Of a DNA stretch of 64,000 nt, positions 1 to 64,000 are shown piece after piece (the stretch's first letter is position 1; every line of letters starts with the position of its first letter). Origin of the DNA: Rugalucina vietnamica (taxonomy: Eukaryota; Mollusca; Bivalvia; Lucinida; Lucinidae); the NCBI GenBank assembly GCA_964017185.1, contig OZ024869.1:71979508-72043507 (forward strand), given 5' to 3'. Under the pieces are notes generated by a model. The model was not told the origin of the DNA, searched no databases, and saw only the letters and a program-made list of their open reading frames with translations. A program made the position numbers and the translations under genes.

Positions 1-554
1 CCATTTGGTGTCAAAGAGCATTGTGAATTCGATAAAATAGCACAAATCAGATACAGCGTTGGGAAGTCTGTAAATGAAAGGATATGGGAACTTGATTACT
101 CATTACAGTCATCCGTGAGCGGTTTTTCACTTTATGGGTACCTTTGCAAGACGAACAAAAACGTGGCGTCATGTGGGTGGAAATATTATGAAAATCAATC
201 TATAGTTGAAAGGACAGACAAATTTAAGTATTTTGCAAGTTTGAAGTATTTTATAAAGTCCCAGTTATATAACATTGCATAGAGTTCTTTTAAGTGCATA
301 CCGTATTACAAACTGCAGCTGACATTTTGATTGGCTTTTTAAAAGAAGCCAACTTGTTTTGTCAAATATACACTGGGTTCACTAGCAAGTTAAACTATAC
401 GTAGAAGAACAAGCAAGTTAAACTATACGTAGAAGAACAAGAAAACATAAACAAAGCCGCATTGATTTTATATAAAAATTTAATGAATAATATATACACA
501 AAAAGGCATAGATAATTATAATTATTATAAAAATGCATTCATGGTAATTAATGT
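1..554. other. 3' flank of Cdx-A
   Basis: No coding potential seen. It contains the likely Cdx-A 3' UTR with an ATTAAA signal on the minus strand at 479-484, about 70 bp past the stop. At 385-440 there is a perfect 28-bp unit present twice in tandem (starting GCAAGTTAAACTATACG). Confidence 0.5.
479..484 (-). terminator. Likely polyadenylation signal of Cdx-A (ATTAAA)
   Basis: The minus strand reads ATTAAA about 70 bp downstream of the Cdx-A stop codon. It is the common variant of AATAAA and is well placed. No AATAAA was seen closer. Confidence 0.4.
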
Positions 555-1223
555 CTATGATCTATACATCAAATTCCAATCTGGGTTTGCTGTGAAAGGC
601 GATACATCACACTTTGTCAATGAAACTCCTCTCTGATACCACTCTGTTGGGGAAGTTGACAATCTAGCGTTGTGTCTTTGGTTGAACACCGGCGAAGTGC
701 CACTAACTGATGCCGAATTCTGTTGATAACGACATTGGCTCTTAGTGGTAGTTTCTTCAAAAGAATGCTCATCTGCGAAGTTTGGCGAAGAATATTGGCT
801 TATTTCAGGACTGGCATTCAGCAGGTTTGAAAGATCTTCAGAATTCGAACTGTCCAGTGAATCGTTTTCTTGCTCTTCGTTAATCACGTGATCTTCTTGT
901 TCTACTTCCGTTTTCCGTCTCTGTCGGCGTTCCTTTGCACGACGATTTTGGAACCAGATTTTGATCTAGAATAAATATAATGTTTCAATTAAATAAAGAT
1001 GCGTTTCTATCGAATGAAAGACGTCATATTGAGAAAAAAAATAAAGATGTGTTTCTTTCGAATGAGGTTAATCAGTCCTTTAATATTACGCCAGAACTAT
1101 GCTTTTATAAACGATATCAGAAACTTTGATCATGATAATACTACATCCAATCAATATTTGGAAGTTAAGATAATCTAGTTGCAGTCAGTCTTTTTTAGTG
1201 TTTAAGATGATGAGAGTTTTATA

Positions 1224-1295
<72 letters not shown>

Positions 1296-1910
1296 GAGAA
1301 GAAACCAAATTACCTGTCTCTCAGACAAATCAAGTTCTTTAGATAAAACAGTTTTTTCTTTCATCGTGATAAACTTGTTGTCTTTGAACGCCTTTTCTAG
1401 TCCAATCCTTTGTTTCTCAGTATAGACAACTCTGTACTTGTCTTTGGTTCTTGTCATTCCCTCGGCCGGCACAGAGTTACCTCTCTTTCTCCAGTAAAAT
1501 GGATGGGCTGGTTTTGCACATTTTACTGGATCGCTTGCAGCCACGAGTCCCGAGAAGTCTGTGTCCATCTGAAAAGCAGTCATCGAAGTCGCAGCGCCTC
1601 CAAAGCTTTGGTGGTGTGACGTGCTCTTCGTCTGGTATTCGGCAGATAAACCAGTCGGTCCATTGCCTCGAAAAGCAGCATGAAGAATGTTGGTTCTGGG
1701 GTACCAAAGATGGCCGCCGTATAAAGGATTCGATTGTTCGCTGAAACCGTTGGCATATTGCGGATAAGCCTCTCTAGGTACTCCGAGGCCGGATAGCCTT
1801 GCACTTGATGCATACAAAGAGTATGGATCAGTAGAATTATACAGGCAGGGATTCCAATAATTTGCCTGCGTCATGTTATCCGTAGAAATGCAATTATTAA
1901 ACTGAGCCAT
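555..1910 (-). CDS. Cdx: Cdx-A, caudal-type homeodomain transcription factor (two exons)
   Basis: Exon 1 is complement 1314..1910 (199 codons) and exon 2 is complement 555..965 (137 codons including the stop); the protein is 335 aa. The intron has GT-AG ends (donor CAG|GTAATT, acceptor TTCTAG|ATC) and falls between homeodomain residues 44 and 45. The homeodomain is recognised by the Cdx hallmark TRTKDKYRVVYT, then LSERQ in exon 1 and IKIWFQNRRAKERR in exon 2; W48, F49, N51 and R53 are kept. An N-terminal SLYASSARLSGLGV stretch resembles the conserved Cdx N-terminus. The hexapeptide region reads HPFYWRKRG: the tryptophan is present but the usual YxWM is degenerate. Family role: nuclear DNA-binding regulator of posterior patterning and gut identity. 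The product is divergent from canonical Cdx (for example QRIGLEKAF where QRLELEKEF is usual). Running through the donor gives a false ORF that ends in an (AAAT)n microsatellite. Assignment to Cdx is firm; orthology to a named gene is not. Confidence 0.92.
1228..1293. repeat. (AAAT)n microsatellite in the Cdx-A intron
   Basis: About 16 units of AAAT lie some 20 bp inside the intron from the Cdx-A splice donor. Read on the gene strand they are TTTA repeats. Confidence 0.95.
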
Positions 1911-2036
1911 AACTTAGCATAAAATAATGTAGATACTCGTCACTTGGAAAACAAAAAAGCAGGCCAAAAGTGAAACTGTAGTTTTTTTAGCTTTTGGCCG
2001 ATTATGAAGAAGTGATGAACATCAATGCAACCTCAG

Positions 2037-2044
2037 TTTATATA
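2037..2044 (-). promoter_or_regulatory. TATA-like box of Cdx-A
   Basis: The minus strand reads TATATAAA about 130 bp upstream of the Cdx-A start codon. Cdx-B has a TATA-like sequence at the matching distance, which supports both as core promoters. Confidence 0.5.
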
Positions 2045-2189
2045 CCAATTTACGACTTGGTAAATTTATCACAAAATCAGAATTTAAAGGAAATCTTAAT
2101 CCCATTTCGCGTTCTGCAACTTAACTGCAAGATTGATATCATCGACATTTTATGCTTTAATTATTTTTTCAAGCCTCTATAACGCACGA

Positions 2190-2402
2190 TAATAAAACTA
2201 TATCGATCACTCTATTATACATTTACCTAGAACGAATCTGATTGCAATCGATCATCGCTGTCTATAATCGATAATCGTCGATTAAACGGTCAGTTAAACA
2301 TGTGTTTACCTCTAAACTGATTAATTTATTAGTGCTCTTCATTGGGACATCTTAACTGCAATTTGACCGGCTGTCTGGGCCATCTTTGTCCGTGTGTCTG
2401 AA
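2190..2402 (-). promoter_or_regulatory. Cdx upstream module, copy A (ATCGAT-rich)
   Basis: This block is shared with 8372-8610 and 3612-3836. On the gene strand it runs CAGACAGCC, AATTAATCAGTTTA, GGTAAACACATGTTTAA, then a cluster of ATTATCGATTATAG and GATGATCGATTGCAATC. ATCGAT is the core bound by Cut/Onecut-class factors, and TGTTTAC on the plus strand is a forkhead-type core (established knowledge). It ends about 150 bp upstream of the Cdx-A TATA-like box. The regulatory role is inferred from conservation and position. Confidence 0.6.
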
Positions 2403-2930
2403 CGCACGTATCGGCGAAGAGAACAGACCGAGGCTGAGTTCTGTAGAGGAGTCGGACCGAAATTTCCAATTTTGTGAATTTGAATATAATGTAGAAATGC
2501 TGGTTTCATTAGTTTTCAATATAAAATGTGATGCAGCTTTTTATCATGTTTATATTCAGATATTGCATTGTCAGCCTCTCATAATGCTTAAATTGACATT
2601 TTTGTAATATATCTGAGATTCCACAAATTTGATTCTCCCTGCAAAATAAGATTTGTACATTGGCAGTTTTGTTCGAACATTATTTAAAATAATATAACCG
2701 TGATTTTTAGTTTGGAGTTCGGGAGCATGGATACACTGAGGAAAGTGTTAAATAAATTTTACCTGTAAAAAGCAAAACTATTTGATCTGCCATATTATTA
2801 AAAGGATCTAAATAAACGGGACAACGGCAACAGTAAGAGGCTTAGAATATAAGATTAAATACACTATGTATAGCATGTCCAACCAGATTGCATACGTTGC
2901 ATGCATCGCGAATAATTAAGATAAATGTAA
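2403..2930. other. Intergenic, no recognised feature
   Basis: AT-rich sequence upstream of the Cdx-A module. Short open frames are present but none resembles a protein, and no repeat shared with the rest of the window was noticed. Confidence 0.4.
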
Positions 2931-3125
2931 AGTGAGGAGAGCGGTGGCGTAGTGATAGAGCGTCGGGCATTGAATCGAGAGGTATTAGGTTCGATCCCCA
3001 CTGACGGTACCATGTTGTGACGCTGAGCAAGACATTTACTTCTCAAGAGTAATGGTTATGTACCTGTAGCTCCGTCCCAACATGACTCAAAAATGTTGAC
3101 TGGGACATTAAATTTCAATTACAAA
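2931..3125 (+). mobile_element. tRNA-derived SINE
   Basis: A tRNA-like head with A box (TGGCGTAGTGATAGAGC, from about 2945) and B box (GGTTCGATCCCC, about 2988-2999) is followed by a body containing CTGAGCAAGACATTTAC and an A-rich end. These are RNA polymerase III promoter elements of a SINE. It is not a usable tRNA because the head does not continue into a clean acceptor stem. Confidence 0.75.
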
Positions 3126-3262
3126 CAAACAGAAATGTAAATGATCGAATGACTATCCAGGGACATCCAGGGTTTCTTCAAAATAGGGTACATCCTACAT
3201 TTTCTTAATTCATTCGTTGAAAGTGAAATAAAATAGTCCCAAGAGCCGAGCAAATTAAACTA

Positions 3263-3527
3263 ATCAGGAAATCATGTCCATGAAAAGTATACCCCCTTGA
3301 ACACCACTTTTATGTAGAAAAAATGCAGGGGTATACCTATTTTTCTTATTTTTTTTTCCAAAACATAGACTGTGGGTACTCGTTAGAACCGCCTCGGTTC
3401 TAACGTGTACCCACAGTGTATGTTTTGAGCAAAGATATAAAAAAAATATCATTTTTTTTCCCACGAAATTTTCAATTTTTGCTTCTGACAAAAATTCTGT
3501 AATATTGCATGGGCATGTTTTCGTAAT
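3263..3527 (-). mobile_element. M2 inverted-repeat element, copy 1
   Basis: It has terminal repeats (AATCAGGAAATCATGTCCATG at one end, GCATGGGCATGTTTTCGTAA at the other) and a central palindrome around GTTAGAACCGCCTCGGTTCTAAC within a TGGGTACTC...GTACCCACA stem. Related copies are at 27188, 37938, 44921, 51477 and 52304. It is non-coding; a MITE-like element is the best description. Confidence 0.7.
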
Positions 3528-3611
3528 GTGAAGCCATTTTTGCCACCAACCGAATTTTCCCAAGACATTAATCATAGCTCTAACAGGTACATGGATGCTC
3601 CATTTGTGCAT

Positions 3612-3836
3612 GGACCCTCAGACGCACTGAAAGAGACGAACCAGACAGTCTGCCTGATTGCAATTACGATGTCCTCTTTAGAACATCAATAAATTAATCA
3701 GTTCACAGGTAAAACATGTTTAACTGGGCGTTTAAATGGTCGATAATCGAATCTAAACTGCAATGATCGATTAAAATCGAAAGATGCAGAATGAAATAAC
3801 GATAAAATACTATAATCGTCAATAATCGATAACCGC
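3612..3836 (+). promoter_or_regulatory. Orphan Cdx upstream module, copy C
   Basis: This is closely similar to the block in front of Cdx-B: CCAGACAG, GATTGCAATTACGATGTC, AATTAATCAGTTCACAGG, AAAACATGTTTAA, then GGTCGATAATCGA and AATGATCGATTAAAATCG. Cdx-B has its start codon about 280 bp past the matching point, but no homeobox coding sequence follows here. It may be a duplicated enhancer or the relic of a lost third copy. Confidence 0.6.
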
Positions 3837-4569
3837 TTTTTAAAAGTAACCTAGCAAACGTCTAGCAGCCGCTTCGATCAAGTTATTTTATAACATAGTC
3901 TGTATTTCTATGAAGCGAGTTCTTTATAATATCAGAAAAAAACAATGACCAGGTTACAGCGCAAACAGAACCTAAAAAGGCCCATCCCGAAAATCCACGC
4001 GGGAAACAACAAAAGTGACTAACAGACATAATAACGCAAAAAATAATGCAAGGCAAGTCGAGAGAGCAGCCCGTCCCACAAGGTGGCATTTCAAATATCC
4101 GAAAACAACCGGGTGTATGACTACGCATGCATTAGGTCCAAACAGAACTACAACATGAAATAAGTGGCGCCACAACAGAAGCACCGTCTTAGAACGACCA
4201 ACAACAGAAAAACACTGGTGACTTAAAACTTGCATCACCAAGCACGTAACTACGGACCAACCTCACACAAAATTACTTCAGTTATGAAGGAAAATAAATT
4301 GATGCACTTGGTCTATATCTAAAACGAATTATAAACATGACAAGTATAAGCTTTTCTAAAAAGCTAGTGGGCGTTTAGCTAAATTTCGGTGTAAACAGAC
4401 TTGCAGTGTTGTGAGTAGATACTTTGTTGAGTTTAACGCTGTTGTCAACATTATCTGAAATATCATGATGGCGTCTGGTTGTGACAGGGAGCTCAATGCT
4501 CACTTTTACATTGACCTTACTTTTGTATCAGATCCCAGACACTTTACCTGATATTACACATAGTCACAT
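3837..4569. other. Intergenic, no recognised feature
   Basis: This is where a third Cdx coding region would be expected if module C were a promoter. I see no homeobox motif on either strand and only short unconvincing frames. Confidence 0.4.
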
Positions 4570-4725
4570 TATATTGACACAAAGGTCATCCCGAAAATCG
4601 TAGTGCCAAGGGGAGAGCAACTAATGCCGTTGCTATCGACTTTGGTATGTCGCGGCCCGGGATAGAACCCGGTACCTACTGATCCTGGAGCTGTTATTCT
4701 ACCTATTGAGTTTGAGCAGATACTG
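4570..4725 (-). mobile_element. Degraded SINE fragment
   Basis: The minus strand has a B-box-like GGTTCTATCCCGGG and an A-box-like ATAGGTAGAATAACAGC upstream of it at tRNA spacing. The element end is unclear. Confidence 0.45.
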
Positions 4726-4933
4726 TAATTTATATCCATTTGGGTTTGAGGAATGATGTTTGTGTTGGTCACTCTGCAACAGTTTGATAATATTTTGATA
4801 ATACATGATTCTTGGTATTGAGTTAAATTCACAAAGTTTTATGTTTTTTTTTTTTTGTTTTTTTTTTTCAGTCAATGGTTTTTGCTTGGCGCGACAGCGT
4901 CAAGCAATTGAAAGAGACTTAGAAATTAAAAAA

Positions 4934-6285
4934 TGACCTAAATGACTTTGACCTTAATTACTCAAATAACTTCAATAACTCTAGAAGTTGTCTTAAAGGT
5001 TACAGGTTTTATATAAAACATTCTGAATATCATGTTTTCACTTTTTCCATTAAAAAGCCTATGTGACCAAATTTGATCTTGCTGTAAATTAGGTCAAGGT
5101 CAACCCAAGGTCATGATTTATATAAACTATGATGGGCCAGAGCCCTTGATGCTACATAGTATGTTTCATTGAAATCGATCCATCGGTTCCCGAGAAGAAG
5201 ATTTGTTCTAGGTTTTTGCTATTTATAGCCCTGGCGGCCATCTTGGTCATGTGACCTGGGCCATTTATACAAACTTTGATTTTCCGTCCCTAAGGATGCT
5301 CCACATGAAGTTTGGCTTTGATTAGTCAAGTGGTTTCTGAGAAAACTAAGGTTTAGATTTAATATGTAAATGACATTTGGCTAAAGTCAAGAAATGACCT
5401 TGACCTTGAATACTCACATCACTTCATTAAATCAATAAGTTGTCTGTATCTACCAACTTTCAGGTCATATGCTTTGAAACTTTCTGAAAAATTCAATGCT
5501 TTCACTTTTTTTCCATTAAAGAGCCTATGTGACCAAAATTGGCCTTGCTGTAAAATAGGCCAAGGTCAACCCAAGGTCATGTTTTATACAAATTATGATG
5601 GGCAGGCGTCCCCGATGTTACATACCAAGTTTCCTTGAAATCGGTCCACCGTTTCCAGAGAAGAAGATTTTTTAATTTTTTTTTGCTATTTACAGTGTAT
5701 AGTCCTGGCAGCCATCTTGGTCATGTTACCTGGACCATTTACTCAAACTTTGGTTCCTCTTTCCTAAAGATGCCCCACATGAAGTTAGGCTTTGATTTGT
5801 CAAGTGGTTTCTGAGAAAATTAAGTTTTAAATTCAATATGTGAATGACCGTTGGCCAAGGTCAAGAAATGACCTTGACCTTGAATACTCACAACACTTCA
5901 TTAAATCAACAAGTTGTCTGTATCTACCAACTTTCAGGACACAGTTTTCAAAATTTCCTGAAAAATTCAATGCTTTCACTTTTTTTCCATTGAAGAGCCT
6001 ATGTGACCAAAATTGACCTTGCGATAAAATAGGTCAAGGTCAACCCAAGGTCATAATTTATACAAACTATGATGGGCAGGCGTCCCGTATGATACATACC
6101 AAGTTTCATTGAAATCGGTCCACGGGTTCCAGAGAAGAAGATTTTTTAAGGTTTTTACTATTTAAAGCCCTGGCGGCTATCTTGTTCATGTGACCTGGAC
6201 CATTTATACAAACTTTGGTTTCCCCCATCCTAAGGATGCTCCACATGAAGTTTGGCTTTGATTGGCCCAGTGGTTTCAGAGTATT
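4934..6285 (+). repeat. Tandem repeat of about 465-475 bp, three units
   Basis: Units begin near 4934, 5396 and 5869, each with a TGACCTTGACCTT-like start, then TTTTCCATTAAA, a GTCAACCCAAGGTCATG core (near 5100, 5567 and 6037), GATGGGC and CTCCACATGAAG. Units differ by many point changes and the last one is cut short. It is non-coding, because stops interrupt every frame. Confidence 0.85.
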
Positions 6286-6570
6286 CAGTATACGCTGTTA
6301 TACTGAGGTGACCCCAACTTGTGGTGCGCTACTATTGACTAAGACAGCGCTAAATCAGAGTAGGCCGGAAGTAGCAAGAATAAATTATGAACAAACACTC
6401 CCAGGTATGGTCAAAATTGTGTAAGTGCTCCAGCGTACATATGACTTTTAGAGAATGTGGGCGCCTAGGCGCCCACAATAAAGTATTCAAACAACATTGC
6501 ATATTTTCTTTTCATTTCTCTTACATCCCAACCCCTACCCTACACATCTCAGTCTAAGGCGTATCTAAGC

Positions 6571-6890
6571 TGAGGGTGAGGTTAGGATCCTGTAAAACCG
6601 GTTTAAGCCCGCCAGTAACTTTGTGTTACTGATCGTTCCAATGCGATACTTCTGTGGTGGTTCTTTTTGTTTTGTGTCTTTTTGTGCTGTTGGCGCCTTA
6701 TGTGTGTTTTCATATTTTTAGTTAAGTAAAGGTAACTGAGTGGCCACCTATTGGGAAAATAGCTGCTCATTCGGCTTACGATATGTTTCATGGTATAAGT
6801 ACCTGATTGTTAGTTTGGTTTTTTCCCACCTCGGTTTTTGGAGTGGGAATCTTTTTCTGATTGCGCCTTTTCCTGATCTTTGCCTACTTG
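6571..6890 (+). repeat. R1 interspersed repeat, copy 1
   Basis: It runs from TGAGGGTGAGGTT through GCCCGCCAGTAAC, CTGTGGTGGTTCTTTTTG and GGGAAAATAGCTGCTCATTC to TTTGCCTACTTG. Related copies are at 20970 (minus), 28671 (minus), 35880 (minus, partial), 37460 (plus) and 61920 (plus). It has no coding capacity. The class is unknown; a non-autonomous element is likely. Confidence 0.75.
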
Positions 6891-7219
6891 TCAATATGTA
6901 CATATCAGTAAGGGTTGCGTTATGTCATAATGTTTCTGTATTGGCTGTTGCAATATTTTTCGCAACAATGCGGGCTCGTCTAGCAAGTCATGGCACACAC
7001 AAATTGTGCTTTCACAATTCTGCTGTAAGCATATTGATCGATTGCTCAATCTTCGCCAAGGAGTTAGTTTTTGGAGGCTTGCATAGGAGGAGGCAATTTT
7101 GTTTCCTTATATTGTTGACTTTACGTAAATTACAATAAAATGACTGTTGTAACCGGCAAAACGTTTTATATGAGTAAAAGACAAATTTGCCATTCTGTGG
7201 GCTTTCAGCCGTTTCATAT

Positions 7220-7561
7220 CAAATAAATAAAAAGTAAAGTAAGAACAGAGGACCAGGAATCGATACAATTAAATTCAAATTCCCAACATAGACACCAGGT
7301 ATGAAAGAAAATATATAAAACACAATAAAAAAATTCCCGATAACACACACGAAGAGCAGAATGGAGCGGACTGGTGCAGTCGGTAGCACATCGGACTTTG
7401 GGCCGAGGGGTCCCCGGTTCGATCCCCGTCCGGGGCGTCGTCTGTTGTGGCCTTGAGCAAGTTACATTTCTACAGTGTACATATGTTCTTAAGATTGTCG
7501 CAATAAAAAGCTCTACATAGCTTATGTTAGTTGTTGAAATATGAAGCGACTTTAAATAAAG

Positions 7562-7597
<36 letters not shown>

Positions 7598-7972
7598 GAA
7601 TGGCTAGCTCTTTCCCAGCAAGGTAGCCATCCGGCTACGTTTTAACCGAAACGAAAAGTAACGAGCACGACAGAGAGGCAGGCACAATAAACAGTAGTAT
7701 ATTGAAGCTGAACCACTTTTCCTGGGACTATACTACTGTTTATTGTGCCTGCCTCTCTGTCGTGCTCGTTGCCTTTCGTTTCGGTTGAAACAGCCGGATG
7801 GCTACTTTGTTTGGAAAAAGCTAGTCATTCTGCTCTTCGTGTGTGTTGTCGGAAAAAATGTTTCATTGTGTTTTATATAAATTTATTTTCTTTCCCATCT
7901 GGTGTCTATGTTGTGACTTTAAATTTAATTGCATCGATTCCTGGTCACTCTACTCTTACTTTACTTTTTATT
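7220..7972. repeat. Long imperfect palindrome split by a SINE
   Basis: The left arm (about 7220-7364 plus 7604-7704) pairs with the right arm (about 7728-7972). Examples are GACCAGGAATCGATACAATT against AATTGCATCGATTCCTGGTC, and GAGCACGACAGAGAGGCAGG against CCTGCCTCTCTGTCGTGCTC. The centre is about 20 bp near 7715. The arms are interrupted only by the SINE at 7365-7596. A foldback or MITE-like element is likely; it has no protein. Confidence 0.8.
7365..7596 (+). mobile_element. tRNA-derived SINE with (ATT)n tail
   Basis: The head AGCGGACTGGTGCAGTCGGT with B box GGTTCGATCCCCG is followed by TGTGGCCTTGAGCAAGTTAC and an (ATT)n tail. It is flanked by a 7-bp target duplication AGAATGG (7358-7364 and 7597-7603). 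The opposite palindrome arm carries the empty site. The same family occurs on the minus strand near 49490-49632. Confidence 0.85.
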
Positions 7973-8371
7973 TAAAACTGAGATCCTTTGCATTCCTGAA
8001 AAGGCCACCATGTCACAACATGTTTGCCAAACAGCAGCTTCGTCATATTTCCGAAATTGTATCCATGGTCATAAGACGAAAAACAGGAACGACCACACAA
8101 ATTTGCATTAAATCTTTGTGGTAAACGTTGTGATGCAACAGTTCATAGAGTAACTGTTCAAAACGAATTTAAATTTACGAAAATAAATACATGTACAGTT
8201 ATTTGTTTTAAGGTATGGAATTGGGAACATCGTAGTTAGTATTAAAATTCGGTCTCAATAAGTGAAAGAAGATCCTTGGATATTTGAAATAAGTAAGGTT
8301 TTAAGTAACAAATCATTTGCATTTGCAAGAAAGTGGCCAACATGAGAAAACTAAGGGATCTCGGCTGCTGT

Positions 8372-8610
8372 TCAACCCAGAACACGGATAGAGATGAACC
8401 AGACAGACGGCTTGATTGCAATTACGATGTCTCCTCATTGAACGGTTGTAAATTAATCAGTTCACAGGTAAAACATGTTTAAGTGACTGTTATATCGTCG
8501 ATAATCGGTTATAGAGTGCGATGATCGATTGAAATCGATTAATTTTATTGAAACCATCGATAAACTCAAAACGATTGTCTAGTAGCGATAACCGTTAAAA
8601 TAATCGAATA
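8372..8610 (+). promoter_or_regulatory. Cdx upstream module, copy B (ATCGAT-rich)
   Basis: The counterpart of copies A and C: CCAGACAG, TTGATTGCAATTACGATGTC, TAAATTAATCAGTTCACAGG, AAAACATGTTTAAGTGAC, then TCGTCGATAATCGG and GATGATCGATTGAAATCGAT. It ends about 120 bp upstream of the Cdx-B TATA-like box. The role is inferred from its conservation next to both genes. Confidence 0.62.
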
Positions 8611-8727
8611 GAAGTGACCATATTGTGGTGATCTGAATCTTGCTGAAGAATCAAGAAAGCGTAACACCAGGATTAAGATTTCCGTAAATTTACGATCTTA
8701 TGATATGGTCTTCGAGTAGAAAATTGG

Positions 8728-8736
8728 TATATATAT
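8728..8736 (+). promoter_or_regulatory. TATA-like box of Cdx-B
   Basis: TATATATAT about 150 bp upstream of the start codon, predicting a 5' UTR of roughly 120 bp. Confidence 0.5.
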
Positions 8737-8888
8737 CGAGCTCACTCTGCTGTTTCTTCACTCTCGCTTCAAATGAGCAAACACCAACATCAAGTCTGAT
8801 ATATTTGTGCTTTTTATTGCATAATTTTACTTTACAAAATCTTTATTTTTCGTGACAAGGATCTATATAAACGAGAGCAACAATTACA

Positions 8889-10443
8889 ATGGCTCACTTT
8901 CATCATGGTATCGCCTCTGATAGCATTATACAGGGAAGTTGGAATCCTTGTCTATACGCCTCTACGAATCCATATTCTTTGTATGCTTCAAGCGCTAGGT
9001 TGTCTCGCTACGGAGTTTCTGATGAGGGGTTTCCACACTATGCTAATGGTAACAGCGGAGTATCGAGTTCTTTGTTTAATGGCAACGTTTGGTATACCAA
9101 TAACAGCCATCTTCAGACGCTAGGCCACGCTTATGAGTCAAACTGCGTTCCATCAGTTTCCATGGCAGCAATCACATCTGGACAACAAAACTTTGGAGAA
9201 GTGGCGACTTCACTGACGGCATTGCAAATGGCAAGCGACTTTGCAGGATTCACGGAGGCTAGCAATCCAGCAAAATGCCACAAACCAGCCCATCCATTCT
9301 ATTTGAGAAAGAGAGGTAACCCTGTGCCAGCCGAGGGAATGACAAGAACCAAAGACAAGTACAGAGTTGTCTATACTGAAAAACAACGGATTGGACTTGA
9401 AAAGGCGTTCAAAGATAACAAGTTTATCACGATGAAAGAGAAAAATGTCTTGTCAAAAGAACTGGACCTGTCAGAGAGACAAGTAAGGGGTTGTTTTATT
9501 ATTTTTCATCGATATTTCTCATTGGATCAATACTTGTTTATTATTTTGTTTGTTTTCCACCTTAATTGGTGGGGCGAGACTTGTGTCTGCTTTCTACTTT
9601 TTAAAAATTCAAACAGCGTAAGGATAGTCCGATGTTCGATTATCGGCGACATAATAGTCATTAAAATGCCTTGGCGGTAGTTAAGAAACGACGGATTACA
9701 TACACGTGCACTTGCAGTTAAGACTGTATCCAATGTAGACGAATAAACTATATAGATACACACACATGCATTTGGATCCACAATGCATTTAATGAAGTTT
9801 TATTTTGCATTTATATTCAGTTACACGGTTTGACGATCACATTTCATTATGTGTCATTAATATGCAGAAAGTATATCTGCACCGTAACTTGCAATCATTA
9901 AAGATGCACAAAAACTGTGTTTAATAACACTCATGCTAAGTGTGTAAAGGTGCAAAAACTGTGTTTAATAACATTCGTGCTAAGAGTGTCAGTGTGTTGC
10001 TGAAGTATGACATGGATTTACAGTTTTTCTATTTATTTTAGATCAAAATCTGGTTCCAAAACCGCCGTGCCAAGGAACGCCGACAGAGACGGAAAGCGGA
10101 AGTAGAACAAGAAGACCACGTGATTAACAAAGAGCAAGAAAATGATTCACCAGACAGTCCGGATTCTGGAGACGTTTCAACCTTTCTTAATGCCAGAACA
10201 TATGTCACTCAGTTGTCTCCCGGGAACTATACCGAGGTACCGTCATTTGACGACGCCACAAAGAGCCAATGCCGTTATCAACAAAATGCCTCCTGCGTAA
10301 GCGCCACTTCACCAGTGTTTTACCAAAGGCAAACCGAAAACTTTTCAACATCCCCTACGGACTGGAGTCAGAGAGGATTGTCGTTGACAAAATGTGATGT
10401 ATCGCCATTCGCAGCAAATCCAGATTTGATGTATAGATCATAG
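8889..10443 (+). CDS. Cdx: Cdx-B, caudal-type homeodomain transcription factor (two exons)
   Basis: Exon 1 is 8889..9482 (198 codons) and exon 2 is 10042..10443 (134 codons with TAG); the protein is 331 aa. Donor CAA|GTAAGG and acceptor TTTTAG|ATC interrupt the homeodomain at residue 44/45, as in Cdx-A. Through the homeodomain and basic tail the two proteins differ at one position (KEKNVL here, KEKTVL in Cdx-A), while the N-terminal and C-terminal regions have drifted. Both end ...NPD(WN)LMYRS. The hexapeptide region is HPFYLRKRG, so even the tryptophan seen in Cdx-A is lost here and a canonical PBX contact is unlikely. The start follows a TATA-like box by about 150 bp. The gene diverges from Cdx-A across 7 kb, consistent with an inverted duplication. 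Expected role: nuclear DNA-binding regulator, sequence preference like Cdx. Confidence 0.93.
9903..9990 (+). repeat. Tandem duplication in the Cdx-B intron
   Basis: A block around AAAAACTGTGTTTAATAACA followed by GTGCTAAG is present twice in a row, about 50 bp apart, upstream of the exon 2 acceptor. Confidence 0.7.
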
Positions 10444-10650
10444 ACATTTGAAGTATCAATTTATCAATGCTCATAATTATACTAATGCTCAAGAAACTAA
10501 TGTGGCTTGATTTTGGCGCGAGCATTTCAGGTGTTACATGTATGAAATCTAAGCTTACTACTAAAAGTTTAGATTAAAAAAGAATACAAAAATGTTATTT
10601 TAGATGTACATGTATATAGATCTATAGGATTGTTTATAAGATTAAGTTTT

Positions 10651-10656
10651 AATAAA
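10651..10656 (+). terminator. Likely polyadenylation signal of Cdx-B (AATAAA)
   Basis: AATAAA about 210 bp downstream of the Cdx-B stop codon, in AT-rich sequence. Confidence 0.45.
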
Positions 10657-11011
10657 AAATAGTACTTATACGGCTTTTGCAATTTTTTGTCGAAGGTAAC
10701 GTAGTCTATTCAGGCGAGAATTACATTTGTTGTTTTTGTATGTACTCAACAAATCATTCACTCTCTCACTACTTTAAGTTATTTTCTAATTGTATCGCCG
10801 ATCCATATCTTAGAACAGCATAGGGTCAGACTCTAGAGCGAGAGGTCGGCCGTGGGGTGTAAAATCTACTGAGAACCACTAGCAAGACATCTCGAGCACA
10901 CAATAGTAGTCAAGGAATACAATGCATCAAAGAAGCGGTGGTCCCATCCCGATATGACCGATAATAAGCTAAGTTGACTTGGCGTAAAAAAGTTCATTTC
11001 TGAAAGTAATA

Positions 11012-11233
11012 TGAGCCACCACATGGGAAAAACAACAATCTGCATAGGCGAAAACAAAGGCGCAGATCAGCTTCGCAGTGACTGCGAAGCTGCTCAATGC
11101 CTTTGTTTTTGCTACACGGATAGTACAGTTCCTCATCTTTCTAAATCTCTAACCATCTTCTGTGACTGTACAGCCCGGTTTGTGTCGGACCTGGTCGGCA
11201 CCCAAATTGTTGGTTTTCTCACGCACATGCTCA
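11012..11233 (+). mobile_element. M1 hairpin element, copy 1
   Basis: Family M1 is 210-250 bp with imperfect terminal inverted repeats (TGAGCCGCCTCATGGGAAAA and its complement). A near-perfect internal palindrome, GCGAAAACAAAGGCGCAGAT then CAGCTTCGC, turns around a short loop. The asymmetric half ends in GGTTTGTGTCGGACCTGGTC. The short open frame across it (reading [12 protein letters not shown]) recurs in other copies only because the DNA is repeated. This copy lies between Cdx-B and the first SLC5 gene. Confidence 0.8.
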
Positions 11234-11793
11234 CATAAAAGATGGGTAGTAGGGCATTGTGTCAATGTCTTGATTATTATTTTTGGCACTTTTTTCAAGA
11301 TGAAAGATAAACATACAAAAGTACGATATTGTCACTGGACATGCATTTGCTTTAAGACATAAACACAAATCTTGAATGTGTTGTAGAATCGCAGAGGCAT
11401 AGCATGCGCCTTACAATATTATGGCAAATAAAGCGTAGGCAAGATAAATCAGGCCATATTTTGATAAGACAATGCGTAATATGACAACCACACGACTCAA
11501 ATTTATGATAATAAAATGTTAATTCAAATGCACTCTTATATTTTAATTGAAGTTGTAGATAAATTTAAGATAACATACGACGTGGATAGCAGCATCTTGA
11601 ACTTATGTCGTACAGTGACCCAGTTTTTGTGATTCTTCACTTATGAGTTTTGAAAATGACTGAAAAATCCATTTTGAAAATCGCTTCAAGGAACAAATAA
11701 ACGAATAGAGGAGTTGAATCTGATGACTGTTAGGAAGAACTGTAGGACAAACATTCAAAAAAGTGTTGTTTAATATTCCAAATTAAGCCAAAC
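11234..11793. other. Upstream region of SLC5 paralogue 1
   Basis: AT-rich; no clear TATA box or shared repeat seen. It presumably carries the promoter and 5' UTR of the downstream transporter. No resemblance to the 557-bp region in front of paralogue 2 was noticed apart from the start-codon context. Confidence 0.4.
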
Positions 11794-13734
11794 ATGACGG
11801 AAACATTAGTGTGGGAGGACTACTTGACAGTAGGACTGTACTTTGCCGTCGTTTTAGCTGTTGGATTATGGGTAAAGTGGCCATTTTGTATTTATTTTGT
11901 TTAAACAACCCCTCCCCCATTTTTAATAAATTTGTTAAATCACGTTATATGGCGCGCGCGCACGTGTGTGTGTATGTGTGTCAAACAGAGCGCCGCATTC
12001 CGTATATATGACATGTACACCGTGTGTATCCCAGAAGAAGATAAGTGCAACTTCTTGATGACTTGAGAAATGGAATTTCTGTTGCATATCGCCACGTCTC
12101 GACAGGTTCTCTATAGACAACCCGAAATAAAACTTTAGTGAATAAATATACTGACGTCAATAAAAAAACGCCTCATCGAAAAATGTTGCACAACTTGGCC
12201 AATAGATACACAGTATGAACGAAATTTGCATTTTCCTTACTTTAACGTTCTCTCTCATGGTGTAGCATAAACCGAATTTGGTTATAGACCTACAATTTCT
12301 ACGGCCTCTAGAAAAAAAGTTTTGATGGCATTTTTCGTTAATGCTCGGCATCCATGCTAGAAATGTTCTTTGGGGTATGACAAAGTGTCCCAGGGCGGAT
12401 GCCGCGTCTGAAACTTCGAATTAAGGTCACGGTAAGGTCAAAGGTCAACTAGGTGCATTTCCGTTCTAAAATATCTTGTTTTATTTTCTAATTTGTCACA
12501 AATGATTTATTTATCAGCCTAACTATGCTTTATACGCTAAAAACCTGACACACAGTAATAGAAATAATGAACAGAAGAATTTGAGCAATATACTATGATG
12601 GGATAGATGCAAGTACAGCTTTTGCAAAAAACAATCAGTTCAGAGTTGATTACACAGTCTATGTAGTACGTTTTTGTTGTCATATATTTCAGATCCACTT
12701 TTCTTTACAAATTTAAATGCAAGTATGGTATATTTAGAAGCCCCAATGCTCTTTCCTAGTAATACCAACACATAGCCGCACCACCGTAAATAATACGCTA
12801 AAAATACTACACTTAAAACAATTTGTATTGTTGATATATATAAAACGTTCTAATTTATTGCAAATGAACATACCCTGTGGACTAAGTTGACCAGCTTTGA
12901 AACCCAAAGGACAATTTTTTCATGGATTTCCAATCGTTCATTGGGACCCCCGAAATGCAAAGCATTTTTTCTCAATGATAAACACATTTGCACTATGAAA
13001 AATGCATGATTTCCATGACAACCATTAAATTGACTCATAAGCATGGGGGTATACCTACAAAATTTATCATATCTCTGCTATTACTAGACCTAGACCACTG
13101 AATCTGGTCTCAGATTAAAACTGAGGCATAGTCCTTTGATCATTTGCTAAGTAATGTAAATTATCTAATTTGTATATTCATGAATTTTAATGAAAACATT
13201 ACAAATGGCTTAGAATTGTTAAAAACCCATGAATAAACCAATTCTATGCATAAATTATGATTATGACACTTTGTTATTGCACCAGTAATACAATATGACA
13301 AACGTATTGATGTCATGGGAATATATGATAATTAACTCATTTGTATGTTCATGAATATTAATTAAAATGTTGAACATCGGGGGAATCAAGGGGGGAAACT
13401 ATTACCGTTTAAGGGTTTGGAGTAGGTTATATAGATCATTTTTGCACTTTAGGACAAAGTCTTATGACTGACAGTTTGGTCAGACGGACCACCTTAATGT
13501 CATAGAATATTGGCCTCAAAAATGAACACATTAGTATGTATGATGTAAAATTACATAGTTTCCACGCCCATCCCTATAAGGTGATTTTAAAGTATAGGAT
13601 GAACTTACAAACACACCTATATCCCACGAATTATATGCTCTAAGGTATTTGGATCGGTCTTATAGTAAAGCATGGGCATAGCAACTTATTATAAATACAT
13701 GAGATATAACTTGCTTATTAATGAATATTAACAA

Positions 13735-13786
<52 letters not shown>

Positions 13787-16700
13787 GGAGAAAAAATGTG
13801 AAAAAGATAGGGAGTATACAAACCAAATCACTTGCATCAGAGCTGACAATAAATCTAGGATACTGAAAGAAGTATCAAATGAATGCTATGGCAATCGCAC
13901 TGGTCTGGTAATAGAATAATCTGATCTTCTCATGAATATTAATGAAAAAAAATAGAAAAAAGAGATAAAAAAGGACAAATTAAACAGATAAACATACAAA
14001 ATGACTTGTATCTCGGTAACCAAAAGCGCTAACTAAGGTGCTGAAAATGGTATCAAATGGTTGTTTGGGCAATACTTTAACCACCCTGTACTAAAATATA
14101 TGTCATTGGATTTTTTTGTCATTACCAAATACAATCTTTAGAAAGTGGAGTAAAATGCGAAAGAATTAAGACGGAAACCATGTAAAAACCATGTATCTTG
14201 CTTACTGATAGACATAGAAGGCTGTAATTGAAATCAAATGATTACTTGGACAATGTTCTATACTCATGCAATCAGATATATAAATTATTAGATATTTTTG
14301 TTGTATGGATATGAATGGGAACTTTATAGATTAGAAAAAGAATATCCCGAAAAATGAAGAGGGTATATCAACAAAATAACTTATACACATGTATCTAGGC
14401 TGCCAATACCTTTAAAGCCCTGAAAATGGTACCAATAGAATGCTGGTACAATGCACTATTGCCATATTGTCTTGCGTAGTCTTATAGATAAGCCATATTT
14501 TATTGATTGTTGTGAATACTAAGTAAACACTCGAAAAATCATGAAAATAATAGAAAATTAAAGGTTGTGTTCCAATAAAATTGCCAGTCTTGGTTGCCAA
14601 TATATATGTTTTAAAAATCTGAACAAAGGCAATAAAGCATTCTCCTAGCAATTATTTGATGGCACTTTGAGCTTTCTAGGTCGAGATATATGGGGTTTTA
14701 ATGGTATAGCCCATTATTATTTAGTGATTGTTCTCTAAATATATCTTTCTAATATTCATACTACAAAAATATCAAAATATTTATATACCTAGATTATTTA
14801 GATTATTATTTAGATAACAAAAATTATAGAACATTGTCCTAGCAATCAGTTGATACCATTTTCAGCACTTTAAGGCTTTTGGTTGCCGAGATACAAGTCA
14901 TTTTGTAGGATTACCCGTTTAATTTTTTAATTTTTATTTCCTATTTCTAAAGTTTTCATTAATATTCATGAGACTGAAGATTAGATTGTTCTTGCATCAG
15001 ACTTGCGGGTGATAGTTTGTTTCCCTAGCATTCATTTTATACCATTTTCAGCATCCTAGGTTTATCTTCAGCCCTGGTACAAGTGATTTTTGTACGTATA
15101 TCCCCTATTTTTCTATGATTTTTCTCTAATTTCATATGTCTTTTTTATTATTAATTCATGAATAAGCAAGTTCAATGGTTTGAATATTAGGTATTTATGT
15201 AAAATTACAATGTCCATGCATTACTGTCAGACCAGACCAATCATAGTATATTAGCGCACACTGTTTTGGAATATGAGTATTTTTTTTATAAGAACAGCCA
15301 ATTCTTTTTAATCACATTAGGAGTGGGCGTAAAAAATGTGTTATTTTACACCATGCCAATGTGTTCGTTGTTGGACAATGTGGGCATTTATGACAAGGTT
15401 TATTACACAAGCAGGACTTATATTTCCCAAATGATACCATAAGTGCATTGAAAATGACATAACAACTTTGTAGGATCAGGTTGTATCAAGTTTAGTTGTA
15501 GCATTTTCTTTTGTATTGACACAGTGCGATTTTAGTTCAAACCTGGGGTGCTTATTAGCACAAATACGGTATGTTTACTACTTTAAACAAACGTAAATGT
15601 CAATCCTCAGCCCTCTGCATAAAACTATGTCTATTTACAATTGTTTCATTCATAATTAAATTAACAAATTGAGTTAAAGAAAGGAAGTGGTTATATGTGT
15701 AAGCATTTTCAGCATATTTGCACCAGTTTGACCTCTGACCTTTCTGTGTATTAACCCATGTGTCAATTTGATCCTTGTGGCAAGCTTCTGGGTCATTCTG
15801 TATGGACTATCAGTTGTTTTATAACATTTTCGTGACAAAAAAGTACATATATTATGAAATTATGTTGATTTTTCTTACAAAATGCACTCAGTTGACCTTT
15901 GACCTCACTGTGACCTTAAAACGCAAATTCACGCTTGGCATCCGGCACTATGTTGTTTGTAACTCTAGCTTGGATGCATAGCATTAACAAAAAATGCCAT
16001 CATGGGTCATCGTAGGCATCAAGCATGGCCGACTATTAAGATGCGCGTGACTTTTCTCAAAACTTGTGTGGATGGCACCATTTTGTTTTTAAAATTGCAT
16101 CCTGACGTCATGATACACACGTTATTGACGTGAAAATTCGTGACACCATGCAAAGTCGTTTTACAGACTCAAGAACATCAAAAGTTTGAAAAGTAACATT
16201 ACCGGACTACGTGAAGTTGATATACTGAATTTTAACATAGGGACTTTTCACAAGAAAAGAAACAGACGGAACGAAAAGAAAAAATGACACTGCTCGATTT
16301 CTGGCGTCTGAAGCGACTCCATAGTCCGGGAACATCTTTTACTTTGGTATAAGATTCCCTCTGTTGATTTTTGTTACCATAGCACTTTCGCTGAAGTTTC
16401 TATAGCAAAATCATTTCAGACGTCGACGTCTCTTATGCTTACGAGTTCTAAAGATGAAACATTTTCAAAAGCGATGCCGTCATATTTGGATGCACACCAT
16501 AAGTCTATTTTCGTAACGTAGTGGCATTATAAAAGCAGAGATAGGAGCAATGGTATTTTGAGGCTTATTTCACTAGACGTCAAAATCATGTTATTCGTAA
16601 AGACGTTCGTTTCGCCTTGAAAGGCAGGGAAAGTAACAATAGAAACCAGTCTTTGTCAAATAACCATGCCACGATAGCCTTTGAAAACACTTTTGACCAT

Positions 16701-19686
16701 TTTGACGGCGATTACCATTTAAGCATTGATCATTTGCTGCAGTTATATAACTCTGATAGAAGAACGAATTCGGTTTTCAATGTGTTTCAACAACATATGG
16801 TGACGTATGGATATCCCACTCTACGGGTTATGCGCTGGTATTGCAAGGAGACTTTCAGTAATCGAACGAAGTGATGCCTGATAGACCGGTTCATAAATGC
16901 AAGAGGTGTATGTTTTCAAGGGCATGCCATTTTTCAAGCAGCTGTCTAAATAATTTCATTTCAGCATTTCCGAATGCGTAAAAAGTTAACAAAAGATATT
17001 ATCAATACATTCAATAAATAAAATTGTTAATTTTGGCAGTATGACGTGTCAAACTTGACTGAGGCGTTTTTTGTTGACGTCAGTATACGACACATGATAT
17101 ATTTTGTTCTTTTTCAGTCAACTTTTCGGCAAAACAGAGGCAGTACAACTGGTTATTTCCTGGCAGGAAAGAATATGCTATGGCTTCCGGTAAGTAGTGA
17201 CATCATAATTACCCGTAAGAAATAGTTGAACACCGTATACCACATACGAGCGCTTATATTGACAGTTACAGATAGATAAATGGAACGTTGAGGGAATGGC
17301 ACAATAAAATACCATGCAGTCTGTTCAGGACTTTCTCTTAAATGTTTCTGTTTTCTAAATGTGTAAATGTTGTTTCTGTTTGCAACAATGCCTCTATAGG
17401 TTAAGATAAGTGATGTTATTGTTTTGTGGCACTCTTTGGGCTGTCCATATGATTGTTAATATGAAATAAAGGCACGCTGCCTTATCTGCAAACACACACG
17501 GAAAACCGTATGCTGGGATTTTTTGTCAATAAGTGTATCCAGCTATCCATTTTAGTAGACCTGAGTAAGTAGACCTTGTAGGTAAACCCAGGTAGGTAGA
17601 TCTTGGTAAGTAGACCTTGGTAGGTAGACCTAGGTAAGTAGACCTAGGTAAGTAGACCCCGGACGTAGACCTTGGTAAGTAGACATAGTAGGTAGACCCA
17701 GGTAAGTAGACCTAGGTAGGTAGACCTTGGGAAGTAGACCTAGGTAGGTAGACCTAGGTAAGTAGACTTTGGTAAGTAGACATAGATAGGTATGTATACC
17801 TTGGTAAGTAGACCTAGGTAGGTAGACCTAGGTAAGTAAACCTTGGTAAGTAGACGTAGATAGGTAGACCTTGGTAGGTAGAAATAGGTTAGTAGACATT
17901 GGAAGTAGACTTAGTATGTAGGTTTTGGTAGGTAGACCTTGGTAGGTAGACCTTGGTAAGTAGATATTGGTTAATAGACCTAGTAGGTAGACTTTGGTAA
18001 GTAGACCTAGGTGGGTAGACCTTGGTAAGTAGACTTGGTAAGTAGACCATAGAAGGTAGACCTTGGTAAGTAGACCTTGTAGGAAGACCTTGGTAAGTAG
18101 ACCCCCGGAAGTAAGACCTTGGTAAGTAGACCTAGTTCGATAGACTAAGGTAAGTAGACCTAGGTAGATAAACCTTGGTAAGTAGACCTAGGTATGTAGA
18201 CATTGGAAGTAGACCTAGGTATGTAGACCTTGGTAACTTGACCTTGGTAAGTAGACCTAGATAAATAGACCTTGGAAGGTAGACCTAGATAGGTAGACTA
18301 AGACATAGGTAAGTAAACCTAGGAAAGGGAACCTTGGTAAGTAGACCCAGGTAGATAAACCTTGGTTAGTAGACTTAGGTAGGTAGACCTTGGAAAGTAG
18401 ACCTAGGTAGGTAGACCTAGGTTGGTAGACCTAGTTAGGTAGGTAGACCTTGGTAGGCAGGTAGACCTTGGTAGTTAGGTAGACCTAGTTAGGTTTTTAG
18501 GTAGACCTAGGTAGGTAGCTCCCTTAAATGTTTTCCTTCTGTTCCTTCAAACCTCAAATATTGTCCCCCAAAAATAACCAGGCACGCTATTCACGGCGTA
18601 ATTTCCGTCTGTTCGAAACGTCTCGATAATTTCGCCGGTTACCTGCTTTAAAGAGCAGTCACACATCAGCGTATAAGTGAAACGCGCGCCGGGCGTGTTG
18701 AAAAAATAGCAAAATTCCTCACACGCCAGACGCACGTCGGAAACACGTTCAAAACTCGCTACAAGCGCGTTGGGTACGCTTGGTGTACGTCCGGCGCGCG
18801 TCGCTGTACGTCGCTAAAAGTCGCTGGGACGTATCACAACCGTTCTCCAAAACTTTGAAATTTTTTATACGTCCGGCACACGCCCCAGTTGCGCGCTAAT
18901 GTGTGACTGCTAAAGCGTGTTAAAGGAACAAATTAATTTTTATACGCCCAAAGTCTTCAGCGTGTTGAGATTTTTCATACGCCCGGCGTGCGTTTGGGTT
19001 ATACGCTACAGTGTGACTGCTGTTTTAGGTACACCTCGCAGGCGCTTGTTTTTTCGAGCGTTTATTGCCTTGTTGACTGGTTTGCTATAATACGAGGATT
19101 TTAACGGTGTAATTTCGAAAAACCAATCTTCATCGTCGTCTGCATTTGTAAATTGTGTATTTATCTTTTATTTTTACATTTTGGAAACAAATATGATCTG
19201 AAATAGGATATATTGAAATATGTTTGACAAAGAAAAATGTTCAGCCGAAAAAAGAAAAAGAAAGTACAAATTTCCCGACATCTGAACGACACATTGTCTG
19301 CGCATGCCCATATTCTTCAGGACAAAAATGTCTGCGCCCTAACATTAATGGCCGCCTAACCGTCGGTTTTGTTCGGTAAGGTATGTAGATTTTTTATTCT
19401 AAATTTCTTACGTGCGTTTATCGTTAAGCAAACACACATGTGTGTTTGCTATTATATATGCTTTTATAATTTTGCACGGTCACCAATACCAGATCATTCT
19501 GAAAACGGACATAATTATTTGCTAATTTTCCATAGACTAAATTATATTTCATGTTTATAAGAACAAAATGACCCTGGCTCTTCTTGTCCACATACATGTA
19601 AATTCATGATTTTGGTGTCAACTGAAAGTTAAATGAATAAAGCAATAACCAAAGGTAATTTTATGAAGTTTCAGCAGTGCACAGCC

Positions 19687-19725
<39 letters not shown>

Positions 19726-22038
19726 AAAAAAAAAAAAAAAAAAACAAAAAAAAAAAAAAAAAAAAACAAAAAAACTTGACATCAACGGAGACGTTTCATA
19801 ACTTAAATTTAAAAATTGAAAAACTGTAACTTTGGAACGCATGCATGGAACTGAATGAAAATACCTCGTTCATTGCTTTATTAATTTACCTTTCAAATGA
19901 CACAAAAAGCATAAAAATATGTTGACTACGAAAAACAACGCAATTTTTCTTGCAAATACACTTAAGGATATGGAGTGTCAATTGCCTGTATGTAGATCAT
20001 ACTTGAATTCTTGAAAATTTTAAATAGCTGACTGAGTGAATGTCTTTGCCAATAAGGCGTAAACAAAAAATAGTTGTGTTTCCGCTAACCCGACCGACTC
20101 TGAGTTTTTGCGCCGACCCTGAAGTTTTTATTACCAATAAAAATAAAATAAAAATATTTTCATGCCCACCGACCCTCGACATTTGAAGTGGAAAACAGAC
20201 AATGATTTAAAAAACTGCTGTAATTTCAAAAATACTAGGTCAACTCGCGTTCTTTATCTTCCTACTGCATGTTTGTTCCGAGTACTTATGATTAATTTTA
20301 GCACGTTTCTACCTTTTTACCCATTTTAATGTAGGCGTCATACCTAGCCGATGTCAACACGCGATGGACACACGATTATGAAAATTTTCAAATTCGGCGG
20401 GGAATCGTGAAGACATCGGGCTATTCGTGAGTCCATCGTTACCCATCGTATGTCCATCGGGAGATTTTTAAGCCTTCGGCAGTACCATCGCGAGCGGCAT
20501 CAAAATCTTTGACATGCCAAAAAAATACAGGAAGGACACACGATGGTTCAATTTCGTGTTGAGTTCGCGAGTATTGCTTGGCCATCGTAAAGCCATCGTG
20601 AGGCCATCTTCTCACATCGGGACTACATCGTACTTGTGTCGTGTGGTCATCGGCACCATCGGCTAGGTTTTGCTACACGATGGCACTACGAGGGACACAC
20701 GATGCTGCCCGATAGTGTTACGAAGGCAACACGACATCGGGTGGCCTTCGCAACGCCATCGTATAAGCATCGTATTTGAAAAATCTAGAACACGATGGCA
20801 CTAAGATGGAAACACGATATTAACCAAAACTGTTATAATACTTCCCCGGATAACGTGGACATACAAAACAAAAACAATTAGCACCCACACAACATTTTCT
20901 CAGAAGCCTCAAGTGGAATACTTTTAAATCATGGCGTATTTCGATGAAAAAAAATTAGGAAAAAGAAGGTACAAGTAGGCAAAGACCAGGAAAAGGCGCA
21001 ATCAGAAAAAGATTCCTACTCCTAAAACCGAGGTGGGAAAAAACCAAACTAACAATCAGGTACTTATACCATGAAACATATCGTAAGCCGAATGAGCAGC
21101 TATTTTCCCAATAGGTGGCCATTCAGTTACCTTAACTTAACTAAAACTATGAAGACACACATAAGTCTCCAACAGCACAAAAAATTTTAAACACCAAGAC
21201 ATAAAACAAAAAGAACCACCACAGAAGTATCGCCTTGGAACAATCAGTAACACAAAGTTACTGGCGGGCTTAACCCGGTTTTACAGGCACCTAACCTCAC
21301 CCTCAGCTTCTGCAGTGGTTCATAACATTTAATAGTTAGTTCTTCGGTCCTCGTGGTGAATCTCTAACTAGTCAATGAATCATCAAGAACAAACAAATAA
21401 ATCATGATAAACATCCCGATAGCACTGCTGCTATACATCAAGCTGGTGCATGACAAAAAAACTCCTGCAGGAGCAACATAGGTACATGTATTTGGCTTGT
21501 TCATTACTCTGTCTTTAAAGCAGCGCCCGTTTTTCTGCTAACAGACAAACCCATTGCAGAGTTCGACAAACGAGCGTTTAAACAAGAACAGTTTTGTGCC
21601 AGTTTCATGTGAAAGATGGATTTAAAGTACTAGAAAACTGTCACCATGAAGCTTGAACAGTGTTGTAAAGTTACTGATATTAATTAACTTATTACTATAT
21701 GGACGTCAACAACGAAAGCATACAAAAATGCTTTCTCAAAAGAAACCATGTTTGCACGCAAATGAGGCTGGGGCTCGTTCAACCACCAGCCTGCAGTATA
21801 TGTAGGTACCGTGTATTTTATGGAGACATGGACTGCAGTGGAACTGCGGAGTTGAGAAGAAAACTATATCAAAACAAAACAGATAAACCGTTATTTTGGA
21901 GATGACTGTTAATGTCTTAGCACATCATTCATGTACATTTTGGTAGATCCTTATCTTAGATAATCTGTTTGATCATGGTATGGCTTTGATTGAAATGGCT
22001 ATGATTGAAATTAACACCCATATCGGAAAGTTTCTTTG

Positions 22039-22080
<42 letters not shown>

Positions 22081-24392
22081 GTTCCTGTGCCACTCGCAAC
22101 ATTCCCTCCAGGGTTCCACTTCAAGAATCCACTCCAATACGGCAGCCTAAGACCACTCCAAGACTCCAAGCCTTGGCTCCAACCCATAAATAAAGATTAA
22201 AACTTGAGATCCTTTAAGAGCAGCTAGCACATTAATGAGAAAGGGATAGGCCATGCCGCGGGTCTCGTCAGTGACGCTTTAGCTATGGCAACATGGAGCC
22301 AAAAGAGAATTACTGAAATTTTGCAACTTTCAACAGGGTTGTCGATACAAAGACTAATATTATCTAAATGGGGCCAATCATATTAACCATTTATAAGAAA
22401 ATGAATATTTACCGATAATAAATTCCTGATTCACGTGATGCCTTCGGGACACAATCGGGAATACATTTAACACTTAACACGATGTCGTCAGGCCATCGTG
22501 AAGCCATCGTGAGGCCTTCGTGTATCATTCGCAACAACATCGTATGCAAAACTGCCAGTTCCTCTATCTTCGCGAGTCCTTCGGGTATAATCGTGAGCTA
22601 TTCGTGTGTCCATCGTGTGTCCATCGTGTTGCAATCGGCAGGCTTCGTGTATGTGTCGGCTCAATATTGGCTTTTTACCAAATTCGTGAAGAAAGTCGCG
22701 CGAAGTTGAAAATTTCATATTCGTGTGGCCATCGTGTGTCAAAATCGGCTAGGTATGACGCCACCTTAAAGAAAGAAAAAATACACGAAAAATAAAAAGA
22801 TTTTCCGACCTACCGACTCTTTGTTAGCGGAAACAAGGCTATTTTTATTTTACGCCTAACAGGTTGGCGCATCTATCTACGCCAGTAATGTTGGAGCCCC
22901 AATGTTTGTTGGTTTAGCTGGGACCGCGGCAGCGTCAGGGTTTGCTGTTTCAATATACGAGTGGCATGTAAGTGAATTGAGCTGCGTCATGAGAGAATCA
23001 AAGCATTGCATATGCGAAAACAAAGACGCAGATCAGCTGATCGACGACTTTGTTTTCGCTACAGGGATAATACAATGCCTTAAGTTTCTAAATACGAAAT
23101 TTACGGCCTCTAGCCACCATCAGTAGCTGTAAAGCCTGGTTTGAGTCGGACCTGGTCGGAAACCACATTGCTGGTTTTCTCATGATTCAGCTCAATTATC
23201 TTCCGTAAGGCACCTGTTTTGCTCACAAAACGTCATATATATTTAGATTGCTAGTAATCTCAAATTGTCTGTGCAGTAACTCAAAGTTGACAAAACTATA
23301 AACATTATAAACGTTGGGATAGACACTGTGTGCATTTGGAACTACTTAAATGGCAGCTACATGTATACACAGTGAAAAACATGATTTCATTCCTTATTGT
23401 GTATGAAAATAAAACGGTCAGACTGTTCAACGATGATCACGGCATTTTCGCTACATCATACTTGAATTTTCTTTGTTGCTCAGTCCTTAAACCTAGTCAT
23501 TTTTACTGACATTTCTCGTTTTCTCAGTGACTCCCTATAAATATTCTTGTTAAATATCTCTGTCCCCAACTTGACCGAAAAAACAGTAACTGAGCCGGTC
23601 CTCGGGGTTTCTGACTAGGTCTGACACAAACCGGACACAAACCGGCCTTTGTAGCTACAGAAGATATATAGTTAGAAGCTTGACATATTGACGCATTTAG
23701 GAAGAAGAGGAATTGTGCTATCCGTGTAGCGAAAACAAAGGCGCTGATCAGTTGTGCAGTTACTGCACAGCTGATCTGCGCCTTTGTTTTCGCATAGTCA
23801 AAAATCCGATTGTCTTATGTTATCATTCCAGGCAGTGTATATCATAATATCTCTTGGCTGGATCTTTGTTCCAGTTTATGTGGCGTGTGGGGTAAGTCAT
23901 TGTTTTTCAAAACGCTACCTGTCTGGTAACTCAGCGCTGCCCCATCCTTACATTACTAATTCATCATGACTTGAAGATTAATATTTATTATAAAATGCTT
24001 TCTATTGTAATTTTAACTATTGCTCACAATAAGTAGTATAGGGGCCACTTTGGTACCAAAGTCGCCATTCGATAACAGTAGAACATTTGGTAAAAACAAA
24101 AATCAGGGTCTTGTTGCATAAGCTGTCTTTAAAGCTTAAGCTGTTATAAATTAAAGACCATAATTAGTTAAGTTGACATTAATTTTCTGCTGCATAAAAC
24201 AATTTTAAGGTGCCTCCTGAGCTACATTAACTAATTACAGATTTAAGTTGACGCTAATGTCGATTTACATACACATTTATGCAACAGGGGTAAAGCTGCC
24301 ATAAGGTTAACCGAGTCTTGAACCTGCCATTAACAATAAACGGAGTTTAATGCAACAGGTAACAGGTGCAGGTCTTTCCCTTATCTTTTTTG

Positions 24393-24436
<44 letters not shown>

Positions 24437-27400
24437 TACCGATGAAATTTGGAAAATATTGTGCAATTTGGGGAAAAATTGTCTGATTTTAGCAAATTGG
24501 GAAAGTTTTAAACTTCGGATTTTCCTGCTATTTGGGAATAGAAGTATTGTTTTCAAATTGCAGGCATACACAATGCCAGAGTACTTAAAGAAGCGCTATG
24601 GTGGGCGTAGAATCAGAACTTATACATCTGTCTTAGCACTGATCATGTACATCCTTCGAAATATCAGCGTAAGTACAGTGAATATAGATCTACCTCATTT
24701 TCACCCCGCTACACTTTGGTAACTCATTACAATTTGTTAGATTGTTGTAAAATATACAAAAGATTCTTTTTGCAATGATTACAATATCAAACAGTGTCTT
24801 AAAATATTGTGACATAATTCTTGGTTGAAGACATATGATTGTACAAATTTGGCGCATACTTCTTAATGCCCGTTCGTCAGCTTTTCACATGGAACTCATT
24901 CAAAAAGCAACACAATTTTATAAGTTTTATCAACACAATAACTTTTGAAATTAAAATCAATTTACGTGCTTTGGTCAAAATATATTCAAACGTATTCTAT
25001 CATTCTTTATGCAGAGAGAGACAAAACTCATAAAAACCGACTCAAATATCAAATATCCTCAAATACATTTGTTTTATGTGAATAACATTATACGCATCTT
25101 TCTAGAATTGAGCCGTCTCATGGGAAAACCAACAATCTGCATAGGCGAAAACAAAGACGCAGATCAGCTTCGCGGTAACCGCGAAGCTGATCAGCGCCTT
25201 TGTTTTCGCTACACCGATAGTACACTTCCTCTTCTTCTTAAATCCGAAATTTCAAGCTTCTAGCCTGCTTCTGTGCCTGTACAGCCCGGTTTGTGTCGGA
25301 CCTGTTCGGAAACCACATTGTTGGTTTTCCCACGAGACGGCTCAATTATTGTAGGGTGAGATATTTTGTGGCGCTATATTCATGCAACAGCTGTTAGGGT
25401 GGAATCTTTACCTCTGTGTTGTCATCATACTAGCGATAGTTGCCATTTATACGGTAGTAGGTAAGGATTTACGTCAATTTTTCCTGGTCTTTTTTAAGAG
25501 AATCAATGCTCAACCAATTACAAAATAACGAATCCTGCATGTATTCATGTACATAAGTAGTTTTTATCAGTAAGCTGTAAACCTTATGCTACAAATAGTA
25601 AATGGAAAGAAATTTTGTTATTATTTTGCTACCAAGTTTACCTTATTGCCAATTTCGGTTAAATTAATTTGTACTGTATGAAAACACCATTACCCCTGGT
25701 GTGGTATTGCCAGTTTGACGTTTCACCAGTAAACTATTCTGATTCTGATTACCAGCTACTGCATTGCTATGCATCGTTTCTAACTGATATGGTTCCTTAT
25801 GTTTACCATGAACTCACAGCAAAGAAAAAAATCACATTGCGTCATCTGAAATTAATCATTTCACACCTTTAAATTTGCAATTGTTATGTTCCGAGTGGTC
25901 TAGTGATATTTACCTACACACTACATACATCTATTCTAGTAGCTAGTAATGATGTCTTTTTGTTATTTCACTTTTTTTCAGGTGGTTTGCGAGCAGTGAT
26001 ATTTACCGACACATTGCAGACATTCATTCTGGTAGCTGGAGCCGTCGTGGTCACCATTGTATGTATGTAAGATAAATTATACTTAGTTTGGTAGATCGAA
26101 TGTATAAATAAGATAAATAGAATTTAGCATAAAAAATATCGGGAAATGAGAATTAAATCTGAGTTCCCTTTTTATTCATTGTGTTGTTCTTTCAGTCTCT
26201 TTGCGTTTTTCGTTCCTGTGGTATTTTAAAAAGTGTGCAAAGCTAGTGATACCCATCCACGCGGTAGATACGGTGGTTTCCCTAGGTACTACGTTTTTTC
26301 CCACTATGCGAGGACATTGAACGCCGACTTCAGCACCTTCTTGAATGCATACATTGAATGATTCAGTAGCAGGAGTCTTCATTTATTGAAATAAAATAAT
26401 AACTGGATTTTATCTGCAGCGTTCAACAAAATTGGTGGATACAATGCGATGATGGTGAAATACAAGGATGCAGCTACAAATTACACACTACACAACCAGA
26501 CATTATATGCCTGTGGTATGCCCCGGGAGGACGCCTACCACATCTTCCGGGACCCGGTCACAGCTGATATCCCCTGGACGGGCTCAACCCTGGGGTTGAC
26601 CATACTGGCACTATTTGTCTGGTGTCAAGATCAAGTAGGTTAAATGCCGAGAAAAAAATATTTTTTAGTAATTGTAGGCACTGTAGTCAGGGTTGTTAAT
26701 GGCATGAAGCTTGTATAAAATGGCATCATATGTTTTCACATTAATACCTGACCAGGTCTGACACAAAAGAATCTTTATAACGTCAAAAGCAAAATTGGAA
26801 TTATGAATAAAGCGTTACCAAACATCACTACATGTATATTGGTATCTATGTATATATGTATCTTAAAACAACAACACACAGACTTTATAATGTCAAACCA
26901 TCAAATGCGGGACTTTGATCGGCGCCTTTAAAGCAGAAAGTCTTCTTATGCTTGCGAATCTACATGTAAGATAAATTGCCATTGTAGTCTTACAATCAAC
27001 AAACCTATATCCACGATGTATTCACTGAGTCTTGCAATTTTCCAGCTGATTGTACAGCGCTGCCTGTCAGCCAAGAACATGGTGCATGCAAAAGGGGGTA
27101 CCTTGGTGGCATCGGGCCTAAAGTTTCTGAGTTTTCCATTGTTTGTATTGCCAGGAATGATCAGCAGGATCCTGTTTACCGGTACCCCATTACGAAAACT
27201 TGCCCATGCAATACACAGTCATTTTATCATCTGTGAAAAATGTTAATTTTCCTTTGAAAATTTATGGTATTTTTCTTTCTTTAGCTCAAAACATAGATTG
27301 TGGGTACACGTTAGAACCGCCTCGCCGAGGCGGTTCTAAAGAGTACACACAATCTATGTTTTGAAGCATAAATAAGAAAACAGGTATACCCCCGCATACC

Positions 27401-30400
27401 CCAGTTTTGCTATATAAAAGTGGGGTTTGAGGCGGTATATATTTCACGGACACGTTTTCCTTATGCATACTTTATGTCATTGACTTACTCCAGGAAAATG
27501 GAGACCATCATGTTTTCGGAAGTGAAAACAACAGATACAATTTTGTAACTTAATTCATTTGCATATCTGGACCCAGTTGTTCAAAGCATCGTTAGCTTAA
27601 CGATATCGTTAAGACATAAATTTGTTAAGCAAATATCAGCAAAAGTAGCAAATAACAGTGTATTTGTAATATATATGTTTGAAATTTTAACGAAACGTTA
27701 ACTAACAGCGTCGTTAGTTTTGAACAACTGGGCCCAGATCATCAAACATAAATGGGCTTCTGCCATCATCATATTCAGAAGCAAAAGCATTTCCACAAGA
27801 AAGCCAGTCATGTCATTGTCAAAATCCGTCGATACACTGAAGATCATTATCACCCATCATTGTGTTTCAGATGAAATTGCGTGTGCTGATCCTGACAAGT
27901 GTTATGAGATCTGTGAGAATAGAGCAGGCTGTGCCAACCTCGCATATCCATTACTGGTCCTCAGGGTGCTCCCGGCAGGTATACTCTACATAATATTATG
28001 CTCAACATGCTCAATATGATACTATTAATGGATGGCTTTTTAAAAAAAAAAAAAAAAAAAAAAAATAAGATGTACACCTACTAAATGTGAACGTGGAAAA
28101 TGGATTGCCATGACGAAAATCATTCGTGGTTTTGTTGTAGTGCAACTCGTCTTGTTCGTTCGCTTTATTTGCTTTCGGGCGAAAGTGAGAGCAGGGTCCC
28201 ATCTAATGACATCAGCGAAGGATAGAAGACGCATTTTAAATTTCACATCCAAGTAAAATCTCCTTTCTTCAATTTCAGGCCATTGACCAATTTTAAGTTC
28301 TCATTAATTTTCTTCCCGTTTTCAGGAGTACGAGGTCTAATGCTTGCCGCTTTGTTGGCGTCACTGATGAGTACATTAACATCCGTCTTCAACAGCGCTA
28401 GTTCTATAGTGACCCTTGACCTTTGGGGTCAGTTCAGAAAGAACGCTAAGCAAGCTGAGTTGATGATTGTAGGAAGAGTTACTGTTCTTGTAATGGTTGG
28501 AATAAGTATTCTCTGGCTGCCGATACTACAGGCTCAGCAAGGGGGATTACTGTGGTTTTATATAGCTGCAATATGTGCCTATCTGAGCGTGCCATGGTGT
28601 ATGGCTTTCCTGTTGGGTCTGTTTTGGAAACGTACATCAGAACCGGTAAGTGAAAGTGGTTAAATACACAAAGGTACAAGTAGGCAAAGATCAGGAAAAG
28701 GCGCAATCAGAGAAAGATTCCCACTCCAAAAACCGAGGTGGGAAAAAACCAAACTAACAATCAGGTACTTATACCATAAAAACATTTCGTAAGCCGAATG
28801 AGCAGCTATTTTCCCAATAGGTGGCCACTCAGTTACCTTAACTTAACTAAAAATATGAAAACATACATAAGGCGCCAACAGCACAAAATATTTTAAACAC
28901 CAAGACATGAAACAAAAAGAACCACCACAGATTTATTTCATGATCAGTAAAACGTTCCGTATTGTACGTTTAGGTAATTACCAAACACACGTATATTTTG
29001 GTTTATCAATATAAGCATTATAGTCAGGCGATTCTAGTCTCTATAGGGTATGACAATGGAACAGCATGACAGATGTTTTGAAGTTTTAAAACGTGTCAAC
29101 ATCAGATACATGGTAGAAGATGGCCACACAGGTGTATAATAACACACTAACTGTGCAACATGGCATATTAATTTCATGGTTATCTTTCAAAAATGAGGGA
29201 AACAAATCATAATCTATGATAATTATAAGTCAAAACAATGGATGGTTTTTTTTACAAAGAACATTGTTTTTCAGGGTATATTCTGGGGCATGATGATAGG
29301 CCTCGTTGTGGGAGTGGTTAGAATGATCCTTGACATGATAATGCCTCCACCAGAATGTGGTAGTGGACAGACGGACGAACGACTGAGCATCATCTCGCGT
29401 GTAGATTTCCTTCATTTCTCTATTATCAACGCGATTATATGTGCGGTTGCTATGGTGACGATTAGTCTGTTCACCCAGCCACGAACAGCGGAGCAGGTAA
29501 AGCTTGACATTTTACTAGTTAAAACAGTAACGAATAATAAAAAGCAGCAGAGGCACAAGTTTCTATGATACTGGCTCCTGTTTGGCAAACCAAAAGATTG
29601 GTTTCGGCAGATGCAGAACAAACTTTAATATCAAAACCGATATGGTCGTTTATTATTAATATAGGAATGTTGTGTTATTAAACACACAGAAGCAGGCTTG
29701 CGTTTTCACTTATAGCAAAGACCAGTTTGATAGAAAATACCCTCTGCAAATATGAATCAGATTCTTAACTCATTTAAGCCTGGTGTCTTTTTATGGGACA
29801 TAGGCAAACAGCATAGCCCAAGATGTGACGCCGCAGAACGCGTTTTTCTGTTAGCTTGGAGGAATTTCATCGAAAATGAGATAAAAATTAAAAATCACTC
29901 CTAAGACCCCTAATGATAATGATGGGAGAATCCATTCGTCAAATATGGGTTTATCTACAGCTTCACCGAGTGACATGGTGGACAAGACACGATAAAGACG
30001 AACCGCAACTGACGGATGACGAAGAAGAGGTCGACAAACAAATAAAAGCTTTTGAAAAAGACCGGGACGGTATTGGAGAAATGGAGATAGATGAAAGTGA
30101 AATTGCTAGGAAAGAAAATACTTGTAAGTCAGGTGAATGACGCTCTTTGAATGTCGAAAATCAAGGAACTGGTGAAATGAAAATATGCAAAAATGGACTT
30201 ATATATTATAATTTCTAACTGTTGGTGACTATAAAACGAATAATAATAATAATAGCTAGAATAAATGATAAACAAAATGATGAATAAAATGATGACTATA
30301 AAATGATGAATAAAAATAATTGTTAGAATTGAAGACATTATTACTATCTGACCAGCAATAATTAAGTTGCAGTCCATGTTCCACGACGACTAAATTTTAT

Positions 30401-30858
30401 TGATAGTTTTAATCTTTGAAAACAATGTCCAATGGAGGGTATAATCTTCAAACAAAGCTTAACTTAATGTAAAAATGGTATTCTTTTGTAAACAATTAGC
30501 AGCGAATTACTACTTTACCAAGTGCACTTGAGAATTCCAATTTACGTAGAAAAAATTCATCATGTTTTGGTTAAAATATTTACACATACATACATGCGTA
30601 TATGACACTTATATGGTGTGACCAAAATAAATCAAATAACATTTTTTTTCAGTTTCAGTGCGGTGTAAGCATGCCTTGTATACCTGGGTATGTGGCGATG
30701 TCAAGAAAGCTGAGGACCACATCAGTGCAGAGGAGAGAGAAATATTACGTCAGAAGATGACGTCACTACATCAAAACAGAAATGTGACAATATTGCTTAA
30801 TGTGTCAGCATCAGTTATGATAATTGCCATAACATTTTTGTTTGGATTCTATGCATGA
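11794..30858 (+). CDS. SLC5/SGLT-family sodium-solute cotransporter, paralogue 1 (14 exons, complete)
   Basis: Exons: 11794-11871, 17118-17189, 22863-22967, 23832-23891, 24564-24668, 25355-25460, 25982-26062, 26420-26634, 27046-27181, 27871-27978, 28326-28645, 29275-29496, 29961-30123, 30653-30858. They sum to 1977 bp, 658 aa plus TGA, close to the 664 aa of human SGLT1, with all phases consistent. The protein opens [17 protein letters not shown]. It has the SSF signature through GWNLYLCVV...[12 protein letters not shown] (exons 6-7), the [16 protein letters not shown] segment and [15 protein letters not shown] in TM8. It ends in a lone TM ([19 protein letters not shown]). Sodium-site hydroxyls are kept (S368, S371, T372). 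Of the residues that contact sugar in human SGLT1, N59, E83, W270 and K300 are kept, but H83, Y290 and Q457 correspond to M64, V269 and A436. Expected role: plasma-membrane Na+-driven uptake; substrate uncertain. Confidence 0.93.
11872..12150 (+). other. Start of SLC5-1 intron 1
   Basis: Non-coding. It contains a GCGCGC/ACGTGTGTGTGT stretch near 11952 and nothing else recognisable before the foldback element. Confidence 0.4.
12151..17083. mobile_element. 4.9-kb foldback/TIR element in SLC5-1 intron 1
   Basis: The ends are inverted repeats of about 24 bp: CTGACGTCAATAAAAAAACG at 12151 and the complementary TGAGGCGTTTTTTGTTGACG from 17060. They are flanked by TA on both sides. Inside, 12300-14450 and 14450-15990 form a second, long inverted repeat, for example GGTCAAAGGTCAACTAGG near 12440 against CAGTTGACCTTTGACC near 15890. 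The arms carry degenerate repeats of about 185 bp with CTTGTATCTCGGTAACC motifs and a poly-A tract. The outer right part (16000-17040) has no mirror. An 85-codon frame at 16617-16874 matches nothing I recognise. No transposase was found, so it is non-autonomous or decayed. Confidence 0.65.
13741..13784. repeat. Poly-A tract
   Basis: An uninterrupted run of more than 40 A inside the foldback element arm. Confidence 0.95.
17551..18519 (+). repeat. Minisatellite of splice-donor-like units in SLC5-1 intron 2
   Basis: Nearly 1 kb of degenerate 13-14-bp units of the form GGTAAGTAGACCTAGGTAGG, alternating GTAAGTAGACC and GTAGGTAGACC. Many units contain AGGTAAGTA, a match to the metazoan 5' splice-site consensus, in sense orientation, starting some 360 bp after the real exon 2 donor (CCG|GTAAGT). 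Confidence 0.95.
18654..19021. mobile_element. Small TIR element with CpG-rich subterminal repeats
   Basis: Terminal inverted repeats of about 50 bp: AGCAGTCACACATCAGCGTA at the left, with CAGTGTGACTGCT as its complement at the right. They extend inward through GCGCCGGGCGTG-like sequence. The interior is rich in ACGTCCGGC and CGTCGCT words, far more CpG than the surrounding intron. An internal GTGTGACTGCT near 18901 suggests a nested or shortened copy. Confidence 0.65.
19022..20333. other. SLC5-1 intron 2, low-complexity and unrecognised sequence
   Basis: Contains an interrupted poly-A tract at 19693-19774 and otherwise AT-rich unrecognised DNA. Open frames across the poly-A (encoding poly-Phe) are artefacts. 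Confidence 0.5.
20970..21420 (-). repeat. R1 interspersed repeat, copy 2 (nested)
   Basis: Minus-oriented R1 inserted in the CATCGTG element: ACAAGTAGGCAAAGACCAGG at one edge, CCTCACCCTCAGCTTCTGCA near 21300, and an extension to AACAAACAAATAAATCATGA near 21410 that is also present beside copy 37460. Confidence 0.7.
22200..22420 (+). repeat. Interspersed repeat block shared with 57478-57720
   Basis: Shared words include GAGATCCTTTAAGAGCAG, AATGAGAAAGGGA, ACATGGAGCCAAA and TTCAACAGGGTTGT in the same order in both places. Non-coding and unclassified. Confidence 0.6.
22978..23194 (+). mobile_element. M1 hairpin element, copy 2 (10 bp after SLC5-1 exon 3)
   Basis: It starts TGAGCTGCGTCATGAGAGAA 10 bp past the exon 3 splice donor and ends TTCTCATGATTCAGCTCA. 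The inner palindrome is partly decayed. Confidence 0.75.
23591..23812 (-). mobile_element. M1 hairpin element, copy 3 (about 20 bp before SLC5-1 exon 4)
   Basis: Reverse orientation: TGAGCCGGTCC at the left edge, GTGTAGCGAAAACAAAGGCG, then a loop of CTGATCAG/TTGTGCAGTTACTGCACAG. The right end is degenerate and merges into the exon 4 acceptor region. Confidence 0.7.
24112..24290. mobile_element. Small inverted-repeat element (GTTGCATAA ends)
   Basis: CTTGTTGCATAAGCTG at the left edge and TTTATGCAACAGGG at the right edge form short inverted ends around an AT-rich core in SLC5-1 intron 4. A MITE-like element is the likely explanation. Confidence 0.4.
24395..24433. repeat. Poly-A tract
   Basis: About 39 consecutive A in intron 4 of SLC5-1. 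Long open frames across it on both strands are artefacts. Confidence 0.9.
25109..25344 (+). mobile_element. M1 hairpin element, copy 4 (10 bp before SLC5-1 exon 6)
   Basis: A well-preserved copy: TGAGCCGTCTCATGGGAAAA at the left and CCCACGAGACGGCTCA at the right, with a perfect inner stem around TTCGCGGTAACCGCGAA. Only ATTATTGTAG separates it from exon 6, so the element's own end supplies the sequence where a polypyrimidine tract should be. Confidence 0.85.
26635..27045. other. SLC5-1 intron 8
   Basis: 411 bp of AT-rich intron. No element shared with the rest of the window was recognised. Confidence 0.45.
27188..27475 (+). mobile_element. M2 inverted-repeat element, copy 2 (6 bp after SLC5-1 exon 9)
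   Basis: It starts CATTACGAAAACTTGCCCAT immediately past the exon 9 donor. The central stem is AGAACCGCCTCGCCGAGGCG then GTTCT, and the right end is CACGGACACGTTTTCCTTAT. Confidence 0.75.
27570..27735. mobile_element. Small inverted-repeat element (GGGCCCAGTTGTTCAAA type)
   Basis: CTGGACCCAGTTGTTCAAAG at the left pairs with TTTTGAACAACTGGGCCCAG at the right, with GTTAGCTTAACGATATCG inside. A 166-bp MITE-like element in SLC5-1 intron 9. Confidence 0.7.
28671..28932 (-). repeat. R1 interspersed repeat, copy 3 (25 bp after SLC5-1 exon 11)
   Basis: It begins ACAAGTAGGCAAAGATCAGG and stops abruptly after AAAGAACCACCACAGA, so it lacks the outer third of the repeat. Confidence 0.7.
30653..30858 (+). 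CDS. SLC5-1 exon 14 with two possible in-frame acceptors
   Basis: Codes for the C-terminal cytosolic segment ([18 protein letters not shown]) and the final TM helix. The acceptor region ends TTTTTTTTCAG|TTTCAG|TG, so exon starts at 30653 or 30659 are both in phase and differ by two residues. The stop TGA is followed within 5 bases by AATAAA (30863). Confidence 0.8.
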
Positions 30859-30862
30859 AAGA

Positions 30863-30873
30863 AATAAAATAAA
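30863..30873 (+). terminator. Polyadenylation signals of SLC5-1 (two overlapping AATAAA)
   Basis: AATAAAATAAAA starts 5 bp after the stop codon, implying a very short 3' UTR unless a later signal is used. Confidence 0.5.
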
Positions 30874-31415
30874 ATTGTATATTTTATCGAGCATTGTTGA
30901 TAATCTAGATACAGACATATTTACTTCCTTTATTATTTTGGTTCCACAGTAATGAATTAATTTTCATGAACCTAACTGTACTAATTCGTGTAACTGATAT
31001 CAATTAATACAACAAAGTAAAAATGAAATACCACCAATACCAAGAACAAAAACATTTGCACGCTCTTTAGTTCATACTTATCGTTATCACTACCATTGCA
31101 TTTTTAAATATACTCTGTCCTGTATAATATTATTTGTTGCCAATATTTGTTACATCCCAAGCAACTATTTGGAAGAGAGCATTGTGGATTCTATACCTTA
31201 CATGTACCATCGTAAAACTACTATTAAAAATAAAAATAATAACAACATTATTATGTCACTGCACGAGCCCATCAGCATACAGATTTGAAATTAGTGGTAA
31301 CTGAACAGCGAAGATAAAATATGAGTTCAAGTAATATAAAACAACAACAATTTTAACTCTAAGGTGTCAATGGTTTCAAAGGGACAACTAATCAGATTTT
31401 AAAAATTGCGTAAAA
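30874..31415. other. Spacer between the two SLC5 paralogues
   Basis: About 540 bp separate the end of paralogue 1 from the ATG of paralogue 2. It must hold the paralogue 2 promoter. AT-rich; no clear TATA or shared module with the first gene recognised. Confidence 0.45.
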
Positions 31416-34400
31416 ATGACGGAATCGTTAGTTTGGGAAGACTATCTCACCGTTGGACTATATTTTGGTGTTGTGCTAGCTGTTGGAATATGGGTAAGGG
31501 GCTTTTTTCTTGATGTTGAAGACTTTCAAAGGAAATTCTTGTAGATATTGAAGATTTTTTTCAAGAGATGCTTCGTTGTTTATCGACCATTTAAAAAACG
31601 CAACTGGTGTTTGATATTGAGATTGTATGCTTTCAACATTCAGTGAAGAAACAGTTCGTGATTTTCCTGAATGAAACTTTTGCTTCCATTTTAGCCTATT
31701 TGTTGTATTTATTCTCAAAATGATTAAGAAAATATATTGTAATGTAATTATGTGTTGTCTTTAATTTCAAGTCCACGTTTCGCCAGAACAGAGGGAGTAC
31801 AACAGGATACTTTCTGGCGGGAAAGAATATGTTATGGCTTCCCGTAAGTATAGAATTTAATCCAGTTGTATATAACAATTTTGATATTAAACATGAATAA
31901 CTTGTCTTTTGGGAGGTTTAAAATATGCACTAAAACTTTCTAACTGAAAAATGGACTATCTGCGAATTGTATAAAAAAGGGAAAATCTGTTAACATAAAT
32001 ATAATCACTGTTCCAGGTAGGAGCGTCTATCTACGCCAGCAATGTTGGAGCCCCGATGTTTGTGGGTATGGCCGGGACCGCGGCAGCTTCTGGGTTTGCT
32101 GTTACCATATATGAATGGCATGTTAGTGCAATTATTATCTTTAAAGTTGTCATTGTTGCGACCAGAGTGATCTATAAATATACGTGTATGTCTGTCTGTC
32201 TCTTTGTTATCAACAGATTTACGTTAAGTTAATTGTTATGATGAAACACCATCATTTTGATGAGAATTTATGACAACGGGCTTCTATTCGAAAAGGAAAC
32301 CTTTGATACTTTTGTTTACATGTTATCAGTGCTTTCAGAGCAGCTACGTAGTAAGCTTTAATTAAGGGAGAGCGCGGTGTCCTAGTGGCGTCGGACTGCG
32401 GATCGGGAGGTCATTGGGTCCAGATACTACTGGAACCGAGTTGTGCTCTTGAGCAGGACACATCAATTCTCAATTTTGCTGGTAAAGCAATTTCCAAGAA
32501 GCGATGACTCCGTTCCGACATTAACGAACATTTGTGGACTAGAAAGCTAAGCCATAATACAAACAACAAAGAAATAAATAACTGTACATTTCAACAGGCT
32601 GTGTACATCATTATATCTCTTGGATGGCTATTTGTCCCTGTCTACATTGCATCGGGGGTAAGAACATTCGATATTGTCTTTAATTCTTCGTGCATATGAG
32701 TATAAATAAGGACATTGTTAATTCGCCCAACATATCAAGTCGATAAAAAGTAAGAAGTATGAAAATTTCATTTTTATTTTAATTTGAAACTAATATACCT
32801 ATTGTTTTGAACTATTTATCTGTTGCCTTATTAATAAGCTCGAGTATGCTCACCATAGTGTTTATCTGATTTGAAAATCTCTAATTAAGGATGATACCGA
32901 CAAAACTTTTCGGTGCAAGACCATCTTATATGCTGGCGTCATACCTAGCCGATTTTAACACGGTATGGACACACGATTATGAAAAGTTTCAATTTCGGCG
33001 GGGATCGTGAATACATCGGGCCAATCGTGAGTGCATCGTTACCAATCGTACATGTATGTCCATCGGGAGATTTTTTAAGCCATCGGCATCACCATCGCGA
33101 CTTTGACATGCCAAAAAAATACAGGAAGGACACACGATGGTTCAATTTCGTGTTGAGTTCGCGAGTGCATCTTGCCCTTCGCAAAGCCATCGTGAGGCCA
33201 TCTTAAGACATCGGGACTACATCGTACTTCTGTTGTGTGGTCATCGACACCATCGGCTAAGTTTTGCTACACGAAGGCAATACGATGGAGACGCGATGCT
33301 GCCCGATTATGTTACGAAGGGAACACGACATCGTATAGCCCTCGCAACGCCATCGTATAAGCATCGTGTCTAACAAAAATTAGAACACGATGGCATCTCG
33401 ATGGAAACACGATATTAACCAAAACTGCTTTTTCTGCGTTTCCAATATATCCCAAGGTAACGTGGACATACAAAAATCAGCATCCACACACACGGGGCCT
33501 TTTTCTCAGAAAATCTTAAGTTGAGTACTGTTGATTCTATTCTGACAAAAATCACGGCATATTTCGAAGACAAGACAAACAGGAAGAAGAAGACTGCAGT
33601 ACTGCTTCTTTACACGCAATTGGAACATGATAAATTCATCTTGAAGGAGCAACACCATCTCTTACTGGAATTTGGTTTGTTTATATAAATTATTCTGTTG
33701 TCGTTCAAGCAGCACTCTGTTTTCTATCTAGTAGAGCAGTACCCACTGCAGTTTTTCGACAAAAAATTCCTTTATCTACTATAAAATCAAGACCTGTTGT
33801 ATGTCATTTTCATGCGAAAGATAGATTGAAATACAACCAAACTGTCACCGAGAAGTTTGAACAGTGTTGTAAAGTAACTGACAATACAGGCATGGTAGTA
33901 TTTTTTACCGTGGACGTCAACAACGAAATCATACAAATGAAATACCTTCTCTAAAGAGACCATGTTTGTGCGCGAATGAAATTGGGTCTCGTTCAATCTC
34001 CTGCCTACAATATAGACACCGTGTATTTTATGAGTGGAACCTTGGAGGGAAGTTTCGGAGTAGAGCTGACAGGCGCAATCTTCTCACGCCCTCTTCCTGG
34101 TTTCGGTGGCATTTCCAATTTTATGTTTTAAAGAAAGAAACTGACAAAGCTGATGTTTTCTCAACATCACTTTTCATTCTCATTAATTGATTTTTACATA
34201 ACATCGGGAAGTCACGTTATGCCTTCGGGACACTTTCGGGAATACATTTTACACCTAACGATGGCTTCACGATGGCTTCACGACATCGTCAAGCATTTGC
34301 ATACCATTTGCATCAACATCGAATGCAAAACTACCACTTCGTGAATCGTTCGTGACTGCTTCGGGTATAATCGTGTGTCCATCGTGTGTCCATCGCATGT

Positions 34401-34806
34401 CCACCGGTAGGCTCCGTACATGCTTCGGCTCAACATTGGCTTTTTACCAAATTCGTGACTAAAATCGCCGCGAAATTCAAAATTTCATATTCGTATAGCC
34501 ATCGTGTGTCAAAATCGGCTTGGTCTGACGCCAGCAATAACAAGTAATTTGGTGAGAAAAAATCATGTGGTCAATGGAAAGAAAAAATACAACAGAAAAC
34601 CCCTTTGATTCTACTTTCGATTTTCGAGATAAATTGCATTGTAGATTCTAGACCATAATGATATACCTGAATGTGTAGCGCAATGATTCTTAGTTGATTC
34701 TTAGTTGATATTCAGTAAACTTTGAGTTGAGAACATACTGCTTGCTTGTATAATTAAACATGCAGTTTTAATCAGCCCAGTGTCGCAAATTTTAAAGTCA
34801 TGGCGC

Positions 34807-34865
<59 letters not shown>

Positions 34866-37800
34866 GCACGAAACAGATCAAAATGCAACTTAATACCGCC
34901 TTTATTATGACGTCATTGGCGTCATTCCTATTTAAAACCTTTATCAAATTATCAAATTTAGACAATTATTTATTGAAGTAAGCTTGTTATACATAAATCC
35001 TCCATTTTCAACGTGACAACGCTTATGATTATAGATTTGTTCCACAGGCTTTTACAATGCCAGAATATTTGAAGAAGAGGTTTGGTGGCGTACGAATAAG
35101 AAGATACATGTCTATCCTGTCATTAATTATGTATGTTCTGAGAAATATTAGCGTGAGTACTTCCGCTTTTTATCTCCTTAAGCAGGATCATGCACACATG
35201 CCTACTCTGGTTGCACTTTTCACTTTGATTCAATCAGAATGTTTGTTTACATGTAATCAGCATTTTTTCCCAGGAACTTGATGTGTTGTTCTGGGAAATT
35301 CTGCTATATTTAGAAATACGGATGTTCTAATATTCCGTGTTCTCAACATGTTTTTTCGCGGCCAAGTTGATGCTAGCCCGATGACGCATATAATTGAGCC
35401 GCCTCGTGGGAAAACCAACAATGTGGTTTCCGAACAGGTCCGACACAAATCGGCCTGTACAAGCACAGAAAAGAGCTAGAAGCCTGAAATTTCGAATTTA
35501 AGTAGAAGAGGAATTGTACTATCCGAGTAGCGAAAACAAGGACGCTGATCACCGCTGATCTGCGTTTTTGTTTTCGCCTATGCAGATTGTTGGTTTTCCC
35601 ATGAGGCGGCTCATATATGATTTCAGGAGGCTCACATTAACTAAGGGGATACATTTTCATACTTTAAGCCATGCTGGCTCGAGTTTCAAAGAGTGCGCTC
35701 CGATCGAATCCCCGAAACCCATAAAATCTGCCACTGCAATGCTGGTATCGAAGAGCTAATCATCTAACTAGTTGGCTTTTTTTTGCTTGATTTTAAATCT
35801 CACTAGAACTACCGACTTCTGATATTCACTTTTATAATTAAAAGGTAAAAGTAAACAATGATCAAAATAATGGTACAATTAGAAAGAAATTCCCACTCCA
35901 CAAACCGAGGTGGGCAATAAGGTACTTATATTAATGGAACATATCGTAAGCCGAGGGAGCAGTAGTATACTAGTATTTTCGGCCCCTTTAATGAAGAACA
36001 TGTTCATTTTTTTTAGAAAATAAAACAACAGATCGATTGAGCACGTCTTCTGATTTTTTTTCAGGGTGAAATCTACAGCGGAGCAATATTTATGCAGCAG
36101 TTGTTGGGTTTGAACCTGTATCTGTGTGTAGTTACCATTCTTGCTGTAGTAGCTATCTACACAGTCATCGGTAAGAATTTGAGCCGCGTCATGAGAAAAC
36201 CGACATTTTACATATGCGAAAACAAAAGGCGCAGATCAGCTTCGCAGTAACTGCGAAGCTGATCAGCGCCTTTGTTTTCGCTACACGGATAGTACAATTC
36301 CTCAAGCTTCTAAATTCAAACGTTCTAGCCTCTAACCATCCTCTGTGCTTCTTCAGCTCGATTTGTGTCGGACCTATACGGAAACCATATTTGAAATTGG
36401 TTTTCTCATAACGCACCTAAGTTCTTTGTTTCTTTGTGTCATTGCTCAATGGTCAACAGGGAAGGTTATAATGGGACAGCCAGTAATCCTAACCACACTG
36501 TTCTTTGGCAAGTCTCCCAACGCCGGGTAGAATACAACTACTAAGAGCACATTTGTACCACCTCTTACTGACAGATACAAGTACAGCGGAAGCTGTCAAA
36601 TAGCCATGGTATATTTTTATGACCAAATATTAGTGAAATATACCCGAGACATCGGTACATGTATTTCACTGACAAGAAATGAACTTCGCTGTTCACTGCT
36701 AGGTACGACACAAACCAGGTTGTGCAGACACAGAAGATGGCTACATGCTTAAATCTAGTATTGCATTGCAGAAGATTAATTGTGTAATCTATGTAGCGGC
36801 GTTTTGTTGAAGTCCCTCTACTTCGTGAATCTCCTGCTTCCTTAATCGGAAAATAATAAATCTGAGGCATCTTGCAGCATTGCATTTATCGCCCTTTGTT
36901 TAATCGATGATATAGAATTGACTGCTTCAATGCGCTTCTGTACGTTTTCTGTTAAGGATGTCTACTTCCATGTTGTTCACGCCAACTTTGTTTTAGTTGA
37001 TACTAGGTAGCCAGCCACCTAACTGAGAAAGAGCTGACCGTCTTGCCATTCATGCGCATTTCGGTTATACTGGGTCGGGCGTCAGACTTAGCCTGGGTCC
37101 AGTCGTCAATATAATTATTTTTTTTATTATTATTTTTTTTTCGCCAATGAGTAGATCTACATTATAAAAATTACACAAGGTAGCTGTTATTGATTTCCGT
37201 AAATATTGACATTTTTGACCAAGATACGAAAAAATGAAAAGAGAGAAAATGATCAGGCTGGAACCCAGGCTAGTCAGACTCTATGATGGCCCCGACTTAA
37301 TTTTAGTTGGTTGGGGCCGGAGCGTCTTGTCTGTTGCTTGGCCCACCGGGGTCCAACTAATGTTTTTCTTTTGCTCCGATTTCAGTAAGTTATTCGGCGC
37401 CCAGGGATCTCCATCGTCGGACAGCTTACTGAATTTGTTGAGTCCTCGTTTTTGATTTATCAGGATGTCTATCATAATTTATTTGTTTGTTCTTGATGAT
37501 TCATTGACTAGTTTGAGATCCATCGAAGAACTAACTAAATGTTATGAACCACTGCAGATGCTGAGGGTGAGGTTATGACCATGTAAAATCGATTTAAGCC
37601 CGCCAGTAACTATAACTGATCGTTCCAAGGCGCTACTTCTGTGGTGGTTCTTTTTGTTTTATGTCTTGGTGTTTAAAAAGTTTGTGCTGATGGCGCCTTA
37701 TGTATGTTTTCATATTTTAAATTAAGTTTAGGTAACTGAGTGACCACCTATTGGGAAAATAGCTGCTCATTCGGCTTACGATATGTTTTCATGGTATAAG

Positions 37801-38129
37801 TAGCTGATTGTTAATTTATTTTTTTTGGAATGGGAATCTTTTTCTGATTGCGCCTTTTCCTGATCTTTGCCTACTGTGATATCTAGTATCATCCATTTCT
37901 CACCAGTCTGGACTTTGGATTGGGCTTTTGAATTTTACATCAGGAAAACATGCCCATGGAATATATACCCACTTATACCCCACGTTTATATAGTAAAACT
38001 GGGGTATGAAGGGGTATAACTATTTCTCTTATTTTTGCTCCAAAACATAGATTGTGGGTACTCGTTAGAAACGCCTCGCCGAGGCGGGTCTAACGTGTAC
38101 TTACATTCTATGTTTTGAGCAAAAATAAG

Positions 38130-38214
<85 letters not shown>

Positions 38215-41200
38215 GCAATGAAATTTTCAATTTTTACAGCTGAAAAAAAAATCTTTGTTTAGTGCATGGGCATGTTTTCGTAATGGTCGTATCGCTCTAT
38301 GTACCTTCTATTCTCACTTTATTTAATTGCATGTTCGTGTGTCCGACCAAAGTCTATACTGATAAAAGCTATTGCCCGCTTGAAATTAACAAACAACACA
38401 TATAAATTGACATAGTAATGTTTTATAATTTACAGGAACAATGCTTTGTGATAAATGATACAAATAATATGTAATGCAAGCAAATTGACATACAAGAAAC
38501 AACCATTTTCAACTTTTAGTATAATATTGAAACCTTTTTCTGTTCAACAACATAAGATAAAACCTGATTCTTTTATACGACAATGGTTCATCTGGTCACA
38601 ACATTTAATATTCACTTAATAGACACAACGTAATTGTTTTCTTTTCACAAACAAATGATATATTAGGTCCATTGTGACGGATATACTAACAACTTTCTTT
38701 TTTCAATAGAAAATGTCTAAAGATCAGGAAACGCTAGCTGATGTACAGCATAACCGTTATCTTTGGACACTCTTAAACCACTCAAACTGTCACTTCTGAC
38801 CTTAATCCATTCTTCCTGCTTCTTTTCGTCATAGTAAAAAGCAGCGTCTTTGAAGTTGAACAAATCCAGTAGACCCTGAACTCGGGCGTACTGTCTTCCA
38901 AGACTATCCGACACCCGACCGTTGACCGCAGCTCTGAGCCTTATGTACAGAAATGGAGAAAGCTGATTTTTGAGCACATCGCACGTGAAAGTGACTTCCC
39001 AGGAATTATCACCCGACACTTGCTCCACAGTCACGAGCGAGAACTCTCCGTTCAATTCTGCATTTCTAGTCTTACCTCCGTCGTCAAAGTAACACTGGTA
39101 CGAGGAACCCTCTGACCCAGGCCAGATGTCAAACACAAATGGATCTTCGTCTTTGTCAAACTGTTGAATATTCTTCACTTGTCCGTTAGCAGAAATTCGC
39201 GTGGGTAAAATGGCTCCCTCTCGAATGAAGATAGGCATAATTTCGAGTGGCACCGTGAACGCTCTAGCAACTCCTTCCCCTTTGTAGTATCCAAAATCTC
39301 CCTGTGTGTAGTGGAATGCGTCTTCTGGGTCGCATGGTCCGTCAAAGCGAGCGTTATACGGAAACCATTTGACGTTCGCTGGAAGCCAGACGGGATGTCG
39401 AAATATGGTCGATGGATAGTTGCTTGATCTGTGATCCGTCAGTTCGCCACAGTTCTCGTCCTCTACTGCTGGTGCCACCAATACAGTGCTTTCCCCGATG
39501 AAGAACTGAGAATCCTCGCAAGTTCTGAAACCCTTCATGATACTGGGATCGCTTGATCCGCCGTCATACAGGCATGTAGGTTTCACAGGAGGAAGTCCCG
39601 TCTTGCAGAAGGTGTACATTGCGCTGTACAGAATATGGTGGAACCTCATTCTCAGCTTCATGAAGTCGTTCATTATGTCGGAGAATTTTCGCCCGCTACC
39701 TTTGTAAGGCCAGTCAAACCTGAATAGTTCTTGGAAATTCTTTCCTTTATCACAGTAAATGAAGTTTTTGTAGTGGTCCCTGAACCATGGGAGAAGGGAG
39801 GCGGCCTGGACCCATCGCACCATTAGTTTCTCCTGGCAATGGTTGTAGGTATGTATGATGTTGTCAGAAGCAGAGAACCCGCCAACGTCAGCGCCAGTGA
39901 TAGGAAACCCACATAGCCCAAGGTTTAGTACTCTCGGCAGTTGAGTCTGCATGCAGTGCCAGCTAGAGCAATTGTCCCCAGTCCATAAACCTCCATAGTG
40001 GGCTTGTCCGAGATAGCCACCTCTAGATATGATATAACTCCTGTTATAATGTGTAGGATAATGATCTTTGACCGTAAGTCCATATTCATAGGTAGCCTTG
40101 CATTCCATGTATCCGTGAAAGTTTCGAAGCGCCACGAATGGTAGCTTTTTCCCTGGGTGTCGAGGATCTCCATAAAGTTGCTGACCATGGAATGATTTCC
40201 AATTAAATTTTCCAGATTTCAAACAGAGGTCGTCCACTGTGTAGTGAGAATTCCAAAGTGACTCTCCAAGGCAATGTGGATCTTGGGCCGGTTCTGTCAT
40301 ATCCTGACAAACGAAGTCTAAGCCTATCTTCAGAAGTGGTCTAGGGATCTGTTCCTCATCCCAATAGTTTCTACCCCACCAGTCTGCTGCTTCATCGCGA
40401 CTGAAATCGGGAAATATGGCTGTTGTTTTCGTATAAGGCAGAATAGCCTGGTATGGCGTACTCTTAGTCGGATCTTTTTCATATTCCCCACCACACTGCA
40501 CAAACTTTGAGCTTTCCACGTATAATTCCTTCTCTTTCAATGTCTTGTAGACACTGTATTCTGGTTTATCATTTCTGATAAAGTTAGTGATATTTGTTTG
40601 ACAGACCAGGTCCTGTTTATGCGCCCATTCGAACACAGAATCCCCTTTGCCTACCTCTCCGTCTTCCCAAAAGTCTGAATTGGTGGTGAAGACTTCAAAA
40701 TCATCCTGAACATCAACATCAATCGCAAGGCCTTCTAAAGGAAACCCGCTCTTTTTGTATCCATCCACTACTGATTTGACAGAAGATTTGTCGTCCCCAT
40801 TAAGACCCGAAAAGCCATACACACCTTGGAACAGACCGAAAATGTACTTCGGAGGCATCGCACCTCGCTGGTTTATTCCATCGTTTACCAAATGTTCTTT
40901 TCCAGTGAGAATGGAATAGTTGTCAATTACGCTAGCGACCAGTCCTGTGTCGGGACCAAAGCTGGACGGAAATACCAGATAGTAATCCAGTTCAGGGTAT
41001 TGGGCACCGAAAAAATAGACATTTGAAATGTTCTTTGTATGTTTTGGATCAGATGCCCCAGTAAATAGCTCACTTCCCAAGTTGATATACGACTGCGAGG
41101 TATTGTCCAACAACAAACCATAGGCATATGAACAGTCCGAAGCATATTCCACAAAGAATGGAGCAGTGGCATATTGAGGAATAAATGCTTGCTCTGTGTT

Positions 41201-44200
41201 TTTAAGTTCCTCCGGCACGCCTTTGGGCTGGAGTTCAGGTTGATTACCGTTGTAATTGTCATAATTAAAGAAGGTCACGGCCTGTCCAGTATGTGAGAGG
41301 CTTGAAGAGTGATTGTTCATTTCGTCGCCTTTACTGTAGTAGTTCTGACATGCGCCACATCCAAAGTAGGCCGGTGTCTCATCGTTGTCGTCACGTGGTA
41401 ATGTTTTAATGGCAGCTATAGCTGAACCGCACCCTTCATCAACGAATACGATCCCTCTCGGATGATCATCTTCCTTCATCCCTGGTGGCGTTACCCACCC
41501 GTCTTGGTGCAGAACTTGGCCGCTCTCCCTATTTCTGACTATCATTCCACACTTAGCATCGAATGACATCACAACGCCTTTCAAAGTGACAGTTACACCC
41601 GCATTGTCGTATGTGATGTCCGGTTTTTCATCGTCTTGCGCTTGTATCCAGTCAAGTTGTCCACGTGATATAGGCCCATATCTATTCTCGGAAGTGTCAT
41701 AATCATTAAATGATTTAGCATATGGATTAAACCGGACCCGGAAAATGTTTCTGTCATAGGAAATTACTTCAATCCTGAGGAATTTTTCCTTCCTCTTTCC
41801 CGCATCTCCACATCTGACACATTCTACAGTTATATCGACGCAGTTTTGGTGAACGCAAGGTTGTCCCATGATCTTATCAACGCGCCACCAGTCAACGCCA
41901 CTAAGTGGGGTGAAATCAGAAACTGGAACGTAATCCAAACACGTGTAATGTACGCCTTTTCCAAAGTTTTTGCCATCGTAATGGAAGTCATTGTGGGTTT
42001 CATGTCGTTCATCAGTACCTTTTCCAGAAATACTTCTGTACAATATCTTCCCCATCCTTGGTGTTTGTTGGCTGGAGCCACAAGAAGAGTTACTGGAGAT
42101 TGTTTAGTATGCCACGCTGCAGGTGACCCGTCTCAATCGATAGATACAGTTCAAACTGAAGTCCAACTGTGATAATGATTGCTGAAAAAGAATAAATTAA
42201 TTCACAATCAATAGCCGCATGAACCAATATTTTCTTTGAGGCCAAAATTATGCACCACACCTTCAGTGAGTTTCGTGTTGCTATTAATCTGTGTTATTTC
42301 ATTATGATGTTACAGCCTTAAAAAGTTTGTTTTGTTAACACATTTTGACAGTATAAATAAGAAATTATAACTTGTTTTTTCTTTGGTTTGTTCCAAATAT
42401 CAGTTCCAAGAAACTGGGATTGAAAATGAATTTTCTGGTTGAGTATGCTTGTCTGAAATTGTTTTGATGTAAACTTTAACCATTGCTATAATAATTATTG
42501 CAATGGTTAAAGTTTACATCAAAACAGTTTCAGACAAGATATTATATCGATGTATTGTATTTCACTCACTCAAAGAAATACAAGAAACAGTGTATGTCAT
42601 TTAATTCAGAATGAAAGCGGCATATTCAATGAATACATCTGGACAGCGTGGAAACTATTTATTTACTGTTTTCTGTTGCTGCTTACTCAGTGACACGGTT
42701 TTCCTGCTAAACCAGAGTAGCAGAACCATTTATTTGAGCCGCCTCATGGGAAAACCAACAATCTGCATAGGCGAAAACAAAGACGCAGATCAGCTTCGCG
42801 GTAACCGCGAAGCTGATCAGCGCCTTTGTTTTCGCTACTTCCTCTTCTTCTTAAATCCGAAATTTCAAGCTTCTAGCTCTTTTCTGTGCTGTTACAGGTC
42901 GGTTTGTGTCGGACCTGGTCGGAAACCGTTGGTTTTCCCACGAGACGGCTCATTTAATATTACATGTATGTTGAAATTTAAAACACTGATGAACACTTGT
43001 ATGTTGGCAATAAGCTTAAAACAATACTTCATGTGAGCCGCTCTTAGACAAACCCACAATGTGGTTTCTGAACAGGTCTGGTACAAATCAGGCTGTAAAG
43101 TCACAGAAGCAGGCTAGAAGCTTGAAATTTCGGATTTAAGAAGAAGAGGAAGTGTACTATCCGTGTAGCGAAAACAAAGGCGCTGATCAGCTTCGCGGTT
43201 ACCGCGAAGCTGATCTGCGTCTTTGTTTTCGCATATGCAGATTGTTGGTTTTCCCATGAGGCGGCTCATTTATTTAATATTACATGTATGTTGAATTTAA
43301 AACAATGAACACTTGTATGTTGGCAAGGAGCTTAAAGCAATGCTTCATGTATAACTAGTAAATCGCTGACCAAAAGCTTTAAAAATGTTAAAAGTATGCA
43401 TACGAGTATGTAGAATAGAACGATCAGGAATTAATATAATAAAAATTAAAAAGTTAATATTATAATCAAGGTACCTGTATAAAGCTCTAAGGAGTCACTC
43501 TAGCCCTTATTCTGAACCTTTATGAGACGTCTCAATTCTGTATGTCTGAATCTGAATTTGTTGAACATAGGTAACCTCTCATGGCTTTTATACAGTCAAA
43601 ACCAGTGATCGATGATCGAGAAAATATAACTAGATCATACTGGCAGATACCTTGATTTTTCCGAGAAAATCCGGTATGTGCCAGTCCGACCACAGAAGCA
43701 AACATATTACAATGAAAGAATTATATATAGCCTATAGAAACATATATCTGTAGCGAACAGTGGTCGCTAGATACGGTCATCGTGGTCAGAAATTCGGTAA
43801 GTTACAATTTCTTAAGATCTGAATCTAAGAATAGATCAGTATACTAGGATGCAGGATATGTGAAGCTGCACGTAAACAATTTAGTGAGAAGCAAATCTTA
43901 TTCGCTGGTGTAAAATGCTTATCTTGCATGTTTAAATAGCAACTGCAAATCAGCGAGCAGTTCTAAATTGTTTTGTTTTTCAAAGAGAGAAAAAGCATAC
44001 ATATTTCGGTCAGGTCACCGTCAGAACAGGCATGTACATGACCTTGATCCGGATCCGTTCCTGGAATTACTGGCGGAGACTACTGTCTATGCACCATCTT
44101 CCAGAAACTGTATTTTTCAAAATCTCACTTTTCTGGAAGACCTCAAGAAAAGTATGACCATGCCACCATTTGGCATTCCAAAAGTCTTAAAAAGTGCCAC

Positions 44201-44889
44201 AAAAATTTTGAAAATCCGTTAACAAATGAAAACTACTTTCTCGGAACACTTCTGAATTGATTATTTTTCATTTGAAATGCACCAAACCAAACAAATACAG
44301 TATTGTATGCATAGCTGCCAAACTCTTAAAGTTATTCCACATATTTGCTTGATGTTCACTCTTAAGGCTTTTGGATTACATCCCTTGCACATGAAAAAGT
44401 CTTATTCAAAATAGTTTTTGGGCAGAATTATCATGAACCGATTTTCAAAATTTTTGCGGCACTTTTTACTACTTTTGGGTTGCAAAAAGATGACATGGTC
44501 ATATTTTTCTTGTGGTGTTTCAGGAAAGAGTTATTTTGAAAAATGTGGTTTCTGGAATGTGGTGTACAGACAGTAGATATATATATAGTTCGTGATTCTC
44601 GAACGCGGGTATAGGGCATGATTGCGATACAGGCAATGACTTTACGATGTTTTCGCGAGCATTTTATTGAATACAAATTGCCCATGTGCATTTCTGGTAC
44701 ATAGGTACCGTGTCGTATGATTTAATATAACAACCCCGTTTTATTGACCAATCGCATTTCAGGTGGACTGCGAGCTGTTATATTCACAGACACGTTGCAA
44801 GCCTTTATTCTGATGGCGGGGGCAACAGTTGTTACAGTTATCTGTAAGATTGCTTAAAAAATAATTACTTATAAAAAAAACAAAAAAAA

Positions 44890-44921
<32 letters not shown>

Positions 44922-45367
44922 ATTACGAAAACTTGTCCATGAACATACAGAGTTTTGTTTTTCAGAAGAAAAAAGGGAAAATTTGATTTTTCAAATATTT
45001 TTGCTCAAAAAATACATAGTGGGTACATGTTAGAACCGCCTCGTCGAGGCGGTTCTAACGAGTACCCACAGTGCATGTTTTGGATCAAAAGTAAGAAAAT
45101 TAGGTATACCCCTGCTAACCCCAGTTTTTTTTTCTATATAAAAGTGGGGTTTAGGGGAGTAAACTTTTCATGGACATGTTCTCCTGATGTATATGCGACT
45201 TTAACAGCATATGAGTTTCCTAGAATATGTGTGTTTTGTTCATTTTGCACTAGAAACAATATTACAAAGTAGTAGAATATATTAAGTAAATACAAATTGC
45301 GGTTCCTATGATTATATGAATATTCAGTTTCGAAAGCTTCACTCTTGGTAAAGAATAAGTGAAATAA

Positions 45368-45422
<55 letters not shown>

Positions 45423-48400
45423 ATGTACATATAGTTTAAGAATGAAGTCTTTTAGATGTTTGTTGTAAATGGTCGACGAAAAGACGAAAAAATATTTCAA
45501 TGCCCCAAAACAAACCTTCAAAATATAGATAAACTGATGCTTACAACTATGTTGTACTCGGCATGAGAAAACCGGATTTTTGCCAAGGCGAAAACAAAAG
45601 CGCAGATCAGCTTGGCAGTAACTGCGAAGCTGATCAGCGCCTTTGTTTTCGCTACACGGATTGTACAATTTGTCTTCTTCTTAAATCCGAAATTTCAAGC
45701 TTGTAGCCATCCTCTCTGGCTGCAGAGACCGGTTTGTGTCAGACCTGGTCGAAAACCCCGAAGACCGATTTTCTCGCGTCGCGACTCATGTTCATGTTGT
45801 ACTTGGCATGTTAGCTTTCGACAAGATTGGTGGATACAATGGTATCTTGGAGAAGTATAAACACGCCGCTACGAACTACACTCTTCAGAATCAGTCATTG
45901 TACGCATGTGGAATGCCCAGGGACGACGCGTTTCACATATTCCGGGACCCTCTCACAGCCGATATCCCGTGGACAGGGGCTACACTGGGGCTGACATTCC
46001 TGGCACTGTCTGTCTGGTGTCAGGATCAGGTTGGTGGTATTTCCCTTTAAGGAAATGGCTCACGAGGTTATTTCTCTTTAAGGAAATGACCCACGAGGTT
46101 ATTTTCCTTTAAGGAAATGGCTCACGAGGATTCAATGTCCTTTCAGAAAACGGGGTTTGGAGACATGGATTAATCACAACCACAATGAGCCCCGTCATGA
46201 GAAAACCAACAATGTGGTTTCCAAACAGGTCCGAACACAAACTGTGCTGTACAAGCATAGAAGATGGCTAGAGGTTGGAAATTTTGGATTTAGAAAATAG
46301 AGGAATTGTACTATCCGTATCGCGAAAACAAAGGCGCTGATCAGCTTCGCAGTTACGAAGCTGTGAAGCTGATCTGCGGCTTCGTTTTCGCATATGCAGA
46401 TTGTTGGTTTTCTGGTGCGGTGGCTCATATTTTTGTTTTGAAAATCGGGCAAGTTGTTTTGCAAACGATATTCTTATAAACAGTTATTCTTATAGCAAGT
46501 TTCACTATTTAGCCTCATGACTGATTTAAAAACAATCCCAATAAACAATAAATGACGCAAACTATGCAAATGAAGACAGATTAATTTAAATGAAAAATGA
46601 CGTGTTTATTCAACACATCTACGGGAATTTCAAACTAATGAAAAAACAAGTAGCCCAAGGGCAACGATCGCTCACATGAGAGTCAACAAGTACATGTTTT
46701 TTTTTTTTTTTGTTTTGTTTTTTGAAAATCTGATCAAAATTGGCAGGAGTGTGGTGAATTGATGGCTTCCATTGGCACACCTGACAGACAGCTCGTTTGA
46801 AGCTATCAAGATAAAAAACACAAACTTTATAGAGATTAATGTCATAAGCATGCAGGTAAAGTTTCAGCTTCATCCTCTTTACAGCCTTTGAGAAGATTTT
46901 TAAATATTTTTTTCATAAATTCACCCTTACGTTGCTATAGCAACCAAAATAATTACACAATTATGACAAAAATTGCCAAAATTGTGGAGGACTAGTCAAC
47001 AAACATTTACATAAAAACAAAACTCAAATATTTCAAGCGAAATTGCAATTTTCCGCTTTTCGTCTTACAAGTCAATGGAAACTTTTAGGAAAAAAGTCAC
47101 ATGAAACATAGAGATATACTCAATAAATATTTCTGCAAAGACAAAATTCAAATACCTACAATTGATCCAGAAAAAATAGCTAATTTCCACTTTTCCCATT
47201 ATAAGTCTATGGAAATCATAGCAACCAGAGTTCTTATCCGACCGGAATAAAAAACACAAATTATGTAGAGGCTACTGTCAGGAACATATATACAAAGTAC
47301 AGGATTCATCCACTTGACAGTTTCTGAGGAGAAGATTTTTGATTTTTTTTTTTCAAAATTTTGCCCTTTATGGGGCCCCAGCAACAAATCAAAATAAAGG
47401 ATTAGGACAAAACTCACAAGAAACATCAAACACTACTCAATAAACATATCTGCAAAAACAAAATTCAAATGTCTGCAATTTTAGTGGAAAAATAGCCGAT
47501 TTACAGTTTTCCCTTTATAACTCTATGGAAACTTTCAGTTGCCATAGCAACCAGAGTTCTTATCCGCATGGAATAAAAAAACACAAATTATGTAGAGGCC
47601 ACTGTCAGGAACATGTATACAAAGTACAGGCTTAATCCCCTTGACAGTTTCTGAGAAGAAGATTTTTGAATGTTTTTCGAAATTTTGCCCTATATGGGGC
47701 CCCTGCAACCAATCAAAATAAAGGATTAGGACAAAAGTCACATGAAACGTAGAGGACTACTCAATAAACATTTCTGCGAAAACAAAATTCAAATATCTCA
47801 AACAAGACAGCAAAAATAGGCAATTTTCACTTTTTCCATTATAAGTCTATGGGAAGCATAAGTTGCCACAGCAACCAGAGTTCTTATCCGATCGAAATAA
47901 AAAACACAAAATTTTCGTTCCCCCATCCTGTAGATGCTATATGTGAAATATGAAAAGATTCGGCCTGACAGCTTCAGAGGAGAAGTCGTTTGAAAATGTT
48001 GACGACGACGGACGACGACGGACGACGCACGGACGCCGGCTCGACTACTATACTATAAGCTCACCTTGTGAGCCTTCGGCTCAGGTGAGCTAATAAGGAA
48101 AACACAAATCGTCTGTATATATATCAAAGATACAGAATACGAGTACTAACAGAATATCTAGATATTAACGACAAATGAACCGCCACATGGGAAAACCAAC
48201 AATCTGCCTGGGCGAAAACAAAGGCGCAGATCAGCTTCGCAGTAACTGCGAAGCTGATCAGCGCCTTTGTTTTCGCTACTCGGATAGTACAGTAAATCCG
48301 AGATTTCAAGATTCTAGCTTTTTTCTGTGACTGTACAGGTCGGTTTATGTCGGACCTGGTCGGAAACCACATTGTTGGTTTTTCCACGAGGCGGCTCAAA

Positions 48401-51400
48401 TTCTATTAACTTTGGTACGTAACAGTTGATCGTCCAGCGTTGCCTGTCGGCCAAGAATATGGACCATGCAAAAGGTGGTACAGTTTTAGCAGCAGCACTC
48501 AAGATTGTCAGTCTCCCCTTATTTGTCCTGCCGGGCATGATCAGTCGTATTCTCTTCACAGGTAAACTTTTGCTATACAAAATTTTATGTGAAAATGGCA
48601 GTTCATAGTGAGGTACTTGTAGTCTAGCTCCTAGAACTTGATGTAAATCCTTGCATTACATATTGTTTTCTTCATTTTGATACCCCTGTTCCCCCCCTCT
48701 GGATCCGCCCATGGTATGGTTGGCTTGCGAATCAACTAAGTCGGTCGCAGATAATGCTTTTGAAAGATTTCAATTACTTTGATATTTTGATTATCAGCTT
48801 CTCAATATGAAGCTGAATTATAAATGAGCCGTCGCCGAAATGATTAGAAAACCAACAATCTGCATATGCGAAAACAAAGGCACAGACCAGCTTCGCGGTA
48901 ACCGCGAAGCTGGTCAGCGCTTTGTTTTCGCGTAGTACACGAATAGTACAATTCCTCTTCTACTTATATCCAAAATTTCAAGCTTCTTGCCTGTATCAGT
49001 GACTGTACAGGCCGGTTTGTGTTGGACCAGGTCAGAAATCCAAATTGTTTTCTTTTTTCTTTGTTGGCTCAAATTTCAGACGAGATAGCGTGTGCGGATC
49101 CTAAGAAGTGTCATGATATTTGCAACAACGAGGCTGGATGTGCAAACATTGCCTATCCTTTATTGGTGCTCAGGGTCTTGCCGGCAGGTAAGTTATTTGT
49201 CTTCTAACATGTCTTAACGATATTCACGATAATCAGTTTTTCGGGGGTGTGGTAGTGTGTGTGTGTGGGGGGGGGGGGGGACTAGATCGTCACATGTATG
49301 CTTTACTGGTTCTCTAAACTATGCACACAAAATAAATAAATAAATAAATAAATGCAGATTTTCGAAATAAATAAATACAGATTTTTGAAGAAGGCCTATT
49401 TTTTAAAATGATTATAGGCACTAAGATGGTTATACCCTGGAATCATATTTTATCTATTTCCCACATTTTCTTTATTTACTGTGTACTGAGTAGATCAATT
49501 TCTGACCATTACCTCAGGAGCTGTGGAAATGTGACTCGCTCAAGGCCACAACGAACGGCGCCCCGGCTGAGGATCGAACCCGGGACCTCTGGGACCGGAG
49601 TCCTACACTCTACCCTTGCGCCAGTCCGCTCCAATATTGGCACGTCACATTGGCAAGGAAAATTTTATACAACAAGTATAAGCATTTCCAAAACGCTTGC
49701 GATCTCTCAGCACTAATTTCACTGTATGACCACGTATAAGCCCATGGCGATAACCACAGACCGAAAAGACTCTGACAGCTCGGTTCAACGTGAGCTTTCA
49801 TACCCGAGCCGGCATGCGGTATTTAGGGTGACCCAATCGAAGCTGCCTCGTCCAATCAAGTACGACAGGAAGTGTGGTCGATTAACAACAAGATCCCAGC
49901 CCTGTTCAATTATATATGCGCTCTCGCCGTGACGAGATCGCAACAAAAAGTTTAAACATTTTAACTGCAGGTGTTAGGGGACTGATGTTGGCAGCCTTGT
50001 TGGCCTCCCTGATGAGTACCCTGACCTCCGTGTTCAACAGCGCGAGTTCTATAGTAACACTTGACCTCTGGGCACAAATAAGAAAGGGAGCGAAACAAGC
50101 CGAGCTGATGATTGTTGGCAGAGTTACCGTTCTTATAATGATTGGTATCAGTATTCTATGGCTGCCCATACTACAGGCCCAGCAAGGGGGGCTACTCTGG
50201 TTCTACATTGCAGCGATAAACGCGTACCTTAGTGTACCATTGTGCATGGTGTTCTTGCTAGGAATGTTCTGGAAAGGTGCCTCAGAACCTGTAAGCCAAG
50301 TTTCTTTTAAATGACAATGATTTACTCGAATATCCATTATCACGCAGTCCAATCTATAGTTCGATAATGAGCGGGTGGGAAAAGAATACACCCATTTTAG
50401 AGACGGTGATTGCATTTTTACGACAAAAATGTCGTTTTTAAACCCATTCTCTGCTATTTTTGATCCAAATGATATAGCGCATACAAACGGTTATATCACA
50501 CTGCACGTTCTGGTATAAAAATTATGTCGCAGTCATGTCTTGTGCAGCATGCAAATATGCGCCAGTGTAAATCAGCCCGTGAAAATTGTGGGTTTGAAAT
50601 CAGACTACGTCATTATTTTGGCCAGATTGTTTTCCGGTATTTTGCAATCACTTGTGAAGAGGTAAGTGCTATTTGGACTACGTATTATTGTATACTTTAA
50701 ATTACTATTTTTGTTTAAAGCCTCACACTTTTGAAAATATGTTGATATAAATCAATTACGTCGTCTCCTACGATGGATGGGTTGAGTATACGTATACTTT
50801 TACGGAGGGGCATTCTTGTTTCATGACTGTTATTTTGATGTGGCTATGGGTTTTCGTCCGAGTCAACAGGTTTTTTTAGTCATGTCGGGACGAAACCACT
50901 GATTCCTTGATGCTACACAGTTCCATGGAGGAGATTAATGTGTCGTGTGTATGGGCACAGCACGGCGAAGGTAGGTATCGAACCCATTATTTCTCGATCC
51001 TGATCCCTGAGCTCTAAATATAAGGCACCCCACTCCCCAGATGCATGTTAAATTCAATGTGAAACGCATACTAACTAAGGATTATCCTTTCTCATTGTAA
51101 AAACAACAACAAAGGTTCTGATCAAATCATTTGAACTTACATCAGGAAAGTAAATTTCACTCCGCTCAGCTTCGGTATCTCGTTCTACTACCGTGTGAGG
51201 TTCGGGTAATTACGAAACAGCGACGGGAAATAATGAATGAGAAGATTTTGTAGCAATTTGTCATATTTCAGAAATGTGACATCTTCGTTTAAATTTTATT
51301 ATATTATTTTGCCGGGGCGGGTGGGGGGAGGGGGCAAATCTACAATCAATGGGCAAATCTACAATTTTGTTAAATCCGATATTTAAACCTCTAGGCTGAT

Positions 51401-54400
51401 TGTGTGACTGTAAAGGTCGGTTTTTATCGGACATGATCGGAAACAAAATTGTTGGTTTTCACATGCAAAGGCTCAGAGCACTTGCCCATGCAATATACAG
51501 ATAATTTTTTTCAGGTGTAAAAATTGAAGAAAAAATCCGTAGAAAAAATATTTATAATATATTTGCTAAAACATTGATTGTCGGTACACGTACAACCGCC
51601 TCGCCGAGGCGGTTTTAAGGAGTACCCACAATGTATGTTTGGGATCAAATATTGAAGAAAAATAGGTATAACCCTGTAATCCTCAATTTACGAGTACCCA
51701 CAATCTATGTTTTGGATCAAATCTAAGAATAATAGGTATGCCACTGTAGTCCCCAATTTTACTGTATAAAATTGGGGTTCAATGGGGTATACAATTCATA
51801 GACATGTTTTTCTGATGGCTTGACTGTTGCTTTGAGATCGATCACGTGACAATTTACGTCAATCACTTAAAAGGATGTACATGAAGATTTCTGTCATTGA
51901 GCAAAACGTTCAGACAATAGGGTCAGTATACACTTTTAAAGTTTTAAAATCCACATAAAATCCAGGCAATGTGGATCAAATTTGTGGTTATATCCCAAGG
52001 CCCGGACCTGAACGATGACAATAATGAGAATCAACATCTGAAAGTTGTTCTTACGACAAACACTATATTCGAGAGGCTTAGTAATTTGCATGTACGTGCA
52101 CTAAAGTAAGCCCACGGCACATCCCCGGCACACCAGAAGTTAAATCCTGGCACGTAGGCCTTGTTTTCCCCGGTAGATACAAATGACTAGTGCGGAACAA
52201 ATTACTGCAAAAATAGGTAAATGTGTATTTTGAGCTGTAATAGTGTTTTAAGTTCAGCAATGTGTGTTCTTTTATAATACCAATGCCATAAATATACATA
52301 ATTCACCAGGAAAACATGTCCGTAATATGAATAACACATTGTTTCTCGCTTGTATATAGTAAAAAAATAAAAATGGGGTATGCAGGGGTTAACCTATTTT
52401 TCTAATGTTTTGTCGAAAACATAGATTGTGGGTACTCGTTAGAACAGCCCCAGAGACGATCTATGTTTTGAGGAAAGTATTAAAAATATCAATTTTTCCT
52501 GGTGAAATTTTCAATTTTTACATGTCAAAAAATGTCTGCGTATTGCGTGGGCAAGTTTTTTGCACAGGCGTCTGAAGTTATAACCATAAATCATTAAAAT
52601 ATGCCCTTATATTTTCTGCATGGGCCATGAAATATACACTGACTGTAGGTGAAATCGACAAAATGAAATAAAAATTTAATTAAGCTAGAATCTCACTGGC
52701 ATGCGAATTTCAAGCGACTGTTTGCCAATTTTGTCGCGGGCTTTCGCACGACATTCGTGCGAGTGTCGCACAAGTATCTTGAAAATTTTCATGTGTCGCG
52801 AACTGGTCGTGAAGTTTTTAAACAGGTTTAAAAAAATTATGCAAATTTTTTCGTCAAAATATTTCTAAAGACTGTCGCGCGACTGTCGTAATAATGAAAA
52901 TGAAAATAAGCCACATTCGCGGGAAAGTCGTGAGACACTCTCCCGAATGTCTTGCGACTGTCGTGCGACAGTCGCGCGACAGTCGCGAGGTATATTTTCA
53001 AAATTAGACCGAAATTCGCGAATCTGTTGCATAAATGTCCATTCAATGAGAATGCAACGTAAAAGCTGTGGTTGTCTTATCGTTAATCTTTGTCGCGAAA
53101 TAGTCGAGAACTATTCGCGAACTAGTCTCCAGTTGTCGCATACCAGTGAGGTAGGGGTCTTAAGCTAGTATCTCACTGGCATGCGAATTTCTCGCGACTG
53201 TTTTGCGAATTTTGTCGCGGACATTCGCACGACATTCGTGCGAGTGTCGCACGAGTGTCGTGAGAATTTTCAAGTGTCGCAATCTAGTCTCGAACTGGTC
53301 GCGAACTGGTCGCGAAGGTTTTAAACATGTTTAAATTTTCATTTTAGTCAGCAAAGTATGTAACCTTCGTATAGGCATTGTGCATTACAATAGCACAAAC
53401 GTTAAACGTATTTTATATGCTTTAAACAGCTTCATTGAAGATTTCAATATCCATCCCCTCCGGAAGAAAGGTACCTATTACAAATGCCACCTACGAAGAA
53501 ACTACGTATACCTGAAAAAATCAGCCATGTGGCATCCCATCTTAATTTAGGATAGTATAGATCATTATTCGGCTACTGTGAAGGTCAGACATCATCAAAA
53601 TTTGTACAGGTTAGATGGAATTGCTCGAAACTTGTCATTTCATGATGTCGCATGACAGAACAGGTAAGGCACAAAGCTTCGAATAAAATTTTGGCGCATC
53701 TATTACGCTGTTTCTACGAAGTGTTGCAAGGTCATTTTCATATCAGTTTAAAGCTTATGAGATGCACTTTATACTGCGCATACACATATTACAACAACTA
53801 TCTACAGAGAAATGAGTAACAATGATCTTACCTGGCAGATTCAACTATCCATGGTTTGTTTACACAATTTATTCATCCCACCTATCCGGAAGTACGCTTT
53901 AAACCAACCCCTCCGTTCCGTCGCTCAGTTATTGATTGGACTGCGTGATTATGTTGCCCATCCTTGTTACTTAGACGAGCCCATTTACTTTTATGGTGTT
54001 ATATTGTCAGTATTGGATATTTTTCAGATATTGGTTTTCATAAGGACCCGAAATGCGACTTTAGTATGCAAGCCCTTTTGGAAATGGCCCATGCAGGCAC
54101 CCAAAAGATCAACTATATTTTACACAACGTTTCATCTTCTTTCAACGAAAATTTAATTACTTTCCTTGAGATAATAAATTGAGAAACTGTTTACACTGCA
54201 GGGTGTATTTTGGGGTATGCTGATAGGCCAGGGTGTGGGCCTGATCCGACTCGTCATGGACATGGTCCTACCCCCTCCGGTCTGTGGTAGTGGGGAGCCT
54301 GACAAACGCCTCGGTATCATGTCACATGTAGACTTCCTTCACTTCGCCATTATCAACGCCATTATATGTACGGTTGTCATGGTAACGATTTCGATGTTTA

Positions 54401-54423
54401 CAAAGAAACGGACCGAGACACAG
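31416..54423 (+). CDS. SLC5/SGLT-family cotransporter, paralogue 2 (12 exons seen, 3' end absent)
   Basis: Exons: 31416-31493, 31772-31843, 32017-32121, 32598-32657, 35048-35152, 36065-36170, 44763-44843, 45815-46029, 48426-48561, 49080-49187, 49971-50290, 54202-54423. Every one equals its paralogue 1 counterpart in length and phase (1608 bp, 536 aa). Exon 2 proteins are identical, exon 1 differs at 3 of 26 residues and exon 3 at 2 of 35. The residues at the SGLT1 sugar contacts are the same as in paralogue 1 (Met, Val and Ala replacing His, Tyr and Gln). Counterparts of exons 13 and 14 (acidic linker and last TM) were not found before 64000, so the gene either has an intron longer than 9.5 kb or is 3'-truncated. 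The exon 8 donor CAG|GTTGGT is weak. Introns are far longer than in paralogue 1 because of repeats and a nested antisense gene. Confidence 0.9.
32367..32575 (+). mobile_element. Degraded tRNA-derived SINE in SLC5-2 intron 3
   Basis: GAGCGCGGTGTCCTAGTGGC head, decayed B box (GGGTCCAGATAC), TGCTCTTGAGCAGGACACAT body and TGACTCCGTTCCGACATTAA 3' part, parallel to the SINE at 2931. Confidence 0.6.
32935..34537. mobile_element. Long TIR element with CATCGTG arrays, copy 2
   Basis: The uninterrupted version (1.6 kb) of the element at 20334. Its ends are GGCGTCATACCTAGCCGAT and ATCGGCTTGGTCTGACGCC, with CATCG-type arrays at 32940-33420 and 34200-34510. The interior (33430-34200) lacks the nested repeats of copy 1. 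No convincing ORF. Confidence 0.7.
34808..34861. repeat. Poly-A tract
   Basis: More than 50 consecutive A in SLC5-2 intron 4. Confidence 0.95.
35395..35613 (-). mobile_element. M1 hairpin element, copy 5
   Basis: Reverse orientation, TGAGCCGCCTCGTGGGAAAA to TTTTCCCATGAGGCGGCTCA. The inner palindrome is shortened (GCTGATCACCGCTGATCTGC). It lies upstream of SLC5-2 exon 6 and is inverted relative to copy 6 downstream. Confidence 0.8.
35880..35960 (-). repeat. R1 interspersed repeat, partial copy
   Basis: GAAATTCCCACTCCACAAAC, CCGAGGTGGG and AACATATCGTAAGCCGAGGG match the inner part of R1 in reverse. Confidence 0.5.
36180..36420 (+). mobile_element. M1 hairpin element, copy 6 (9 bp after SLC5-2 exon 6)
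   Basis: GAGCCGCGTCATGAGAAAAC begins right after the donor GTAAGAATT. The inner stem CTTCGCAGTAACTGCGAAG is intact. The right end is GTTTTCTCATAACGCACCTAA. Confidence 0.8.
36421..37459. other. SLC5-2 intron 6, unrecognised part
   Basis: About 1 kb without recognised element or credible gene. Short frames (for example minus-strand 36565-36885) resemble nothing known. Confidence 0.4.
37460..37877 (+). repeat. R1 interspersed repeat, copy 4
   Basis: Longest form of R1, from TTTATTTGTTTGTTCTTGAT through CCACTGCAGATGCTGAGGG and CTGTGGTGGTTCTTTTTG to TTTGCCTACTG. Confidence 0.75.
37938..38285 (-). mobile_element. M2 inverted-repeat element, copy 3, carrying (AT)n
   Basis: CATCAGGAAAACATGCCCAT and GCATGGGCATGTTTTCGTAA ends, central GCCTCGCCGAGGC stem. 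An (AT)n run of about 80 bp (38130-38212) sits inside the element. Confidence 0.75.
38717..42055 (-). CDS. Glycoside hydrolase family 31 protein, alpha-1,4-glucan lyase-like, intronless
   Basis: A single open frame of 1112 codons ending in TAG. It matches the architecture and motifs of exo-alpha-1,4-glucan lyase (EC 4.2.2.13, known from red algae and fungi), which releases 1,5-anhydrofructose from starch or glycogen. Visible motifs: [15 protein letters not shown] (444-458), [11 protein letters not shown] (486-496), [13 protein letters not shown] (578-590; nucleophile D585), [13 protein letters not shown] (672-684), WTGDN (691-695; acid/base D694), GADVGGF (721-727), LPWFRDHY (755-762) and a C-terminal beta region with DDGG (991-994). 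The first lyase-like segment is [13 protein letters not shown] (40-52). No signal peptide is evident, so the product is probably cytosolic. The position after DMT is E588, as in hydrolases, where the algal lyases as I remember them have Val. The gene is less AT-rich than its surroundings and lies antisense in SLC5-2 intron 6. A 3' splice site at about 42181 could join a non-coding first exon. Family is certain; lyase versus hydrolase activity is open. Confidence 0.9.
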   Translation of the reverse strand: MGKILYRSISGKGTDERHETHNDFHYDGKNFGKGVHYTCLDYVPVSDFTPLSGVDWWRVDKIMGQPCVHQNCVDITVECVRCGDAGKRKEKFLRIEVISYDRNIFRVRFNPYAKSFNDYDTSENRYGPISRGQLDWIQAQDDEKPDITYDNAGVTVTLKGVVMSFDAKCGMIVRNRESGQVLHQDGWVTPPGMKEDDHPRGIVFVDEGCGSAIAAIKTLPRDDNDETPAYFGCGACQNYYSKGDEMNNHSSSLSHTGQAVTFFNYDNYNGNQPELQPKGVPEELKNTEQAFIPQYATAPFFVEYASDCSYAYGLLLDNTSQSYINLGSELFTGASDPKHTKNISNVYFFGAQYPELDYYLVFPSSFGPDTGLVASVIDNYSILTGKEHLVNDGINQRGAMPPKYIFGLFQGVYGFSGLNGDDKSSVKSVVDGYKKSGFPLEGLAIDVDVQDDFEVFTTNSDFWEDGEVGKGDSVFEWAHKQDLVCQTNITNFIRNDKPEYSVYKTLKEKELYVESSKFVQCGGEYEKDPTKSTPYQAILPYTKTTAIFPDFSRDEAADWWGRNYWDEEQIPRPLLKIGLDFVCQDMTEPAQDPHCLGESLWNSHYTVDDLCLKSGKFNWKSFHGQQLYGDPRHPGKKLPFVALRNFHGYMECKATYEYGLTVKDHYPTHYNRSYIISRGGYLGQAHYGGLWTGDNCSSWHCMQTQLPRVLNLGLCGFPITGADVGGFSASDNIIHTYNHCQEKLMVRWVQAASLLPWFRDHYKNFIYCDKGKNFQELFRFDWPYKGSGRKFSDIMNDFMKLRMRFHHILYSAMYTFCKTGLPPVKPTCLYDGGSSDPSIMKGFRTCEDSQFFIGESTVLVAPAVEDENCGELTDHRSSNYPSTIFRHPVWLPANVKWFPYNARFDGPCDPEDAFHYTQGDFGYYKGEGVARAFTVPLEIMPIFIREGAILPTRISANGQVKNIQQFDKDEDPFVFDIWPGSEGSSYQCYFDDGGKTRNAELNGEFSLVTVEQVSGDNSWEVTFTCDVLKNQLSPFLYIRLRAAVNGRVSDSLGRQYARVQGLLDLFNFKDAAFYYDEKKQEEWIKVRSDSLSGLRVSKDNGYAVHQLAFPDL
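42181..42215 (-). promoter_or_regulatory. Possible 5'-UTR splice acceptor of the glucan-lyase-like gene
   Basis: The minus strand reads TTTATTCTTTTTCAG|CAATC about 125 bp upstream of the ATG, a good pyrimidine tract and CAG. The leader between it and the ATG has no in-frame start. It suggests a spliced non-coding exon, which would argue for host-style expression. Not proven. Confidence 0.35.
42449..42538. repeat. Near-perfect 44-bp inverted repeat
   Basis: CTTGTCTGAAATTGTTTTGA continuing to ACCATTGCTATAAT pairs with AATTATTGCAATGGT continuing to TCAAAACAGTTTCAGACAAG, with essentially no loop. It lies about 400 bp upstream of the glucan-lyase-like ATG. Confidence 0.85.
42735..42952 (+). mobile_element. 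M1 hairpin element, copy 7
   Basis: Well-preserved ends TGAGCCGCCTCATGGGAAAA and TTTTCCCACGAGACGGCTCA and intact inner stem CTTCGCGGTAACCGCGAAG. Confidence 0.85.
43034..43268 (-). mobile_element. M1 hairpin element, copy 8
   Basis: Inverted relative to copy 7. It is flanked on both sides by an 83-85-bp direct duplication (42949-43033 and 43266-43350; both contain ATTACATGTATGTTGAA and ACACTTGTATGTTGGCAA). Confidence 0.85.
43351..44079. other. SLC5-2 intron 6, unrecognised part
   Basis: AT-rich sequence without a recognised gene or shared repeat. Confidence 0.4.
44080..44580. repeat. Foldback pair, about 145-bp arms
   Basis: 44080-44222 on the plus strand and 44436-44580 on the minus strand are related. 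Both translate to a similar peptide pattern (SRNxIFQN, KKxMTM, KSAxKILKI) in their own strand. The spacer is about 215 bp. An inverted repeat is certain; whether the open frame means anything is not. Confidence 0.55.
44871..44920. repeat. A-rich tract
   Basis: Poly-A interrupted by C, directly before an M2 copy and 28 bp past SLC5-2 exon 7. Confidence 0.9.
44921..45188 (+). mobile_element. M2 inverted-repeat element, copy 4
   Basis: CATTACGAAAACTTGTCCAT start, central AGAACCGCCTCGTCGAGGCG then GTTCT stem, end CATGGACATGTTCTCCTGAT. Confidence 0.75.
45363..45424. repeat. (AAAT)n microsatellite
   Basis: About 15 units in SLC5-2 intron 7. Confidence 0.95.
45557..45788 (+). mobile_element. M1 hairpin element, copy 9 (26 bp before SLC5-2 exon 8)
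   Basis: Ends GGCATGAGAAAACCGG and TTTTCTCGCGTCGCGACTCA; inner stem CTTGGCAGTAACTGCGAAG. The exon 8 acceptor GGCATGTTAG follows after a short remnant with no good pyrimidine tract. Confidence 0.75.
46039..46128 (+). repeat. Three tandem 37-bp units after SLC5-2 exon 8
   Basis: Each unit contains TCCTTTAAGGAAATGGCTCA or a one- or two-base variant followed by CGAGG. The array begins about 10 bp past the weak donor CAG|GTTGGT. Confidence 0.85.
46186..46427 (-). mobile_element. M1 hairpin element, copy 10 (157 bp after SLC5-2 exon 8)
   Basis: TGAGCCCCGTCATGAGAAAA start and TTTTCTGGTGCGGTGGCTCA end, opposite in orientation to copy 9 on the other side of exon 8. Confidence 0.8.
46640..48092 (+). 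mobile_element. Pearl/HINE-like element with central tandem repeats
   Basis: It begins near GAAAAAACAAGTAGCCCAAG. The middle holds tandem units of about 330 bp, each with GCAACCAGAGTTCTTATCCG (47223, 47549, 47875). It ends with GACGACGACGGACGACG microsatellite-like sequence and the hairpin GAGCCTTCGGCTC, then AGGTGAGCTAA followed by T. A hairpin just before a CTRR end followed by T is the Helitron/Helentron 3' signature, and bivalve pearl elements have this make-up (established knowledge). The exact 5' edge is approximate. Confidence 0.6.
48176..48398 (+). mobile_element. M1 hairpin element, copy 11 (27 bp before SLC5-2 exon 9)
   Basis: TGAACCGCCACATGGGAAAA start, intact stem CTTCGCAGTAACTGCGAAG, end TTTTTCCACGAGGCGGCTCA. 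The exon 9 acceptor TACGTAACAG lacks a pyrimidine tract. Confidence 0.8.
48825..49071 (+). mobile_element. M1 hairpin element, copy 12 (8 bp before SLC5-2 exon 10)
   Basis: TGAGCCGTCGCCGAAATG start, intact stem CTTCGCGGTAACCGCGAAG, right end TTTTTTCTTTGTTGGCTCA followed only by AATTTCAG. The element's own T-rich end forms the pyrimidine tract of the exon 10 acceptor. Confidence 0.8.
49188..49489. other. Start of SLC5-2 intron 10
   Basis: A GT/G-rich run near 49255-49280 and short (AAAT)n runs near 49332; nothing else recognised. Confidence 0.5.
49490..49632 (-). mobile_element. tRNA-derived SINE (same family as 7365)
   Basis: Minus strand: GGAGCGGACTGGCGCAAGGG head, B box GGGTTCGATCCTC, then GTTGTGGCCTTGAGCGAGTC. 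It is 5'-complete and 3'-shortened. Confidence 0.75.
50291..51372. other. SLC5-2 intron 11, first part
   Basis: Mostly unrecognised. Around 50935-51025 a minus-strand GGGTTCGATACC suggests a worn SINE. A G-rich run lies near 51312. Confidence 0.4.
51373..51475 (+). mobile_element. M1 element, partial copy 13
   Basis: Only the right half: AAATCCGATATTTAAACCTC, GGTCGGTTTTTATCGGACAT and TTGGTTTTCACATGCAAAGG. Confidence 0.65.
51477..51817 (+). mobile_element. M2 inverted-repeat element, copy 5
   Basis: CACTTGCCCATGCAATATAC start, ACCGCCTCGCCGAGGCGGT centre, CATAGACATGTTTTTCTGAT end, with a partial internal duplication of the TATGTTTTGGATCAAAT segment. Confidence 0.7.
51818..52303. other. SLC5-2 intron 11, unrecognised part
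   Basis: No gene or shared repeat recognised. Confidence 0.4.
52304..52562 (-). mobile_element. M2 inverted-repeat element, copy 6 (decayed)
   Basis: ACCAGGAAAACATGTCCGTA start and GCGTGGGCAAGTTTTTTG end. The central palindrome has largely been lost (GTTAGAACAGCCCCAGAGAC). Confidence 0.6.
52692..53150. mobile_element. TIR element with TCGCGA subterminal arrays
   Basis: CTCACTGGCATGCGAA at the left and TCGCATACCAGTGAG at the right are inverted ends. The interior near both ends is dense in TCGCG, GTGTCGC and CGAAC words. A second left end starts at 53172 with the same sequence and runs to about 53325 without a partner end. Confidence 0.65.
53326..54201. other. SLC5-2 intron 11, last part
   Basis: Unrecognised. 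A 114-codon plus-strand frame (53812-54156) has no family features and no paralogue 1 counterpart. I treat it as chance. Confidence 0.4.
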
Positions 54424-54550
54424 GTAAGCGGATTGCACTGTTTTTTTTTTTGTTTTTTTTTTTTTGTTATTCGTATAGAAATAAATCACTGATAATTTTT
54501 ACTTGTATACCGTACATGTACAATAGTTGGGACGATGACCCCGATTTCTG
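54424..54550. other. Start of SLC5-2 intron 12
   Basis: Donor CAG|GTAAGC and a T-rich stretch. No exon 13 counterpart follows here, unlike paralogue 1 where it lies 464 bp downstream. Confidence 0.5.
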
Positions 54551-56520
54551 AGGGATAAAATACACCCATCATTCTAAAGGACAAACTTGGTCTCATATTA
54601 AAGCTTATTACCTCTTCTATTGATTTCCGGTTGTTGTTGGTTCCAAAAAGTGTAGCGTCATATTGTAAAATGGGGAGATAACTCTATAACACGCGTACTT
54701 CGAATACAGACAGTTAACTAACAAAATCAAGCATATCTCAGCCCACGTTCGTCTTAAATAAATAAATTTAGTATCAAAGTAAAGGGTAGACATTGTGCTT
54801 CAGCACGATGTTTTAATATGCAAATTATCTGTTATGCATATTAATGAATATGCAAATTTTACTCATCTACCACTTAGTTTACGATAGATGACTCCTATGT
54901 TTTACCCGTTGAGTCGGCTAATATGTCGATTTAAAGAACAAATATTGTCTTAAATTGAAGCTTTGTACATCTTCTATTGATTTACATTTGTTTTTGGTTC
55001 CAAGAAGTGTAGCGTTATATTGCAAAATGATGAGATAACCCAATATTATTTTTATACAAACAGGAGGTCTACCAACACAATCTAGCATATCTCAGCCTAC
55101 CTTTGCCTTAGATTTATAAATTTAGTATCAAATTAAAGGGCAGGCTATTGTGCTTCAGAACAATATTTAATATGCAAATTATCTGATTGGATATTAACGA
55201 ATATGCAAATTTTACTTATCACACATTGCTCGATAAATGACTCCGATGTCTTAACCCATTAAACCAGGTAAAATCACGTTTTAAAGAACAGAAACTGTCT
55301 TAAATTTAACCTTGGTACCTCTTCCATCTTTTTACATTCGTCCTTGCTTCCAAGAAGTGTAGCGTCATATTTCAAAATGGGGAGATAATCCAGTAGTACC
55401 TTTTATGCACACATGCAGCTTACCAACAAAATCAAGCCTATCTCAGCCGACGTTCGTCTTAGATTAATAAATCTAGAATCAAAGTCAATGGTAGGCATTG
55501 TGCTTCAGAATAATGTTTAAATATGCAAATTACCTGATTTGCATATTTATTAATATGCAAATTTTACAGATCTATCACTTATTTTACGATTTATGACTCC
55601 TATGTTTACCCATTGAATCAGCTAATATGTCGATTTAAAAAAACAAAAACTGTCTTAAATTGAATCTTCGTACATCTTCTGTCGATTTACATATGTTCTT
55701 GGTTCCTAGAAGTGTAGCGTCATATTGCAAATGGGGAGGTAGCCCAATAGTACATTTTTATACATACAGGGGGTCTACCAACACAATCATATTTCAGCCT
55801 ACAATTGCCTTAACCTTATAGACTTAGTATCAAAGTAAAGGAAAGGAGATTGTGATTCAGAATAACGTTTTGATATGCAAATTATCTGATTTGCATATTA
55901 AAGAATATGCAAATTTGACTTATCACATATTGCTCGATAGATGACTCCGATGTCTTACCCCATTAAACCAGGTAAAATAACGTTTTAAAGATCAGAAATT
56001 GTCTTAAATTTAACCCTGGTACCTCTTCCATCTTTTTACATTTGTCCTTGCTTCCAAGAAGTGTAGCGCCATATTTCAAAATGGGGAGATAATCCAGTAG
56101 TACCGTTTATGCATACATACAGCTTACCAACAAAATCAAGCCCATCTCAGCCTACGTTCGTCTTAAATTAATAAATTTAGTATCAAAGTCAAGGGTAGAC
56201 ATTGTGCTTCAGAAGGATGTTTAAATATGCAAATTACCTGATTTGCGTATTAATGAATATGCAATTTTTACTCATCTTTCACTTATTTTACGATATATGA
56301 CTCCTATGTTTTACCCATTGAATCAGCTAATTTATCGATTTAAAGAACAAAAATTGTCTTAAATTAAACCTAAGTATATCTCCTATTGATTAACATTATT
56401 TTGTACTCGGTTCCAAGAAGTGTAGCGTCATTTAGCAAAATGGTGAGATAACCCAAAAGTACATTTTTATACACACGGCCGGTCCATCAGCACAATCAAG
56501 CATATCTCAGCCTATACACC
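54551..56520 (+). repeat. Satellite array of about 355 bp, six units, alternating types
   Basis: The motif AAGTGTAGCGTCATATTGCA recurs near 54647, 55006, 55354, 55708, 56059 and 56418. Units 1, 3 and 5 share TAACAAAATCAAGC-type text and units 2, 4 and 6 share CACAATC-type text, so the array is built of roughly 710-bp dimers. Each unit also holds ATATGCAAATTATCTGATTTG-like sequence. Non-coding. Confidence 0.85.
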
Positions 56521-57477
56521 GCCTACCTTGCACTCCTGGACAATTTTTCATGGGTGCCAAACCGTTCATTGGGACACCAGAAATGCAAAGAATTTTGTCC
56601 TCAAAGACAAACTTATTTGCACTATGAAAAATCAGGGTTTCCATGTCAATCGTTAGCTTGATTCTTGAGCATGGGGATGTACATAGAAAATTGCTGATAT
56701 CTCTGCTATTACTTACCCTAGAGGACTGAACCTGGTCTCATTTTGAATCTTAGACATTGCCCTTTCAATCTATTGAACGTAATGCAATCTAATTTGCATA
56801 TTCATGAATATTAATGAAAATTATCTCATTTACATATTCATGAATATTAATAAAGATGTCGAAAATAGAGGAAAAACGAAGGAAAAATATAGTCATTGCA
56901 AGGTTTTGGATGGGTTATAAGATCTATCTTGCATCTCTGAAACCAATTTTCATGGCTGCCAGTGTGGTCAGAGGGACCATCTAAATGCCATAAAATATTG
57001 TACTCAACAATGAACACATTTGCACGATGTAACATTACACAGTTTCCACACCCACCCCTAGTGTGATTCTAAAGAATATGGTGCGCTCACAAAATTATTC
57101 ATATATCAAACATAGCATGCTCTTGAATACTATACAAAAGCAATTTGTTTGATAGTGATGCATGGACCTAGCAATTTAACCTTAATACCTATTATTCAAA
57201 TCGTTGAATTTGCTTATTCATGAAAATTAATAGAACACACAAGATGTCGGAGAAAAATATTGAAAAAATATGGCGTATACGTACAAAAATCAGTTAATAA
57301 ACCCAGGATGTTGAAAGAAGTATTAAATGAATACTATTGCATGTTAGGGCATTTGGTTGCCGAGATACAAGTCATTTTGTCGTTTAATTTTCCACTTTTT
57401 CATTCTTATTTACGAATGTTTCAATAAAATTCATGAAATTGAAAATCAGATCATTTTTCATGAGATAATAATGATAA
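56521..57477 (+). repeat. Copy of the foldback-element arm
   Basis: CGTTCATTGGGAC, AAATGCAAAGAATTTT, CTTATTCATGAAAATTAAT and GGTTGCCGAGATACAAGTCA match the arm sequence near 12880-15000. It is a dispersed fragment without the terminal inverted repeat. Confidence 0.6.
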
Positions 57478-57720
57478 AACTGAGATCCTTTAAGAGCAGT
57501 GAACATATTAATGAGAAAGGGAATGGGCCATACCGCGGTTTCGGCTACTTAAGCCTCTTCAGTGACCCTATAGATTTGACAACATGGAGCCAAAGAGAAT
57601 CACTATAATTTTGCATATTTCAACAGGGTTGTAGATACAAAGACTAAAAGCAAATCCAAATGGGACCAAATATCTAAAAACGTTGGTTAGAAAATGAATC
57701 TAAACCGATAATGATTTTCT
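57478..57720 (+). repeat. Interspersed repeat block shared with 22200-22420
   Basis: GAGATCCTTTAAGAGCAG, ACATGGAGCCAAAGAGAATC and TTCAACAGGGTTGTAGATAC match the intron 2 block of SLC5-1. Confidence 0.6.
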
Positions 57721-60700
57721 GATTTCACAGAATACCCTCGCTGATCTCAAAGAGCCAAAAGGAAAATTTAATCGGCACTATGGATGATGTACGGGGAGAC
57801 TTTTTACGGCTGCCACACGGCACAACACCAGTAGGCCCGTTATTTTACTGAAAATTTTGCCTTAACGTAAAACAAACTCCTTCAGAAGAGATTTTTTAGA
57901 TTTTCAAGATACATAATGTCCGTAGAGCTACAGGCAAAAAGTCCTCAAAAATTTTCGCGGGCAAAGTGCATTTTTTTTCGGGGGCTCATTTAAGCCATAT
58001 TTAAAGGTGAGAAAATTTGTAATTTAAGTGAGAAATTTTCATACCAGCATTTTAAAAGGGCATAACTACTGTATGTATTTTAGTTTCCAACGCAGTGTCA
58101 TCAGGCAAACACACTTAGATATTAATAGGTGTAAACGAATGAATACTTTTATTTTTTCGGGGGCAAAACCGCGAAAAATGCAAAATATGTAGAAAAACAT
58201 ATTAAGGACTTATGGGTGGTCACTGTATATACATATATGAAGATTTACCTGTATAAAAAAGCATTATTTATTTTGTCAACAATGCTACATTCTTTAGCAT
58301 GCTTTATCATGGGACTATTGAATATGTTGCAAATACATGGATTTGTGCATACATGATTGTGGAATGAGTGTTCAGCTCAGAGCAAGTGAGTCATTTTTCA
58401 GTTACTTCCGGGTTGAAATCGTCGGACCCATTTTTCGTAGCTTTTTGAAAAAAATAAGACAGATTTTTCGATGTAGTCATTGACTTCAGTCATATAAGAA
58501 CCTGAAACAAAAGGCATGTCATCTTTCAGCAAACAATAAACGCACACGAGCCGCCCCAAGTTACCCACTTTCAGAATTTTCCAGAAAAATATGTTTACAC
58601 TAACTTTTCCCAGAGAAATACATTTCCATGACCCCAAAATAACCCATAATTTGTCAGATTATATATCCTAGACATTTAGGCTTTGCATAATTTTTATTCA
58701 AATGCATTCCATTTTCCAGGAAATGGGTCCCACGAAAACCAGTTACATTTCCAATTTTACACCAAGCTATTTAAAATTTTAAAATAATAACTATATTGAG
58801 TCATTCCTAGTATCAGTGACGTCTATTAGCAATAAATACACATCATCAATTGATTGACAGATTCAAGAAAACAGTAGATTTCTGTTTTACATACCCCACC
58901 CACTCATGTCAATATTGATAAATCCTTGAATATGAAAAAAAAAGCCTTTTCCGCATTTCAATTTTACTTATTTACAACTTTATAAATTAAAATTTGTCTG
59001 CGATATAGCGAAAAAATGAAAATAAAAATAATAAAATAAAAATGGGGGCATAGGCATTAAGATAGTTTTTATTATTTATTTTTTTCGGGGGCAAAACCTA
59101 AAAAAAAAGCTAAATATGTAGAAAATTACGTTAAATTTGAAAAAAAAGCTTTTACATCATTTTAATTTGATCAGTTTATTTACAAACTTTATAGATAGAA
59201 ATGTCTGCGACAGAGCAAAATTACGAAAACAAAAAAAAAAAAAATGGGAGGGGGCCAAAGCACAACTAAAACCCGGTATCAACGACCGGTACCCAGAGCA
59301 AATCCATATTTTATTCACCATTCCAAGCAAAGGAAATTTCTGTGGTATATGTATGTTAACTTTCAATGCAGTGTCATCATGCTTAGATATAGACGAATGA
59401 TAGATGAGTGAACAAAACCTTGAAACGATTGTAAAAAAAAAAAAAACAAAAAAAAAAAAAAAAAAAAAACAAAAAAACACACAAAAAACAAACAAACATA
59501 AAATAAGAAATTATCTGCATTATCTGCAAACGTTACGTATATGGAAATGTCTTCAATTTAGGAAAAAAAACTTAAAGAATGGAGACCGGAACAAATTTTG
59601 TTCACCATTTTTGCATTATCTGCGGGTATCCACACCTACCTTTGGAAAAAAGTACCTGGTTTCCAGTACACACTTTGTAGAGGGAATATGGACCCCCACC
59701 CATTGGGGCCTAAAGAAATACTGATAGACTGCTTGTGCATCCAGGCAAAGCTCAAACGCTTCTGACTTGCCATCTGATTACTGGTTAACCGCTAAAGTAA
59801 AGTGGTTTCAAGTCCAGCCAGTATACCTACAAGCATTTGTAGCTTACTTGGGAAATTATGTTTGAAGCTCTATTTCGATGTAGCACATCCTAATTTTGCT
59901 AAAAGTCCCGTTAAATGGAGGTAACATTCCGATATGACATCAGCTTCTGACTGGGACGTAAAAATCAATTCAAACAAACATAATATATGTAAGCTGGAAA
60001 CCTTCGAGTAGAATGCTGGGGTAAATATGTTTTATGCGACTAAATTGCAGCTACAATGCACATTTATAATAAGAAAAAGAAACTTTATTCCACTTCATGA
60101 AAGGAAGGGTTTGACAATGAATGATTAAATCCGAGTAATATTATAATAAAACTGTAACTATTAACTTTCAGCGGCTGACATGTATCACTGATGTACATGT
60201 ATGTTAGGATATCTCGATACAACAGGGAAACATGTCGATTTTCCAGGTGTAGGACTTAGACTTGAGAAATGATTAGAACAAACAGAGCATTTGTATGAAT
60301 CTACATTATTAAGACGAAAAACTGCAAGCAAAAACGTCATAGACAGCCTTGGATTGGCACAAATACTCGAAATACACAATACATGTATACATACGCAACA
60401 GCAACATGTACGCAGTCGATACCCGAGGTACGCCACGTTTGTAACACTAATACGCAGAAGATTGACATGAATGTCGAGGATACGCAATAACAGCGTTTTA
60501 GTGTTAGGTCTCATAATGCCATACATACGCCGCAGCGGTGCTTTAATGTAGGCTTGAAGCTTAATAACTTGAAAAATTGGAATGGGACTATTACCTTCAG
60601 ATAATGAGACCTACCTAACACCCCAGAAGAAATATCTCATCGAGACGAAGATACACAAATGAGCACTTACTAAAACAAATTAACCATAGACAAACAGTGA

Positions 60701-61919
60701 GTGAAACTGAAAATGCAACGAACGCCAAACATGTGCAGTGCCGTGTCTTTAATAGCCATTTACATTGTAGTGCTTCAACCAATCATACCTGGGTTCAGAT
60801 TGGCTGCTTTTACAATGACTGCCTTGCAGATATAAGAAATTCTGCAATATTTTTTCGAGTGATTCGCCATTGTCGATGATTCTCCATTGTCAAGTTCACT
60901 GTACACTTAATTTCTTTTTAAACAGGGTTTCTAATGAGTTGTGCTTTAAACATTGTGGAAAAGGGTACTCATATGTACAAAAAACAGTTAACATGAACAA
61001 GTTTCCAAGCCGCTCACGGTTTACGTGCAATCTTCTTAAAAACTTTAAATCTTTTGGAAACCTTGGTTGAGTCAAGGCTGCACACCAAAATACCTCAACT
61101 ACAGGGAGTATTATACAAAGGAACACACGAACAGAATGCAATGGGACTCACACTTTTGATACTTTTCTATCACAGGATTCGGCGTCCGGTTCATTGTTAT
61201 CCATTGTAACCCGTTCCTATGTGAATTAAACATTCGTTTTCTTTTTAGTCATTTCTTTCTTTTATTCTTTTATGAGGGAAGGGGGGGCATGACAGTCTGC
61301 ATAGCCACATACTCTCGGAATAGTTTCTGCCCATATTGGATGTATTCCTTGGTTGCTCTTTTTTCTTTCTTTCTTTTTTTTTTTTTTTTGTCAATAAGCC
61401 ATTCACGAGGCCAGTCGTATTTTCAAGTCTAGTTTACAATTTTCAGTTGTATTTTATGCCGACATTACTGTGTTGTGGACGTTAGGATGAGAACACGTGT
61501 GTTTATATCCAATAAACCAGTTTGACTTGACTCTTAATATCATATCATAGCCCGGCTCTAACTGTCCCTAAATTGCTTGTTGTGTGAATAAGTATCGACA
61601 AGATAGCACTAAGCAATGCTTCAAATCTCCAAAGCGTGGTATAACGAGCTCCAGTTTCAGTTACATGGGTGTATTTATAAAAAAAAAAAAAAAGATTTAC
61701 AAGCAACACATGCATTTGAAGCGAAATTTGCTGCAAATGTGTCACTTTGGTTACAGTTTGTGGCGAATAAGATATCAATATAATTTCCGTTTGTGGGGTG
61801 AAGAGCCTCGAAACAACTTCGGAAAGCGTTAGTAGTCAGCCAAGGTGTGGTTGCAAGGCTACGTAGAAATATGCTCATGACCAATTCTTCAGAAAAAAAG
61901 GTGCAGAACGTGACTTAAA
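57721..61919. other. Repeat-rich region without recognised genes
   Basis: TTTTTTCGGGGGCAAAACC occurs near 58155 and 59083, and AATGCAGTGTCATCA-type text near 58095 and 59365, so 57960-59400 is a diverged tandem pair. There are A-rich tracts at 59227 and 59431-59480. Short frames have no family resemblance. I searched here for the missing SLC5-2 exons 13-14 and did not find them. Confidence 0.45.
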
Positions 61920-62306
61920 GATCAAATTAATCAAATTCATTGACTAGTTAGAGATTTACCGCGAGGATCGTAAAACTAAACAACTAACCACTGCAGAAGA
62001 TGAGGGTGAGGTTATGGCCCTGTAAAATCGATTTAAGCCCCCCCCCCCACTCAGTAATTATATCATTACTGATCGTTCCAAGGCGATAATTTGTTTAATG
62101 TTTTGGAGTCGTTTATGTGCTGCTTGAACCTTATGTACATTAGTTAAGTGGCCGCCTACTGGGACATAGCTCCTCACTCGGCTTACGAAATGTTTTCTAA
62201 GTATAAGTACCTAATTTTCAATATAGTCAAACTTCAGTTTTGGGGTGAGAATTTCTTTCTGATTATGCCTTTTCCTCATCATTGCCTACTTGTACCTTTT
62301 TGATAT
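61920..62306 (+). repeat. R1 interspersed repeat, copy 5
   Basis: ACCACTGCAGAAGATGAGGG, CCTGTAAAATCGATTTAAGC and TGCCTTTTCCTCATCATTGC. It contains a C-run where other copies read GCCCGCC. Confidence 0.7.
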
Positions 62307-62547
62307 TGCTTGCCTAGAATGCTTAGAATGTTAAGATCAGATGCATTATGATTATTAAGCTGGCAGTAGTAGTTTTCATGAGGTACCGTAATGTCTGAGC
62401 TGGTTAAAAATACTCAGAAACAGCGACACGAAAAAATTCGGATTTTTTCTAATATTACACTCATGTGCTTCCATATTGGTGTTTTTCAATAACAACATTT
62501 TGCAAATTATTTTTTCTCGGCAATTTTTTCAATGCGTGTGCTTTTAT

Positions 62548-63960
62548 AGTTAATCATGCTCATAGAGGACCTTGCAAGGAATGCAAGTTTGGGCAAACAA
62601 ACAGACATTATCCTACTCGACTTCTCAAAAGCATTCGACAAAGTAAATCACAGTAAACTGCTATGGAAATTACATCAATACGGTATTCGCGGACATGTTC
62701 TGGGCTGGATCCGAGCTTTCCTCGGGAGTAGATCCCAGCAGGTGGTGATTGACGGGGAAGAGTCGGAGCCCATACCAGTCACATCTGGTGTCCCCCAGGG
62801 CTCGGTGTTGGGGCCGATCCTCTTCCTCGTCTATATTAATGATCTGCCTGATGAGGTCCGCTCCCAGGTTCGCCTGTTTGCTGACGATACAGCCTTGTAT
62901 CTAACCATGGAAAATGAGGACGACAGCTCAGCTCTTCAAACTGATTTAGACATTCTCTCGACATGGGAGTCCAGGTGGGATATGGAGTTCAACCCCTCCA
63001 AATGCCAAGTGGTGCATGTGACTGGCACTAAAGGTCCAGTTAAAAAGACTAACTATGTATTACATGGACAGATCTTGGAGTCAGTCACAAGTGCCAGATA
63101 TCTTGGGGTTGATATCTCCAGTAATCTCACCTGGAAAACCCATGTCGACCGTATAACAGGAAATGCAAATCGGACTCTAGGTTTCATCAGAAGAAATATT
63201 AAAACTAAGATGTCAAAGGTGCGTGAAACAGCATACCACTCCCTTGTAAGACCACAGCTTGAATATGCATCAGCTGTGTGGGACCCAAATCACAAAAAAC
63301 ATATATCCCAATTAGAACAAGTCCAGCGAAGAGCAGCTCGCTGGACAGTTGGAAATTTTGACAGACATGCCAGTGTAACTAAGATCATGCAAGACCTAGG
63401 TTGGCGTACATTGGATCAAAGACGGGCCGACGCTCGTCTTTGTTTGTTCTTTATGGTCATTCATGGCCTAGTTGCCGTACCCCTCCCGGACTATGTGCAG
63501 TACTCTAACAGAATTTCCCGGTACTGCCACTCCATGACCTTTAGGCAGGTCCACACCTCTAGGGACTATTATAAATATTCTTTCTTCCCACTAGCTATAG
63601 TACAGTGGAACTCCCTCCCCGAGGCTGTTGCATGCTTGCAGAACCTTGAGGCCTTCAAGGCTGCAGTCTGCAAGCTGCAGCATTCTCGTCCATAGATCCC
63701 CATATATGCTTGTTTTTATCTGATTTTAGCTATTCTTATCTATTTTAACCTATCACCTGTCTTTATTCTTCACTTTTATGCTTTTAAACCTCTGTACTAT
63801 AACTCTTCTTTTTCCTGTCTGATACTAACAGACGCTGCGCTACCCTGCCTAGAATGTCCGCGAGGGCGTATGGCAGTATACAGAGATAGATTATATAACT
63901 TATATCACTGAGTTGTCAAAAACATTTTAAATGTCGAAAAATAGAAAAAATAAATTATAA
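62548..63960 (+). mobile_element. 5'-truncated non-LTR retrotransposon (CR1/jockey-like LINE)
   Basis: The open frame 62556-63695 (379 aa) covers the reverse transcriptase from its palm motif A to the C-terminus: LLDFSKAFDKVNH (about 25-37), SGVPQGSVLGPILFL, YINDLP, FADDTALYL (catalytic DD) and the thumb-region pattern LEYASAVWDPN...RRAARW. The endonuclease and the first RT motifs are missing because the copy is cut at its 5' end, as is usual for LINEs; a stop lies just before the first codon. The frame is undamaged, so the insertion is probably fairly young. The 3' UTR runs to about 63960 and ends A/T-rich. It copies RNA into DNA at the target site; this copy cannot move alone. Confidence 0.88.
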
Positions 63961-64000
63961 AAATTACGTCACATCCATGACGTCACTGTTCACAATATTT

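Follow-up and report, generated by a model that had tools for sequence, protein, structure and literature searches.

The question raised by this locus is how a gene resembling an alpha-1,4-glucan lyase came to lie within a transporter gene of an animal, and whether its product would still act as a lyase. Alpha-1,4-glucan lyases are known from red algae and fungi, and convert starch or glycogen to 1,5-anhydrofructose. The gene was found in a 64,000-nt stretch of contig OZ024869.1 of the lucinid bivalve Rugalucina vietnamica (hereafter, the window).

An intronless gene of 1112 codons had been proposed in a prior sequence-only reading, and this was borne out for the coding frame, which runs uninterrupted from ATG to stop on the minus strand (Table 1); all five motifs quoted in that reading are present in the 1112-aa protein. 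The frame is open for 1128 codons from stop to stop, against a longest frame of 246 codons in 40 first-order Markov sequences (64 kb each) built from the base steps of the window itself. A splice acceptor of good quality (ttattctttttcag, AG ending at 42182) was located 126 nt 5′ of the ATG, and because of it a 5′ UTR intron upstream of the coding frame is possible. Past the stop, the candidate poly(A) hexamer is one of two such hexamers in 819 nt and may be there by chance. The N-terminus of the protein is without a hydrophobic stretch, and a genome search found one copy of the gene.

Table 1. Positions within the window of the lyase-type gene, its active-site codons and the surrounding SLC5 genes
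Feature	Position	Strand	Remarks
Matching intron of tandem paralogue SLC5 gene A	25461..25981	+	521 bp, without lyase gene
SLC5 gene B exon preceding the 8592-bp intron	36065..36170	+	ends ...IYTVI
Intron of SGLT1-like SLC5 gene B, GTAAGA...TTTCAG	36171..44762	+	8592 bp, holds lyase gene antisense
ATTAAA, candidate poly(A) signal	38604..38609	-	110 nt past lyase stop
Lyase-type coding frame P0001	38717..42055	-	intact, 1112 codons, GH31 alpha-1,4-glucan-lyase type
Codon of D694 in GDN, position 665 of red-algal lyase	39974..39976	-	offset of 11
Codon of E588 (GAA)	40292..40294	-	alignment
Codon of D585, catalytic nucleophile, D553 of red-algal lyase	40301..40303	-	alignment numbering
Codon of C583 (TGT)	40307..40309	-	alignment; W in the other 21 lyase-like rows
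Codon of N488, N459 equivalent of red-algal lyase	40592..40594	-	alignment numbering
Putative 5′ leader, acceptor to ATG	42056..42181	-	from sequence
SLC5 gene B exon after the 8592-bp intron	44763..44845	+	end is the end of the conserved block

Membership of glycoside hydrolase family GH31 was evident from three Pfam models, with the TIM-barrel, the mutarotase-like N-terminal domain and the C-terminal beta domains all scoring above their cut-offs (PF01055, 193.7 bits vs 23.5; PF13802, 27.8 vs 27; PF21365, 24.9 vs 24.4). The best match in the PDB was a red-algal alpha-1,4-glucan lyase, Gracilariopsis isozyme 1 (2x2h, GH31, EC 4.2.2.13), at E 9.1e-159 with residues 33-1086 of the window protein aligned; the next solved relative, at 6.1e-21, trails it by some 138 orders of magnitude in E. 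By the PDB search and by the trees described below, a characterised lyase is thus a closer relative of the protein than is any structurally solved hydrolase. Animal GH31 alpha-glucosidases (GANAB, MGAM, lysosomal GAA, and this animal's own GANAB exon and long-frame GH31 genes) belong to the same family, but their matches reached only E ~1e-9 to 6e-21 as against 9e-159 for the lyase. The genome holds 36 further places with PF01055, five of which were inspected (L001, L003, L004, L005 and L007).

The closest relative found is a gene, coding for 1094 aa, in the metagenome-assembled genome of a marine SAR324 bacterium (MAG PL24a_bin.25, L013:3647-6931), which aligns nearly end to end at 56-57% identity, whereas the red-algal lyase is 36.5% identical over 961 positions. 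Two trees pair the window and SAR324 genes (100/100 and 100/99); both trees omit L031 (partial), L010 and L030 (partial), and the second also omits L007 and includes L001. The pair is placed within a 10-row clade (100/100) that includes the red-algal lyase and whose three subgroups branch in a weakly supported order (85/79). The rest of the 21-row lyase group is made up of bacteria from at least five phyla and a single red-algal row, whose partner in the tree is a Rhizobiaceae MAG (100/99) rather than the animal gene. Animal GH31 enzymes separate from the window gene in the trees, and approximately unbiased (AU) tests rejected its union with four GH31 frames of its own genome (8e-5) and with GANAB/MGAM (1.5e-56), so that an identity as an ordinary animal GH31 enzyme was ruled out. 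Taken with the PDB match, these results support the view that the gene lies in the lyase branch of GH31, apart from the animal enzymes tested, and is nested with support among non-animal sequences.

The red-algal affinity suggested by the sequence-only reading stands as far as the lyase branch is concerned, but the nearest relative is bacterial and not algal (56-57% vs ~37% identity); pairing of the window gene with the red alga was rejected (AU test, p 3e-7), and a red-algal donor was ruled out by this test and by tree position. A viral or phage origin was likewise rejected: the viral contigs searched held no relative, and phage matches were distant (17 of 50,697 records, identity ≤32.6%, cover ≤71%). 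In one Lonsdalea, one Brenneria, two Rhizobium plasmids and one Rhizobiaceae MAG, the lyase-like gene is adjoined by a conserved protein of ~400 aa. The copies of it that were tested had no significant match in Pfam, in the PDB or among functional NCBIfam models, and a search of the animal genome, run without a positive control, found nothing matching it.

The lyase frame is located 72 Mb into a 102-Mb contig, precisely within one GT-AG intron of an SLC5 gene (gene B) whose flanking exons splice exactly, so that a long contig links it physically to animal genes. Gene B, read here without its N- and C-terminal exons, was aligned to SGLT1 (7wmv) over chain residues 70-550 (E 2.6e-153); SGLT1 and SGLT2 (SLC5A1/2) are relatives of this intron-bearing gene and no part of the enzyme. 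A dispersed repeat family is present on both sides of the lyase gene and within 2.5 kb of it (36180-36391 and 42735-43268), with arms (36220-36391/43058-43229) that are 80% complementary. Capture by a mobile element, with these repeats as transposon ends, was rejected given that members of the family are found in other parts of the window too.

This setting bears on the explanation that an assembly artefact, or contamination from a symbiont, was joined into the animal contig. An intron-free, bacterial-like gene would fit such a join, but the position deep within the contig, the exact splicing of the surrounding exons and the recurrence of the adjacent repeats in the window all tell against it. 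Codon use is animal-like, being closer to the animal's own frames than to the SAR324 contig; the reference sets are small and include some of the genes compared, which leaves the window value as the sole informative one. Divergence from the bacterial gene at synonymous sites is saturated, with 192 of 243 four-fold sites differing (79%). We consider an artefact or contamination extremely improbable, and a contaminant contig was rejected on the chromosome-scale contig and the SLC5 exon continuity; the earlier claims that the frame is flanked by exons of one transporter gene and is unlikely to be contamination both held.

The SAR324 gene is itself sporadic, being found in 1 of 52 genomes of the phylum, and for this reason SAR324 is only a candidate donor. 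It lies at a synteny break when compared with a related genome, G029, and its codon distance to the contig reference is 4.40, compared to 3.25 for argH (which is included in that reference). Among other genomes of the SAR324 phylum, one has an argH 85% identical to the argH on the same contig, and in 42 more the identity is 39-72%. Small frames beside the lyase-like gene look by eye like a toxin-antitoxin pair. A weak literature search, covering open-licence PMC papers, found no record of PL24a with SAR324.

Vertical inheritance, in which an ancient eukaryotic lyase was kept in a few animals and red algae and later passed from animals to a SAR324 bacterium, would fit the signs that SAR324 was itself also a recipient: the presence of the gene in a single genome, the synteny break and the toxin-antitoxin-like frames, to which the deviating codon use can be added. 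Moreover, direction is not fixed by the tree alone. This reading has to contend with a lyase group that is otherwise bacterial apart from one red-algal row, with the pairing of that row with a Rhizobiaceae MAG instead of the animal, with a coding frame free of introns and with the matching intron of the SLC5 gene A paralogue, which is empty. We regard it as quite improbable. The nesting of the gene among bacterial sequences makes a related proposal, that molluscs had retained an ancient GH31 branch, the less favoured one (with this one animal genome compared). Horizontal acquisition, also proposed in the earlier reading, is the best reading of a gene that is nested among bacterial sequences and joined to an animal gene; the direction and date of the transfer are drawn from a single animal and a single MAG.

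Whether the acquired gene would still encode a lyase was judged from its active-site residues, with N488, D585 and D694 mapped to the red-algal lyase at one offset, 11, in the PDB chain. Equivalents of D553, D665 and N459 of 2x2h are all present, D694 being what we take to be the second catalytic Asp; GANAB and MGAM also keep the nucleophile and the Asp of GDN. PMC12441222 gives D553 of the red-algal lyase as the nucleophile and N459 as assisting elimination. Both residues expected of EC 4.2.2.13, the Asp nucleophile and the Asn, are thus found in the window protein as D585 and N488. All 22 lyase-like rows have N in the N488 column, but so do 2 of the 9 other GH31 rows, and N488 by itself is not exclusive to the lyase-like rows. 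The N-I-T motif at this site was found in 22/22 lyase-like rows, including the SAR324 gene, and in 0/9 other GH31 rows; the four aligned rows from this animal's own genome lack it, unlike the window protein. These nine rows were picked from loci in hand, with L001, L006, L008, L034 and L037 left out.

Two residues beside the nucleophile differ from those of the other lyase-like rows. In comparison with 2x2h, the window protein has C for W551 and E for V556, whereas the SAR324 gene reads WQDMTVPA at this site, like the algal lyase, and carries GDD instead of GDN. A motif of WQDM[T/A/P] without the hydrolase Glu, derived from these alignment rows and not from any published definition, was not found in the window protein, which reads CQDMTEP, against W in all 21 other lyase-like rows and the Glu in none of them; the gene is therefore called lyase-type and not a proven lyase. 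Position 588 is V, A, T, C or D in those 21 rows and E in 8 of the 9 other GH31 rows. With these two substitutions, lyase chemistry may be weakened or lost. At 78 positions invariant across 20 other lyase-like rows, the window protein keeps 77 and departs only by W583C (this count omits L031, which is partial, and L010, a second Rhizobium copy whose frame departs at the C-terminus and which did form part of the seed alignment). N488, D585, D694, R678 and H761 are among the signature residues retained.

An acquired lyase-type gene could accordingly have ceased to be a lyase, with C583 and E588 giving alpha-glucosidase, transglucosidase or other specificity that is still selected. That the sole signature departure and the hydrolase-like Glu both fall beside the nucleophile is in keeping with this, and single-base changes would suffice (e.g., TGG to TGT and GTA to GAA). 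The rest of the lyase signature has nevertheless been kept, and we find such a change of function unlikely.

We conclude from these comparisons that the gene was probably acquired horizontally long ago, from a source of bacterial type, and has since been under selection, the latter because the positions invariant in its 20 relatives are retained with one exception. That this lyase-branch gene, found in one copy and lying antisense in an SGLT1-like intron, was acquired horizontally by an ancestor of the animal and has been kept as an intact working gene is judged rather likely. The source would be a bacterium, or a source sharing its gene with bacteria such as SAR324, and the gene would have been inserted antisense into the intron of the transporter gene and kept intact thereafter. 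Because the protein has no hydrophobic N-terminal stretch, it would probably be a cytosolic enzyme that acts on glycogen or, in digestive cells, on dextrins. Asp585 would accept the glucosyl unit at the non-reducing end of the alpha-1,4-glucan, and proton abstraction assisted by Asn488 would then lead to elimination and the release of 1,5-anhydrofructose instead of glucose. With C583 and E588 beside the nucleophile, the rate or the product may differ from those of the algal enzyme. The 1,5-anhydrofructose could have an antioxidant or defensive role, or could be converted to 1,5-anhydroglucitol by reduction.

Either the animal would have its own dedicated anhydrofructose pathway for breaking down glycogen or starch, founded on a bacterial lyase captured within the intron of a sodium/glucose cotransporter gene, or, more boldly, the captured lyase would have shifted, through C583 and E588, towards a new reaction; we put this forward tentatively, as somewhat short of probable. 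A search of open-licence PMC papers, itself weak, found none that names glucan lyase together with molluscs or invertebrates by those words, and one that names it together with oysters. If true, an animal with a lyase-type gene dedicated to the purpose would have a further source of 1,5-anhydrofructose that can be tested directly, and the bacterial genes taken over by animals would come to include one more carbohydrate enzyme. The unusual pair C583 and E588, next to the nucleophile, allows a clean test of which features turn a GH31 enzyme into a lyase, and if the active site has changed, the gene would be a natural experiment on the separation of lyase from hydrolase within the family.

The uninterrupted frame of 1112 codons (1128 from stop to stop) noticed in the sequence-only reading was borne out on the minus strand; the second-longest frame of the window has 381 codons, and the maximum in 40 simulated 64-kb sequences, drawn from the window's base steps, was 246. 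Its protein passed three GH31 Pfam models, and its top PDB match was the Gracilariopsis alpha-1,4-glucan lyase (2x2h, residues 33-1086, E 9.1e-159) versus maltase-glucoamylase as runner-up (E 6.1e-21; 39 sequences matched). An intact GH31 gene of the lyase branch is present in an animal chromosome.

The window was located at 71979508-72043507 of C1, a 102-Mb contig of the animal's assembly (G000; 1.09 Gb, 47 contigs). PF00474 exons delineated tandem SLC5 genes within the window and past its edge. Genes A and B share 10 exon blocks in identical order, and the joined blocks of gene B matched chain residues 70-550 of SGLT1 (E 2.6e-153). Given the exact exon joining across both introns, the lyase gene sits antisense within an 8592-bp intron of gene B (GTAAGA/TTTCAG) and is absent from its 521-bp counterpart in gene A. 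The transporter exons earlier said to flank it therefore belong to one gene. Insertion into gene B after the SLC5 duplication is the simplest reading; presence in gene A too, with later loss there, is a possible alternative.

A six-frame search of the assembly using the protein as query returned the window gene and one further match (36% over 120 residues), which falls in an exon with GANAB as best PDB match; one copy of the lyase gene was thus found. GH31 Pfam models matched 37 places, the lyase gene included. Five of the 36 others were inspected: four long-frame loci (L003, L004, L005, L007) lack the lyase motif, and the fifth is the GANAB exon. Three neighbouring GH31 genes on contig C14, with long open frames (720-721 codons), have neither the lyase motif nor W.DM at the nucleophile.

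A putative splice acceptor and a possible poly(A) signal would be consistent with a gene whose 5' UTR contains an intron. Third-position G+C was 0.46, and the codon-use distance was 4.05 to five intron-free frames of the animal versus 7.44 to three frames of the contig carrying its SAR324 relative. No hydrophobic stretch was found in the first 45 residues (maximum 15-residue mean hydropathy 0.36), so the enzyme is likely cytosolic.

In order to find relatives, a collection of genome contigs (84,980 species by its own description) was scanned with a query alignment that combined the window protein with 2x2h and a pair of Rhizobium proteins; 77 pattern matches yielded 20 relatives. Best-segment identity to the window protein was 25-33% in 19 of these and 55-57%, nearly full length, in the other, a locus of a SAR324 cluster MAG (L013; 56.4% over 1078 aligned positions). 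The red-algal lyase reached 36.5% over 961 positions. The lyase affinity proposed earlier thus held for the branch, with the nearest relative found a SAR324 bacterial gene and not the red-algal one. Among plasmids, 119 of 72,556 records matched, one being counted at at least 80% cover (Rhizobium, 32.5%); among phages, 17 of 50,697 matched, none at 80% cover, and the viral contigs searched held no relative.

The SAR324 contig is bacterial, carrying SCO1/SenC, argininosuccinate-lyase-type (argH) and FecR genes. The argH gene shares 85% identity with its counterpart in another genome of the phylum (G029) and 39-72% with 42 others; a match was found in 48 of 52 phylum genomes (its own counted; 4 weak). 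On one flank of argH, five genes are collinear with G029 (76-88% identity); on the other lies the lyase in the MAG and different frames in G029. The lyase occurred in one of the 52 genomes, with short, weaker GH31 matches in three more. The gene is therefore sporadic in the SAR324 phylum too, and the donor of the animal gene need not be SAR324.

Two uncharacterised families adjoin lyase-like genes. One, a conserved family about 400 aa long whose N-terminus resembles a twin-arginine signal, lies next to the bacterial gene in one Lonsdalea, one Brenneria and rhizobia; it had no Pfam or PDB relatives in the copies tested and may be a partner in an anhydrofructose pathway. Another of 530-560 aa, in two Bacteroidota and Okeania (mutual identity 37-62%), had no Pfam match and, for the single copy tested, no PDB match.

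A tree of 30 proteins (894 columns, LG+C20, IQ-TREE) joined the window and SAR324 proteins at 100/100, within a ten-row clade (100/100) that also held red alga with a Rhizobiaceae MAG (100/99) and Rhizobium with Lonsdalea/Brenneria (100/100); the branching order of these three subgroups was weaker (85/79). Eleven more bacterial rows lay next to it (99/95). Constraining the window protein to the red alga was 156 log units worse (AU 3e-7), and to the animal's four long-frame GH31 genes, of which L007 is a long branch, 52 log units worse (AU 8e-5). A second tree of the catalytic region (283 columns), adding the animal's GANAB exon, GANAB 7kbj and both MGAM domains of 9kz6, gave the same placement (100/99), and forcing the protein with GANAB and MGAM was 135 log units worse (AU 1.5e-56). 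In keeping with the earlier lyase-type assignment, the gene lies outside the animal GH31 enzymes tested; neither tree includes lysosomal GAA, any fungal lyase or another animal.

The red-algal enzyme forms a glucosyl-enzyme on D553, which takes the proton aided by N459, and hydrolases are said to carry Ile at the latter position (PMC12441222). Both residues map to WQDMT and QTNIT in the 2x2h chain at one common offset (11), and correspond to D585 and N488 of the window protein. N-I-T was found in all 22 lyase-like rows and in none of nine other GH31 rows; since those carry N in that column in two cases and I in only three, N488 alone would not be proof of a lyase. At 78 columns invariant across 20 other lyase-like rows, the window protein matches 77, and the sole departure is W583C, two residues ahead of the nucleophile; position 588 is Glu, a residue shared with 8 of the 9 other GH31 rows but with none of the 21 other lyase-like rows. 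Between the window and SAR324 genes, 192 of 243 four-fold degenerate sites differ, which amounts to saturation; taken together with the 57% identity of the proteins, this points to an old split followed by prolonged purifying selection.

Elsewhere in the window, two similar homeobox genes in divergent orientation, each with a split homeodomain, are, by their look, presumably Cdx/caudal relatives. A short-repeat stretch, non-coding in look and alike in several frames, is shared by two places. Further coordinates are collected below.

Positions of features in the window and at other loci
Feature	Position	Strand	Remarks
Lyase gene	38717-42055	-	ATG to stop
Splice acceptor, putative	126 nt before lyase ATG	-	polypyrimidine-AG
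ATTAAA	110 nt past lyase stop	-	possible poly(A) signal
SLC5 tandem array	22860-29502, 32014-54429; C1:72068910-72090178	+ (A, B)	third gene, by exons, beyond window; gene B SGLT1-like
SLC5 gene B exon	36065-36170	+	spliced to exon starting 44763
SLC5 gene A intron	25461-25981		521 bp; same exon join
Homeobox gene	558-1913	-	split homeodomain (IKIWFQNRRAKERRQRRK); Pfam homeodomain pieces
Homeobox gene, similar	8871-10440	+	Pfam homeodomain pieces
Tandem array	17554-18455		14-bp unit (AGTAGACCTTGGTA), ~64 copies, 72% matches
Short-repeat stretch	20348-22774, 32936-34544		upstream of SLC5 gene A; gene B intron
Dispersed repeat family	36180-36391, 42735-43268, 45563-45703, 48172-48294, 25102-25344		readable frame
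Arms of one pair of repeat copies	42735-42838/43165-43268		104 nt, 99% complementary
Reverse-transcriptase frame	62550-63692	+	381 codons, PF00078; LINE-like fragment by look
GH31 genes (three)	G000:C14:36315929-36360970		
~400-aa lyase neighbour	L014:4708-5937, L019:4717-5937, L009:6525-7745, L010:6527-7747, L016:9315-10472 and 11597-12754		
530-560-aa lyase neighbour	L020:1369-3045, L028:4080-5753, L027:9541-11136		

Searches of the open-licence literature, whose coverage is limited, turned up no entry reporting a dedicated glucan-lyase gene from any animal. In mammals, 1,5-anhydroglucitol is transported by SGLT1 and SGLT5, as stated in PMC12441222; that the lyase and its host transporter gene are functionally linked is only a speculation. 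The enzyme family is already known, and the active site of the animal member is unusual. Among the sequences searched, the closest relative of the animal gene is a bacterial one. We infer that the gene was acquired horizontally from a bacterial-type source and has been kept as an enzyme, one that likely makes 1,5-anhydrofructose.
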